In this document: piece after piece, positions 1-53,521 of the stretch
Position numbering within the stretch: position 1 is the first letter of the stretch
How the letters are laid out: each line of letters starts with the position of its first letter
From: Candidatus Cloacimonadota bacterium
GTDB lineage: Bacteria > Cloacimonadota > Cloacimonadia > Cloacimonadales > Cloacimonadaceae
DNA: 53,521 bases
Assembly: GCA_020532545.1 (NCBI GenBank)
Contig: JAJBAW010000016.1
Location: 1 to 53,521, forward strand
Reading direction: 5' to 3'
Notes under the pieces: generated by a model
Seen by the model: only the letters and a program-made list of their open reading frames with translations
Database searches by the model: none
Told to the model about the DNA's origin: nothing
Made by a program: the position numbers and the translations under genes

Positions 1-1
1 A

Positions 2-43
2 GATCTGGATGATCTGCTTTTGAAGCGACACCTGAAAACTTGA
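2..43 (+). CDS. possible 3' end of an upstream gene (partial)
   Basis: From base 2 one frame stays open for 13 codons and ends in TGA at 41-43, nine bases before the next start codon. This short tail (DLDDLLLKRH...) would fit the C-terminus of a gene that begins outside the window. It is too short to identify and could be chance. Confidence 0.2.
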   Translation, partial: DLDDLLLKRHLKT

Positions 44-52
44 GGAGATACG

Positions 53-529
53 TTGAAGACTTTAACCGCCATATTCTTGTTGATGCTATCCGTATCGCTG
101 CTAAGCGGTGAACAGACCCCTAAGTTCAAGGGTAGCGGGAGCCTAGGTTGGATCAATGGTGCGACCCTCGGAATGAGCGTGAAGACCAGCGCTAAACCCA
201 ATCGGGAACACTATGTCAACGCCATTTTTTATACCCGTGATTCTTTGTGGTATGCCGGCTTGAATTTTGAACAGAGGTTCTATCATTCCAAGCATTTCTA
301 TACCCTGCTCACTACAGGGCTTGACTAGATTGAAATGGTCAATGCATTCGGTGATCCCGGAGGCGGTAATTCTGGTGACGCAGATAGATACGGTTCATTG
401 CTCTTACCTCACGTCACTGTAGGACTTGGTTACCAGACCCCTTTGACAAATGATATTAATGTATTCATTGAGTGGGATGTCGGTATCAAAGCTTCCATCA
501 GTAACATCAATATCGGATTTACTTTTTAG
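53..529 (+). pseudogene. small outer-membrane-like protein interrupted by an in-frame amber stop
   Basis: A TTG start at 53 is preceded by a GAGGAG ribosome site. The first part has a signal peptide (about residues 1-19, hydrophobic core FLLMLSVSLLS) and then alternating strand-like sequence. After 91 codons a TAG (326-328) interrupts the frame. The same frame continues without shift to a TAG at 527-529, and the second part ends in aromatic beta-strand sequence (final residues NINIGFTF), typical of small outer-membrane barrels. Read through, it would be about 158 residues, with the stop sitting where a CAG-to-TAG transition would explain it. I infer a recently broken gene or a sequencing error; a 91-residue truncated product could still be made. 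Family not recognised. Confidence 0.6.
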
Positions 530-622
530 GATTGAGCCTCATATCAGAGCAAGAAGAAAGCTTGACAACTTATCGGTTTTGAACAGTTTCTATCCAATAA
601 TGCTCTTTTCTGAAAATTGTTA

Positions 623-650
623 TTGACACAAAAGGCAGGGCAATTATGTA
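623..650 (+). promoter_or_regulatory. probable sigma-70 type promoter for the 679 gene
   Basis: TTGACA at 623-628 and TATGTA at 645-650 are 16 bases apart and lie about 30 bases upstream of the ATG at 679. The -35 is perfect and the -10 is moderate. Confidence 0.45.
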
Positions 651-678
651 GTAACAAAAATTGTTAAAGAGGTATCGC

Positions 679-1989
679 ATGAAACAGTTTTATCTCATAT
701 TAATGGTAGTTTGTCTACCGCTTTTTGCTAACGCTGGCTTACTGAACAAGATTCAGCATACTGGCAAGCACCTTCCCCAAACCTTGAGCCGGGATTTCAG
801 GCTCTCACATGAGATCACGAGTTACAAAGAGAGCGGAGTTTGGGCGCCATCTTCGAAAAACATAGTTTTTTACTCTAATAGCCACCCTGCCCAGGCTGAT
901 TCAATACATTCACATCTCTGGGATGGAAGTGGCTGGGGAGTCCCGATGTCTTTTGGTTACTACCAATACAACGCTGCCGGAATGGTTACAAGCGCTGTAA
1001 TGAGCATGATGATGATCACCGATACCGGTGTGCAGAAGATTCCATTCTTCCGCACAGAAGCTTTTTATGATGCACAAAACCGCATCATCCATTACAATAT
1101 GTTCACCAAAAACTTCTATGAAGAAGATTATGTAACCTGGATTCCTGAACAGAGAATTCATATTGCATATCTGGCGAATGACCAATTTAAGATGTCCTCC
1201 TGGGAACAGGACTACCTGGAAGAACATATGTTCTATAACAGCACATTCAGCTTCGATGGTTCTGGCAGAATCACGGAAGAACTCAGCTATGTCTCTGCAG
1301 ACTCCACAGATTTTGTTCTGGATAGCAAAACTGAGACCGTCTATCATCCCGCAGACAATTCCACGGGGGCAGATTACATCAGCTATATTTCCAGTTTCTT
1401 GGGCTCAAGCTTATCCCTGATGTTCTGGGATATGCCCATATTGATTACCTCCAATACACAATATTCGAGGGAATTTGGGGAATGGAACCCGGAAAATCGG
1501 AACGTATGGGAATTTGATGCATCACTCCGCAGAATCCGTCAGGACGAAGATTCGTATAATGGAGATGACTGGACGACAGACAATAGGACTCTCTTTACAT
1601 ATAATACCAATGGTACTCTGGAAACCAGCATCGAGCAGTCTGGATTTACCGGAGCTTGGACAGATGAAACCAAGACCGAATTCTTTTGGGATGGCATTAC
1701 CGGTAGCGAAGATCTCGTTCAGAACGTGAACCCTGCTCTGCAGATTAAAGCCTGGCCCATGCCTTTTGCTGAAAGCCTGAACATCAGCACCACCGCGAAA
1801 TCCGGAACTACTTCCAGGATCAGCATCTACAATAGCCGTGGTCAATTGCTTCGGGAATTTACGGGCCTGGATAATCTGGTCTGGGATGGCAAAGATTCCC
1901 AAGGCAGAGATAGTGCGAATGGCATCTATTTCATCAGAGCAAACCAGGATAATACTTCTGCCGTGCGCAAGGTAATCCGTGTAAAATAA
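679..1989 (+). CDS. secreted YD-like repeat protein with FlgD-like/Por-type C-terminal sorting domain (copy 1)
   Basis: A 436-residue exported protein. I chose ATG 679 because an AAAGAGG ribosome site lies six bases upstream and a normal signal peptide follows (MKQFYLILMVVCLPLFANA); the frame is open back to a TTG at 661 but that adds a poor N-terminus. The middle has repeated motifs of the kind WDGSGWG, YNAAGMV, FDAQNRI, FDGSGRI, like degenerate YD/RHS-type beta repeats. The last ~85 residues match the FlgD-like Ig / T9SS-type sorting family: MPFAESLNI, IYNSRGQL, WDGKDSQGRDSANGIYFIR, and a basic end VRKVIRVK. It is probably exported to the cell surface or medium. No catalytic motif is visible. 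It is paralogous to the gene at 2317, whose C-terminus is almost the same. Confidence 0.85.
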   Translation: MKQFYLILMVVCLPLFANAGLLNKIQHTGKHLPQTLSRDFRLSHEITSYKESGVWAPSSKNIVFYSNSHPAQADSIHSHLWDGSGWGVPMSFGYYQYNAAGMVTSAVMSMMMITDTGVQKIPFFRTEAFYDAQNRIIHYNMFTKNFYEEDYVTWIPEQRIHIAYLANDQFKMSSWEQDYLEEHMFYNSTFSFDGSGRITEELSYVSADSTDFVLDSKTETVYHPADNSTGADYISYISSFLGSSLSLMFWDMPILITSNTQYSREFGEWNPENRNVWEFDASLRRIRQDEDSYNGDDWTTDNRTLFTYNTNGTLETSIEQSGFTGAWTDETKTEFFWDGITGSEDLVQNVNPALQIKAWPMPFAESLNISTTAKSGTTSRISIYNSRGQLLREFTGLDNLVWDGKDSQGRDSANGIYFIRANQDNTSAVRKVIRVK

Positions 1990-2011
1990 ACCAAGCTTCA
2001 ACCTTTGTACA

Positions 2012-2038
2012 AAGCCCGGGCCAAACACCCGGGTTTTT
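2012..2038 (+). terminator. rho-independent terminator after copy 1
   Basis: AAGCCCGGG, a 7-base loop (CCAAACA), then CCCGGG and a T-run (TTTTTCTTT). It lies 22 bases after the stop codon at 1989. Confidence 0.85.
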
Positions 2039-2316
2039 CTTTGTCTTGAGATCAACTGGTCATGAAGAGACGGTAAGAAGTGAGAGCCTTAGAATACTCT
2101 CAAACGGATTGTGGGGTCTAAATTGTAATTCACACCAAGATTTGTGGTCTGAGTAATTCTGATATGTTAAAATTCGCAGAACAGCAATGAGATAGGATTA
2201 TATGTACATCGATATTCTCAGCCTCACTGCTTTATTCCTCTTTGGGGACAAATAGCGTTTGACACAGTGCTTAAAGCGATTAACGTATCATTAAACTAAG
2301 AAAAACGAGGTGTACC
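2039..2316. other. intergenic stretch between the tandem paralogues
   Basis: About 280 bases with no ORF I would support. A perfect TTGACA at 2259-2264 lies 53 bases before the ATG at 2317, but no good -10 sits at 16-18 bases; TATCAT at 2286-2291 is 21 bases away. The motif CGTATCATTAAAC (2284-2296) recurs almost exactly at 26165-26177 (CGTATCGTTAAAC). Confidence 0.5.
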
Positions 2317-3606
2317 ATGAAACGTATGTATATAATATTTATTGTAATTTGCCTACCACTCTTTGCTCAGGCAGGTTTGCTGAGCAGGATTCAGCAGACT
2401 GGCAAAAACTTTCCGAAATCCCCCAATCGCGATTTTAGACTCACACATGAAATCATGAGTGATAATGAGGAAGGAGTTTGGCTTCCCTCTGCAAAAACAG
2501 TTCTTCACTACTCTAATAGCCACCCTTCCCAAGTGGAATCGATACAAATGTATAGCTGGGATGAAGGCGACTGGGGAGCTGCCACAATGACTCTAACTTA
2601 CGAATACAACGCAGCAGGAATGGTGATTAGCAGCCTTATGCAAATGGATTTAGGCGGTCAGGTAATCCCTTTCTCTCGCTCTGAATCCACTTTCGATGCG
2701 CAAAACCGCATTACTCGCTATGAAACGTACTCTATAGACTTCATGGATTTTGAGACTTGGGTCCCAAATTCCTGGGATAATTTTGAGTATGGACCAAATC
2801 ACAGCTTAGAGATGTTCTCCTGGGAAAATACTGGTGGAGATAACCAGTACTTTCATAGCACCTTTGATTATGATAGCTCTGGCAGGATTACGGAAGAACT
2901 CTCCTATGCATCCGTGGATTCTGAGGAATGGGTTTTCGACACTAAAGATGTGCTCAACTATCACCCCCAGGATAACAGCACCGGAGCCGATTATATAGCC
3001 TACCTTTCCAAAATGTATGGCTCTACTGTATTCTTAATGGATTGGAATATTCCCATCTTGATAACTTCCGCTACCAGCTCTTTTTGGAATGGTGAGATTT
3101 GGATCTCGGATTACCGGTCTGTCTGGGATTATGATGGATCCTTGCGCAGAAGCCTCCAGACCGATGAAGACTGGCTGGGAGATGGGTGGATACCTACAAA
3201 CAAAACTGTATTCCATTACGATTCGAACGGCAATATGGCCAGTGTCATCATGCAGGAAAATTTTGGTGGATCCTGGGAAGATGAATCCAAGATCGAATAC
3301 TTCTGGGAAGGCTATACCAGTAGCGAGGATCTCGTGCAAGATGTAAGTCCTACTCTGCAGATTAAAGCCTGGCCCATGCCTTTTGCCGAAAGTCTGAACA
3401 TCAGCACTTCCGCAAAATCCGGGGCTATTCCCCAGATCAGCATCTATAACAGCCGTGGGCAACTAGTCAGAGAATTTACGGGCTCGGAAAAGCTCATCTG
3501 GGATGGCAAGGACTCTCAAGGCAGAGATAGTGCCAATGGCATTTACTTCATCAGAGCAAACCAAAATAATAGTTCTGCCGTGCGCAAGGTAATCCGTGTA
3601 AAATAA
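2317..3606 (+). CDS. secreted YD-like repeat protein with FlgD-like/Por-type C-terminal sorting domain (copy 2)
   Basis: A 429-residue paralogue of the gene at 679, with the same layout: signal peptide (MKRMYIIFIVICLPLFAQA), then GLLSRIQQTGK, repeated WDEGDWG / YNAAGMV / FDAQNRI / YDSSGRI / YDSNGNM motifs, and the sorting domain from about residue 345. An ACGAGG ribosome site lies just upstream of ATG 2317. The C-terminal domain and the sequence running into the terminator are far closer between the two copies than the middles are. I infer a tandem duplication with later divergence of the repeats or gene conversion of the 3' end. The substrate or partner is unknown. Confidence 0.85.
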   Translation: MKRMYIIFIVICLPLFAQAGLLSRIQQTGKNFPKSPNRDFRLTHEIMSDNEEGVWLPSAKTVLHYSNSHPSQVESIQMYSWDEGDWGAATMTLTYEYNAAGMVISSLMQMDLGGQVIPFSRSESTFDAQNRITRYETYSIDFMDFETWVPNSWDNFEYGPNHSLEMFSWENTGGDNQYFHSTFDYDSSGRITEELSYASVDSEEWVFDTKDVLNYHPQDNSTGADYIAYLSKMYGSTVFLMDWNIPILITSATSSFWNGEIWISDYRSVWDYDGSLRRSLQTDEDWLGDGWIPTNKTVFHYDSNGNMASVIMQENFGGSWEDESKIEYFWEGYTSSEDLVQDVSPTLQIKAWPMPFAESLNISTSAKSGAIPQISIYNSRGQLVREFTGSEKLIWDGKDSQGRDSANGIYFIRANQNNSSAVRKVIRVK

Positions 3607-3627
3607 ACCAAGCTTCAACCTTAGATA

Positions 3628-3656
3628 AAGCCCGGGCTGAACACCCGGGCTTTTTT
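3628..3656 (+). terminator. rho-independent terminator after copy 2
   Basis: AAGCCCGGG, loop CTGAACA, CCCGGGCTT and six T's. It lies between convergent genes, and the minus strand also has a short T-rich tail, so it may act in both directions. Confidence 0.9.
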
Positions 3657-3675
3657 AAGATTGTGTTTTGGCTGA

Positions 3676-4455
3676 TCAGCGCAGCTTTTTGGGCTCTATG
3701 TATTCATCCTGATGGCGATAGCGCCAGCTCAGGAAAAAGCGGTCCAATGCTGCCACCAGCCCAAACAAAGTCATGGAAAGCACGATGATCACAAAGATCA
3801 CGGCAAAGACATCGGCAGTCTGAAAAGACTTGGTGGCGCGGGTCATATAGATGCCCAGTCCGGCAGAACCGCCCAGCCATTCACCGATCACAGCGCCCAT
3901 CACACTATAGGTGGCCGCGAGTTTGAGGCCGGTGAAGAATCCCGGCAGGCTGGCAGGCAATTTCAAATAGCGAAAGCATTTATAAGACGAGGCGCCCAAG
4001 GCTTTCATGAGCCTGATCTGCTCCACCGGCACACCTTGAAAGCCTTCAAATAGACCCAGTGTGATAGGGAAAAAGCACATCAGAATCACCATAAAGATCT
4101 TGGCGGATACGCCATAGCCAAACCAGATGATGATCAGGGGTGCCACCGCGATCACCGGAACTGTCTGCGAGATCACCAGATAGGGATAGATGAGCTGCTT
4201 GAAGAGCTTCGAGGCATCCATTAGAATCGCGGTGAGAGAGCCGATCACGATGCTTACCAAAAGACCAGTAATCGCCGCCAGCATGGTGGGCTGAAGATGA
4301 TGCCAGATGAGATGGCTTTTTTGGGGGAAGACCTTCAGCACATCCAGGGGCGAAGGTACGATCCAAAAAGCGACTAAGCCGCGGGCAGAAAACCACTGCC
4401 AGAGCAGGATCAAGACTATAAACAGGCCCAGAGGCAGCAGCTTGTTTTTCACCAC
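3676..4455 (-). CDS. ABC transporter permease, SsuC/TauC/ThiX type
   Basis: A 259-residue inner-membrane protein with about six hydrophobic segments. It carries the cytoplasmic EAA loop of binding-protein-dependent importers (LMKALGASSYKCFRYLKLPASLPGFFTGL, split here as two blocks around residues 150-178) that docks on the ATPase. The N-terminal WIVPSPLDVL and the later VIGEWLGGSAGLGIYM are typical of the nitrate/sulfonate/taurine and pyrimidine-precursor permeases. The ATPase and binding protein are not nearby, so the substrate cannot be told. It is the last gene of the minus-strand operon; its ATG overlaps the end of murB by 7 bases, suggesting translational coupling. It ends just before the terminator at 3628-3656. 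Confidence 0.85.
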   Translation of the reverse strand: MVKNKLLPLGLFIVLILLWQWFSARGLVAFWIVPSPLDVLKVFPQKSHLIWHHLQPTMLAAITGLLVSIVIGSLTAILMDASKLFKQLIYPYLVISQTVPVIAVAPLIIIWFGYGVSAKIFMVILMCFFPITLGLFEGFQGVPVEQIRLMKALGASSYKCFRYLKLPASLPGFFTGLKLAATYSVMGAVIGEWLGGSAGLGIYMTRATKSFQTADVFAVIFVIIVLSMTLFGLVAALDRFFLSWRYRHQDEYIEPKKLR

Positions 4456-5378
4456 TCCCCTACCAGCCTGATCTCTGTTTCCAAGGTAACCTGATAGCGC
4501 TCGTACACGGTTTTACAGATAAATTCGATGAGGTCCAACACGTCCTGCGCGCTGGCCTGTCCCAGATTCACGATAAAGCCGCAGTGCTTGTCTGAAATTG
4601 CTGCATCGCCTATCCTATAGCCTCTGAGGCCACAATCCTCCACCAGTTTTCCGGTGAAATGCCCTTCAGGACGTTTGAAGACCGAACCTCCGCTGGGCTT
4701 ATCCATGGGCTGCTTTTCCAGGCGCTTGCGTTCAATCTCTTTCATGCGCTCCTGGATGGCAGCGGGATCATCTTCAGTAAGTTTGAAAACAGAGCTCAGA
4801 TGAATGAGGCCACGTGTCTGCAGAGCGCTCATGCGGTAGGAAAAGTCATGCTGATCTGCTCTCAGATGCAAGATGGGATCGAAGCTGCTAAGATGCTCCA
4901 GATCCGGGATCAAGCATTTGCTGCAGTACAATACGTCTTTGATTTCGCCACCATAGGCGCCTGCATTCATAAACACAGCACCACCCACAGAGCCAGGAAT
5001 ACCATGGGCAAATTCCAGCCCGGCCAGTCCCTCTTTTTGGGCAAATTCGCATAATTGCCTGAGCTTTACGCCGGCAAAAGCGGAGAGGTAGTTCTCATCC
5101 CGGGTGATCTTTTTAAAGCCTTCCATGCCTATCACCAGGCCGCGGATGCCTTTGTCTGAAATCAGCAAGTTCGTCCCTTTGCCCAGGATGAAATAGGGGA
5201 TCTGCTTCTGCAAAGCGTAAGTAAGCAGTGCGATCAGATCTTTTTGTGTATGCGGAAGCGCCAGTACATCGGCCGGACCTCCGATCTTGAAGCTGCTGCG
5301 CTGTGCCAAAGGCTGATCAAAGAGCAGGTGACCGTTTTCATAAAGCTGCGGAAAGTGGTCTTGGAAATCGCGTTTCAT
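4449..5378 (-). CDS. murB: UDP-N-acetylenolpyruvoylglucosamine reductase
   Basis: A 309-residue cytoplasmic flavoenzyme that reduces enolpyruvyl-UDP-GlcNAc to UDP-MurNAc with NADPH in peptidoglycan synthesis. The FAD-binding part has SSFKIGGPADVL (about 28-39), LGKGTNLLISDKGIRGLVIG (80-100) and HGIPGSVGGAVFMNAGAYGGE (about 125-145). The catalytic serine lies in GGSVFKRP (about 231-238), and the catalytic glutamate is in LETEIRLVG near the end (about 302). The missing extra loop and the GSVFKRP form point to type II MurB. The ATG overlaps the stop of the upstream dinG-like gene (ATGA), and the end overlaps the permease gene. Confidence 0.95.
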   Translation of the reverse strand: MKRDFQDHFPQLYENGHLLFDQPLAQRSSFKIGGPADVLALPHTQKDLIALLTYALQKQIPYFILGKGTNLLISDKGIRGLVIGMEGFKKITRDENYLSAFAGVKLRQLCEFAQKEGLAGLEFAHGIPGSVGGAVFMNAGAYGGEIKDVLYCSKCLIPDLEHLSSFDPILHLRADQHDFSYRMSALQTRGLIHLSSVFKLTEDDPAAIQERMKEIERKRLEKQPMDKPSGGSVFKRPEGHFTGKLVEDCGLRGYRIGDAAISDKHCGFIVNLGQASAQDVLDLIEFICKTVYERYQVTLETEIRLVGEW

Positions 5379-8197
5379 ATCTGAGAAAAGAACCTCGTTA
5401 TTTCATTGATGAGCTGGAGTTCATCTTTTAGTTCCAGATGTTTGCCAGGCAAAATCTCTTTGAAGTAACTGCCATAGCGTTTTTTACTCACGCGGCTGTC
5501 CATGATGAGCACGATGCCGCGATCGGTCTTGGAGCGGATCAAACGGCCAAAGCCCTGACGCAGTTTCAGCAAGGCATTGGGCAACATATAATGCATAAAG
5601 GAGTCTTTCTGCTCCCGCTCCAGTTTGTCGATATAGGCCTCCACCAAAGGCTCGGAAGGCACTTGGAAGGGAATCTTGTACAGGATGAGCAGCGAGAGCG
5701 ATTCTCCCTGCACATCCACCCCTTCCCAAAAGGATGAGGTGCCCAAAAGCACAGCGTTTTTGGACTTTTTAAACTCTTCCAGCATGCCGCTGCGGCTGCC
5801 ACCTTTGCCTTGAGCAAAGAAGGGACGCTTGGCATAAAACATATCATCAGAGACCTGATCGTAGGCTGCATCCAGATCTCGATAGGCCGTAAAGAGCGCC
5901 ATGGTGCCCACATCGGTAGTATTTAGTATCTGTTTCAAACAGGCGATGGCTTGGGCATGGAAAAACTTGTCCTTGGGCTCCGGCAAAAAGCTGGTGATGA
6001 GCAGCTTGGATTGGGTATCATAATCAAAAGGCGAATCCACAATGCGACAGACCACCTGCTTATCCTTCATCAAATCCAGTCCTGATTGCGCCAAAAAGTA
6101 TTTGAATGAACCCCTGAGCGCCAAAGTGGCAGAAGTAAAGACGATAGACGGAATCTGCTCATAGAGCATCCTGGTCAGGAAGCTATTCACTTCGATAGGC
6201 GCATAATTCAGGATGGAGGAAGGCGCATTGCGGTCTGGCCGGTTGGGATTCTCGATCCATAAGGCGAAGTTATTCAAATCCGGATTCAGGATACTCAGTA
6301 GCACGCCTTCCATCTCGGAGAGACGCATCACAAAAGCGGAAATGCCTTCCAGATGCTGATCATAGGCCGGCATCTGCTTGGCCTCCAGGGAGCTGACCAC
6401 ATTCTCCAGAGCCACGGCAGCTTTCAGGATCTCCTTGAAGGCCAGGCTGAAAGTCTTCAAAAGCTCAAAGATTTCCGGGATCTCGGCCACTGCCTTGATG
6501 CGGAGTTTGTTGTAGCTATCCGCAGCATCGCATTTGGCACCGGCCAGATTGAAGATATCCGTTACAGAATTGCGGCTGTCTGAAATGAGCTGCTCCAGGC
6601 GCAAAGCGAGAGCGTTGCATTGCTCCTTTTTCTGCTCGCTGAGAGCGCTTTTCTCCAGAGCTTTTTGCAGATTGCTGATAAAGTCATTCTTACGCCGGCG
6701 GGAGGAACTGGCGATTTGATTGAACAAAATGGAGACGTCCGCATAAGAGAGGCTGGAGCCAAGATGCTTGGAGGCCGAAGCCATGAGGTTGTGCGCCTCG
6801 TCTATCACCAGATACTTGTATTCTCCCAGGCTGCTGTTTTCCATGCGCATATCGGCCAGGAGCAGCGCGTGATTTGCCACCACCACAGAGGCGTTTTCGA
6901 CCTCCCGGCGCAGATTCATCACATGACAACTGCGGTAATTAGGGCATTTGCGGCCACCGCAGAGATAGCGATCTGAACAGACCTTGCGCCAACTGATGCT
7001 GAAGCGGGAGCGATCGAAGCTGGAGTTTTCCGAAATATCCCCGGTCTTCGTGTGCAGCTTCCAGATGTAAAGATAGAGCAGCGCCTCTGCATCCCAGGTG
7101 CTGAGCTCTTTGCCGCTTTGAGCGAGCAGCTCTTCCCAGCGGCGTTCACAGATGTAATTCTCCCGGCCCTTGATGAGTACTGCCTTAAAGGGAACGGGGA
7201 GGATCTTCGCCAATTGGGGCAGGTCTTTGTAAAAAAGCTGTTCCTGCAGATTCTTGGTATTTGTGGAGACCACTACGCGGGCTTTATTTCGATGCGCAAA
7301 CTCCAGGGAAGGAACCAGATAGGCAAAAGACTTGCCCACCCCGGTGCCAGCTTCCACCACCAGATGCTCTTCCCGGGTAAAGGCTTCGGATACAGCCTCT
7401 GCCATCTGGAGCTGTCCCGCGCGGAATTCAAAATTGGGAAAGCGCTGGGCAAAGAGCCCGTCTTCCGAAAATACCGCATTCAGTTCTGGATTCTGAGCCG
7501 CTGGTATAAGATTGTCAATCACATTGTAATAGGGACTCTCCAGCTTGGCCGAAGGCGGTGCGGAGATCGCATTCTGGCGTTGATAGCGGATGAGCTCTTC
7601 CAGGAAGCTGCTACTCTGCATCTGCGCCATGGTCAAATATGACAAAATCCGCGCATTCACCACCATGCTATAATACTTCGTAATGTGCCCTGCCAGAGCG
7701 ATGAGGAGCTCTCCTGCAGCCACAGCATCCGCATCAGCCCGATGGGCGTTTTCCAGAGGGATGCCAAAGTGCTGCACCATCGTGCCCAATTTGTGATTTG
7801 CTATAAAAGGCATATAGATACGCGAAAGCTCCACCGTATCCCAAGTGGCATTCATCAAGGGAAATTCGCCGATCAGGGCAAAATTGTGATTGATAAAACC
7901 GGTGTCAAAGCCCACATTGTGCCCCACCAGGGTGTCTTTGCCCACAAAGTCTTTGAGCCTGTGCAGCACGTCCTTGATGTCCGGGGCGTCTTTGAGATCA
8001 GCAGGCGAAATATGAGTGAGATGCTGGATGAATTTAGGCACCTTACCCCGCGGCTTTACCAGGCTCACAAATCTCTCTGTCGCTTTACCATTAACGAACC
8101 TCACAGCAGCGATTTCGATGATCTCATCCCGCTGCTGCATCAGCCCTGTGGTTTCAATATCTAGGGCTACAAAATTAAGTGTGTCTGAAAATATCAT
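5375..8197 (-). CDS. dinG: DinG-family helicase with N-terminal DEDDh 3'-5' exonuclease
   Basis: A 940-residue fusion like the exonuclease-linked DinG proteins of Firmicutes. The N-terminal ~170 residues are a DnaQ-type exonuclease (FVALDIETTGL with D13 and E15; LVGHNVGFD; HRADADA). The helicase follows: Walker A EAGTGVGKS (about 283-291), iron-sulfur cysteines in CSDRYLCGGRKCPNYRSC (about 404-421), DEAH box VIDEAHN (about 465), TSATL, and the late motifs SFWEGVDVQG and QGFGRLIRSKTDRG. These are XPD/DinG superfamily-2 features, so 5'-3' unwinding in repair or R-loop removal is expected. All metal and nucleotide motifs look intact. Its ATG overlaps the stop of the sigma-54 activator gene by one base (TAATG). 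Confidence 0.93.
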   Translation of the reverse strand: MIFSDTLNFVALDIETTGLMQQRDEIIEIAAVRFVNGKATERFVSLVKPRGKVPKFIQHLTHISPADLKDAPDIKDVLHRLKDFVGKDTLVGHNVGFDTGFINHNFALIGEFPLMNATWDTVELSRIYMPFIANHKLGTMVQHFGIPLENAHRADADAVAAGELLIALAGHITKYYSMVVNARILSYLTMAQMQSSSFLEELIRYQRQNAISAPPSAKLESPYYNVIDNLIPAAQNPELNAVFSEDGLFAQRFPNFEFRAGQLQMAEAVSEAFTREEHLVVEAGTGVGKSFAYLVPSLEFAHRNKARVVVSTNTKNLQEQLFYKDLPQLAKILPVPFKAVLIKGRENYICERRWEELLAQSGKELSTWDAEALLYLYIWKLHTKTGDISENSSFDRSRFSISWRKVCSDRYLCGGRKCPNYRSCHVMNLRREVENASVVVANHALLLADMRMENSSLGEYKYLVIDEAHNLMASASKHLGSSLSYADVSILFNQIASSSRRRKNDFISNLQKALEKSALSEQKKEQCNALALRLEQLISDSRNSVTDIFNLAGAKCDAADSYNKLRIKAVAEIPEIFELLKTFSLAFKEILKAAVALENVVSSLEAKQMPAYDQHLEGISAFVMRLSEMEGVLLSILNPDLNNFALWIENPNRPDRNAPSSILNYAPIEVNSFLTRMLYEQIPSIVFTSATLALRGSFKYFLAQSGLDLMKDKQVVCRIVDSPFDYDTQSKLLITSFLPEPKDKFFHAQAIACLKQILNTTDVGTMALFTAYRDLDAAYDQVSDDMFYAKRPFFAQGKGGSRSGMLEEFKKSKNAVLLGTSSFWEGVDVQGESLSLLILYKIPFQVPSEPLVEAYIDKLEREQKDSFMHYMLPNALLKLRQGFGRLIRSKTDRGIVLIMDSRVSKKRYGSYFKEILPGKHLELKDELQLINEITRFFSQI

Positions 8198-11100
8198 TAC
8201 TCGTCCTTAAAGAGGCTATAGCGCTGCAATTTCTTGATCAGTCCTTGTCGGGACAGTCCCAGTTCCCGCGCTGCCTGCGTTTGATTCCAATCGTACTTAT
8301 CCATTGTGGCACTTATCATTTCGCGCTCCAGCTCTTCCACGGCTTCTTTCAGATTCAGTTTGCTGCTTAGCAAGTCGATGGTGCGAGTCTGCTCTTGGTG
8401 GCCGTGTACTTCATCGGAGAAATCTTCCGGCACGATGAAGGTATTATCATCCACCAGAGTCACAGCGCGTTCAATCTCGTTTTCGAGCTGACGCACGTTA
8501 CCGGGAAACTCGTAGTTTTCCAGAGTCTTCATCGCTTCTGCGCTAAAGCCCAGCACGTTTTTGCCGATGCGTTTGTTGTATTTGTCCAGAAAATGGATGG
8601 CCAAAAGCGGCACATCTCCGGGACGGTTTTTGAGAGGGGGCACCAGGATACGAATCACATTGAGGCGGTAGTACAAGTCCAGACGGAAATCGCCTTTATG
8701 AACTTTCTCCAAAAGCGGAACGTTTGTGGCGCAAACCACGCGCACATTTACCTTTTCGGTCTTGGTAGCGCCCACCCGCTTGACTTCACCTTCTTGTAAG
8801 AAGCGCAGGAGCTTGGCCTGGGTGGATTGGCTGATGTCCGAGATTTCATCCAGGAAGAAGGTTCCGCCATCGGCGATCTCAAAGAGCCCTTTTTTATCAT
8901 AAGCCGCACCGGTGAAGCTGCCTTTGACGTGGCCAAAGAGTTCACTCTCCAGAAGAGATTCTGGCAGTGCACCGCAGTATTGGGCCACGAAGGCTTTGTT
9001 ATCGCGATTGCTGCCATAGTGCAAGGCTCTGGCCAGCAGCTCCTTACCAGTTCCGCTATCGCCTTCCAAAAGCACGGTGGTAGGGGTATCCTTCACCTTT
9101 TCGATGATCTCAAAGATCTTCATCATCTCCGGGCTTTTCCCGATGATATTGGCATAGAGATTGCCCTTGTGCAGTTGCTCACGAATCGTGGCATGGCTCT
9201 TTTCCAGATTGGCGCTGCGGATGTTTTCGATGATCACGATGATCTGGTTTGAAAGCGCATTCAGCAGGTTGATGATGCGCTCGCTGAAATAGTGGGAGCC
9301 GCTTTTGCAGAACAGCACCACCACCCCCATGTTGTTTTTGCGGATGGAAAGCGGCAGCAGCAGGATGTTGTTGTATTTGGACGCAAAGTGCGGTTGTTTA
9401 TAGTTTTTCAGCTCATTATCCTGATGCACTTCGGCACAGAGATTCATCATCATATCGTAGTCCGGTGATTCCGCAGAGAAGTTCTTGAAGAGCTTATACT
9501 CCCAGGTATCAGGGAGATTGGAGCTGCTATGCAGGCAGAGGATGCCGCCATCGGCCTCTGAAATTTCGATCAAACTGGTCAGAGACTGTTCGATGATCAG
9601 ATCCAGATCGGCGATGGTGTTCAGCTTTTGGGTGATTTCATAGAATTGATTGAGCAGATTCTCCTCGAACTTCACCTCTTGCATTTGCGAGGAGTATTCG
9701 CGTGAGATTCTCTGCATGAGGATGTCGTTTTGCTCCAGGAGCTTGATCGAACCGTATTTCTGGATCACCTTTTTGTTGTTTTTGAGAATCTGCAGGGCTT
9801 GCTCCCAATCCTCCAAATCCAGCAGCACACCGGCCAATTCATAATTCACCAAGGATAGCTCATAGTTATTACCGGAGGCTACAAAGCATTTTATCGCTTC
9901 CTCCAGATAGCTCTTGGCATTCTCCAGGTTTTTGCGCTCCAGCAGTGCCTTCAGATAGTAGGTCCAGCCGATCTCAAAGTCATTTTGCTGCTCGGTGGCC
10001 AGCTTCAGCGCTTCATTGATGTAATAGTCCGCGCTTTCGGCATTGTGGGTCATGATAAAGTAGTAAGCCTGATTTTGGCAACCTTCCACGATCTTATCCC
10101 GCGCGCCCAGAGCCTTGAAGAAGTCAAAGCTTTCCATCAGATAGCGGTAGGCTTCTTTGAATTTGTGCAGCTTCGTGAGCACAGAGCCCAGATTGCCATG
10201 CAGCTCTGCTTTGATGTAGTCATCGCTCACCGAAGGCAGTAGCTCCAAGCCCTTGAAATACAGATCATAAGCCAGGTTCAATTCCCCGCTTTTCTCATAG
10301 ACTTCGCCCAGATTATTGAAGCTGCGCAGTAGCCCTTCACCAAAGTTATTCTCCTGAGAGAGCTTGATCGCTTTTTCATAATACTCTATAGAGCCCTTCC
10401 AATCCCCCATTTTGAAGCTGAGCGCACCCAGATTGTTCAGTGAGGCGATGGTATTGCGGAAGAAGTTAAATTCGATGGCGGTTTCCAGGGATTTCTTCAG
10501 CGCATCTTCCGCGCGAGCATAATCCCCATGATCCATCATGGTCACACCGATGTTATTGTATATATTGGTAATATTATAGGGCTCCGAGAGCAGCCGCTGG
10601 ATCTTCAGCGCTTCTTCCAGATAGTACAGCGAGCGCGTAGCATCGCCTTTGTCGTCCATCAGACCACCCAGATTGTTGAAGCACACCGAGATGCCATTGA
10701 GGTTGTAATCCTGCTTTTCCAGTGCCAGGCTCTCCAGGAAGAAGTTCTCACTCTGATCCCATTCGCCCTGGAACATATACAAAACCCCGAGGTTGTTATA
10801 GATCGCTGCCAAACCGTTGTGATCATCCGCCAGTTTATACAAGGTTTCAGATTCCCGGAAAGCTTCCTCGGCTTGATCCCATTCGTTGATATAATAGTGG
10901 ATCTTTCCGCGGATCTTCTTGGCTTCGGCCTGGATGAGATAGCGCCGGTGCTGATCATCAATCCCGCTCAGGGATTGCATCACGGTATCCAGAGTCTCAA
11001 AGGCCTCGTTAAAGTTTTCACTTTCGGCCTGAATATCGGCTCTCAATAGCAAGATGCGCGCCTTCCAATAGCTGTCTATAGTAGCGGGAGAGTATTTCTT

Positions 11101-12474
11101 GATGATTTCAAGGGCAAAATTGCTGGAATTCACCGCAAACAGATTCTTGGAGAGATGGTAAACCGTTTCTTCGGCAGGCAGGTTATTTTCTGTGCAGATG
11201 TGCAGACATTCCCGATAGTAATCCACGGCCTTGTCTTTTTGCGCCAGATTGGCATAGCAGGCAGCCATCTTCTGCGTGTACAACAGCTTGTCCTCAGGTT
11301 TTGTGCTGATCGAGCTCAGATATTCATTGATCTTGAGATTGCTTTCGGCATCGCTCAGGATCTCAAAGAGATGAGCCATGGCAGCAAAGAGTTCGGCGCT
11401 ATATGTGCCTCCGTGAATATGCAGACGCAAACGGATCTGAGTCCCCAGCTCTTTCTTTTTCAAGAAGGCCAGGATCTTGCTCACTAGTGGCTTGGGCAGC
11501 CTCTGAGGGTCCTGATGTAGCCATTGACTGAAAGCGCGCTTTTTTTGCACCACAGAGCTCTCTTCCACAGTTGCCAGGAGTCCTTTCTCGATTAAAGCCT
11601 TCATGTCCATCTTGATGCCCTTGCGGCCCAAAGCTTCGGCGATCAGCTCCACATCCAATCCGTCCATGATGTACATGGCGGTGAGGAATTCACTCTGCGC
11701 TTTCGTGAGCCCATCCAGATTCTGAAAATAGATGCTTTCAGGGTCGTAAGTCTTTTCCAGATAAGGGCTGAGGTCAAAGCCAGTCTTGGGCTGGGCCTCC
11801 TCCATTTCCGCAAAGATGCGCTCCAATATCATCAGATTGCCACCCGAGATATTGTGCAGAATCTCGCCCTCTGAGATATAGCTCAGGCGCGTGCTGGGAA
11901 ATATGCTGCCAAGAAGATTCTGCAAATCTTCGGCGCCCAAAGCCGGCAAGTATTCTACTATAGAGAAAGGGAAGAGATGGCTCTGCGAGAGCACTACCAC
12001 CTGAATGGCAGCTTCCGCCGCATATTGCACCAGATATTGCAAAAAGTCCCGGGAATAAGCATCCAGGACATCGCTATCATCTATCACTAGCACCATGGGC
12101 ATCAGCAGCTTCTTTTGCAAGAGCAATTCGGTGAGATAATAGAAGAAATCGTACTTTTTGCCGGTATAAAACTTCTCGTAATGAGTCTCATAGATCTTCA
12201 TCTGCTCGTTTTCGTCCAGACCTGTGATAATCTCGATCAATTCCGGGAGATGATTGAAATAAAGCGGATGGGGAGTAAAATAAACTATCCGTTTGTAATG
12301 CTTCTCCAGGGCGGAAATGATCGGTTTTATCAGATAGGATTTCCCCGAGCCGGACTTGCCGGTGATTTCCAGCAAATGGCTGCACGTGTTATCCTTTAGC
12401 GGCTCCAAGACACGGTTCAAATCGAAGCGCTCGGTTACAAATTCATGCATTTTATGATAAAGCTTCTCAGGCAT
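8197..12474 (-). CDS. giant sigma-54-dependent activator: P-loop ATPase + TPR + GAF + AAA+ + Fis HTH
   Basis: A 1425-residue transcription activator of unusual build. Residues 1-330 hold a STAND/MalT-like ATPase (Walker A GKSGSGKS at 39-46; Walker B MVLVIDDSD at about 127-135). From about 370 to 930 there are many TPR-like repeats (NNLGVLYMFQGEWDQSENFF, NNLGALSFKMGDWKGSIEYY). A GAF-like sensor follows at about 960-1090. The sigma-54 AAA+ domain has Walker A GDSGTGKE near 1138, the sigma-contact loop in the form GSFTGA near 1185 (usual GAFTGA), and the Walker B region GTFFLDEISD. The last 40 residues are a Fis-type helix-turn-helix (NQTQAARELGLSRQGLIKKL). The ribosome site is CAGGAG. The fusion replaces the usual receiver domain with a sensor like that of MalT/LuxR-type regulators. 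Its target is not proven. Confidence 0.92.
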   Translation of the reverse strand: MPEKLYHKMHEFVTERFDLNRVLEPLKDNTCSHLLEITGKSGSGKSYLIKPIISALEKHYKRIVYFTPHPLYFNHLPELIEIITGLDENEQMKIYETHYEKFYTGKKYDFFYYLTELLLQKKLLMPMVLVIDDSDVLDAYSRDFLQYLVQYAAEAAIQVVVLSQSHLFPFSIVEYLPALGAEDLQNLLGSIFPSTRLSYISEGEILHNISGGNLMILERIFAEMEEAQPKTGFDLSPYLEKTYDPESIYFQNLDGLTKAQSEFLTAMYIMDGLDVELIAEALGRKGIKMDMKALIEKGLLATVEESSVVQKKRAFSQWLHQDPQRLPKPLVSKILAFLKKKELGTQIRLRLHIHGGTYSAELFAAMAHLFEILSDAESNLKINEYLSSISTKPEDKLLYTQKMAACYANLAQKDKAVDYYRECLHICTENNLPAEETVYHLSKNLFAVNSSNFALEIIKKYSPATIDSYWKARILLLRADIQAESENFNEAFETLDTVMQSLSGIDDQHRRYLIQAEAKKIRGKIHYYINEWDQAEEAFRESETLYKLADDHNGLAAIYNNLGVLYMFQGEWDQSENFFLESLALEKQDYNLNGISVCFNNLGGLMDDKGDATRSLYYLEEALKIQRLLSEPYNITNIYNNIGVTMMDHGDYARAEDALKKSLETAIEFNFFRNTIASLNNLGALSFKMGDWKGSIEYYEKAIKLSQENNFGEGLLRSFNNLGEVYEKSGELNLAYDLYFKGLELLPSVSDDYIKAELHGNLGSVLTKLHKFKEAYRYLMESFDFFKALGARDKIVEGCQNQAYYFIMTHNAESADYYINEALKLATEQQNDFEIGWTYYLKALLERKNLENAKSYLEEAIKCFVASGNNYELSLVNYELAGVLLDLEDWEQALQILKNNKKVIQKYGSIKLLEQNDILMQRISREYSSQMQEVKFEENLLNQFYEITQKLNTIADLDLIIEQSLTSLIEISEADGGILCLHSSSNLPDTWEYKLFKNFSAESPDYDMMMNLCAEVHQDNELKNYKQPHFASKYNNILLLPLSIRKNNMGVVVLFCKSGSHYFSERIINLLNALSNQIIVIIENIRSANLEKSHATIREQLHKGNLYANIIGKSPEMMKIFEIIEKVKDTPTTVLLEGDSGTGKELLARALHYGSNRDNKAFVAQYCGALPESLLESELFGHVKGSFTGAAYDKKGLFEIADGGTFFLDEISDISQSTQAKLLRFLQEGEVKRVGATKTEKVNVRVVCATNVPLLEKVHKGDFRLDLYYRLNVIRILVPPLKNRPGDVPLLAIHFLDKYNKRIGKNVLGFSAEAMKTLENYEFPGNVRQLENEIERAVTLVDDNTFIVPEDFSDEVHGHQEQTRTIDLLSSKLNLKEAVEELEREMISATMDKYDWNQTQAARELGLSRQGLIKKLQRYSLFKDE

Positions 12475-12508
12475 ATTTTCTGCTCCTGAATCTTTAGTTT
12501 ACAACGCA

Positions 12509-12536
12509 ACTGTAAAAAGAATTGACATACTGTCAA
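12509..12536 (-). promoter_or_regulatory. promoter for the sigma-54 activator operon, with palindrome over the -35
   Basis: On the minus strand TTGACA (12536-12531), 16 bases, TACAGT (12514-12509), about 35 bases from the ATG at 12474. The -35 lies inside a perfect palindrome, TTGACATACTGTCAA (12522-12536), that could be an operator. Confidence 0.5.
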
Positions 12537-12579
12537 GTAAAATATCTAAATGCGGGTTTTGGGGGCTCTCTTCTTAATA

Positions 12580-12605
12580 GAAAGCCCCAGGACATTGGGG
12601 CTTTC
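12580..12605. terminator. GC hairpin between the island and the activator operon
   Basis: GAAAGCCCC, 8-base loop, GGGGCTTTC: a perfect 9-bp stem. The plus strand is followed by TTTC; the minus strand by TATTAAG, a weak T tail. By position it most likely ends the minus-strand island transcript. Confidence 0.6.
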
Positions 12606-12636
12606 TTTCAAATCCGGATAAGAAGTGACACCTGAA

Positions 12637-12753
12637 ATGTCAAATCAGCAGGATCTCATGCCTGTCAGAATCGACAGCATTTTGTCAAATCATGACAGCA
12701 ATTTGGCAGGTTGTGACACCAATTTATCAAACGTGAAGATTATCCAAGAATAA
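12637..12753 (+). CDS. short ORF of 7-residue repeats, possible gene remnant
   Basis: An ATG at 12637 (or GTG at 12625) opens a 38-residue frame ending at TAA 12751-12753. It contains three heptads: DSILSNH, DSNLAGC, DTNLSNV. It lies in the gap between two minus-strand genes and has no clear ribosome site. The heptads mirror the 21-bp DNA repeat listed separately, so this may be a leftover of a coiled-coil gene or chance translation of a DNA-level repeat. Confidence 0.2.
   Translation: MSNQQDLMPVRIDSILSNHDSNLAGCDTNLSNVKIIQE
12661..12731. repeat. degenerate 21-bp tandem repeat with helically phased TGTCA/TGACA half-sites
   Basis: Starting at 12662, units read CTGTCAGAATCGACAGCATTT, then TGTCAAATCATGACAGCAATT, then TGGCAGGTTGTGACACCAATT (each shown as one 21-base unit or fewer in phase), then a partial TATCAAACGTG. 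TGTCA and TGACA half-sites centre near 12665, 12674, 12685, 12695, 12706 (as TGGCA), 12716 and 12727, that is every 9-11 bases. Confidence 0.55.
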
Positions 12754-12783
12754 TCCTAGCTATTCTCTTATCACATGACCAGT

Positions 12784-15700
12784 CTATAAATCTTCTTTAG
12801 ATTCTTCTTTAGTAGATTCATAAAAAGCTTTCAGCGCTATAGCGTGCTTCTGAATGTACTTGATAGAAAGCTCTTCTCCATTTAAAATAAGATCTAACTC
12901 GAAGCTCTCACTTGTTGGATCAATGCTTTCTATTTGTTCGATTACTCCAGGGCTTTTCAATCTACCATAGACCATTTGAGCAAAGTGGTGGGCACACAAG
13001 CAGATTGCATTACCAGTCATATCAGCACTATCGGAAACCTTTCTGGGAACAAGGAAATGTGAGATAAAGAATGGTCTCCCATTCTTCTGACAAAAAGTTG
13101 ACCCGCATATCTGGCACTTTCCAGAATACCATCTATTAAGAGATTCCCTTACAATCGGATCGGGGCCATCAAGTATTCTTCTCCTCACTTCTCTGTATCG
13201 TTCAGCTTGATCGCGGCTGTTCTTGTTTTTATCACTGGCTCTATCGTATTCTTTTTCATAGCGGCCTTGGGGATCGTTGGAGCTGCCATTATCATCATTC
13301 CACTCATCATCATCGTTGATGGGTTTATCCTTGGTATTGAAGCCGGAGAATAACTCTTCTGCGAAGCTTTGCTCTGCTTCTTTCTCTTCATTATCCTCTG
13401 TTGCACTATCCTCTTCAAAGTCAGATCTTTCGTCTGAATTAGTTTTGTTGTTTGCCCCCTTCCCAGAGCTCTGACCGGATGAACCTCCAGAGTAAGGTCC
13501 GCGAGTCTTGTGACGTTGCTGAGCACCATCCTGCGAAGATGAATCAGTTCCTCCGCCTGCTCTGTCATCATCAGCTTGAGCAGCATTATCGTCATCATCT
13601 TCTTCTTCTGGAGCAGAAGATGAAGCTTCCTCGCTAAGTAGCTGCAGCAGGTCGTCACCCAATTTCCAGTTCTTCTCTTTAAGAGTATGGGCTAAATCGC
13701 TTTCACCATTACCAAGACAACCTTTTATCCAGGACTGTAATTCTTCATCAAACCCAGTGATCGATAAAATTCTGGCAAGCTCATAAGCAATCTCACTGAT
13801 GTTTGCAGATTCCTTATAGATGAGCCTTTTATGAAGCAAGTCACAGTAGCAGTTACTGGATTGTTGTACGCTTTCCCCATCTAAGTGATACTCAAGTTTG
13901 AGCGTATTTACAGAGTATTCTAGTAGGTTAAATGCTTTTTTAAGCAGATCATCGCTTTTCAGAGAGTTGTATAAATCCAGTCTTTTTTCTTTTATCCATA
14001 TTCCTATTAGAAGCTTGGATGATCTTGTTAGATATCTATTGGGATTAATCAATTGTGGCTCATCTAAGCTAATCAGGCCAGACAGTACTGATCCCTTTAG
14101 AGAGCGAATCCCAAATGTCTGATACATGTCTTCCCAATTGCCATAACTAGTGGTTTTGGGATACCAAGCATATTCAATTCTTTGATCCCCGAATATTTCC
14201 ATTAGCCCACCATCATCAGGTATCAACACCAACCCTCGATCAACGAAATGCTTGTTTGTTGACCACAATTTTGCTTGGGAAAGGAAATCCTGCCACCACC
14301 CCTCATTATTATCTGGCTCATTGGCAAAACGCATTTTCAGTTTGTTGTAAACAATAACCAGCTTTGCTTCGATCCTATCTGCCTCAATCGCTTCATGCAT
14401 CTGTGTATCAAGCCAGAGTTTACAAAACTCTCTATCACCGATATCGGTGGCAACACCTAATGTACCAACAAAGAATTCACGGAGCTTGGGGTAAGTCTTC
14501 TCCAGATAACAAAACTCATTGGGAAATAGATCACTGCGATCGTTCCAGATGCATACATTTAGCGATACCCACTTTTTCGAGTCTCCACTGGGAATTAGTA
14601 CACAATCCATACTAAATAGCTTTGCCTTGATGTCCTCCTTAGTGTCTGAATTGAGGATTCTGGGATTTAGAGTTGAGTAGATACGTTCTGCCATCTCAAC
14701 GCTGCCAGAGCAACTAGAGGAATAACTTTTAAGAGTTGAGATCAGCTGATCATTCGACAGCCTATCTATGATTTTAAAGTACTCTGTAACATTATCATTG
14801 AACGTGATTGTGTCCTCAAGATATGGTACAGTGTCACCAAGCACATCCATGATATCGGGAACATTTTTAAAGACCCGGGAAGGTTCATAGAAACCTTTTG
14901 TGGTTGGAACCCATGGACGCTTGTCTAAGAAATCCGTCATTTCGGAACTTAGTTTTTGGGAACGTGGGCGACGATTATAACTAGTGACTTTAGATTTTAG
15001 TTTATCCTCTAATTCATAAGTTCCCTTAATGCCTATCCCATTAAGCCATTTTACCAATGAAAGCGATACCTTGGGAGTTATCTCTGCAGCCAACCCTGAT
15101 GGTCGTTTTACTCTCCTAAGTGTCAATTCGGACAACCTACTATTGGCAGAGTATTCTGTCCCCCATTGCAAAGTCTCTTTTTCTTCAACAGAATAATCAT
15201 TAGAATCGCGCCAATGATACAAATCTATCAGATTTGGGTAAATTTCTTCCGTTGGAAGTGATGGATACCTACTCGCATTTGCTAATGTAACTAATGTAGG
15301 AATCTTTCCATTTTCCTTTAAATAAGAATCTGATAGTATATGGAGATGCAATCTGTCCTCAACACTGGAAAATAAGTTCTGCCACCCGCTTTCAGGATCT
15401 AACCCCATCGGTGTGATCAACTCATCAGACCTGCGGTTTATCGAAGATAGTGGGACTTTATTCCCATTACTCAAAAGTATCGGAATATCATCAATTACCA
15501 TCTCCTTCCTCATATGCAAGAGTATGTATTCTGTGGCTGCTATAAAATCTTCATCACTAAGTGATTGATAGATTGATTTAAACCACTTAAAGACTTCCTC
15601 TGCATAATTGGCCAGGTCAAAATGTTTTACTCGTAATGTATTTGCCAACCAGCTCATTAGGTTTGGATATTCTTTTACCAAGTTATAGAAACTATCATTA

Positions 15701-17343
15701 AGAAAGCGGATGGGAACTTTTATACAAGCTGGTGCACCCTTCAACGCTTGGATATCCTGCTCAGTAGCCTCGAAATATATGGGTTGCTCGTTAACACAGG
15801 AGTATCGAACCTTCTTGCTTTCCTTTATTGGGATTATGGGATAATGTGTTAGTCCCAAAACTACAGTTTGATTTTCATATTGATTTGTGTGTTTAGAAAG
15901 ATATTCATAAACCCTGATCAGTCCCTCAAAACCTATGCTCAAGACCCAATCTGCATCGGTTAAGCACTGAGAGACATGCGTCTGACCAATAGGTTCAATT
16001 CCTATAGCCTCGCCAACCTTACTGGGCATTGCATTCTGTAGCTCTTTTTTGATAAGTCTATTTACCAGTACTGGAGGTAACTTAAGATCGGATATAACTC
16101 TTCGGAACTCGACAGAAGATAAAGTATGTGAAGGAACTACGAAATTCCCACCAGGCTCAGTAGGAATGATTTCCAGCTTTGCCAAACCCTCATGTATTTC
16201 ACTAACTATCGGCTCAAAGAAAGACACCTTGCTGGCTAAGGGGATATGTTTGAAAATCTCATATCTGTAATCCTTCGATCTTATCAATTTAGTGAAAGCT
16301 TCGATAAAGAGGTCTGGTATTTGATAGCGCAGCCAAATGTTCCAGGGGCTGGTTTCGTCCAGTGCTTCACGTGAACTGGTCAACAAAAAATCCGCATTAA
16401 TAATAAAGGGTAATCCAGTGTTCTCTAAAACCGGTAAATAGGCATATATGGAGCCTTTGATAGATTGATTATCTGTGGGAAAGGCTATGGTAATATCTCT
16501 ATCAGATACCCCATCTCTATCTTCGGCGAATAGATTATCTGGCCTCTGGTATTTCTTAGTGTATAGTAGATATTTTCGCTGTTCGTTTGCTTCCACAGCA
16601 CGATCACGCGTATGAACATTGATGTGGACGAACGTATCATTCTCTACAATCTTCTCAATACAAAGCTCGTACTCATATTCAACTGAGAACCTGAGATACC
16701 GGATCTTATCCAAGAATAGAATGGTCTCCGGAGAAAACTCCTTCATCATATTGAAAACCTCAGAAAAGTTTGATTTACCCTTGGCCAGTGGGAGTATGAT
16801 GGTAGTTTGGTTGATGTCCACACCGTCAGGAACTAATTCAACCCATTCCGGGACGATAAATCCCAATCCGAGGTCATTGATTTTTTCCGGGAAGCGAACC
16901 TGATAGTTATTTGAAAATATATATGGAGAGTTCGTGATATTGAATACTGACTTGAAACCTATCCCTTTCTCTCCAATATACCCGTCTCGCTTTTCTTTCA
17001 AAGAAGCACCAATTCTACACATTGCTTTCATGTTTGCTTCAGAAAAGCCGACTTCGTTGTTTACAATGATTAAAGCACCGTCAGAGTCCGGAGAATCAGT
17101 GGGGTCGTCTTTCACCAAGGTAAAGCTTAGAGATGGGTTTTTATGAATGTAGCTATTATCTTCTGCATTCTGGATTAATTCCACAATGAAGTGACTAACT
17201 TTACCATAGACATCTTTGGATAGCTTTTCAATGGATTCTTGGAGGTCTTCGAGTAGTGGGTTTTCTTCACCTCTTCGATCTGAATCATCTAACCAATATT
17301 TTTCCTTGCGGATCTTCATAATATGCTTATATTGCTCGCTCAC
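12784..17343 (-). CDS. sacsin-like HATPase with C-terminal HNH-like zinc finger (defence island)
   Basis: A 1519-residue protein starting at GTG 17343, directly after the SNF2 stop codon, with a GGAGGG ribosome site inside the end of the SNF2 gene. Residues 25-200 are a GHKL ATPase of the Hsp90/sacsin type: N-box ELIQNAEDNS (N59), IIVNNEVGF (92-100), and the lid GEKGIGFKS (124-132). A long region without recognised motifs follows. About residues 1240-1330 form an acidic, Ser/Gly-rich linker. The C-terminus carries an HNH/treble-clef finger: CQIC (about 1411-1414), ISHFLVP, GNAICLCAHHFAQM (about 1443-1456). Sacsin-type ATPases with nuclease tails recur in prokaryotic defence loci; the role here, as ATP-driven sensor with a nuclease end, is inference. 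It is the last gene of the island operon and ends in TAG. Confidence 0.8.
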   Translation of the reverse strand: MSEQYKHIMKIRKEKYWLDDSDRRGEENPLLEDLQESIEKLSKDVYGKVSHFIVELIQNAEDNSYIHKNPSLSFTLVKDDPTDSPDSDGALIIVNNEVGFSEANMKAMCRIGASLKEKRDGYIGEKGIGFKSVFNITNSPYIFSNNYQVRFPEKINDLGLGFIVPEWVELVPDGVDINQTTIILPLAKGKSNFSEVFNMMKEFSPETILFLDKIRYLRFSVEYEYELCIEKIVENDTFVHINVHTRDRAVEANEQRKYLLYTKKYQRPDNLFAEDRDGVSDRDITIAFPTDNQSIKGSIYAYLPVLENTGLPFIINADFLLTSSREALDETSPWNIWLRYQIPDLFIEAFTKLIRSKDYRYEIFKHIPLASKVSFFEPIVSEIHEGLAKLEIIPTEPGGNFVVPSHTLSSVEFRRVISDLKLPPVLVNRLIKKELQNAMPSKVGEAIGIEPIGQTHVSQCLTDADWVLSIGFEGLIRVYEYLSKHTNQYENQTVVLGLTHYPIIPIKESKKVRYSCVNEQPIYFEATEQDIQALKGAPACIKVPIRFLNDSFYNLVKEYPNLMSWLANTLRVKHFDLANYAEEVFKWFKSIYQSLSDEDFIAATEYILLHMRKEMVIDDIPILLSNGNKVPLSSINRRSDELITPMGLDPESGWQNLFSSVEDRLHLHILSDSYLKENGKIPTLVTLANASRYPSLPTEEIYPNLIDLYHWRDSNDYSVEEKETLQWGTEYSANSRLSELTLRRVKRPSGLAAEITPKVSLSLVKWLNGIGIKGTYELEDKLKSKVTSYNRRPRSQKLSSEMTDFLDKRPWVPTTKGFYEPSRVFKNVPDIMDVLGDTVPYLEDTITFNDNVTEYFKIIDRLSNDQLISTLKSYSSSCSGSVEMAERIYSTLNPRILNSDTKEDIKAKLFSMDCVLIPSGDSKKWVSLNVCIWNDRSDLFPNEFCYLEKTYPKLREFFVGTLGVATDIGDREFCKLWLDTQMHEAIEADRIEAKLVIVYNKLKMRFANEPDNNEGWWQDFLSQAKLWSTNKHFVDRGLVLIPDDGGLMEIFGDQRIEYAWYPKTTSYGNWEDMYQTFGIRSLKGSVLSGLISLDEPQLINPNRYLTRSSKLLIGIWIKEKRLDLYNSLKSDDLLKKAFNLLEYSVNTLKLEYHLDGESVQQSSNCYCDLLHKRLIYKESANISEIAYELARILSITGFDEELQSWIKGCLGNGESDLAHTLKEKNWKLGDDLLQLLSEEASSSAPEEEDDDDNAAQADDDRAGGGTDSSSQDGAQQRHKTRGPYSGGSSGQSSGKGANNKTNSDERSDFEEDSATEDNEEKEAEQSFAEELFSGFNTKDKPINDDDEWNDDNGSSNDPQGRYEKEYDRASDKNKNSRDQAERYREVRRRILDGPDPIVRESLNRWYSGKCQICGSTFCQKNGRPFFISHFLVPRKVSDSADMTGNAICLCAHHFAQMVYGRLKSPGVIEQIESIDPTSESFELDLILNGEELSIKYIQKHAIALKAFYESTKEESKEDL

Positions 17344-20300
17344 CTACAATCCCTCCTTGATATTTCTGATTATCCCATACACAACCGGACTGACTACGAT
17401 ATCAGCTCTTTCAACAGCAATGTCCAGTGCCTGTGTATTCCTTGTAAATGCAGCTTCCAGGGATGCCAATTGCGAACGATACATTCTCAATATCTTTTCG
17501 TCGGTCACTTGTTCCATTTTATCTTGTATGGATGCAGTAACTGCCTTATGGCTTGTTTTAAGGCTTTGTTTCTTATACTCAGCTATTTCTTTAGTTCTTT
17601 CGATATGTTTCTGCTTTTCTTCCTTCCACAATTCATAATGACGAGATTCTAGGTGATCCCAATGATTCGACTGCGGATTTGAAGCTGGTCGGTATCCAGT
17701 AGCGTTCTCAAGTATGGGTATCAGCCTTGAGCCTATACTCGGATCTGAGCACACAGGCTTGAGTGTCAGATCGTTTTTGATACCTCTTGTTTCCCATTTA
17801 TAAATCACAAAGTCATGTATTCCTTCTGGAATCTCTGGATCCTCTACTTGCAATTCGGTATAGGCAAAATCAAAGCGATCTGTATGGTGAGCAGCTTGTT
17901 TTACCAAGGGATGAAGTGCGTTTATCAACACCACTTTGGTGTCTTTCACAGCATATTCTGTATTGAATGTAATGCTAAGATGCGGATTTGCATCTTTTAG
18001 CCATTTCTCCCAGGCTCTGCCGGGAGTAGAAGCGCTAAGTTTCATTGCCTGGTAATCTCTCAGCAGGATGCTTCTGGCTTCTTGCGATAAACGCAAGGTC
18101 TTGGGCTCTTTATCCCCTAGTATATATGACTGCTGAGAGCCAAACCTTTCATTCAGGTAGGATTTAATCAGGTGTTCCAACATTTTTGGTGATAACCAAT
18201 AGCTACTGGCAGACTTGATATCTTGTTCTGTTCGATTAGTAGGAACCTCTATGCCAAATAGCTCATATTGCTGCTGTTCTAATTTCTCCTCTTCAACCAT
18301 CTTTCGTATTTTGTTATCAGCCAGTTGTTGGAGTTTGATCTTTCTTTCCTCATCGGTTAGCTTTAGGTTTTCAGCAATATTCTTGATTGAAAGAGCTAAT
18401 TCACCCAATATCTCATCAGAATCACCTATCGATTTCTCAAAGATGCCTATCCGCAGTAAGCAACGGTCATAGATATCCTCATCGACCGTCCCCTCGGTAA
18501 TCATATTATAGATCAACACTTTTTCACTTTTCTGTCCCTTACGATCAATACGCCCGATTCTTTGCTCGATCTTCATAGGATTCCAGGGTAGATCATAATT
18601 GACCATTGTATCACAGAATTGATAGTCCAGCCCTTCGCAACCCACTTCGGAAAACAGCATCACATCTATGCTATCTTTATCCTCTTGGGGTAATTCAAAT
18701 CTTCTACGCAAATCAAGACGATCTTCATCATTGACCCCGCCATAGATAAATCCAACTCTAATTCCGATCTTGAGAAGGTGTTTATGAAGATACTTTAGTG
18801 TGTGGATGAAACTGCTGAAAATCATAACCTTATTGTTGGGTAGGGATTGTTTGTCCTTCAAAACTTGTAACAAGGCATCAAGTTTAGGATCGCTCCCCGA
18901 AACTTGGGAAGCTAGCTCTAACAAGGTGTTCACTTCTTCTTTTATGCCTTGAATGATATCAATATCTGGGACAAAATCATATAGATCATCCCATAGTGAT
19001 TCATCCAACCGACGATTAAGGATATCTTTTAGAAAAGGCAACAATCCAAAAATGCAGCTTGCAGCTTGTCTGCGGATAGTGGACATCAGGAAGTTGATGG
19101 ATGTATTCCCACTAGTTTGTGTTAAAATTCTACGTTGAATATCCAACATTTCATCATGAATCAATGCTTGTTCCGGGGTGAAGCTTACCATTACAGTCTC
19201 AGGTTTGCGAATAACGAAGATGCCAATATCTCTTCTTCTGGTACGGTTAATCACTCCTGATAATGTGTGAAGGTCCTCAACTTCAGATATCGATTTGACT
19301 CTCTGCTCGTTTGTAATCAGGTCTCTGCTCAAATCTTGCAGAACTGCTGTGTAAGAGGGATTGTTTTGAGCAATAACGCGTCCCCATTCTGTCGTCAAGA
19401 CCTCGATTAAGGCCTCTTTTGCATTTTCCTGCCATCCTGGTTGGTTTTGGCGCATGATTTTTACCGTACGCGTTATATATTGGTTTGGTTCCACCATCGT
19501 TCTGTAGCTATTACGATCAATGATCAAATCAGGACGCAATGTCTTCAATAAGACAAACAGATCCTCGCTCTTAGTCTGCACAGGAGTAGCCGTTAAGAAA
19601 ACCACCGCATCAGCATTATTACATAGGTAGCTTACAATCTGATGAGCATATGTATTCGTATTTCTGATATGATGTGCCTCATCGACGATTATCAGATCAA
19701 AATGAGGTGGTGGGTCCAGATCTAATAGTCCGATACTCTTTCTGCCTCGCTTTGTCTCACCATGAAGCAAAGTTTCGTCAAACAACGAATATGGAATTAT
19801 TGATCTTCTGTAATCTTGAGGCCACTCTCTCTCGAGGTCACATTCATTGATGCACAGCCTTAGCTGTTTGCCGTCAAGTTGCCGGAATGACTCATCAAAT
19901 CTTTTCATTTCATTCAGCCACTTCTTCTCTGCCACCAATGGTCTGGGACAGATTATCAGTACTGATTGAAGCTCACTTCTTGCCTGGAGTTCCTTTAGGA
20001 TTAATCCTGCTTCTATGGTTTTTCCAACTCCAACGCTATCTGCTATCAAGAGTCTGGAGCGATCTGACCTGATGAATTTCAATACAGGTCGAAACTGGTA
20101 AGGTATATAGTCAATCCGTGCAGAATTCAAAGAATAGAGAGTGCTGAGATTGGGTTGCCTGATCTGAAGTGCAGTTATGGTCGCATTAAACTCATCCAGA
20201 TTCAAGAGCTTGAGTTCTTTCTGCGGAACAACTTCCAATTGAGATTCATAGAAGCTTTGAGCACCACCTTCCCCGAAGACATCGATCCTACACTCAGGCT

Positions 20301-20859
20301 TACTACTATGAATGCCGACCACTGCATATTGCTTGTCAGGAGATGACTTCAACCTTACAATCTGACCTTGCTCAAATCCTTGTGGTGTAGATTCATTTGT
20401 GGTTTGTTTCTGATCCTCATGTTTACTCCCTTTGATGATCTCTTGCTTTTTCTGTTGTATCTCTTCAATCAGTTTGCTGTCAGCATCGATCATCTTGAGG
20501 AACCTCTGTGTGGTATCCAAGTCCCGATATAAGTCATCATCGTTTATAGGTTTACTGCTTTTATGAGCCCAACGGTTACGTATTGACTGCATCTCTTTGA
20601 GATAATGCCTTTGTTCAGGTTCATAGTTCAGGTGATCTGATACTCTAAACCAGTTTTGATCAAAAATCCTCAGCAGAGCTGCTAGATCAAGCACACTGAG
20701 TGACCTATCTTCAGATTTAAGTAGATTGTCTTTCTGTCTTGGATTCAATACAGCAAGAACCATGTCTTGCCACCAGTTTTCACTGATATAGGGTAGTTGT
20801 TTCGATAGAAATTGACCTATCTCATGTGTCGTTGCATCTTGTAAATCGTACATTTTCAT
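17344..20859 (-). CDS. SNF2/RapA-like helicase with N-terminal Swt1-type HEPN domain
   Basis: A 1171-residue protein. Residues 1-125 match the Swt1-family HEPN domain and keep the RX4H motif of HEPN RNases (RNRWAH, 94-99). A small barrel-like piece (VRLKSSPDKQYAVVG, about 195-235) resembles the SH3-like part of RapA. The SNF2 motor is complete: I DSVGVGKTIEAGL (about 268-280), II DEAH (about 393), III LTATPVQT, IV MIFSSF, V GCEGLDYQFCD, VI QRIGRIDRKGQ (about 768-778). The C-terminus is coiled-coil rich. The ribosome site GAGAGG touches ATG 20859 and is ideally spaced for ATG 20853, so the real start may be two codons later. It lies four bases after the UvrD-like gene. I infer a DNA translocase linked to an RNase-type effector. 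Confidence 0.85.
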   Translation of the reverse strand: MKMYDLQDATTHEIGQFLSKQLPYISENWWQDMVLAVLNPRQKDNLLKSEDRSLSVLDLAALLRIFDQNWFRVSDHLNYEPEQRHYLKEMQSIRNRWAHKSSKPINDDDLYRDLDTTQRFLKMIDADSKLIEEIQQKKQEIIKGSKHEDQKQTTNESTPQGFEQGQIVRLKSSPDKQYAVVGIHSSKPECRIDVFGEGGAQSFYESQLEVVPQKELKLLNLDEFNATITALQIRQPNLSTLYSLNSARIDYIPYQFRPVLKFIRSDRSRLLIADSVGVGKTIEAGLILKELQARSELQSVLIICPRPLVAEKKWLNEMKRFDESFRQLDGKQLRLCINECDLEREWPQDYRRSIIPYSLFDETLLHGETKRGRKSIGLLDLDPPPHFDLIIVDEAHHIRNTNTYAHQIVSYLCNNADAVVFLTATPVQTKSEDLFVLLKTLRPDLIIDRNSYRTMVEPNQYITRTVKIMRQNQPGWQENAKEALIEVLTTEWGRVIAQNNPSYTAVLQDLSRDLITNEQRVKSISEVEDLHTLSGVINRTRRRDIGIFVIRKPETVMVSFTPEQALIHDEMLDIQRRILTQTSGNTSINFLMSTIRRQAASCIFGLLPFLKDILNRRLDESLWDDLYDFVPDIDIIQGIKEEVNTLLELASQVSGSDPKLDALLQVLKDKQSLPNNKVMIFSSFIHTLKYLHKHLLKIGIRVGFIYGGVNDEDRLDLRRRFELPQEDKDSIDVMLFSEVGCEGLDYQFCDTMVNYDLPWNPMKIEQRIGRIDRKGQKSEKVLIYNMITEGTVDEDIYDRCLLRIGIFEKSIGDSDEILGELALSIKNIAENLKLTDEERKIKLQQLADNKIRKMVEEEKLEQQQYELFGIEVPTNRTEQDIKSASSYWLSPKMLEHLIKSYLNERFGSQQSYILGDKEPKTLRLSQEARSILLRDYQAMKLSASTPGRAWEKWLKDANPHLSITFNTEYAVKDTKVVLINALHPLVKQAAHHTDRFDFAYTELQVEDPEIPEGIHDFVIYKWETRGIKNDLTLKPVCSDPSIGSRLIPILENATGYRPASNPQSNHWDHLESRHYELWKEEKQKHIERTKEIAEYKKQSLKTSHKAVTASIQDKMEQVTDEKILRMYRSQLASLEAAFTRNTQALDIAVERADIVVSPVVYGIIRNIKEGL

Positions 20860-20863
20860 CCTC

Positions 20864-22918
20864 TCAAATGGTCACTAATGACCAACCTAATTCTTCAAGC
20901 TTTTTATGAGTTGTGCTTGGAATTCTATCTTTATGAAATGCTGCACACAAGAAATGAGTGGGTCTGCTCATAGCAACGTATGCCACCTTCAATGCGCATT
21001 TTTTATTCTTGCCGTCTTTCGATGAGAAAGTCTTATCCCCAGTCAAGTATTCATGGAGTTGATTACCGTTGAAATCATAGCTAAAGCACTCCAAGAATAG
21101 CGTCGCAGTGTGAGTTTGACCTTTTACTGAATGTACTGTTCCAACTTGTATGTCAATGCTATTTGAAGAGAAAATATTACTCACTGAGGAGGTGTTTTCC
21201 ATTTGTTCTATGGGGTTAGTGATGAATTGACTTACTTGGGCTTCATCTATTTCAAAATACGGAAGCCAGGTTTCTTTAAGATATTGAATTATCTGTTCAA
21301 AAACGCAATGAGGATATACATCATCTTTGTGAAAGCAAGATGTTTTGTCACAAGCATGTTTAGCAATCTGCTTAACCCACAATGCCATCTTAGTTTTAAA
21401 ATCAGAATCGAATTCTTCATCGTTCTTAAGAAACTTAACTAGTGATCGCTGAGTGTACCTCTTTCCATTTGTTGGATTGGTTTTATCCCCTTCGCTCAGC
21501 ACTCTAAGGAATGAACTTAACAATGAATTAGAAATCTTTGAGGGATTCAATTGTGATTGTGAACCGATGGGTTTGACCAGATAATTCTTAAGCGAGTCGT
21601 ATATTGGGTTACCTGACCTTACTGGCCTATGATATTCTGGAAAGTACGACTTCACGCTTGTCTTTTCCTCTCCACCTGTAGTAGTTTCTTCTTTATCATG
21701 GGTCCACCCAACAGCATAGTAAACTGGGATTTTACCTGAAGTTTCTAACTCACTCTTCCATAAGCCTTCTCGTTCTTTGATCAATTCACAGAACTTACTT
21801 AGTACAATTGATTGTGAATCATCGTCATACAGTATAAAGACTGGCGAGAAGAGATAATTTGTTCCTCGATCAACACCCTCTAGACTATCCTCTGGTTTGA
21901 TGCACACATTGTGTATCGCCTTCGCTATTTGTGACGAGATTCTCTTTGATGTTGAAATTGTAAATCTCTGATCTGACAGTGCCCAAGCCTCTACATCTGA
22001 CACTTTGTTGTCATAAATAGCCTGATTGGGGTCACCTATCCTCTGCTTAACTACACTGTCAGTGAAAACTTTGTTCATTAGGTCATTTTGTCTTTGATCG
22101 GTGTCTTGCATTTCATCGATAAAAAGGTAGTTAAATCTATGGCTTATAACTTCCCTGATTTGTGGATATCGAGAAATGTAGTACAGCCCAAGATTGAAAG
22201 CATCAATGAAGCGTATTACGCCACTACCCACAGTACCAAGAACAAGCTTCTCTATGAATTTGTAAGATACAGTTTTAATATCGGTTAACTCCCTATTCTT
22301 CTTAACGTGAATGAAACTCAACTTAACTTCATTGTCCCAAGTCCATATTGGATGAAATCCTGACATGATTAAATACTTTGGAAGACGTTGATCGTTGTAA
22401 GAAAGGGTTTTTTCATTTGGTGTTAGCAAGTTGTAAATGTAGCCATTGTTCCAGAACTTATTGTCATCTGTTATAGCTTGTTTAACTGATTTCCAGAAAC
22501 GTGAATCATATACATCATCATCGATGATAATCTCTCTACTTCCAAACAAGCTTACAAATGCCGGAATAGCCAAAAATCTATCGACAAAGCTCTGTATCGT
22601 GCCAAAGAAGTTTGGATAAGTAAATAGCACAGAACTTGCCTTTCCCATTCTCCGCTTGATCTCATCTATGGCAACATTTGTGTGAGTCAATACACAAATA
22701 CCCTTATTGCCATCAAACGGCATAAATTTGGACATGATGAAGAGCTTTGCCAGTAAAGCTGTCGTCTTACCACTACCAGGACAAGCTACCACATCAGTTG
22801 ACTCTAAGCACTTTATAAAGTTAATCGACTCCTGATCAAAATGATATCCATTTGGAAGGAAAAGCTTCTCAGATTCGTCTATATGCGAAAGGATGCTAAG
22901 TTCGCTTATTTCTACCAT
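20864..22918 (-). CDS. UvrD/PcrA-like superfamily 1 helicase, GajB-like
   Basis: A 684-residue SF1A helicase. Visible motifs: I ACPGSGKTT (45-53), Ia ICVLTHTNVAIDE, II FIDEMQD (about 268), III RIGDPNQAIYDN, V VGTVHSVKGQTHT (about 592), VI LKVAYVAMSRPTHFLCAA. All look intact. It follows the OLD-family nuclease gene by nine bases, the arrangement that defines class 2 OLD pairs and the Gabija system (GajA then GajB). It is longer than typical GajB proteins (about 500 residues), with extra sequence around residues 370-580. In Gabija the helicase is thought to sense DNA ends or help activate the nuclease; the same role here is inference. Confidence 0.87.
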   Translation of the reverse strand: MVEISELSILSHIDESEKLFLPNGYHFDQESINFIKCLESTDVVACPGSGKTTALLAKLFIMSKFMPFDGNKGICVLTHTNVAIDEIKRRMGKASSVLFTYPNFFGTIQSFVDRFLAIPAFVSLFGSREIIIDDDVYDSRFWKSVKQAITDDNKFWNNGYIYNLLTPNEKTLSYNDQRLPKYLIMSGFHPIWTWDNEVKLSFIHVKKNRELTDIKTVSYKFIEKLVLGTVGSGVIRFIDAFNLGLYYISRYPQIREVISHRFNYLFIDEMQDTDQRQNDLMNKVFTDSVVKQRIGDPNQAIYDNKVSDVEAWALSDQRFTISTSKRISSQIAKAIHNVCIKPEDSLEGVDRGTNYLFSPVFILYDDDSQSIVLSKFCELIKEREGLWKSELETSGKIPVYYAVGWTHDKEETTTGGEEKTSVKSYFPEYHRPVRSGNPIYDSLKNYLVKPIGSQSQLNPSKISNSLLSSFLRVLSEGDKTNPTNGKRYTQRSLVKFLKNDEEFDSDFKTKMALWVKQIAKHACDKTSCFHKDDVYPHCVFEQIIQYLKETWLPYFEIDEAQVSQFITNPIEQMENTSSVSNIFSSNSIDIQVGTVHSVKGQTHTATLFLECFSYDFNGNQLHEYLTGDKTFSSKDGKNKKCALKVAYVAMSRPTHFLCAAFHKDRIPSTTHKKLEELGWSLVTI

Positions 22919-22927
22919 AAGTTCACC

Positions 22928-24976
22928 CTACACATCCTTACCGCAAGCAAACTTAATTGCATTTACCAGATAATTCAACTGATCATCATTATCAATGCTA
23001 TCCCTCAAGACATTCTTTTTTTCTAATAGGGTTTTTGCCAAAAACTGTGCTGTAAGAGCTTTTGAGAGATTCCCAAGGAATGGCTTCATCATCATATAGG
23101 CATCTGAACTATCATTTGGTAGTACCAAACTCTTTTCCGACAATTCTCTTGCATTATTCATTGCCGACAGCAAGTCATCTTTTAGCACGCTGTTTGCGAG
23201 ATTGTACTCAAGCGTCCACTCATTTGGAAATATCCTTATGTTATTGTTGTTTGGATGATATTGATTCTGTGTTTTTCTTTCTTTCATTAGACCGATATAA
23301 TCACCAACATGCTCCGACTTGAGTTCAGTTTTCTCAGCGATATTGTCAGTAGGCAAGTCATATAACCCCAACAATGCCTTGAATCTCGTCTTGTCTGTTT
23401 CTAGTAGTACTTCAGCATTTTCTATCACATGACAGTACACCTTGGGTGGGTTTACAATAAGGTGTTCTCTACTTGGAACATCCCCATCACTAATTACGGC
23501 AACCTTTACCGGCATTTCTTGTCTATCAGTTCTCTCAAATATTTTCACATATCGTTTCCATGCTGTACTGCCCACATTTACTATTGAGACTCCATGTTTA
23601 CCCAGGGGCAAACCAATAACCTCTGCCAAAGCCGGAATAAGAAGATTTTCAGCATCTCCTTCGACTATGATAACCCCCTTAGCAAAGAAGAGATTCGCTT
23701 TGGTCGCATCAAGGAATCTTTCTAAGAAGTACAAACTATCTGGATCAATCTCAGTATATGGCTTGTCGTTCTCATTATTACCCATAGGAAAGACATTGCT
23801 GTCTTTGCATATTATCAAGCTAGCGAGCGGTACAGAGGAACCCATAACAATACTATGAGTAGTTAGAATGATTTGTCCAATATCACCGATGTGTTCAGTG
23901 AAATACTTTAGAGTGTTAATCTGGTAATGGGGATGTAAGTGAGCTTCCAACTCCTCAATAATCGCTAGCTTTAGTCCATTGTAATTCTCTCGTTTCAATA
24001 ACATCAGCTCTGCTGCTATATAAAGTAGATTCATTAATCCCAAGCTTGGTTGATTATTATCGATGTTTAGAGTTAGTCGCTGAATGATCGCCCATAACTC
24101 TACGCCCGACAAGGTTACGAATGGTTCAACTCGCCTACCTGCTGAAGTAAAGGAGGTTAGATTATCCTTTATCGTATCAATGATATCTTTTCCACCTATA
24201 CTCACTTCAGGTCTAAGGAGAGATTTGATCCGCTCTAGTTCATCAACTATTCTCTTAGAATCTGGAACATTCTTTGATGAGTATTCTGAGGACAGCAGTT
24301 CAATCGACACGATAGCTTCTTTGTTTATCTGCTGAATGAATTCATTGTTGCCTGTAAAATAGTCTCTAATGCCAGCATCTGACAAGGTAACCAGTTTGCT
24401 AAGCGGATGGTCTTTCTCTTCCTGTTGTGTTTTACACTTAAACTCACTTCGGCTCTTAAGTAATTGGGCAAATCTTGATCTTCGCCCGGCAGACATTTCT
24501 ATTTCTGCGTCTCTTAATGGTTTTAAGTAAGTTGTTCTGAGAAGATCTCTTGCTCCAGCATCTAACTGGGTTCCGACATTATCCATTCCTGCCCGAACCT
24601 CTTGGAGTATCCGATTATCTTTTCTTTCTGCATTTAACCACACCCTCAAGACATACTCATTTTTGTCATCAAAGCCAATCCACTCAAGGAAGTTACCTGC
24701 TTCGGCATTCGTAAAACCCTTGAACTCACACTCTATCTTAAGAGAATCAGTTCGATTATTCAAGTGGTAGTGAAAATCTATATCCTCAAGTCTAATATAA
24801 TCATAGCTCTGAGTTTGGAGCACAAATCTGATAGCATCAACTATAGTAGTTTTACCTGATTCATTCTCTCCTATAAGCACATTGAGCCCTTTGTTGAATT
24901 TGACAACAATACCTGGACTATCTTCAGATTCCCCATATTTACGAAAATTGGTTATTGATAATTTTTGCAGATACAT
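22928..24976 (-). CDS. OLD-family ATPase-TOPRIM nuclease, GajA-like
   Basis: A 682-residue protein with an ABC/SMC-type ATPase and a TOPRIM nuclease. Walker A is GENESGKT (36-43); a signature-like QPSLGLMNLLYIA comes before Walker B LAIIEELEAHLHPH and the H-loop LTTHS. The TOPRIM core has the acidic site VEGDAE (about 437-442) and the DxD pair in ISDGD (about 494), so metal binding should be intact. The C-terminal ~150 residues fit the OLD family. With a UvrD-like helicase directly downstream this is a class 2 OLD (Gabija-type) nuclease, a nicking nuclease held off by nucleotides in the known case. A GGAGG ribosome site precedes the ATG. Confidence 0.88.
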   Translation of the reverse strand: MYLQKLSITNFRKYGESEDSPGIVVKFNKGLNVLIGENESGKTTIVDAIRFVLQTQSYDYIRLEDIDFHYHLNNRTDSLKIECEFKGFTNAEAGNFLEWIGFDDKNEYVLRVWLNAERKDNRILQEVRAGMDNVGTQLDAGARDLLRTTYLKPLRDAEIEMSAGRRSRFAQLLKSRSEFKCKTQQEEKDHPLSKLVTLSDAGIRDYFTGNNEFIQQINKEAIVSIELLSSEYSSKNVPDSKRIVDELERIKSLLRPEVSIGGKDIIDTIKDNLTSFTSAGRRVEPFVTLSGVELWAIIQRLTLNIDNNQPSLGLMNLLYIAAELMLLKRENYNGLKLAIIEELEAHLHPHYQINTLKYFTEHIGDIGQIILTTHSIVMGSSVPLASLIICKDSNVFPMGNNENDKPYTEIDPDSLYFLERFLDATKANLFFAKGVIIVEGDAENLLIPALAEVIGLPLGKHGVSIVNVGSTAWKRYVKIFERTDRQEMPVKVAVISDGDVPSREHLIVNPPKVYCHVIENAEVLLETDKTRFKALLGLYDLPTDNIAEKTELKSEHVGDYIGLMKERKTQNQYHPNNNNIRIFPNEWTLEYNLANSVLKDDLLSAMNNARELSEKSLVLPNDSSDAYMMMKPFLGNLSKALTAQFLAKTLLEKKNVLRDSIDNDDQLNYLVNAIKFACGKDV

Positions 24977-24998
24977 TTATCCTCCATATTGATAATTA

Positions 24999-25982
24999 TT
25001 ACACATCCAAACATGCCCCATTTTCTTTCAGCCATTGCACTTGCTTCTGATAATCCGGCAGTATCTTATCCACCTCATTCCAGAAGTCTTTACTGTGTCG
25101 TTTATGTTTGAAATGCGCCAGTTCATGCACGATCAGATAATTGATCACACTCACAGGTGCCATCATGATCTTCCAGTTGAAGTTTACCTTGGGACGTTGC
25201 ACTGAACATGATGCCCATCTGTTCTTCAGGTCGATGATAGCGACAGCTTCCACTTTCAATCCCATCATCTCTGCAAAGCGATGCACACGTGGTTCTATGA
25301 ACTTCTTGCCCCGCAGTCTGTAGAACTCCTTGAACATAGCCTTCAGCTTATCTTCAGAGCCTTCTGGAGCATAATAATGCCTGCCCCTGAATTGTATCTC
25401 AGTGACCTCATCGCTATATTGCAGATAGTAGTTTCTACCCAGATACAGGAAGGACTGCCCATTCACCAGTTCCCGTTTGATGGCGCTCTCCTACAGCAGT
25501 GCCCGTTTTGCCTGATATTTGTATATCTTATACTCATTTTGTTTGAGGAGATTTTGTACTTCAAGGTCAGTAGTTCCATCTGGCACAATTACCGTAATAG
25601 AGCTATCCCGCTCGATATAGATCGAAGCGGTCTTCCGCTTACTATGCTTTATAACTACATTGAAGTTTTTATCCGCTTGCTTGATGGCTTCTGCTTGATG
25701 TCGGTATAGCTGCATTGCCTTGCCGAGGTCTGTCTTAGCATTCTTAATCCGAAAGATCTTCGCGCAATCGGGGTGTAAGGTACCCTGCAAGATCAATTGC
25801 TCAATCTGTTCACCAAACACGACATATGGGCTTATCTGCAGAAGGGGATCTGGCCACAGAAGTCCACCATTCAGCTCATCAGACACGATTCTTTTGATTG
25901 ATTCATCTTTGATGGTGATGAAGCCTTTCACAAAAGAGCTGTAGTCGCTGATTAGCTTGTCTTTCAGCTCAAATACATTCAT
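24999..25982 (-). pseudogene. broken chimera: giant-helicase N-terminus fused to YgjP-like metallopeptidase
   Basis: The frame opened at ATG 25982 runs 163 codons to TAG (25493-25491), then continues in the same frame to TAA at 25001-24999. Residues 1 to about 105 (MNVFELKDKLISDY, GLLWPDPLLQI, LHPDCAKIFR, LYRHQAEAI) read like the N-terminus of the very large DEAD/DEAH helicases of the DrmA/DruE/DUF1998 kind. They stop just before where Walker A should be. From about residue 106 (VVIKHSKRKTASIYIERD) the sequence switches to the N-terminus of YgjP/DUF45 metallopeptidases. After the amber codon the YgjP domain goes on (VNGQSFLYLGRNY) to its zinc site HELAHFKHKRHSKDFW. I infer a deletion that joined two genes, followed by a nonsense mutation. 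A restart at GTG 25466 could give a 155-residue fragment. Confidence 0.75.
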
Positions 25983-26441
25983 CCAAGAACCTTCCTAATG
26001 AAATGGCCTATGGATGGAATGAGGTTTCCCGCATCCCTATTCAAGCCATTTCAGTCTTCCTAACCTCACCCAAAGGCGATTGATTCACGTCTAATTATAC
26101 CATTATTTGCCTTCAATAATCAAAGCGCATATATGGAAGTCTTTCAATATTTACAAACAATAAGCGTATCGTTAAACCGTCAAGAACTTTGTCTCTGCCA
26201 TCTATCTCGTGATACTGAAGATTGATGACTTGCCCGATAGATAAATTATATAGAAAAGGGCTCAGAGCTGATCTTCACAAGCATTGCGAATATGATATAT
26301 AGATATTTTGGGGGAATGCCTGAAATATCGGAAACGGGGAGAAATACTGATCTATGAAGTGGTATCAACTGGCAAATTGGCTCCGATTCCACTTGACAGA
26401 AATTCCATAATATTCCAAAAAGAGATTAGGAGATAAAGTAA
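25983..26441. other. intergenic region between island and phosphotransferase genes
   Basis: About 460 AT-rich bases holding the island promoter (26094-26123) and an 8-bp inverted repeat, GAAATGGC (26000-26007) with GCCATTTC (26045-26052), in the island leader. TTGACA at 26395-26400 precedes the 26442 gene but has no good -10 at normal spacing. The CGTATCGTTAAAC motif at 26165-26177 nearly repeats one at 2284. No ORF is supported. Confidence 0.5.
26094..26123 (-). promoter_or_regulatory. strong promoter of the defence island operon
   Basis: On the minus strand: TTGATT (26123-26118), 18 bases, a perfect TATAAT (26099-26094), then an AT-rich start region. It gives a leader of about 105 bases before ATG 25982. 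Confidence 0.65.
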
Positions 26442-26645
26442 ATGGATCAAGAATCAGCAACACTTTCTGAGGCCTTGGAAACTCAGGATTTTAGAGAATC
26501 CATAGATTGGCAAGGTCACCAGATCTTGGTGCCTCCCTTGCACTTGTCTATTACCGTAAACAAAAAGAGGGAAAGGTGGGATAGAGTGAGCTTAATGCAG
26601 GAATATCTGACCAAGGCCAAGATCGCCCCAGATAAGGTTAGATGA
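26442..26645 (+). CDS. small protein of unknown function, coupled to the phosphotransferase
   Basis: A 67-residue protein with a well-placed ribosome site (TTAGGAGA, about nine bases before the ATG). Its stop overlaps the next start (ATGA), so the two are translated together. It is charged, has no signal peptide or membrane segment, and contains a central hydrophobic patch (HQILVPPLHLSITV). I do not recognise the family. The tight coupling suggests a partner or regulator of the phosphotransferase, but a toxin-antitoxin role cannot be argued from the sequence. Confidence 0.65.
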   Translation: MDQESATLSEALETQDFRESIDWQGHQILVPPLHLSITVNKKRERWDRVSLMQEYLTKAKIAPDKVR

Positions 26646-27418
26646 AGAAAAGCGAAATCTTCATCTCCCAGGATTCTTTTCCAGCAGCATTTATACCGTT
26701 TCTGCAGCGAGCAAGGCTGTTTGACAGTAGCTGTTCTGAGGAAGCCCAAACGATATACATTGAAGGTGCTCAGAAAGCTTACCTCAAAATAAGCAAAGAA
26801 GGCAGCCTTAGGCGCGAAATGGAAATGACTCGCTTTATGCAGGAACACAATCTTGCTCCAGCAGTTTTGGAATATCTAAGCGAAAATGGAAGAGATTATC
26901 TGCTTACCGAAGCTTTAGAGGGCGAAGATGGAATTGAAGAAAGTTATCTTATACAAGCAGAGCGACTTGCGGAGGTATTTGGTGCATCTCTAAGACTTAT
27001 ACACGATTTACCCAAAGCAGACTGCCCATTCCCTTCCCGATCTGCTGAAATGATTGCCAAAAGCGAAAGTAATATCCTGCGTAAGTATATAGACGATAGC
27101 ATTATCCCAGAGAATATCGAAAAGGCAGTAGAGCGATTCTTTGAACTGAAACATTGTGCTATTGATGATGCAGTGATACATGGCGATTACTGCCTCCCAA
27201 ACATCATTATGAAGGATTTTAGACTCCTGGGATTTGTAGATTTGGGGACAGGTGGGATAGGTGACAGGCATTATGATTTATTCTGGGGTATCTGGACGCT
27301 CCAGTATAACCTGAAAAGCGACAAATACAGGAACATCTTTCTGGATGCCTATGGAAGAAAGGAGCTTGATCCGGAAAGATTGGAGCTAAGCAGATTACTG
27401 GCAGGATTTACACAATGA
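26642..27418 (+). CDS. APH(3')-like aminoglycoside/small-molecule phosphotransferase
   Basis: A 258-residue protein-kinase-fold phosphotransferase. The catalytic loop is HGDYCLPN (180-187; catalytic D182, metal N187) and the second metal site is FVDLG (D200), followed by GGIGDRHYDLFWGIWTL, the pattern of aminoglycoside 3'-phosphotransferases (HGDxCLPN...DLGxxGxxDRxxD). The ATP-side lysine is likely in KAYLKIS (K49), with RREMEMTRFM as its helix. The length is normal for APH(3'). It may phosphorylate an aminoglycoside or related sugar; real resistance cannot be claimed. It lies next to the defence island, in an accessory region, and starts inside the stop codon of the 67-residue gene. Confidence 0.82.
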   Translation: MKKSEIFISQDSFPAAFIPFLQRARLFDSSCSEEAQTIYIEGAQKAYLKISKEGSLRREMEMTRFMQEHNLAPAVLEYLSENGRDYLLTEALEGEDGIEESYLIQAERLAEVFGASLRLIHDLPKADCPFPSRSAEMIAKSESNILRKYIDDSIIPENIEKAVERFFELKHCAIDDAVIHGDYCLPNIIMKDFRLLGFVDLGTGGIGDRHYDLFWGIWTLQYNLKSDKYRNIFLDAYGRKELDPERLELSRLLAGFTQ

Positions 27419-27588
27419 GCACTGACCCGTTTGTTATGCCTATTCTTCTTTGATGGCGAATAGCTTGTAGCTTGCCTGGAGAGGAAAAGACAGAAGGATA
27501 TTCGAAGCAGGGTAGCCAGATCAAAAATGAACGTCAAAACAGCTGTGGTGGATCAAAGCAGGCTCTCTGCGGGTGCATAAGCCGTGAG

Positions 27589-27609
27589 CTGAGTTCGAGC
27601 AGAACTCAG
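27589..27609. repeat. short perfect hairpin in intergenic region
   Basis: CTGAGTTC, 5-base loop, GAACTCAG. A second small hairpin, GTTTC-GCA-GAAAC, follows at 27614-27626. There is no T-run, so this is not a standard terminator. The surrounding 27419-27644 stretch has no supported gene. Confidence 0.4.
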
Positions 27610-27644
27610 TGAGGTTTCGCAGAAACGGCGTTCTGCGCTACGGT

Positions 27645-27670
27645 AAAAAGGGAAGTCAAAAGCTTCCCCT
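27645..27670 (-). terminator. terminator of the secreted-protein pair
   Basis: On the minus strand GGGGAAG, a short loop, CTTCCC and five T's, about 22 bases after the stop of the 27692 gene. Confidence 0.75.
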
Positions 27671-27691
27671 TTATCTGAAATGGTAAGAGCT

Positions 27692-29854
27692 TTAGTATAG
27701 GATTACCTTACGTGTGGCCTGCTGTCCTTGTGTAGAAAGAGAAAGCAAGTATATTCCACTAGGCAGCTTAGTGCCCTTTGCATCCCGCCCATCCCAGTTC
27801 AGATCAAAACTGCCTTTAGTGTTGCCGGTAGCACTATGAACCAATTGTCCTCTGACGTTATAAATCTTGAACCTATAGTCCTGAGAGGCATCCTTCAGTT
27901 CCAAAGAGATATTGAGCTGCTCCTTGAAAGGATTCGGGTAGGCTGCATTGATACTACAGACTGCCGGGACTTCATAGGAAGGATCGTCCGTCCCAATGCT
28001 GGGATCGGGAAATTCGATCTCCAATTCGGTAAACATTACCCGTCCCCCATCCTGAACGTTAAAATCGCTTGGATATGCAGAGTATGAACCCCAGGTGTAA
28101 TCATCGAAAAATAAAAGGCCGAGACGTCCTATCTTTTTACCATTACGCGTGCCCAGGTATTTCACCAAGTCTGCGGGATATGCCCACATGGGTTTGATAC
28201 CGGCCAGCTCAAGGGTCTCGATATTGTTCAGCCGGATGGGCTGGCTCCAGCTATCGCCTGCGTCCTGGGATACACAGATCATTATCTCTGAAGTATTGGC
28301 AAATGTGAATGTATCAGGGTAGAAGGCAGCGGGGTTATGAGCCTCTAGAGCCCGCTGAGAATCCTGCCATACGGCTACCATCATATCCTGGTCATTCACT
28401 GCGGAGAGTTTCTGGTTGTTATACTGATACCGCATCTCATCATTATACAGAGTTACATCCCAGTGCGGAAAGGGGAAGTTCTTTTCGTAATCCAAGTGTA
28501 AGTCCCCGTCTATCCACGTAAAAGAATCCGGTTCTCCCCAAGGAGGCTCGACATCCCAAGGCTGATAATAGGGCGAAAAGATATTATCTGTGTTATTCTG
28601 GGGATATATCTCCTTAAAGCTCACGCTTTGATCTTGGGGATCGAAGACAAAGCTCTTAACTGTCTGACAATCATCCATATATGGATGGAATAAATCAGCG
28701 TGAGTCATAAAAGCCCATAGCCCTATGGTATGCACCCTACCCTCTTGATCTACCACTGTATTCAGGTGAGTGGGAAACCATATCTTCCAGTAAAGCTCTT
28801 CATCCGGTATGGGCTGGCCGCCTCGTTTAAAATAGCCCGTGGGGAAGACATCCGGTTCCGGTGGGTTCCAGGAAGGTAGATTGCTGTAGGCGCGGACCCA
28901 GCTCCAGGATCCCTCTCCGTAATTCGGACAGATGAAGATATCCAGGTCTTCCTCTACGATGACATCTCCATATTCGATACCACTGGCATAATGATATCCC
29001 GTCACATAGATATTGCCTGAGTTATCGACGTTAAAAGAGTGTTTTGGACGGCGCCAGACCTCTGTGGCATTATTCCACTGATCTAGCTGAGGAATAGTGG
29101 TATAGCTCCAGGATAAAAGAGCCCCCGTACGGAGCATATCGGTATCAAAATCTGCATAGGCAATCATCATGTTTTCGCTGGGACAGAGTTCAGTAACGTG
29201 GCTAACCCTATTGCTGGCGGCAATATACACCCTTCTCATATTCGGAAATGGAGATGGCCCTATGTGCAGCTGTGGCCAGATGAATGTGTTATCCAGTGTG
29301 CCTCCAAGCTCCACGGGGTTATTAATAACGATCTGCCCTGCATTGAGGGAGCCAGGGATGCCGTCGATGAGAGGATCAGAGGTGAACATGACCCACAAGT
29401 TTGCTCCTGCTCCAGTACCCGTATGCCACGCATACAAGGGAATGCCGCTCACCGGATCAATATCCATGGCAGGATATCCCTCATTCAGAGAGGCGCCCGT
29501 GATTTCCTGACAATGCGTCATATTCCCCGCAAGATCCATATGGGCATAAAAAACATTGCGGAAGGCAGACGGAGAACTTTTAGCATGAAATGTGAGGGAA
29601 TATCCGCCACCTGCGACATCAGGAATCGTACGTAGGGGCAACGAATTATAGCTCCCAATCATGTAGTCATCATAGCTGGTCATCAAGGAATAAGGAGCCT
29701 TGCTAAAAGAAAACACAGGTGCTTCACGGCTTTGCTGTGCACCTTGCACACTTTGAGGCCTCTGGGCAGGCTTTGAAACATCCTCGGGAAGCGTCTCAAG
29801 GGAAAACGCCAGCCCGATCATGAGGCAAAGGCCCAGTAAAAAGAGCTTTTTCAT
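27692..29854 (-). CDS. secreted BNR/Asp-box-like protein with Por-type C-terminal sorting domain (copy 2)
   Basis: A 720-residue exported protein with signal peptide MKKLFLLGLCLMIGLAFS. The body is rich in beta strands and tryptophans and has at least one Asp-box-like motif (SQDAGDSW followed by SQPIRLN), as in sialidase-type beta-propellers. The last ~80 residues are the FlgD-like/Por sorting domain: YPNPFKEQLNISLEL, FKIYNVRGQLVHSA, DLNWDGRDAKGTKLPSGIYLLSL, and a basic tail TRKVILY. It lies 37 bases after its paralogue at 29892-32024 and probably shares its transcript. The ribosome site is CCTGGAGG. No enzyme activity can be named. Confidence 0.83.
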   Translation of the reverse strand: MKKLFLLGLCLMIGLAFSLETLPEDVSKPAQRPQSVQGAQQSREAPVFSFSKAPYSLMTSYDDYMIGSYNSLPLRTIPDVAGGGYSLTFHAKSSPSAFRNVFYAHMDLAGNMTHCQEITGASLNEGYPAMDIDPVSGIPLYAWHTGTGAGANLWVMFTSDPLIDGIPGSLNAGQIVINNPVELGGTLDNTFIWPQLHIGPSPFPNMRRVYIAASNRVSHVTELCPSENMMIAYADFDTDMLRTGALLSWSYTTIPQLDQWNNATEVWRRPKHSFNVDNSGNIYVTGYHYASGIEYGDVIVEEDLDIFICPNYGEGSWSWVRAYSNLPSWNPPEPDVFPTGYFKRGGQPIPDEELYWKIWFPTHLNTVVDQEGRVHTIGLWAFMTHADLFHPYMDDCQTVKSFVFDPQDQSVSFKEIYPQNNTDNIFSPYYQPWDVEPPWGEPDSFTWIDGDLHLDYEKNFPFPHWDVTLYNDEMRYQYNNQKLSAVNDQDMMVAVWQDSQRALEAHNPAAFYPDTFTFANTSEIMICVSQDAGDSWSQPIRLNNIETLELAGIKPMWAYPADLVKYLGTRNGKKIGRLGLLFFDDYTWGSYSAYPSDFNVQDGGRVMFTELEIEFPDPSIGTDDPSYEVPAVCSINAAYPNPFKEQLNISLELKDASQDYRFKIYNVRGQLVHSATGNTKGSFDLNWDGRDAKGTKLPSGIYLLSLSTQGQQATRKVILY

Positions 29855-29891
29855 CTTTCCTCCAGGAAATATCCGGGGTTTAGTTTTGAGT

Positions 29892-32024
29892 CTAATACAA
29901 GATTACCTTGCGCGAAGTCTGCTGGCCTTTTGTAGAAAGAGAGAGCAGGTATATTCCGGAAGGAAGCCTCGTGCCTTTTACATCCCGGCCATCCCAGCTC
30001 AGGTCAAAATTGCCTTTAGCCGTGCCGGTAGCGCTATGAACCAATTGACCTTTGACGTTATAGATTTTGAATTTGTAGTCCTGAGAGGCATCCTTTACTT
30101 GCAGGGAGACACTCAGCCGGTCTTTGAAGGGATTGGGGTAGGCGGCTTTGATGCTGCAAGCTGCAGGAGCTGCGGGAGAAGGATCGTCCGTACCACTGGG
30201 AAAATCTGGAAATACGATCTGAAGTTCGGCAAACATCACCCGGCCGCCATCATTCACAGTGTGGGCGGGTGGAGAAACGGCATTGGCACCCCAGGTGTAA
30301 TCATCGTAAAATACCAGCCCGAGACGGCCGATCTTGGAATCCCCTTGCATGCCCATGTATTTCACCAGATCTGCAGGATAGACCCACATGGGTGTGATAC
30401 CGTCCAGCGCAGGATTGTCGATACTGTTGAGCCGGATGGGCTCACTCCAGTTTTTGCCACTATTGGGAGATACAGAGATCATTATTTCTGGATAACCATC
30501 CAAGTCAGGATCTTGGGCAGCAGATTTATCTAAAAGCATGGCACGCTGAGCATTCTGCCATACAGCCACTATCATGCCCTGGTCATTGACTTCCGAGACT
30601 TTGAGATTGTTATAGTGAACCATCATAGCGTTGTTGTGCAGAGAAGCGTCCCAGTGCGCAAAGGGAAAAAGCGTTACAAGATCCAGATAATATTCTCCAT
30701 CATCGCCCAGAACCCATTCCGGTTCTCCCCAAGGCGCCTGCCAATCCCAGGGGGTAAATACTGCATTATAGTCGTCGTCTGGATCCTTCTGGGGATATAT
30801 CTCCCTGATAGTGAATTCCTCCTCCGCGCTGTCATGGATCACAGCCTTTACAGTATGTAGATCAGGATAGAAGGCGTCAGAATCAGTAGAGACAGTGAAA
30901 AGGGCAGGGAACAGGATCTTACCATCGCCGATGCTGACTGCATTCAAATGGCCTGAATTCATTATCTTCCAGTGCAGATCGCCCTCCGGGAAAGGTAAAT
31001 CTTTCGCCAGGATATGGGGCTCATAGAATTCAGGATCCCAAGTGGGAATGTGGCTACTAGCGTTCGCATGGGTCCAGGTGCCTTGACCGTAATCCGGACA
31101 AATAAAAACATCCAGATCGGGATCGGCTACAATCCCTCCATTGGCAGTGTAGGCCTTGTGATACCCTGCAAGAAAGATATTGCCGGAACCATCGACATTA
31201 AAGGCGAGGGAAGGATAGCGACAAAGTCCAGGATCATGATTCCACTGATCCAATTCCGGTACAGTGGTATAGCTCCAGGAAAGGGTATTGCCCATATTCA
31301 GCATGTGGGTATTAAAGTCGGCATAGGCTATCATAAAGTTTGGGCTCGCCATTCCGCCCAGGGCATGGCTTACCAAATTGCTGGCCGCCACATATACCCT
31401 TCTCATCTCGGGATTTGGGGAAGGGCCGATCTGTATTTGGGGCCAGAGGAAGACATTGTCGTCTGTGGGGAAAATCTCGACCGGGTTATCGATCACGATC
31501 TGCGGTGCAAACATGGGATCGGGCAAGCCGTCGATCAGAGGAATATAGGCAAATAAGACCTTCAGGCTGTTATCCCCACCCAGCACAGGAGCATGCCAGG
31601 CATACATGGGCACGCCACTCACCTGGTCTACAGCCACGGCAGGATATCCTTCCGAGGTCAGGGTATTGCTGATCCTATTGCAACGGGTAATATCTCCAGC
31701 AGCATTCACATGGGCATAGAACACGCTGCGAACTCCAGTGGGGGTGGCTTTGACATGAAATGTGAGGCAGTATCCACCACCTTCGGCATCCGGAATGGTG
31801 CGCAGAGGCAAGGAATTGAAGCTTCCGATCATATAATCATAGTGGCTGAAGAACAGCGAATCGGGAGCATGCGTAAAGAAATAATCAGGTGCATCAAGGC
31901 TTTGTTTGGCGCTGTGCCGTGTTTGAGTCCACTGCAGAGCTTGGTGAACACCAGCGGGAAGGCTCTGCTGGGCAAAGGCCAAGCCGATAATGCAGCAAAG
32001 GCTAAGTAAAAAGAGCTTTTTCAT
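29892..32024 (-). CDS. secreted BNR/Asp-box-like protein with Por-type C-terminal sorting domain (copy 1)
   Basis: A 710-residue paralogue of the 27692 gene. I start it at ATG 32024 (MKKLFLLSLCCIIGLAFAQ) because TGGAGGAAAG lies just upstream and a clean signal peptide follows; the frame extends back to 32108 but that part lacks signal features. It shares the block order (DSLFFSHYDYMIGSFNSLPLR near the N-terminus, an Asp-box-like SPNSGKNW, then YPNPFKDRLSVSLQV, IYNVKGQLVHSA, WDGRDVKGTRLPSGIYLLSL). The two copies are closest at the N-terminal 100 and C-terminal 90 residues. Surface or secreted location is inferred. Confidence 0.83.
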   Translation of the reverse strand: MKKLFLLSLCCIIGLAFAQQSLPAGVHQALQWTQTRHSAKQSLDAPDYFFTHAPDSLFFSHYDYMIGSFNSLPLRTIPDAEGGGYCLTFHVKATPTGVRSVFYAHVNAAGDITRCNRISNTLTSEGYPAVAVDQVSGVPMYAWHAPVLGGDNSLKVLFAYIPLIDGLPDPMFAPQIVIDNPVEIFPTDDNVFLWPQIQIGPSPNPEMRRVYVAASNLVSHALGGMASPNFMIAYADFNTHMLNMGNTLSWSYTTVPELDQWNHDPGLCRYPSLAFNVDGSGNIFLAGYHKAYTANGGIVADPDLDVFICPDYGQGTWTHANASSHIPTWDPEFYEPHILAKDLPFPEGDLHWKIMNSGHLNAVSIGDGKILFPALFTVSTDSDAFYPDLHTVKAVIHDSAEEEFTIREIYPQKDPDDDYNAVFTPWDWQAPWGEPEWVLGDDGEYYLDLVTLFPFAHWDASLHNNAMMVHYNNLKVSEVNDQGMIVAVWQNAQRAMLLDKSAAQDPDLDGYPEIMISVSPNSGKNWSEPIRLNSIDNPALDGITPMWVYPADLVKYMGMQGDSKIGRLGLVFYDDYTWGANAVSPPAHTVNDGGRVMFAELQIVFPDFPSGTDDPSPAAPAACSIKAAYPNPFKDRLSVSLQVKDASQDYKFKIYNVKGQLVHSATGTAKGNFDLSWDGRDVKGTRLPSGIYLLSLSTKGQQTSRKVILY

Positions 32025-32052
32025 CTTTCCTCCAGGTAATATATCCATGGTT

Positions 32053-32160
32053 CTAGGCTTTGATATTGCCGGGTCGACGAGGAATGTGCTCAAAACCGCG
32101 TTCCCCATATGGGCTCCGGCAGTTCGAAAAGAAATACATCATAAGTAAAAACTCACTCAT
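32053..32160 (-). CDS. possible 35-residue leader ORF upstream of the secreted-protein pair
   Basis: Between the promoter at 32194-32222 and the gene at 32024, an ATG (32160) with an AAGGAG ribosome site seven bases upstream opens a 35-codon frame ending in TAG (32055-32053). It begins MSEFLLMMYFFSNC. It could be a regulatory upstream ORF or a small protein; no family is recognised. Confidence 0.35.
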   Translation of the reverse strand: MSEFLLMMYFFSNCRSPYGERGFEHIPRRPGNIKA

Positions 32161-32193
32161 GGCGGCTCCTTGAGACTATCTTGCATATAAGGC

Positions 32194-32222
32194 AGTATCT
32201 TGAAAGGGCTGGGACCTGTCAA
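32194..32222 (-). promoter_or_regulatory. promoter for the secreted-protein pair
   Basis: Minus strand: TTGACA (32222-32217), 17 bases, GATACT (32199-32194). It lies about 170 bases before ATG 32024, leaving a long leader that holds the small ORF. Confidence 0.55.
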
Positions 32223-32417
32223 GAGAAATCCTCAATTATTTCAAAATGATTTGTCCAAAGAACATAATACTGGGGTTTGAGGCTGTTTTGAGAGGCATCG
32301 TGGGCTTTTTAGCTTAGCACTGTAAGCAGCTTTTTTTCAGAAATACCTTGACTCCGCTTCAGGTAAAGATAACTGTGCAAACAACAGATAAATGCACACG
32401 CATCTGAGGAGGAACAC
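32223..32417. other. divergent intergenic region
   Basis: About 195 bases between the minus-strand promoter and the lipoprotein gene. A TTGACT at 32348-32353 might be part of a plus-strand promoter, but no matching -10 is clear. Nothing else is supported. Confidence 0.4.
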
Positions 32418-32882
32418 ATGAGAATAATGACTTTACTCTGCGCACTGCTGCTGCTCTTTGCCTGCACAGCCAAAGCCCCGGAATTCACCGAAGCGGACAA
32501 AACTGCCCTGGTGACCAGCATCGAAGCCAAAGCGAATCAATTGCTGATCGCTGCCAATGCCCTGGATCCCACTGCCCTGGAAGAATTTCTGGCCGATACA
32601 CCCCAGAAAAACTTCTTTATGGGTGGCGTAGCCTGTAACAAGGCAGAACTGATCGCCGTGAAAAACGCCGAATATGCCGAATATATCTCTCAAAAAGTCA
32701 CCGTGCGGAATCACAGCATCAAAGTCATCAGTCCCTCAGCGGTATTGTGGATAGGCGAAATAGCCACCGACATCATTTATTTAGACGATTTGGCAGAAAG
32801 CCAGAATTCCACAGAAACCTGGCTTTGGGAAAAAACAGGAGATCACTGGCAGGTTAGCCATTTTCACGAGTCCTGGGACTAA
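32418..32882 (+). CDS. lipoprotein with SnoaL/DUF4440-like (NTF2-fold) domain
   Basis: A 154-residue protein. The signal peptide ends in a lipobox-like LLFAC (C16), so it is probably a lipoprotein. The rest resembles the small NTF2-fold family (SnoaL/DUF4440): a helix around DKTALVTSIEAKANQLLIA, DPTALEEFLAD, then strand blocks ending in WLWEKTGDHWQVSHFHESW, the typical last strand of that fold. No catalytic role can be given. A strong GAGGAGG ribosome site precedes the ATG. It lies about 230 bases before the RRE operon and may be separately transcribed. Confidence 0.7.
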   Translation: MRIMTLLCALLLLFACTAKAPEFTEADKTALVTSIEAKANQLLIAANALDPTALEEFLADTPQKNFFMGGVACNKAELIAVKNAEYAEYISQKVTVRNHSIKVISPSAVLWIGEIATDIIYLDDLAESQNSTETWLWEKTGDHWQVSHFHESWD

Positions 32883-32955
32883 AATTAAGCTTTAATTCAC
32901 AGATCAGACAAGGAGATTTTAGGTCCGAAGGCGTCGCATCGCTGTTTGGAGTGAC

Positions 32956-32997
32956 ACTGTGAAAGAGGCATTACCGCAGTGGAATAATAATACTGTG
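32956..32997 (+). promoter_or_regulatory. possible enhancer sites for a sigma-54 activator
   Basis: ACTGTG occurs twice, at 32956-32961 (GACACTGTG) and 32992-32997 (AATACTGTG), 36 bases apart and about 45-85 bases upstream of the sigma-54 promoter. This is a plausible place for activator binding but the motif is short. Confidence 0.2.
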
Positions 32998-33038
32998 CAG
33001 GCATTCACGGTTTATTGAGTATCATATACTATAGGGCT

Positions 33039-33055
33039 TTGGTATGAATCTTGCG
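33039..33055 (+). promoter_or_regulatory. sigma-54 (-24/-12) promoter
   Basis: TTGG TATG AATC TTGC: GG at 33041-33042 and GC at 33053-33054 are exactly 10 bases apart, fitting TTGGCACG-N4-TTGC at all the key positions. It lies 56 bases upstream of the RRE gene ATG. I checked the other upstream regions by eye and found no match as good. Confidence 0.65.
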
Positions 33056-33110
33056 TGCAGTATTATGCCTGAGCCGCCCCCATGTGAGATAAACTATCCG
33101 GGAGGATAAA

Positions 33111-33359
33111 ATGGACTATAGCAAACTGACGAACCTGGCTATGAACGACAATGGCTTTATATTTGATCCCGCCTCCGGCTACAGTTACACCAGTAACGAG
33201 ACCGGGCTGTATATTCTGAAGCTGATGGCACAGGGCCTGGACAAAGACGCCATCTGCCAGGAATTTATGGCAGAATATGAAGTTAATGAAGACAATTTTA
33301 ACAGCGATTTTGAGCACTATATGCGGATGCTGGAAGCTCTGGCACTGGTGGAATTCTAA
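33111..33359 (+). CDS. PqqD-like RiPP recognition element (RRE) protein
   Basis: An 82-residue stand-alone protein. The order GFIFDPASGYSYTSNETGLYILKLMAQGLDKDAI... with a final helix and LEALALVEF matches the PqqD winged-helix fold (three strands, then helices), which binds leader peptides for modifying enzymes. A GGGAGGA ribosome site precedes the ATG. Its stop overlaps the next start by one base (TAATG), so the ATP-grasp ligase is coupled to it. It is the first gene after the sigma-54 promoter. PqqD-like proteins also serve in pathways outside classical RiPPs, so the leader is not certain, but a good candidate lies two genes downstream. Confidence 0.8.
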   Translation: MDYSKLTNLAMNDNGFIFDPASGYSYTSNETGLYILKLMAQGLDKDAICQEFMAEYEVNEDNFNSDFEHYMRMLEALALVEF

Positions 33360-34432
33360 TGGCCGGGCCCGCGCAAAATCCTGATCTTTCCTCACTAGAC
33401 GCCACGATAGCAGTTACCGGGCTGAAAACCGGAGACAATCCTCAACCCGGAGTGGCGGTCATCCGCAGCATCCGGGCCGCAGGATTCACGGGTAGGATCA
33501 TCGGCTTGGTCTATGACTCCATGGAAAGCGGCATCTATCTGGAAGACCTGGTGGATGAAGTGTATCAGATGCCCTACCCCTCCGCGGGAGCAGAAGCATT
33601 TCTGGCCCGGATGGAGCACATAGTAGGCAAACGCAAGATCGATGTCATCATCCCCACTCTGGATTCTGAGGTGATCCTGTATATCCGCCTGCAGGATGAG
33701 CTGCTCAAAATGGGCATCAAGAGCTATCTGCCTACGGAAGAATGCTTTTTGCTGCGGGATAAGACCCGTCTGGCCACATATTTCCCGCCCCGGGGGATTC
33801 TGGTTCCGGATACCATGCTGATCAGCGATGCGAGTCAACTCTTTAATAGCAAAGACAATTTCCCCATGATGATCAAAGGCAGCTATTATGAGGCCTACAA
33901 AGCCAATAACTACGAAGAAGCGCTGAAGTACTTTTACGAGATTGAAAGCCGCTGGGGACTGCCCATCCTCCTGCAAAAGATGATCTATGGAGACGAGTAT
34001 AACATTGTGATAGTGGGCGATGGCGAAGGCGGCATCCTGGGCATGGTGCCACAAAAGAAGCTGGTGATCACAGACAAGGGCAAAGGCTTTGGGGGCGTGG
34101 TGATCAAGAACCCCGAACTAAGCGATTTTGCCAGTAAGGTGATCTCACTGCTGAAATGGCGCGGGCCCTGCGAGCTGGAAGTAATGCGCGGGCAAGACGG
34201 CCAGTACTATCTGATCGAGATCAATCCCCGCTTCCCCGCCTGGGTCAGGCTGGCAGAAGGCTCCGGCCAAAACCAACCCGCTGCCGTAGTGCTGAAAGCC
34301 CTGGGCCATGAGCTGGCTGAACTGCCGGCCTGCAAACCCGGAACCCTCTTCATCCGTCATGCCGAAGACATCATCACAGATATCTCGGTGATGGGCGAAG
34401 TATCTGCCAAAAGTGAACTGATAAGAAGGTAA
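33359..34432 (+). CDS. ATP-grasp ligase (carbamoyl-phosphate-synthase-like)
   Basis: A 357-residue ATP-grasp enzyme. The N-terminal part is a Rossmann-like pre-ATP-grasp domain (IAVTGLKTGDNPQPGVAVIRSIRAAG split around residues 17-42; IDVIIPTLDSEV). The ATP-grasp part shows MMIKGSYYEAYKAN (substrate/ATP lysine), LLQKMIYGDEYNI, and the metal motif CELEVMRGQDGQ ... LIEINPRFPAW (E and N of ExNPR). It would join a carboxylate to an amine or thiol through an acyl-phosphate. Coupling to an RRE gene suggests a peptide or peptide-tethered substrate. The true substrate is unknown. Confidence 0.85.
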   Translation: MAGPAQNPDLSSLDATIAVTGLKTGDNPQPGVAVIRSIRAAGFTGRIIGLVYDSMESGIYLEDLVDEVYQMPYPSAGAEAFLARMEHIVGKRKIDVIIPTLDSEVILYIRLQDELLKMGIKSYLPTEECFLLRDKTRLATYFPPRGILVPDTMLISDASQLFNSKDNFPMMIKGSYYEAYKANNYEEALKYFYEIESRWGLPILLQKMIYGDEYNIVIVGDGEGGILGMVPQKKLVITDKGKGFGGVVIKNPELSDFASKVISLLKWRGPCELEVMRGQDGQYYLIEINPRFPAWVRLAEGSGQNQPAAVVLKALGHELAELPACKPGTLFIRHAEDIITDISVMGEVSAKSELIRR

Positions 34433-34436
34433 AAAA

Positions 34437-35786
34437 ATGAAAAAGACATATATAGCACCGAATATTGAGCGAAACTCTGCCGGTAACATGAATAAATACG
34501 GGGCCAAGAGCGTGGTACGCCATCAGGACAGCATAGAAGGCGTCCTTATTAGCAATCTGGTAAAGGAATACGGATCTCCACTGATAGTACTTTCTGAAGC
34601 TCAGATGCGTAAACGCTATCGCCGGCTGCACGATGTGATGCAAATGCACTACCCCAAGGTGGAGATAGCCTGGAGCTACAAAACCAATTACCTGGGCGCT
34701 GTGTGCAGCATCTTTCATCAGGAAGGTGCACGCGCGGAAGTGGTCTCCAGAATGGAATATGAAATGGCCAGAAGGCTGGGTATAGAAGGCAAAGATATCA
34801 TTTTCAACGGTCCCGGCAAGAGTCCGGAAGCGCTGCGCATCGCCATCGAAGAATCTGCCTTGATCCACATCGACCATCTGGATGAGCTCTACCTCATCGA
34901 AAAGCTGGCCAAAGAGCTGGACCTGGTGCCCCAAGTGGCCATCCGCGTGAATATGGATACCGGAATCGTCCCCCAATGGAGCCGCTTTGGTTTCAACTAC
35001 GAAAATGGCGAAGCCTATCGCACCGTGCAACGCCTACTTTCCGGCAAAGCCATGAAACTGCGTGGACTGCACACGCACATCGGCACCTTCATCCTGGATG
35101 CAAATCCTTACTATTGGGCAGCAAAGGCCTTGCTGGATCTGGCACAAAAGATAGAGCAGGATCATGGCATCGTACTGGATTATATAGATCTGGGCGGTGG
35201 CTTTGCTTCTCAGAACACCCTGCATTCGCAATATACGCCAGGTGAATTTGCCTCCCCCTCTTTTGATCAATACGCTACCGCCATCGGCAATGCCTTTAAC
35301 GAATCCAGCTATGTGAGCAAGAGCCTGCCTACCCTGGTTTTGGAGACAGGCAGAGCCTTGGTGGATGAAGCCGGAGCCATCATTTCGAGCGTCCTGGGCA
35401 AGAAGAATCTACCCACCGGCGAACGCGCCATCATCCTGGATGCCGGCGTAAATACAACCATCACCGCCTGGTGGTACAAGCTGAAAGTCACGCCCACACG
35501 CAGCTTTCCCGGAGCCTATCAAAATACCATCTTCTATGGCCCCTTGTGCATGAATATAGATGTGATCCGTCCGGCTGTGCCCTTTCCCGATCTACACTTT
35601 GGCGATATCGTCTTGATCAGTCCCACAGGTGCCTACAACAACACCCAGTGGATGCAATTCATTGAATACCGCCCCAAAATCCTGCTCATCACCGAAACCG
35701 GACAGGTGGAATTGATCCGCGAATCTGAAACCCTGGCGGACATCATCGGTAGAGAGAGAATACCGGAGCATCTGAGCAAGATTTGA
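34437..35786 (+). CDS. fold-III PLP decarboxylase (Orn/DAP/Arg type) with RiPP-leader-like N-terminus
   Basis: A 449-residue alanine-racemase-fold enzyme. The PLP lysine is in IAWSYKTNYL (about 74-83). HTHIGTF, the glycine loop DLGGGFAS, LETGRALVDEAG and the dimer-site cysteine in YGPLCMNIDV are all present, so it should be active as an amino-acid decarboxylase. The N-terminus (MKKTYIAPNIERNSAGNMNKYG broken here at residue 20/21: key residues Y5, P8, I10, G16) is longer than in LysA and resembles leader peptides read by PqqD-type proteins (YxxPxL...G). This makes the enzyme a candidate for being the modified substrate itself. It starts five bases after the ligase stop; its stop overlaps the next start (TGATG). 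Confidence 0.85.
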   Translation: MKKTYIAPNIERNSAGNMNKYGAKSVVRHQDSIEGVLISNLVKEYGSPLIVLSEAQMRKRYRRLHDVMQMHYPKVEIAWSYKTNYLGAVCSIFHQEGARAEVVSRMEYEMARRLGIEGKDIIFNGPGKSPEALRIAIEESALIHIDHLDELYLIEKLAKELDLVPQVAIRVNMDTGIVPQWSRFGFNYENGEAYRTVQRLLSGKAMKLRGLHTHIGTFILDANPYYWAAKALLDLAQKIEQDHGIVLDYIDLGGGFASQNTLHSQYTPGEFASPSFDQYATAIGNAFNESSYVSKSLPTLVLETGRALVDEAGAIISSVLGKKNLPTGERAIILDAGVNTTITAWWYKLKVTPTRSFPGAYQNTIFYGPLCMNIDVIRPAVPFPDLHFGDIVLISPTGAYNNTQWMQFIEYRPKILLITETGQVELIRESETLADIIGRERIPEHLSKI

Positions 35787-37984
35787 TGAAACTTGGCAAC
35801 CTTGCTGCTTTTGCCAAAGCTATCCCCAATGCCTATGCCACGATCCTGTTTTCGGACAGCCTGGGCATAGGCTTGGGTCTGATGGCGCTTACCTTTGTCT
35901 CGCCGATCATAGCGTTGGCGGGATTATTTGCCTTGCTCTGTGCGCTGCTGGCCTCACGTCTCTTGGGCTATGAAGGCTGGGATTCTGCGCAGGGCGTGCT
36001 GGCTTTTAATAGCCTGCTGGTGGGACTGGCAATCGGCTATTACTACCCCTATAGCGGCTGGGCTACTTTGAGTCCCCACTTTTTTGGGCTGCTGGCCATC
36101 GCATCATTGGTTACGCTCTTTCTGTATATAGGTCTGAACTACCTGTGCCAGAGCTGGTTCAAGATGCCCTCCCTCAGCCTGGCTTTTTCCATAGCTGCGC
36201 TGTTTTTCTGGTATTATCTGGTGCGCAGCGGGCTGTTCAGCGGCTTGAACTTCCAGAAACCTCTGCTTTTTAACTACGATCTGCCGCTTAGCTGGTTTTG
36301 GCGGGATTACTTTGTCAGCCTGGGCAGCATCATGTTTGTGCCGGACCTCATAGTAGGTATCTTGCTGGCGCTGCTGCTCTTTATGATCACCCGCATTGGC
36401 TTCATGCTCTCGCTAATGGGCTGGAGCATCTGCTATCTGCTGATGCAATATACCAGTATGGGCAGCAGTTACGGTATCTTCTTTCCCGGCTTCAACCTCA
36501 TTTTGATCAGCATGGCCGTGGGTTCGGTATTCCTGATTCCCGGGAAAAGTTCCTACTTGCTGGCCATTTTTGCCACCGTGACCGGCTTCCTTTTGGCCTT
36601 TGCCATGTCCGGTAAATACTACTATACAGACCTGATGACCGCCCGTCCTTCCTTCCTGAATCTGCCCATCTTTGCCCTGCCCATGAATATAGTGGTGATC
36701 AGCCTTATCTACTCTTTGAGACTGCGCTTGCAACACCGCTCCCCCATTTTGAACGATTACGGCATCCTGCATCCGGAAAAGGCGCTGGATGCCTATCTTT
36801 CCCGCTATCGCCGTTTTGTAAGTGCCGGAGTGCCACAACTCAATCTGCCCGTTACCGGACAGTGGTTAGTCACCCAAGGGCACAATGGCGAGCACACGCA
36901 CAAAAAGGACTGGGCTCTGGCCTGGGATTTTGAGATTGAGAATACCCAGGGCCAGAAATACGCGGAGAATCAAGAGAAGCTTGCGGATTACTACTGCTAT
37001 GGCAAAACCGTGTATGCCGCCGCCGGAGGCTATGTGGCCAAGGTGGTGAATAGCGTGCCGGACAACCCCATCGGCGAAGTAAACACCAGGGAAAATTGGG
37101 GCAACTATATCAGCATCAACCACGGCTACGGCTTTTATACGCTCTATGCGCACCTGAAGGAAGGCTCGGTAAAGCTCGCCGAAGGGGATTACATCAAGAT
37201 GGGCGAAAAGATCGGGCAGGTAGGCAATTCCGGCCGCTCCTTCGTTCCCCACTTGCACTTTCAAGCCCAGGCCGCCATCGATGCCGGCTCCAGGACACTG
37301 TTCAGCCACATTTTGAACTACAAGATTCACAAGGACGATGGGCCGAACCGCTTTGTCACCAGCGGCATCCCGGAAGAGGGAGAGCTGGTCTCTGCATTGG
37401 TGCCGGAAAAAGGACTGGCCAACATCCTGCGGCTCAGCTATGGGCAGAAACAGAGCTTTGAAGTAGAGGATCAAACTGGCAAACGCCTGGAACACTGGCA
37501 GGTGGATCTGGACCTAATGGGCAATCACAGCATCGTTTCAGATAGCGGCAGCAGACTGGACTTCTCCATCTATCACGGCATCTTCAACGCCCTAAGCCTG
37601 AAGGGCAGAGGCCAAAACGCCCTCACCGCCTTCGCTTTTGCCGCTGGACGCATTCCCTGGATTGAGAAGCAAAGCCTGCTCTGGCAGGATGAACCTAGCC
37701 TCTCCGTGGTCATGAATCCACTCTGGAAGAACCTCACCCTCTTTTTGATCCCCTTCTTCAGACCCATCCGCGTGCAGAGCAGCTCTCAGCTCAGCAGTGA
37801 AGGCTCTGATATTATCATCGAAACTAGGACCGAGCTCAGCGTTTTCGGCCTGCGCCTGAAAAGCTACCAGAGCAGCCTGAAGCTTGATCGCAGCCAGGGC
37901 ATTCGTGAGATTCGCCTCACAAAGACCAAACAGCAAATCCTGAGAGCTACCCACATAGAAATCAAGGAGCAACCCGATGTCTAA
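35786..37984 (+). CDS. urea-transporter-like membrane domain fused to M23 (LytM) peptidase
   Basis: A 732-residue protein. The first ~310 residues are hydrophobic, with about ten membrane segments and a urea-transporter-like motif (GVLAFNSLLVGLAIG, about 71-85). Residues ~350-510 are an M23 peptidase: first metal site in HTHKKDWALAWDFE, the GGYVAKVV and GNYISINHGYGFYTLYAHL strands, and the second site PHLHFQAQA. Zinc ligands therefore look present. The last ~200 residues are beta-rich and unrecognised. I start it at ATG 35786 (overlap of one base with the decarboxylase stop). It probably cuts peptidoglycan or a peptide outside the membrane; the link to transport is unknown. Confidence 0.8.
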   Translation: MKLGNLAAFAKAIPNAYATILFSDSLGIGLGLMALTFVSPIIALAGLFALLCALLASRLLGYEGWDSAQGVLAFNSLLVGLAIGYYYPYSGWATLSPHFFGLLAIASLVTLFLYIGLNYLCQSWFKMPSLSLAFSIAALFFWYYLVRSGLFSGLNFQKPLLFNYDLPLSWFWRDYFVSLGSIMFVPDLIVGILLALLLFMITRIGFMLSLMGWSICYLLMQYTSMGSSYGIFFPGFNLILISMAVGSVFLIPGKSSYLLAIFATVTGFLLAFAMSGKYYYTDLMTARPSFLNLPIFALPMNIVVISLIYSLRLRLQHRSPILNDYGILHPEKALDAYLSRYRRFVSAGVPQLNLPVTGQWLVTQGHNGEHTHKKDWALAWDFEIENTQGQKYAENQEKLADYYCYGKTVYAAAGGYVAKVVNSVPDNPIGEVNTRENWGNYISINHGYGFYTLYAHLKEGSVKLAEGDYIKMGEKIGQVGNSGRSFVPHLHFQAQAAIDAGSRTLFSHILNYKIHKDDGPNRFVTSGIPEEGELVSALVPEKGLANILRLSYGQKQSFEVEDQTGKRLEHWQVDLDLMGNHSIVSDSGSRLDFSIYHGIFNALSLKGRGQNALTAFAFAAGRIPWIEKQSLLWQDEPSLSVVMNPLWKNLTLFLIPFFRPIRVQSSSQLSSEGSDIIIETRTELSVFGLRLKSYQSSLKLDRSQGIREIRLTKTKQQILRATHIEIKEQPDV

Positions 37985-38579
37985 ACATATCTTACTTAGC
38001 TTACTTATCCTGTTTTCCCTGCAATTTCTGCTTGCCACTGCCATCCAGGATTCCTATCTGGCGGAACTGAGTGGCGACTATGCCCAGGCTATCACCCACA
38101 TGCAAAAGCTGCTCCAGGATGATCCCACGGAAGTGTTTTATTCTATGCGTACCGCCTGGTTGTACTACCTTTTGGGCAGCTATCCACAGGCCTTGGAGCT
38201 GTATCAGCAGAGCCTTACGCGGCTAAATCATCTGGATGCACACCTGGGCATCATCAATTGCCAGCTCGCTCTGGGGCAATGGGATCAGGCTCTGGCATCT
38301 TCCCAGAGGATATTGCCGACGAATTCACAAAACACTAATCTGCTCGCCAAAGCGGCCTATGCGGCTTTCATGAACAAGGCCTATGGCACTGCTGCGGATT
38401 ACTTTGGCTACATCGTGGCCATCTCTCCCTGGGATCTGGAAAACCGGGGCTATTGGGTGAATAACCTCTATCTCAGTGGCAATCTCCCGGAAGCCAAAAA
38501 GCAGTACCGTATCTTGAAGAAATACCATCCGGATTCTCTGATCGTGACCGAGCTGCAAGGGGCACTGGACAAGCCGTGA
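37977..38579 (+). CDS. exported TPR protein
   Basis: A 200-residue protein with a signal peptide (hydrophobic LLSLLILFSLQFLLATA) and about four TPR units (ELSGDYAQAITHMQKLLQDDP; YYLLGSYPQALELYQQSL; QLALGQWDQALASSQRIL; LYLSGNLPEAKKQYRIL). It overlaps the M23 gene by eight bases and the next gene by four (GTGA). TPR proteins of this kind are scaffolds in the periplasm. No enzyme motif. Confidence 0.75.
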   Translation: MSKHILLSLLILFSLQFLLATAIQDSYLAELSGDYAQAITHMQKLLQDDPTEVFYSMRTAWLYYLLGSYPQALELYQQSLTRLNHLDAHLGIINCQLALGQWDQALASSQRILPTNSQNTNLLAKAAYAAFMNKAYGTAADYFGYIVAISPWDLENRGYWVNNLYLSGNLPEAKKQYRILKKYHPDSLIVTELQGALDKP

Positions 38580-39838
38580 AGACCAGTCTCTCTACTCTGT
38601 TTCTGCTATGCTTGATCAGCCTGATGGCTCAAAGCCCGGCGCCTGATGTCCAGGCCCTGCGCCTCTGGGTAGCGGAGAATCCCATAGATAGTTCTGCAAG
38701 GCTGAACCTGGCCTATCAATTGATGCTTGTTTCGCAGACGGATGAAGCGCTGAAACACTATGAAACTTTACTGAAGCAGGATCCCCAGAATGCCTCGGCT
38801 GCGGAAGGTATCCTGTGGGCCTTGCAAAGTCAGCATCACTTTCGGGAAAGCATCACCAGATCAGAGGAATTCCTGCGCAGTTTCCCTCTTAATGCATCAC
38901 TTCACAATTACACGGCTTACGGACTCTCTCAATTGAACTTACATCTTGCCTCCCGTCAGCATTATGCTGCGGCTGAAGAGCTGGCAATCGACGCTACTCA
39001 CAGAGATAATGCCAACTTGGGTTTGACCTGGGAATACCTCTTTTTGAAGAACTATCCCGCCGCCAAATCTGCACTTGCACAGCTAAAAGACGATGCAGAC
39101 CCGCTGGCGCAAAGCCTGATCGGTAAAACCAACTTGCAAATAGCGGTGGGAGCAGGTACGGACTATCAAGCCAAGCATTCTGGAAACCTGAGTGCTGCCC
39201 TGCAAAAAGCAGAGTGGAGTCTGAAGCTAAGTGCGGAAGAGCTGATTATTGACGGCTCCCGGTTTCGCGAAAAGTACGGCTTCGCAGCAGGCTGGCAAAG
39301 CCCTCTTGCTTTTCTGGAAGCTTCCGCGAGCAGACTCAGCGGCAAGGACGAACGCGTCTATCCGGCCACCCTGATTGGTCTGAGTATCAAGCCCATTTTC
39401 TACCTTAGCAAGCTACAATTAACCCCCTCGCTATCTGGAGCTTACAGCCACTTTGAACGCTTTGATGTACAGCAGGCAGATCTCGGCCTGCAAGTTACCA
39501 GCGATATCTTCAGTGCCGGCTACAGCTTTTCCAAGGTCTATCAGGATAATGAAGCCCTGCTCAGCGATAGTGAGAAGCAGCTTCACAGCTTCACTCTAGG
39601 CGCGAGAATTGCCCCACAGATCTGGCTCAGCGCCTATCTTTATGAAGGCAAACAAGCCTGGTGGATAAATCCTTATGGCGCTATCTACGACGACTTTGAA
39701 GCCAGTAACCGCGCCTACGCCTTTTCCCTATCAAGCCCGTTGGGCACCAGGATGGGCATCATGCTTTATCAGCAAATAGGAGTACAGGACCATGAAACGC
39801 AGCAGAGCTCGTTTATTACCTTATCTTACCATATTTAG
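38576..39838 (+). CDS. TPR plus outer-membrane-barrel-like protein
   Basis: A 420-residue protein starting at GTG 38576. It has a signal peptide (STLFLLCLISLMAQ), then TPR-like repeats to about residue 190 (DSSARLNLAYQLMLVSQTDEALKHYETLL). The C-terminal ~220 residues alternate like barrel strands and end in aromatic strand sequence (SFITLSYHI), like TPR-linked outer-membrane barrels of polysaccharide or peptide export. The 918-residue gene starts 47 bases before its end in another frame. Confidence 0.7.
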   Translation: MKTSLSTLFLLCLISLMAQSPAPDVQALRLWVAENPIDSSARLNLAYQLMLVSQTDEALKHYETLLKQDPQNASAAEGILWALQSQHHFRESITRSEEFLRSFPLNASLHNYTAYGLSQLNLHLASRQHYAAAEELAIDATHRDNANLGLTWEYLFLKNYPAAKSALAQLKDDADPLAQSLIGKTNLQIAVGAGTDYQAKHSGNLSAALQKAEWSLKLSAEELIIDGSRFREKYGFAAGWQSPLAFLEASASRLSGKDERVYPATLIGLSIKPIFYLSKLQLTPSLSGAYSHFERFDVQQADLGLQVTSDIFSAGYSFSKVYQDNEALLSDSEKQLHSFTLGARIAPQIWLSAYLYEGKQAWWINPYGAIYDDFEASNRAYAFSLSSPLGTRMGIMLYQQIGVQDHETQQSSFITLSYHI

Positions 39839-42548
39839 CCTGGCTCTGGTAGCTGTACTGCTTAGTTCTTGCAATCTGCGCGAGAACATGCTCTTGCCGC
39901 CCAATCTGGACCCCAAAGAATATGTAGTGGCCAGCCAGATCCTGGTTTATTCTGACCACCTGATTCCTTCCTCAAACGACAACAGCTACCTCTATCTACC
40001 CAAGACCAGCATTGCCGACAGCCTGATCTGGTATGGCGACATTGTCAGCCTCAGCCGGGTACAAAGCCTCTTGCAGAGAGATAGCCTGGCAGTGAACAGT
40101 GGAAGCTCCCCAATTGGCAATAGCTACCGCGTAGAAATCTTGCGGGAAGGCCAGAGCATCACCATAGAAAATGCCCCCGCTTTTGCTACCCTATACACGG
40201 ACACCGAGTCCGTATTCATTGAAAGTCCACTCTACCTGCTTACCTTGAGGCAGATCCTAAGCGCCGGCCTCGCGAAACACTATAATTACGGCAAACAGCG
40301 CGCCTGCTATGAGCTCGATGGTTCAGGAGATTTTGCCGTGATGCAACTAAGCGGACCAGCTATGAAATTGGATATCCCCGCCAATAATAAAGATATTCAG
40401 GGCCTGCTTTTCGGATCAAATCTCTACATGCAAATCTTTATACCCGCTGGCTTTACTATGGATTTGGGGGCTGCCACAATAACGCTCAACAATCCCCAGG
40501 AACCCTTCTCTGATCCTGCCGATTTGCAGGCTGTGCAAGAGCTCTATCCGGATTTTGCCTTGCTCACCACGACTTTGAGCGTTACTACAGAGCGTGAAGG
40601 CACCAGTAGCCACACGCCCATACTCCATTACCGGATGCCGGGCAGCCGAGGCTTTGATACCCAATGGGTTAAGCTCAGCCCCAACCAGATCGAAAGCTGG
40701 CCAGAAGGTGAGGATACCTGGTTGATGCAAGACAATACCCTGATCAGCTTTATCAATGGGGCAGGAACGTATTTTCTGCTGCAACCGCTGGCCTCGCAAA
40801 ACACCATCCGGATCAGTCTGGATAGCCCTAATCGCCAGATCTTTTTGCAAGATATGTGGCTGGATCTGAAAGACGTCAATCTGCCCGGTATCGACTTGGT
40901 AATAGACCCCAATCCAGACTATAGCAAGCTTACACAGGACTACTTTGGCGGCAAACCCTATACCCTGAGTGGCTCCTCTCAGGCCTATAAACTTAGCTTT
41001 TTCAGGGGTGCAGAGCTCTTGGACACTTTGCCTGGTGACCAGTGGCTGGAGTTTGGCTTTGCCAGTTCGCTAGCAGAACTTGAAAAAGCCCGGCTTCTGC
41101 GTGCATACCGCAATCCTCAGCAGGATATTCTGAGCTACAAAAGTCACGCTGCTGCCTACGATGCGACACATTTTACCAGCTCAAAGGGCTATGTCTATAC
41201 CGGCATCAATTCCTCTGGGCTCTATCTTTTAGGCAATATCACTGAATCTTCTTTCTCAGTGCAGATCCCCTGCCTCAAGGACAAGCTCTTATTGCAGACC
41301 CAAAAGACTACAATATCTTACCAGGATGCCAAGCTGCCCTGCACTGCGCTGCGGCTGGAATATAAGCCATCTGTCTCAAGCAACCATCCCTGGCTGAACT
41401 CTTTGCCCTATAGCTTGAATCAAGAACAAGCCCTACTTTCCATCAGCCCGATAGGCTCCAGCAGCGATGCCTTGCCCAAGCAGCTCTTTATCGAAACCAC
41501 AGTTAACCAAGCCTTGAAATCCGTGATCAATTTCTCCCCTCTGGCAGGCTATCCCAAGCTCGTGCGTTACAACAAGGGCAATATCCTGGAACACAATAGC
41601 TTCTTGCAGAAAGGATCCCGGCTCAGCATCTCCCCCGCCTTTGCAGGCTACCTCTTCGATGGGAATAATCTGCAAAACCCTTCCGCCAGCAGAGACCTGG
41701 CCATGTTCCCCAGGATGGTGTTTGACGATTATGACCTTGAGCTCTATCTGGATTCCTCTACCACCATGCCAGCCAGCACCATGCGCATCACCCGTTCCGC
41801 TGGTCTCAGTGATCCTTACAATGTACTGCAAAATCAGTATCAGCTCAGCTATCTCAGCCCTGCCTACCGCTTTGAACTGCTCAACAATGCCGCTTTCTAT
41901 ACCAAATTCCAGCCCTATATCCGCATCAAACATCCCTCCCGCAGCCAGGACCTGCTATTTTCTGTCTCAACCCTGGAGCACTACCGCGTGTACAGCTATC
42001 CTGAGAGCGACATCGCGGATGGCTGGCACTTCATGAACCGCGACGGACATTATGCCTTCTATCTGCCTTACGATGCGGAATATGCCGTGCTGCGGGACAA
42101 TACCCCTCACACTTTGACCGAACTCACGATCAGCGCCATGCAAGACATCCATTTATCCTTATATCAGGCCCAAGCCAGCTTTCCGGGAGATTACATCGGC
42201 AGCAGCATCCCCATGGGCTCGAAGCTGAGCCTGGCGCAGATAGCTTCTGTAGCACCGGGAATTAGCTCCCGTGCGGCCTATCGCATTAGCATCTTGGGGC
42301 CCCAGCAGAACCCCTTGCAGCCAAACTTCTTTAGCCAGATCAACGACGATTGGCCTTACCTGTATATCCCCATCCCGAATTATGCTATTGGAGAGCCTGT
42401 GAGGGCCTTCTACCGGAATCCCCAAGGCACGACTCAAGAGCTTACCCGGGTGAGCAGCTTCAGCGCTAGCCCGGATAATGAATTCGTCCTGATTGGCAAT
42501 TGCGCCGTCGCTTTCATAGATAATCCTGGAATCTTTTACGTAAAATAA
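39792..42548 (+). CDS. large lipoprotein of unknown function
   Basis: A 918-residue protein with a lipobox (LLSSC, C27), so probably anchored in the outer membrane. The rest is beta-rich with many Ser/Tyr/Pro blocks and no motif I recognise; parts such as YRVEILREGQSITIENAP and AQASFPGDYIGSSIPMGSKLSL may be Ig-like strands. The AGGAG ribosome site lies inside the previous gene, which it overlaps by 47 bases. It is the last gene of the RRE operon and could be the surface partner of its product. Confidence 0.7.
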   Translation: MKRSRARLLPYLTIFSLALVAVLLSSCNLRENMLLPPNLDPKEYVVASQILVYSDHLIPSSNDNSYLYLPKTSIADSLIWYGDIVSLSRVQSLLQRDSLAVNSGSSPIGNSYRVEILREGQSITIENAPAFATLYTDTESVFIESPLYLLTLRQILSAGLAKHYNYGKQRACYELDGSGDFAVMQLSGPAMKLDIPANNKDIQGLLFGSNLYMQIFIPAGFTMDLGAATITLNNPQEPFSDPADLQAVQELYPDFALLTTTLSVTTEREGTSSHTPILHYRMPGSRGFDTQWVKLSPNQIESWPEGEDTWLMQDNTLISFINGAGTYFLLQPLASQNTIRISLDSPNRQIFLQDMWLDLKDVNLPGIDLVIDPNPDYSKLTQDYFGGKPYTLSGSSQAYKLSFFRGAELLDTLPGDQWLEFGFASSLAELEKARLLRAYRNPQQDILSYKSHAAAYDATHFTSSKGYVYTGINSSGLYLLGNITESSFSVQIPCLKDKLLLQTQKTTISYQDAKLPCTALRLEYKPSVSSNHPWLNSLPYSLNQEQALLSISPIGSSSDALPKQLFIETTVNQALKSVINFSPLAGYPKLVRYNKGNILEHNSFLQKGSRLSISPAFAGYLFDGNNLQNPSASRDLAMFPRMVFDDYDLELYLDSSTTMPASTMRITRSAGLSDPYNVLQNQYQLSYLSPAYRFELLNNAAFYTKFQPYIRIKHPSRSQDLLFSVSTLEHYRVYSYPESDIADGWHFMNRDGHYAFYLPYDAEYAVLRDNTPHTLTELTISAMQDIHLSLYQAQASFPGDYIGSSIPMGSKLSLAQIASVAPGISSRAAYRISILGPQQNPLQPNFFSQINDDWPYLYIPIPNYAIGEPVRAFYRNPQGTTQELTRVSSFSASPDNEFVLIGNCAVAFIDNPGIFYVK

Positions 42549-42917
42549 CCTGCCACTCCGCTCAGACAGGGCGTCTGCGGCACAAGGCAGCTCACTCTGC
42601 TCTACTGCTACCCTGGCTGGCTTTATCCCGTTTGTCGACGTGGAGATAACGTGGAGATAGCAGGAATAAATGCTCCCATCTCCACGTTATCTCCACCACA
42701 AACTATGCGGAGAGGGCAGGGATGGAAGGCCTGAAGAACACATTTACAGGCAAATTGAGAGCCTGTGGCTAAGCTTTCACACGCCAAGTGTCGCTTAGTA
42801 AAGACGGAGTTCCAGATGGCACCATACAGAACCCCTTTCTTCAACGAGAAACCCACTCAAAACAAAAGATCGTAGCACCAAGGCCGCGATCTTTCAATAT
42901 ATAGAGCAATAGCTCAG
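42549..42917. other. convergent intergenic region
   Basis: About 370 bases between the lipoprotein gene and the caspase-like gene, containing the long inverted repeat listed next. No gene or T-run terminator is seen. Confidence 0.5.
42638..42696. repeat. perfect 19-bp inverted repeat built of GTGGAGAT copies
   Basis: The left arm (42640-42658) and right arm (42678-42696) are exact reverse complements around a 19-base loop. Each arm holds GTGGAGAT (or its complement) twice; the left side is an exact 11-bp tandem of ACGTGGAGATA. No T-run follows, so a plain terminator is unlikely. Confidence 0.8.
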
Positions 42918-43715
42918 CTAAAAGTTATAGCTACCCCCGCCTTCCAAAGAGCGGTAGAGGGGAAATCGAAAAGGGCGGATTTTTAGCTTCTGAGTTTGTT
43001 CCCAAAAGCTGAAGGGTGCATCCAGAGTGCTTTGCCACAAAGGGATCTGGGCACTTTTCGTGTAGGCCATCACCGCCTCGGAGCTCTCTTGCATGAGCAC
43101 GGGAAAGTCCGTCATGCCGCTGGTCATCTTGCTAAGCAGGGTATGGGTAAAAATGCTGTATTTCTCGCCCTGTTCCCTCAGCTCTTTGCCCGGAGCACTG
43201 GCCATGGCAAAGCCTTGATTCTTGCCCAATTTCTCGATCTTGGCGAGCCCTTTTTCTTTGCCACAGAGGCTTTTGGGGAAGGCCTTTCCGGTTTGTCTGC
43301 TTTCCAGTATCATAAAAGAGCGGTGAGCACGGGTGAGGGCTTCCAGCACCACATCCACGCTGATCTGGCGTTCGTCGGCCTTTTTCTCCTTCGCCCCTAT
43401 ATAGGGAAGCAAATAGTTTTTGCCGCATTCTTGAACGGTATATCCGGCATAGTAAAAGACTGCCACATCATTTGTGGTCAGGGTTTTCTTGAAGTCATTG
43501 ATCGCCGCGAGCATCTGGGCATAGCTCTGATCTTTGTGCAGAGTCACTTCATAATCCATGGCGGTAAAGGCATCTGCTGCCAATTGAGCGTCGTTTAAAC
43601 TGGTCGTGAGCTGATACTTATCGTATCCGCTATTGCCGATCACCAAAGCTTTTCTTTGGGCAAAGGCGGAAAGGCTGAGCACCAGCATGAGCCAGAGGAT
43701 GAGATGTTTCTTCAT
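42918..43715 (-). CDS. caspase-fold (peptidase C14-like) exported protein lacking catalytic residues
   Basis: A 265-residue protein. I start it at ATG 43715 because AAGGAGA and a signal peptide (MKKHLILWLMLVLSLSAFA) follow there; the frame is open to 43982 but overlaps the divergent gene. The caspase-like core is clear: RKALVIGNSGYDKY (21-34), NDAQLAADAFTAMDYEV (41-57), VAVFYYAGY (84-92), NYLLPY (100-105). The usual FYYAGHG is AGYT here, so the catalytic histidine is replaced by Y92. The usual LDACR is LESRQ (137-141), so the catalytic cysteine is missing too. I infer a pseudo-enzyme, perhaps a binding protein. Partners are unknown. Confidence 0.78.
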   Translation of the reverse strand: MKKHLILWLMLVLSLSAFAQRKALVIGNSGYDKYQLTTSLNDAQLAADAFTAMDYEVTLHKDQSYAQMLAAINDFKKTLTTNDVAVFYYAGYTVQECGKNYLLPYIGAKEKKADERQISVDVVLEALTRAHRSFMILESRQTGKAFPKSLCGKEKGLAKIEKLGKNQGFAMASAPGKELREQGEKYSIFTHTLLSKMTSGMTDFPVLMQESSEAVMAYTKSAQIPLWQSTLDAPFSFWEQTQKLKIRPFRFPLYRSLEGGGSYNF

Positions 43716-43844
43716 GGTCTCTCCTTGCTTATTGATACTTTTTTGGCAGCTTGTCACAGCGAGCATTTGAGTCAAGAAATATCTGCTTTGAGCCCATTTA
43801 TATAGTGTCACCTCAAGAAATATGCCGGGTTTGGATGATTTAAC

Positions 43845-43873
43845 TTGACGAAAAACTGAGTAGGAAAAATAAT
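43845..43873 (+). promoter_or_regulatory. promoter for the methyltransferase-rho-mutS operon
   Basis: TTGACG (43845-43850), 17 bases, AATAAT (43868-43873). It lies about 90 bases before the GTG at 43965. Confidence 0.5.
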
Positions 43874-43964
43874 AACTCAGATTCAGAAATGCAATCTTAA
43901 TACTGATATGTACGAGGTAGAGGCTTAGTGCCGATTCCACAAAATCACAAGCGAGGTTAAAGCC

Positions 43965-44693
43965 GTGAAAGACGCAATCCAAATCCTAAAGCAGATCGAT
44001 GGAGGCATAGTTTTAGATGCAGCCACCGGCAGAGGTGATTTCATCAACGTCCTCAAACAGTATCTGAAAAGTTATGATCAGATCATTGGCGTGGACTACT
44101 CTGAAAAAAGCGTAGATTATGCGCAAAAGGTTTTCCCTGAAAACAACGTAGAAATCTATCGGATGAATCTGGAAAACCTGGATTTTGAGGATGGACATTT
44201 TGACACGGTGTGCACAGCCTATTCTTTGCACCATTTTGAGCATATCGAGGCAGTTTTTGCGCAGATGATGCGGGTGCTGAAACCCGGCGGAATTCTGCTG
44301 CTGGCCGAGATGTATGCCGATGGCGCGCAGAGCGCACCTCAGATGACCCATGTGCTCATGCACCATTGGGTGGCCAGTGTGGATAGCCTCAGTGGCATAT
44401 ATCACTCTGAAACCTTCTCCAAAGATGAGATCGTGGAGCTGGCCAAAAAGCTGAAACTACAAAAAATGAAAGTAGTAGATTTTTATCCGCAGGTGGATAA
44501 CCCCAAGAACCCCAAAGCCTGCGCCGACCTGATCAAAAGCTGTGAAGCTACCATCAAACGTCTGGAGCTCATGGGTGGTCAGGACGCCCTCATCTTAGCA
44601 GGGAAATCCATCATAGAACGCATTGGCGACGTTGGCTATGCCAGCGCTTCCAGACTATTAATACAAGGTTACAAGAAAAAAGGAGATAAATAA
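43965..44693 (+). CDS. SAM-dependent methyltransferase, class I
   Basis: A 242-residue enzyme with a GTG start. Motif I is IVLDAATGRGDF (15-26), motif II is GVDYSEKSVD, then LENLDFEDGHFDTVCTAYSLHHF (motif IV region, split around residue 75) and LKPGGILLLAEMY. This is the Methyltransf_11/UbiE-type fold; the substrate cannot be predicted. Its stop overlaps the rho start by one base (TAATG). It heads the housekeeping operon. Confidence 0.85.
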   Translation: MKDAIQILKQIDGGIVLDAATGRGDFINVLKQYLKSYDQIIGVDYSEKSVDYAQKVFPENNVEIYRMNLENLDFEDGHFDTVCTAYSLHHFEHIEAVFAQMMRVLKPGGILLLAEMYADGAQSAPQMTHVLMHHWVASVDSLSGIYHSETFSKDEIVELAKKLKLQKMKVVDFYPQVDNPKNPKACADLIKSCEATIKRLELMGGQDALILAGKSIIERIGDVGYASASRLLIQGYKKKGDK

Positions 44694-45952
44694 TGCTCAT
44701 AGAAGGCGATCTGTTCCAAATGTCCCAAAACCAGCTCACGAAGCTGGCCAAAAATATGTCTATAGCCGGTTACACCCAGCTCAAAGGCTCTGACCTGATC
44801 TTCAAAATGTTCGAATTTCAGGCAGCACAAGAAGGCCTGGCCTTCGTTACAGGCTGCCTCGAGATCATGGACGATGGCTTTGGTTTCCTGCGTTTTCCAG
44901 GGAATAGCTATCTGCCCGGCCGCGACGATGTGTATGTTTCGCTCACCCAGATCCGGCGTTTTGGCCTGAAAAACGGTCACATGGTTTCCGGACCTGTGCG
45001 CTCTCCCAAAGAAGGAGAAAAGTATTTTGCTCTTTTGAGAGTAGAAGCCATAAACTATATGGCTCCCAGCAGCTTGCAGGATCTTCGGACTTTCGATGAA
45101 CTCACTCCTTACTATCCCACCGAGCGCATCAATCTGGAATTTGACCAGGAAAACTACAGCACCCGCATCATCAACCTCTTTACCCCGGTGGGCAAAGGAC
45201 AACGCGGACTCATCGTGGCTGCACCCAGAACCGGTAAGACCACCCTCTTGCAGGATATTGCCAATGCTATATTGACCAACCATCCTGAAGTCTATCTCAT
45301 TGTCTTGCTAGTGGATGAACGTCCCGAAGAAGTGACTGAGATGAAGAAAGTGCTGGTAGCCGGAAATAGTGAAGTGATCTCTTCCACATTCGATGAATCG
45401 CCCAAAAACCACAGCAACGTGGCCGAAATCATCCTGTCAAAATCCAAGCGCATGGTAGAGATGGGACAGGATGTGGTAATAGTGCTGGATAGCATCACCC
45501 GTCTGGCCAGAGCCTATAACAACATCACTCCCTCCAGCGGCAAAGTGCTCTCCGGAGGTATCGATGCCAATGGTCTGATCAAGCCCAAAAAGTTCTTTGG
45601 TTCGGCCCGTAATACCGAAGAGGCCGGCAGCCTCACCATCATCGCCACTGCCTTGATCGATACCGGTTCCAAAATGGACCAGGTGATCTTCGAAGAATTT
45701 AAAGGCACTGGTAATATGGAGCTAGTTCTAGACCGCAGTATCTCCGATATGCGGCTCTATCCCGCCATCGATCTGGTAAAATCCGGAACCCGGCGCGAAG
45801 AATTGCTCCTTACCCCAAACGAGATCCGCCGCATGTATGTTCTGCGCAAATATCTGAAAACCATCAGTCCCATTCAGGGCATCGAGACCCTGCGCAAACG
45901 CATGGAACAGACCAAGAGCAACGATGACTTGCTCAATGCAATGAGTAATTGA
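44693..45952 (+). CDS. rho: transcription termination factor Rho
   Basis: A 419-residue hexameric RNA helicase. It has the N-terminal helical domain (to about 45), the cold-shock-like RNA-binding domain ([22 protein letters not shown]), Walker A APRTGKTT (about 178-185), Walker [17 protein letters not shown], the Q-loop region [23 protein letters not shown] and the R-finger region. The length is that of the standard form. It overlaps both neighbours by one base. Confidence 0.97.
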
Positions 45953-47157
45953 TGGAAATAACGTCCCCAGGCGGAGATCTCGAAAAGATCAAATACGCCA
46001 TCTTATATGGTGCGGATGCCGTCTATTGCGGCTACAACCTTTTCGGCCTCAGAGCTGCAGCCAAAAATCTGGATCAGGATGACCTGTGCGAAGCTATTCG
46101 CTACGCCCATGCCCATGATGCCAAGCTGTATCTCACCCTGAATGCCTATCTCAAAAACGAGGATTATCCCGCTTTGGCGGATTTTCTGGACTGGCTGAAG
46201 GATACCGGAATCGATGCTGTGATCGTGGCTGATCCGGGAGTGTTTGACCTCGTGCAGAGTAAAACAAACATCCCCATCCACATCAGCACCCAGACCAATA
46301 TCTGCTCCATTGCCGCCGCCAAATTCTGGCACGACAAAGGCGCCAAACGCATAGTACCGGCGCGTGAGCTTAGTTTCCGCGAACTCCTTGAGATCAAAGA
46401 CGCCCTGCCCGAGCTGGAAATAGAAAGCTTTATCCACGGAGCGATGTGTGTGGCCTACTCCGGACGCTGTCTGCTGAGTGCCTACCTGAACAACCGTAGT
46501 GCCAATAGCGGAGCCTGCACCCAGGTCTGCCGTTGGGATTGGGCACTCACCGAAAAGAACCGTCCCGGCCAATACTTCCCCATCCAGGAAGATCAATACG
46601 GCAGCTATATCATGAGTTCCAAAGATCTCTGTCTCCTGGATAAAATGCCCCTGCTGAGTGAAGCTGGCATCCATGCCGGCAAGATCGAAGGACGCATGAA
46701 AAGCCTGTATTATGTAGCCCAGATCAGCCGCGTTTACAAAGCTGCACTGGCTCTGGCTGCGAACGACGCACAAGGCTGGGAACAGCTCAGAAGTGAACTG
46801 GACAAGGTTTCGCACCGGCCCTATTGGCAAGGCTTTTACGAGTTTGACAATACCGATGCCGGCATCGTGAGTCCGGACAAAGGTCCTGCCTACACTTCAG
46901 AAAGTCAGTATTGTGGAAAAGTAATTGCACATGAAAACGGAAAAGTGATTTTTGATGCGCTGGCCAAGATCTCTGTGGGAGAGACCATAGATATTATCTT
47001 TCCGGATCTTGCCCGCGATCTCAGCCTAAAGGTAGAACAGATCTATGATGAAGAGAACAATGCAGTTACAGATACCAGGCCCAATTTCCGCTACGGCATT
47101 TTGGCCCCGGATCTGGATATAGAAGGAGCTTTGATCCGCAAATGCCAAAGCTCTTAA
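45952..47157 (+). CDS. U32-family protein (TrhP/YegQ-like)
   Basis: A 401-residue member of the peptidase U32 family. The signature HGAMCVAYSGRCLLSAYL and the cysteine set (GACTQVC) are present. Members studied in detail are not proteases but tRNA uridine-34 hydroxylation factors (TrhP) or rRNA C2501 hydroxylation factors (RlhA); this length and the C-terminal barrel fit TrhP. ATG 45952 overlaps rho's stop by one base. Confidence 0.85.
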   Translation: MEITSPGGDLEKIKYAILYGADAVYCGYNLFGLRAAAKNLDQDDLCEAIRYAHAHDAKLYLTLNAYLKNEDYPALADFLDWLKDTGIDAVIVADPGVFDLVQSKTNIPIHISTQTNICSIAAAKFWHDKGAKRIVPARELSFRELLEIKDALPELEIESFIHGAMCVAYSGRCLLSAYLNNRSANSGACTQVCRWDWALTEKNRPGQYFPIQEDQYGSYIMSSKDLCLLDKMPLLSEAGIHAGKIEGRMKSLYYVAQISRVYKAALALAANDAQGWEQLRSELDKVSHRPYWQGFYEFDNTDAGIVSPDKGPAYTSESQYCGKVIAHENGKVIFDALAKISVGETIDIIFPDLARDLSLKVEQIYDEENNAVTDTRPNFRYGILAPDLDIEGALIRKCQSS

Positions 47158-48287
47158 TAATCCTGATCTTACTCAGCTCCATACACCTGTTTGGACAGGT
47201 GGGGAAGGACTTTAGTGACCTGGAAAAGCTGTACAAATCCGGGCAATTGAGCCAGGTGAAAAGCAGCATTCTCACCCTCAAACCCAGACGTGATGAAGAG
47301 AAAGCCCTCGTGGGCTATTACTCCGCTCTCTTGCAAAAGACCAAGACTGCAGCCCTGGCAGAGTTCCAGGCTGTAGCCGATGGCTATCCCAAGACCAGCT
47401 ATGGCCAGCTTGCCATGCTGGAAGCCGCCAAGATTCACATACTGGAGCGAGAAATTCCCCGGGCCCAAACACTACTGCGCAGCATCAGTTCGGCAGATAT
47501 TATCGAACGCTTTTACTGGATGGCAGTTTCCTTTTATTGGCTGGAAGATTACTCCGCAGCGATAGCCAATGCCGAGAACTATCTTAGGTTCAATCCCTCG
47601 GATGCGCTGGCAGAATCTGCCCTGCATCTGGTAGCGGATTCCTATATTGCCCAGCGCAAGTATCAAAGCGCCACCTCCAGCCTGGACAAGATCAAGAAGC
47701 TGCCGGAGCAAGACCTGCAGTATTATTACTACCGCCAGGGCTATGTACAGGAAATGATGGGAGATTATGGCAAAGCCACCAGGGCCTATCGTGCCGGCTA
47801 TGAGCTGGATAAATATTCGCAAGCGGCCTTCAATATCGAAGAACGCATTTTTGCCCTGCGCAGCCGTGCTCCCTCGCTGGATATCAGTTTCCTGTATCCC
47901 TATGCCCCGCTGGAGCTTGACCTCGGAATTGCTGTAAGTGACAGCGTTCAGATAGCCCCACCTGAGGTAACCGGGCCTCCTATTCCGGATCCTCTCCCCA
48001 AGATCGCCATGCCCGAAATCACCAGTTCCATGCCCATCAAACTTTTATTCAAGCCCATCAGCGGCTTCTATCTGCAAACTGGCAGATTTTCGGTGGAATC
48101 AAACGCAGAACGTCTGGTCAGAAACATCCGCGCCATGCAGATTCCCGCCACCTATTACGAAGAAGAAAAGCCGGGAAACAAAAGCTGGGTGGTGCTGGCT
48201 GGTCCCTTTGAAAATCAAAAGCAGACCGATGCCGCCAAGACAGTGCTTTTCCAAAGCGAGATCAATAGCTTTATCGTGCAATACTGA
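47142..48287 (+). CDS. exported TPR protein with C-terminal SPOR domain
   Basis: A 381-residue protein. Signal peptide (LLIILILLSSIHLFG), TPR-like repeats from about 25 to 235 (YGQLAMLEAAKIHILEREIPRAQTLL; YSAAIANAENYL; YGKATRAYRAGYEL), then a proline-rich linker and a SPOR domain (GFYLQTGRFSVESNAERLV ... WVVLAGPFENQKQTDAA). SPOR domains bind denuded peptidoglycan at division sites. It overlaps the U32 gene by 16 bases. Confidence 0.8.
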   Translation: MPKLLIILILLSSIHLFGQVGKDFSDLEKLYKSGQLSQVKSSILTLKPRRDEEKALVGYYSALLQKTKTAALAEFQAVADGYPKTSYGQLAMLEAAKIHILEREIPRAQTLLRSISSADIIERFYWMAVSFYWLEDYSAAIANAENYLRFNPSDALAESALHLVADSYIAQRKYQSATSSLDKIKKLPEQDLQYYYYRQGYVQEMMGDYGKATRAYRAGYELDKYSQAAFNIEERIFALRSRAPSLDISFLYPYAPLELDLGIAVSDSVQIAPPEVTGPPIPDPLPKIAMPEITSSMPIKLLFKPISGFYLQTGRFSVESNAERLVRNIRAMQIPATYYEEEKPGNKSWVVLAGPFENQKQTDAAKTVLFQSEINSFIVQY

Positions 48288-50917
48288 TGGATAAAGGCAA
48301 GATCACTCCCATGCTGCGGCAATATCTGGATGTGAAAGAAGCCCATCCAGATAAGATTGTCCTCTTTCGCATGGGGGATTTTTACGAGACTTTCTTTGAG
48401 GATGCGATAGTGGTCTCCAAGATCCTGAATATCACCCTCACCTCGCGCAACCGCAATGAAGACAATCCCGTGCCTTTGGCCGGTTTTCCGTATCATGCTC
48501 TGGATAACTATCTGGATCGCCTGATCAAAAGCGGTAACAAAGTGGCGATCTGCGAACAGACCGAAGACCCCAAAAAGGCTGTGGGTCTGGTCTCGCGCGC
48601 GGTTACCGAAATCATCACCCCCGGGGCGGTATTGGATCAAAACCTGCTGGAAGGCTCGGCCAATGTATTTTTGTGCACCTTGTATCGGGCAGACAATCAG
48701 AAGAATTGCGGCCTGGCCCATCTGGATCTCTCCACCGGCGAATTTTCCTTTACCGAATTGCCCGAAAGCGAGCTGGCCAACGAAATCCAGCGCCTGCGTC
48801 CTGCGGAGATTTTGGTGGATAGCTCTGCCAATGAAGCCTTTGTGAAAGAGCTGAAGCTGGATTTTGAGCCTGCGATCAGCATTTATGACAACTGGCAATT
48901 TCAGCCTGCCGAAGCCAAGGCCCTGCTCAAGAAACACTTTGGCGTGAGCACCCTGGAGCCTTTCGGCGCTCACAACAGACCTGCCGGAGCCACGGCCGCC
49001 GGAGCCACACTCTCCTATGTGATGAGCCTGTATGCCTCTCCCATGACACACATCAGCAGCCTGCGCTACTACTCACTTTCGCAGTATATGCAGCTTGATG
49101 AAATCAGCCGGCGCAATCTGGAACTCACCCGCAGCATTCGCTATGGCGTGAGACACGGCAGCCTGCTCAATGTGATCGACCAAACCCAGACCCCGATGGG
49201 TGGACGCCTGCTCTTTCAATGGCTGCTGCATCCTTTGATCAATCTCGATGAAATCCTGGCGCGCCAACAAGTAATCAATAGTTTTATATCGCAAACCGCC
49301 TATCTGAAGGATGTCCGCGCTGCCCTGAAAGAGATTGGTGATATCTCCCGTCTCGTATCCCGCTTGGGCTCCCTGCGCATCAACCCCCGCGAGCTTTTGG
49401 CCCTGGAGAGCTATTTGCTCACCGCCAAGGACATCAAATCCAGGCTTCAGGTTTTTGAAGAACCTTTATTTGAGAACTGGATCGCCGCGCTGGATACCTT
49501 TGATGATATCAGCAGCCTGATTGCAAGCTCCATCCGGGAAAAACCGCCCATCACCATCACCGATGGCGGCATCTTCCAAAGCGGCTATCAGGATGATCTG
49601 GATGAACTGCTGGAGCTGATCCGGGATGGCAAAAGCTGGATCGCGCGTCTGGAAGAAGACGAACGCCAAAAGACCGGTATCACCACGCTGAAAGTAGGCT
49701 ACAACCGCGTCTTTGGCTACTATATAGAAGTCACCGCTGCCCACAAAAGCAAGGTGCCGGATTATTATATCGAAAAGCAGACTCTGGTAAATTCCCAGCG
49801 TTACATCTCACCCCGGCTCAAGGAATTTGAAGCCAAAGTGCTCTCCAGCGAAGAAAAGATCAAGAGCCTGGAATATGAGCTTTATAAGGAGCTCAGGGCA
49901 AACCTGGCCATCCATCTCCCCCGCCTGCAAAAGCTCAGTGATATCATCGCCGAGATCGACGTCTTTTCTGCCCTCGCCTTTTTGGCCTGGCAAAATCATT
50001 ACTCGCTGCCCGAATTTACCGAAAGCCGGGATCTGTATATCGAAGCCGGCCGCCATCCTGTGATCGAAAAGCTGATGCCAGAAGCGGAATTCATCCCCAA
50101 CGACACCCTTTTGGACTATCCCGAGACCTGTATAGCCCTGATTACCGGCCCCAATATGGCAGGTAAATCCACCTATCTCAGACAGGTAGGGCTGCTGGCC
50201 ATCATGGCGCAGATGGGCTCCTGGGTGCCTGCCAAAAAGATGCGCCTGCCCATCTTTGACCGCGTCTTTACCAGAGTGGGCGCCTCGGACAATCTGGCTC
50301 AGGGCCAAAGCACATTTTTGGTGGAGATGATCGAAACCGCCAATATCCTCAATTCCGCCACCCCCAATTCCCTGATCCTTTTGGATGAGATTGGCCGGGG
50401 AACCTCCACTTTTGACGGACTCAGCCTGGCCTGGGCCATCATCGAACAGATTCAGCGCAAGCTCAAAGCGCTCACCCTTTTTGCCACTCACTATCACGAA
50501 CTCACCGAACTGGAAAACATCTACCCCCAGATCAAGAATTACAACGTAGCCGTGAAGCTCTACAACGATCAGATGATCTTCATCCGCAAGATCGAACGCG
50601 GAGGCGCAGACCAGAGCTATGGCATCCAGGTGGCGCGCCTGGCCGGAATCCCCAATCAGGTAATTCGCCGCGCTCAGGAGATCCTGAAGAACCTGGAAGA
50701 GCATGAGATCAGCCCACAGGGACTCACAGCAAACTTGCGCAAAAAACTCGCTTCCACCACACCGCAATTGGAAATCTTTGAAGTGATCTACGACAAAGCC
50801 AGCGAAAACGACGGTATAATGAATAAAATCAAAGAGATAGACTTGGACGATACCAGCCCCACCCAAGCCTGGACCTATCTTTCTGAGCTACAAAAAGAAC
50901 TTTTGGGAGAATCATGA
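48287..50917 (+). CDS. mutS: DNA mismatch repair protein MutS
   Basis: An 876-residue mismatch-binding ATPase. The Phe-x-Glu mismatch wedge is in MGDFYETF (about 29-36). The Walker A GPNMAGKSTY lies near 620, Walker B LILLDEIGRGTSTFDG near 700, and the GVRHGS and clamp regions are complete. Its start overlaps the previous stop by one base, and its end overlaps the PPIase gene by four. Confidence 0.97.
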   Translation: MDKGKITPMLRQYLDVKEAHPDKIVLFRMGDFYETFFEDAIVVSKILNITLTSRNRNEDNPVPLAGFPYHALDNYLDRLIKSGNKVAICEQTEDPKKAVGLVSRAVTEIITPGAVLDQNLLEGSANVFLCTLYRADNQKNCGLAHLDLSTGEFSFTELPESELANEIQRLRPAEILVDSSANEAFVKELKLDFEPAISIYDNWQFQPAEAKALLKKHFGVSTLEPFGAHNRPAGATAAGATLSYVMSLYASPMTHISSLRYYSLSQYMQLDEISRRNLELTRSIRYGVRHGSLLNVIDQTQTPMGGRLLFQWLLHPLINLDEILARQQVINSFISQTAYLKDVRAALKEIGDISRLVSRLGSLRINPRELLALESYLLTAKDIKSRLQVFEEPLFENWIAALDTFDDISSLIASSIREKPPITITDGGIFQSGYQDDLDELLELIRDGKSWIARLEEDERQKTGITTLKVGYNRVFGYYIEVTAAHKSKVPDYYIEKQTLVNSQRYISPRLKEFEAKVLSSEEKIKSLEYELYKELRANLAIHLPRLQKLSDIIAEIDVFSALAFLAWQNHYSLPEFTESRDLYIEAGRHPVIEKLMPEAEFIPNDTLLDYPETCIALITGPNMAGKSTYLRQVGLLAIMAQMGSWVPAKKMRLPIFDRVFTRVGASDNLAQGQSTFLVEMIETANILNSATPNSLILLDEIGRGTSTFDGLSLAWAIIEQIQRKLKALTLFATHYHELTELENIYPQIKNYNVAVKLYNDQMIFIRKIERGGADQSYGIQVARLAGIPNQVIRRAQEILKNLEEHEISPQGLTANLRKKLASTTPQLEIFEVIYDKASENDGIMNKIKEIDLDDTSPTQAWTYLSELQKELLGES

Positions 50918-52620
50918 AACGCATTCTTTTCCTTATCGCAATCAGCAGCATCCTTTTTTCCTGCTCTGGCCCCAGAGGGGACAGCGCCGGCATCATCAAT
51001 GGGACACGTATCCCCTATCCGGATTTTGTGGCGTCCTATCAAGGGCACAATTCAAATTTCCAGGCACGGGCGGGACGGGCTCCCAATTCCGATGAAAAAA
51101 ACAAGCTCTTCAACGACACCTGGCTGGATATCACCAAGCACGTGATCCTGAAAGAGCAGTTTCAAAGGCGTAATATCAAGGTGTCCCCGCAGGAAGTGAT
51201 TGACAGCCTGTCTGTTACCATCCCTCCATATCTAAAAGAAAACACCGCCTTGATGACGAATGGTAAGTTTGACCAGGATCTCTATTATCAATCCGTGCGT
51301 TACGACAGCCCCGTGAATATGACTCCGGTGCGCCGCAACTATTACGAGTATTACATCCCCATCCAAAAGCTGAAACAAAGGCTGATCGATGAAGAATTGG
51401 GCAAATCCAAACTGGCCAAACAGCTATCTGAAATAGTGGTCAGCAAGGCAGATTTTGAGCTTTTGGTCTTCGACCCCGCCCAAATGAATCCCATCCTCAG
51501 CGAAGTCGAGATCAAAACCTATTACCAGAAGAATCTCCAGCGTTTTGCCCTAAAGCCCATCTACGGCGTGAGCTACCTCAGTTTGCCGGTCAATCCTGCC
51601 GAGGCGGATAGGGAATACACCATTGCCGTCACAGATAGCATTTATGCCGAACTGGGCCTCGCCAAGTCCTTTGAGACCGTGGTTTTTGAGCGGCAAGAAC
51701 GGCTGCCCGGACTGGGCATAGTCAATCCCGGCTTTGTGCGGGTGGAAAATGTGGAGCCAGACCTGCTGGCTGCCCTGGACTTTTTGCCGGATAATGGCTA
51801 TAGCAAACCCACTGCCGTAGGGCGGGGATTTGCCATCTATCAAAAGCTGCAACGCACCAAATCCATGATCAGCTATCGCGCCTTGCAGATTCCGCCCATC
51901 CTGGTTCCGGCCACCATCAATGCGCAATATAACCAGGCCGAAAGTGCGCTGAATCTGGCCCGTGAGATCGGCATTCAGGCCGCTGCCAATGAACTGGATC
52001 TAGCTGTGGAATCTCACTCCAATATTAGCCTGAGCGATCTCTGGCACAAGGATATTACCATCAGCGAACAAGTAAATGCCCAACTCATGGACCACAAAAA
52101 AGGCGATTTTTTAAAGCCCCTGTATTCCTCCCTCGCCGGAAGCTGGATCGTGCTGCAACTCACAGAAAACCAGGTGAATAGAGTGAGACCCCTCTCCGAG
52201 GTAAGAAATATCATCATCCCGGAGCTCACAGACAGCCGCAGACGCATCATGGCAGAGCAAAAAGCCTATGAATGGCTGCAGCAGAATCCCGGCCTTAAGG
52301 CCACAGCAGATAACGGTGAATACCTGCTCCAGCAGTACAGCAAAGGCAATATCCACAGCGAATATGCCGGTCAAAGCCTGGATCTGGCCTATCTGCTGGC
52401 CCTGCAGCGCCACCTGAATAAGGAAAAGCCGCAGCCCAGCAAATTGGGCGATTATCAGATCATCCTGCTTCCCCGGAATTATTATGCTGATAAACGCGCC
52501 AAGGCCGATCCCAAAGTGCTCAGAGATCTGTATGTCCGCCAGCTTGATCCGGATTGGTTCAATATCTGGCTGGATGAGCGCCTGAAAAAAGCCGACAGGC
52601 AAGTCTTTGTAAATCCATGA
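50914..52620 (+). CDS. SurA/PpiC-like lipoprotein, peptidyl-prolyl isomerase family
   Basis: A 568-residue protein with a lipobox (ILFSC, C17). The N-terminal helices (INGTRIPYPDFVASYQG, WLDITKHVILKEQFQRR) are the SurA_N/PpiD type chaperone core; a parvulin-like section (SEVEIKTYYQKNLQRFALKPIYGVSYLSL) follows. No single conserved catalytic set is visible, so activity is uncertain. It is likely a periplasmic folding factor. It overlaps mutS (ATGA) and tadA (ATGA). Confidence 0.75.
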   Translation: MKRILFLIAISSILFSCSGPRGDSAGIINGTRIPYPDFVASYQGHNSNFQARAGRAPNSDEKNKLFNDTWLDITKHVILKEQFQRRNIKVSPQEVIDSLSVTIPPYLKENTALMTNGKFDQDLYYQSVRYDSPVNMTPVRRNYYEYYIPIQKLKQRLIDEELGKSKLAKQLSEIVVSKADFELLVFDPAQMNPILSEVEIKTYYQKNLQRFALKPIYGVSYLSLPVNPAEADREYTIAVTDSIYAELGLAKSFETVVFERQERLPGLGIVNPGFVRVENVEPDLLAALDFLPDNGYSKPTAVGRGFAIYQKLQRTKSMISYRALQIPPILVPATINAQYNQAESALNLAREIGIQAAANELDLAVESHSNISLSDLWHKDITISEQVNAQLMDHKKGDFLKPLYSSLAGSWIVLQLTENQVNRVRPLSEVRNIIIPELTDSRRRIMAEQKAYEWLQQNPGLKATADNGEYLLQQYSKGNIHSEYAGQSLDLAYLLALQRHLNKEKPQPSKLGDYQIILLPRNYYADKRAKADPKVLRDLYVRQLDPDWFNIWLDERLKKADRQVFVNP

Positions 52621-53060
52621 ACGACGAATATTTCATGAACATTGCGCTTAGCGAAGCCAAAACAGCCGCTGCCGAGAACGAAATCCCGGTGGGCGCCTGT
52701 CTGGTGCGGGATGGCAAAGTGATCCTGAAAGAACACAACCGCACCCGTGGACAGCAAAATCCCCTGGCTCACTGTGAAAAACTGATCCTGGACGAAGCTC
52801 AAAAACTGGGTCTCAAGTATTTGCAGGATTGCACCTTGTATGTCACCCTGGAGCCCTGTCTCATGTGCAGCGGGATGATCATCCACAGCAGAGTGGGCAG
52901 AGTGGTCTATGGCGCCCCGGACCCCAAAACCGGCGCCTGTGGCTCGGTATATCAGACTTTATTAGACAAAAGTTTCAATCATCATCCAGAGCTTGCCTGG
53001 GGCGTTCTTGCCCAGGATTGCGCTTTGGTCTTGACAGATTTCTTCCAGAATAAACGTTGA
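52617..53060 (+). CDS. tadA: TadA-like tRNA adenosine deaminase / CDA-fold deaminase
   Basis: A 147-residue deaminase. The zinc motif is HCE (H52-C53-E54) followed by PCLMC (80-84); the usual TadA site is HAE. The first helix (YFMNIALSEAKTAAAENEIPVGACLV) and GRVVYGAPDPKTGACGS agree with TadA, which makes inosine-34 in tRNA-Arg(ACG). It sits just before a tRNA gene and is the last gene of the overlapping chain. Given the Ala-to-Cys change a guanine or cytosine deaminase is possible. Confidence 0.8.
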   Translation: MNDEYFMNIALSEAKTAAAENEIPVGACLVRDGKVILKEHNRTRGQQNPLAHCEKLILDEAQKLGLKYLQDCTLYVTLEPCLMCSGMIIHSRVGRVVYGAPDPKTGACGSVYQTLLDKSFNHHPELAWGVLAQDCALVLTDFFQNKR

Positions 53061-53070
53061 ATTCCTAAGC

Positions 53071-53160
53071 GGAGAGTTGCCGGAGCGGTTGATCGGGGCG
53101 GTCTCGAAAACCGTTGTGCCCATGCGGGTACCCAGGGTTCGAATCCCTGACTCTCCGCCA
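53071..53160 (+). tRNA. tRNA-Ser(CGA)
   Basis: A 90-base cloverleaf with encoded CCA. The acceptor stem is GGAGAGT with ACTCTCC; the T arm is CAGGG-TTCGAAT-CCCTG; the anticodon loop is CTCGAAA with CGA at its centre; a long variable arm (GTGCCCATGCGGGTAC) marks it as a class II serine tRNA. Confidence 0.95.
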
Positions 53161-53319
53161 TTATTTTGCCCTGATTTCTCATCGGTGCCTTTGGTGAGAG
53201 ATCTGGCAGAGTGCCAGGCTATACCGACAATAGTGCTGTCCACTGAAGTGGTGCCACTAATATTGTGTAGGGCTCTGGCAAGGCTCATCCTTGTCCCCCT
53301 AACTTGCTTTTAACATGCC

Positions 53320-53363
53320 TTCGATTCGAGATGACTCGAATATCTGAGTCATCTCGAATCGAA
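53320..53363. repeat. perfect 18-bp inverted repeat
   Basis: TTCGATTCGAGATGACTC (53320-53337), an 8-base loop, and its exact reverse complement (53346-53363). The next bases, AGCACTTTAAAAACATG, have only a short T stretch, so it may be a terminator or a mobile-repeat scar. Confidence 0.75.
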
Positions 53364-53501
53364 AGCACTTTAAAAACATGCTGATGGCATGAGGGTGGGA
53401 CGGGCTTTTGACCTCAGAAAGCAAAAGATAATATAGGAAGAACAGAGCCTGATCAGCATAGCCTTATGAGTGCGGAGCACGGCAACCGTTTATCGGCTAA
53501 G

Positions 53502-53521
53502 CCCAGCAGGTAACTGCTGGG
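53502..53521. repeat. GC-rich hairpin at the window end
   Basis: CCCAGCAG-GTAA-CTGCTGGG: a perfect 8-bp stem with a 4-base loop, cut by the window edge. It may be part of a structured RNA or a terminator. Confidence 0.5.

Follow-up and report, generated by a model that had tools for sequence, protein, structure and literature searches.

The four closely spaced minus-strand genes at positions 12784 to 24976 of a contig of a Candidatus Cloacimonadota bacterium (53,521 nucleotides, "the window") very probably represent two modules side by side rather than one four-protein machine. Genes A and B form a Gabija-like pair, and genes C and D encode a HEPN-SNF2 protein and a sacsin/Hsp90-type ATPase, which constitute a conserved unit of their own and are probably an immune system. 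Since no gajA or gajB gene was present at the 80 C loci surveyed in named genomes and the pairing of C with D was conserved, the Gabija-like pair is most probably stacked on a conserved two-gene C-D module.

Organization of the four-gene stretch

Gene A (22928 to 24976, 682 amino acids) encodes a GajA-like class 2 OLD protein composed of an AAA_15 ATPase and an OLD-like TOPRIM domain, as indicated by the ORF list, Pfam, PADLOC, and a search of PDB sequences, and gene B (20864 to 22918, 684 amino acids) a GajB-like UvrD helicase, as indicated by the first three of these sources. Gene C (17344 to 20859, 1,171 amino acids) was assigned to a HEPN-SNF2 protein from the same three sources plus its match to RapA and a structure model. 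Gene D (12784 to 17343, 1,519 amino acids, GTG start codon) encodes a GHKL ATPase of the sacsin/Hsp90 type, which belongs to the PADLOC TmtA superfamily and ends in an McrA-type zinc tail. The ORF list, Pfam, and PADLOC thereby bore out the first-pass annotation, which had described four minus-strand genes with these domains. It had also given gaps of 22 bases or fewer; the tight spacing was correct, but the distances A/B, B/C, and C/D in the ORF list are 9, 4, and 0 nt, respectively, and the 22-nt gap is that between gene A and the upstream YgjP-like ORF at 24999 to 25466. A scan for sigma-54 sites at the locus found none.

The assignment of the first two genes to a Gabija-like pair also held. 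Both genes are adjacent, as in Gabija, and both proteins gave strong matches to the PADLOC models (GajA, E=9.7e-191; GajB, E=1.5e-174). Protein A contains a Walker A motif (residues 36 to 43) and the TOPRIM motifs VEGDAE (438 to 443) and SDGDV (496 to 500), and protein B contains a Walker A motif (46 to 52) and IDEMQD (267 to 272). Among PDB sequences, A matched chains of class 2 OLD proteins, PtuA, and SMC/Rad50, with the class 2 OLD nuclease from Xcc (6njv/6nk8) as the best one and no chain labeled GajA at E≤1e-3, while B had no match at E≤1e-5. Genes of the C and D types, in contrast, are not part of Gabija as known.

One system or two

The survey of C comprised its 80 best relatives in named genomes; some loci are one contig entered twice, and 539 loci passed a loose confirmation. 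Of these 80 loci, 77 had at least 300 nt of downstream sequence and could be tested for a partner gene, and in 53 the upstream sequence extended over 4.2 kb or more. In 75 of the 77 testable loci, C was followed by a D-type HATPase gene in the same orientation. This gene started between −50 and +80 nt relative to the end of C in 64 of the 75 cases, with a 4-nt overlap in 29, and the gap or overlap was outside this range in 11. No HATPase gene was seen behind C in L043 and L081, where 681 and 369 nt of sequence were available, respectively. Ten named C-bearing genomes that were searched with the TmtA model yielded one match each, which was the partner of C.

This result has to be compared with the occurrence of the Gabija-like genes, which were described in the first-pass annotation as parts of a single four-protein system. 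The distances of only 0 to 9 nt in the window agree with such a system. The order YgjP-GajA-GajB-C also occurs in genome G023, which belongs to another genus of the same family; here the genes are arranged HsdM-HsdS-GmrSD-HsdR-YgjP-GajA-GajB-C, are collinear with the window at 77 to 79% DNA identity, and the contig ends inside C. Close relatives of GajA were found in 4 of 124 Cloacimonadota genomes and were linked to C in two, the window genome and G023. This overlap is larger than the 0.26 genomes expected (hypergeometric P=0.02), but the two genomes are not independent because both carry one arrangement. On the other hand, neither GajA nor GajB was present at any of the 80 C loci. Genome G020, which consists of one contig, contains both Gabija-like genes following a type I-RM-like pair and lacks C at E≤1e-60, G040 contains GajB at a contig end in an assembly without C, and G021, G027, and G009 possess C-D but not Gabija. 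In another phylum, 375 genomes searched for GajA contained a single match. Linkage of the two pairs was observed solely in two genera within one family and did not recur in unrelated genomes. The C loci and the phylum survey of GajA and C speak against one four-gene system, and an extended Gabija acting as a four-protein machine is accordingly highly improbable. The test proposed with the original claim, rare joint travel of the OLD/UvrD and the SNF2/HATPase pairs, came out in favor of two systems. The order common to the two genera may nevertheless mean that C-D and Gabija are functionally linked in this family. For annotation, this is a warning that tight operon spacing within a defense island can merge separate systems.

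The HEPN-SNF2 protein

Protein C starts with a Swt1-type HEPN domain (residues 14 to 125, positions 20485 to 20820 on the minus strand), followed by a small beta domain at about residues 162 to 210, a RapA/DrmD-like SNF2 motor, and, toward the C terminus, an alpha/beta region and a long helical hairpin. Pfam identified HEPN_Swt1 and SNF2/Helicase_C. The Rx4H motif RNRWAH (residues 94 to 99, positions 20563 to 20580) agrees with the Rx4-6H pattern of HEPN RNases, and the motor carries VGVGKT and DEAHH (residues 393 to 397). Sequence comparison with RapA (E=4.6e-49) and the fold match of the model of C (pLDDT 79.8) to RapA 6bog (E=2.0e-31) assign C to the RapA/DrmD-like translocases. A Swt1-like HEPN domain fused to SWI2/SNF2 has a precedent (PMC3710099).

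The relationship to DrmD is confined to the SNF2 helicase region, with residues 222 to 1033 matching the PADLOC model (E=2.7e-105). The score of 292.7 for the curated NCBIfam DrmD model was below its cutoff of 610, so that C was rejected as a DrmD of DISARM. Moreover, C differs by the added HEPN domain and by its operon without DISARM partners; Pfam scans of the genes from position 3676 to 34432 revealed no DrmA, DrmB, DrmC, or methylase.

The Rx4H motif was present in 60 of 61 relatives with an N-terminal extension, and L030 lacks the arginine of the motif but keeps the gene pair. The long HEPN-carrying extension was absent from 19 of the 80 C proteins, some of which are cut by contig ends, and HATPase genes are located downstream of most of these 19 genes. 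Because of this, the HEPN domain cannot be the universal effector. Where it is present, the chances that the predicted HEPN RNase is the main effector are about even.

The sacsin-type ATPase

The sacsin-like ATP-binding domain of D (residues 46 to 149, positions 16897 to 17208 on the minus strand) was recognized by the Pfam SACS model and above the cutoff by NF047352. It contains the N-box ELIQNAEDN (residues 55 to 63) and GEKGIGFKS (124 to 132). The classical G1 box is DxGxG; that of D is NNExGF, and relatives of D likewise depart from the classical form. Conservation was evaluated in 62 C-linked D proteins with a length of 900 amino acids or more, 54 from named loci that no contig end truncates and 8 archaeal, which are 61 distinct sequences because two are copies of one gene. 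E55, N59, D62, G124, G127, G129, F130, and K131 are present in all 62. With the G1 box of D as a caveat, the motif positions thus confirmed the ATPase, TOPRIM, and HEPN motifs as intact, as first reported.

The 1,519-residue D protein of the window was too long to be folded as a whole, and only relatives were modeled. The model of the relative from L034 (pLDDT 85.8) matched full-length Hsp90 proteins (TRAP1 5tvw, E=1.1e-9) and sacsin SR1, indicating that D is Hsp90-like; the query-normalized Foldseek TM-scores for Hsp90 were low, 0.20 to 0.24, so that only part of this relative is accounted for.

By its match to the TmtA model PDLC03972 (residues 5 to 1367, E=5.6e-133), D is a member of the PADLOC TmtA (Tiamat) superfamily, which has solo members too. 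Tiamat is a single-gene system, whereas D follows a HEPN-SNF2 gene. Of 20 archaeal places retrieved by the TmtA search, 8 had an upstream SNF2 gene, C-type or distant, and 12 were solo. The HATPase tree contained 86 rows, and one sacsin-type ATPase, in L201, is accompanied by a UvrD-PD-(D/E)XK helicase-nuclease.

C evolves slowly and D fast, with a mean column identity of 55% for C (48 rows) versus 24% for D-type proteins (51 rows). The literature searched, mostly open access and not including the original Tiamat paper, yielded no description of a HEPN-SNF2/sacsin-HATPase pair, in agreement with the first-pass annotation, which had not recognized a named system. A scan of 106 genes beside C-D revealed few repeated families; 6 of the 106 matched the RecD-like PDC-S68.

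Possible mode of action

The explanation that is somewhat favored assumes two stacked defense modules with the wreck of a third one upstream, and C-D as a HEPN-firing pair. Module 1 would be the GajA-GajB OLD/UvrD pair and module 2 the C-D pair, both transcribed in one direction. Protein C may move along double-stranded DNA by means of its SNF2 motor. Protein D may be an Hsp90-like, ATP-driven clamp that docks on C or on the DNA bound by C, with its McrA-derived zinc tail serving mainly for binding and less as a nuclease, and its fast-changing surface sensing the invader. Such a trigger would bring HEPN domains together, resulting in cleavage of RNA and a stop of the infected cell.

Alternatively, D itself may be the effector, cutting DNA by its tail, with C merely delivering D. 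The tail (positions 12985 to 13116, minus strand) is of the McrA HNH/treble-clef type, with CQIC starting at residue 1410, GNAICLCAHH at 1444 to 1453, and C1410, C1413, H1429, N1445, C1450, and H1453 as the respective residues. A profile of 24 D tails matched the HNH domain of EcoKMcrA (PDB 6ghc, E=6.8e-9) as the sole PDB sequence at E≤0.01, and the D protein of the window keeps H1429, N1445, and H1453, one of them corresponding to the His pair of McrA. However, while the four zinc ligands are kept in 62, 59, 59, and 58 of the 62 C-linked D proteins, the first McrA His occurs in 2 of them, L098 and L183, which are copies of one archaeal gene, and the second in 3 (L065, L181, and L182), so that 5 of 62 have at least one. 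The catalytic His is consequently not conserved across the family, a family-wide nuclease was rejected, and D as a DNA-cutting effector is most unlikely. Of the HNH-like tail in the first-pass annotation, the homology to McrA stands and the nuclease reading is doubtful. It is also very unlikely that C-D is no defense system but consists of a RapA-like factor for transcription or repair and a chaperone dedicated to it. RapA is the closest solved relative of C and D resembles Hsp90, but the occurrence is patchy, with 6 D-type loci, complete or fragmentary, next to C in 124 genomes of the phylum, and the four-gene stretch is low in GC (0.40 versus 0.49 and 0.50 in its two flanks). Moreover, RM and Gabija genes are among the neighbors, and C genes reside on three plasmids, where they are followed by genes for hypothetical proteins of about 1,035 amino acids; a plasmid search with the D protein of the window gave no match at E≤1e-20.

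A guard function for a type I RM system is rather unlikely as well, albeit less so than these two. C-D would be silent as long as the linked RM system works, and the HEPN RNase would fire when a phage blocks restriction, similar to PrrC. PrrC and RloC are defense-tied HEPN-superfamily RNases, the former with a link to type I RM, but they differ by their motor, an ABC ATPase, and have no GHKL partner. In PMC2610378, a linked type I RM enzyme is described as keeping PrrC silent and a phage anti-restriction factor as activating it. Consistent with a guard, HsdR-YgjP genes precede C-D in Cloacimonadota genome G027 (L023), in L040 and L065, and on the IMG/VR contig L207, and HsdR-YgjP precedes GajA-GajB-C in G023. 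Against it, any type I RM relative was found at 7 of the 80 C loci in a BLAST search with the L023 proteins as queries, which is a narrow test, and additionally in L023, L026, and L207, and the window has lost the RM genes of G023. The YgjP-like metallopeptidase gene of the window (24999 to 25982, minus strand) is a broken remnant with an in-frame stop codon at 25491 to 25493. Its homology to the YgjP protein of G023 starts at about 25667, and the preceding approximately 105 residues are foreign, with a weak DruE-like PADLOC match at the N terminus.

Implications for the C-D family

The C-D pair is a variant of a published theme. In the MORC and paraMORC systems, GHKL ATPases have been described from RM operons together with SNF2 helicases and HNH nucleases (PMC2292703); these share with C-D the GHKL gene beside an SWI2/SNF2 gene and the HNH in the repertoire, but in C-D the GHKL protein is sacsin-like, the HNH, mostly degenerate, forms part of D, and the helicase carries a HEPN domain. 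For the GHKL ATPase-nuclease VcSduA, loss of defense was shown in the ATPase mutant and in the nuclease mutant (PMC12137116).

With a slight preponderance in its favor, C-D may be a two-gene immune system of bacteria, archaea, and plasmids, in which a DNA-translocating HEPN-SNF2 protein is gated by a fast-evolving Hsp90/sacsin-type clamp that has reused an McrA zinc domain, at times joined to type I RM or Gabija in composite islands. The clamp would be a general signaling part that swaps motors and effectors, such as HEPN-SNF2, HEPN-less SNF2, or the UvrD-PD-(D/E)XK protein of L201, and therefore some "solo Tiamat" genes would represent one branch within a larger class of helicase-clamp systems. 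Should this be correct, a gene pair of at least 80 sequenced genomes would be an immune system without prior assignment. We know of no explanation for the defense role of sacsin/Tiamat-type ATPases, which would gain a motor-bearing partner with a candidate effector, and two predictions, GHKL beside SNF2 (2008) and HEPN fused to SNF2 (2013), would be united.

Composition of the four-gene stretch

The four minus-strand open reading frames lie exactly where the first-pass annotation had placed them, separated by 9, 4, and 0 nt, and its domain calls held: Pfam domains were assigned to all four proteins, and the key motifs were present. These are the GajA-like A (22928-24976; AAA_15 and OLD-like TOPRIM, PADLOC GajA), the GajB-like B (20864-22918; UvrD, PADLOC GajB), C (17344-20859; HEPN_Swt1 and SNF2/Helicase_C, PADLOC DrmD-like), and D (12784-17343; SACS-type HATPase, PADLOC TmtA-like). 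A GC content of 0.40, versus 0.49 and 0.50 in the flanks, suggests that the stretch was acquired.

Located 309 nt downstream of D on the same strand is a 1425-aa sigma-54 activator containing both AAA and TPR regions (8197-12474, minus strand), the PADLOC RtcR match of which is limited to the AAA-HTH part. Elsewhere in the window are a tandem pair of large proteins bearing Por secretion tails as well as FlgD-type Ig domains (27692-32108, minus strand) and a Caspase-like (C14) peptidase gene near a Rho-like gene (42918-43982, minus strand; 44693-45952, plus strand).

C and D form a two-gene unit

C and D are one unit. A profile from a five-sequence C alignment, run on genome contigs, confirmed at least 539 loci, the best 80 of which were analyzed with flanks of up to 10 kb; this set was chosen via C alone and therefore was not selected for D on this side. 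At least 300 nt beyond C was available in 77 of these best 80 loci, and 75 of the 77 carried a HATPase frame 3' of C on the same strand. It started between −50 and +80 nt from the end of C in 64 of the 75, with a 4-nt overlap in 29; the other 11 (L046, L049, L051, L053, L059, L062, L069, L077, L080, L091, and L095) had larger gaps or overlaps, in some cases with a small ORF in between. No HATPase followed C in L043 (681 nt of room) or L081 (369 nt), 2 of the 77. In 10 named genomes with C, the TmtA model PDLC03972 had a single match per genome, at the partner of C.

RecD-like helicase genes recur near C-D (for instance, L066:16800-20672), and 6 of 106 neighbor genes matched PADLOC PDC-S68. Plasmid C genes without HEPN (L109, L110, and L111) are preceded by a gene of about 176 to 184 aa overlapping the start of C.

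Gabija is an addition to C-D

The first-pass annotation had read the four genes as one extended Gabija-like system of four proteins, which is not supported: tblastn found GajA or GajB in none of the best 80 of at least 539 C loci, 53 of which had at least 4.2 kb upstream of C, and the Gabija pair occurs without C in the one-contig genome G020. Gabija is an addition to C-D. Linkage of GajAB with C was seen in the window and in G023, which reads HsdM-HsdS-GmrSD-HsdR-YgjP-GajA-GajB-C, D not being seen because the contig ends inside C. The order in G027 is HsdM-HsdS-GmrSD-HsdR-YgjP-C-D', without Gabija (D' being a D-type HATPase), and G021 and G009 likewise have C-D' without Gabija. GajAB stands behind an HsdR/HsdM-like pair in G020, with no C at E ≤ 1e-60; G040 has the same upstream pair, GajB at the contig end, and no C at E ≤ 1e-60 in its assembly. 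Close GajA relatives were present in 4 and C in 8 of 124 genomes of the phylum, with 2 genomes shared (hypergeometric P = 0.02), a value that depends on a single shared arrangement. In two Cloacimonadota genomes (loci L127 and L128), the Gabija pair is immediately behind HsdR/HsdM-like genes.

DNA identity between the window and G023 is 77 to 79% over a collinear stretch that runs from C, across GajB and GajA, as far as the start of YgjP; the RM genes of G023 are absent from the window. A broken YgjP-like gene (24999-25982, minus strand), 22 nt upstream of the four-gene stretch, has an in-frame stop at 25491-25493, and its frame before about 25667 is foreign, some 105 residues of a helicase-like N terminus that is fused in frame and weakly matches DruE. 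This gene is the deletion scar of a lost RM operon. Because the RM genes are gone and YgjP carries a stop and a foreign N terminus, the window operon is the remains of a larger composite island.

Partners of the HATPases

Starting from the HATPases, the TmtA model matched in 32 of 392 genomes of one archaeal phylum. Among the 41 match rows listed, 20 places were read: in 8, the gene directly upstream encoded an SNF2 protein, either of the C type or more distant (four at 447 to 475 bits, the rest at 1046 to 1846), and 12 were solo. In the Pseudomonadota sample, 9 of 398 genomes matched, comprising four with C (G124, L196, L197, and L199; three already in the best-80 set), two of the D' type that adjoin UvrD-type helicases (arranged in tandem at L201:5185-11193 and divergently in L198), and two distant solo genes; the 756 nt preceding the L188 HATPase contained no C. 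The L201 helicase bears a PD-(D/E)XK nuclease. The HATPase may thus swap motors.

On a HATPase tree of 86 domains, made by a quick method and with several long branches, partner labels changed 4 times versus 15.2 in shuffles, numbers that give no frequencies because the rows were gathered mostly through C. A starred clade of 60 rows held 58 C-linked HATPases and the 2 UvrD-linked ones; D of the window was among the C-linked long forms, with 5 solo genes among their neighbors. D' matched in 8 of 124 genomes of the phylum, 6 of which also had C. The gene after C in L029 (3749-8271) is a mosaic with frameshifts, its first half D' and its second half D, which suggests that both are interchangeable at this position.

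Anatomy, possible function, and novelty

Within the best 80 of at least 539 loci, 19 C proteins lacked the N-terminal extension, and the HEPN Rx4H motif was intact in 60 of the 61 possessing it; L030 (10001-13507) has lost the arginine and kept the gene pair. RapA was the top solved relative of C by sequence (E = 4.6e-49) and the best fold match of its model (pLDDT 79.8; 6bog, E = 2.0e-31). Mean column identity was 55% for C (48 rows) and 24% for the fast-evolving D type (51 rows).

GHKL residues were present in all 62 C-linked D rows. The top PDB sequence match of D was sacsin SR1 (E = 5.4e-21), and the model of its relative in L034 (pLDDT 85.8) best matched full-length Hsp90 (5tvw, E = 1.1e-9), only partially, given the query TM of 0.22. 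The HNH-like tail noted in the first pass is homologous to the McrA HNH, with zinc ligands kept in 62, 59, 59, and 58 of 62 rows, but the McrA His pair is rare, the first His occurring in 2 rows (one gene twice) and the second in 3; D of the window retains the first.

From this anatomy, C may be an SNF2 motor moving on double-stranded DNA with an attached RNase, and D an ATP clamp of the dimer type, with a tail for binding and a surface that changes fast. RNases of the HEPN kind act as dimers and Hsp90-like clamps dimerize with ATP, so that the clamp could bring two copies of C together on DNA that is foreign or stalled and switch on the RNase. For C proteins without HEPN, another effector would have to act; in L201, a helicase that carries a nuclease adjoins an ATPase of this type. 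The main rival explanation is that C-D guards type I RM in the manner of PrrC; RM relatives were found at 7 of the best 80 of at least 539 C loci.

A 2008 paper (PMC2292703) described GHKL-SNF2-HNH gene groups within RM operons, and Swt1-like HEPN-SWI2/SNF2 fusions were listed in 2013 (PMC3710099). C falls below the cut-off of the NCBIfam DrmD model, and the sole NCBIfam model for D is a sacsin-domain model. A literature search yielded no published description of the pair. C-D is rated as a new form of a kind already described.
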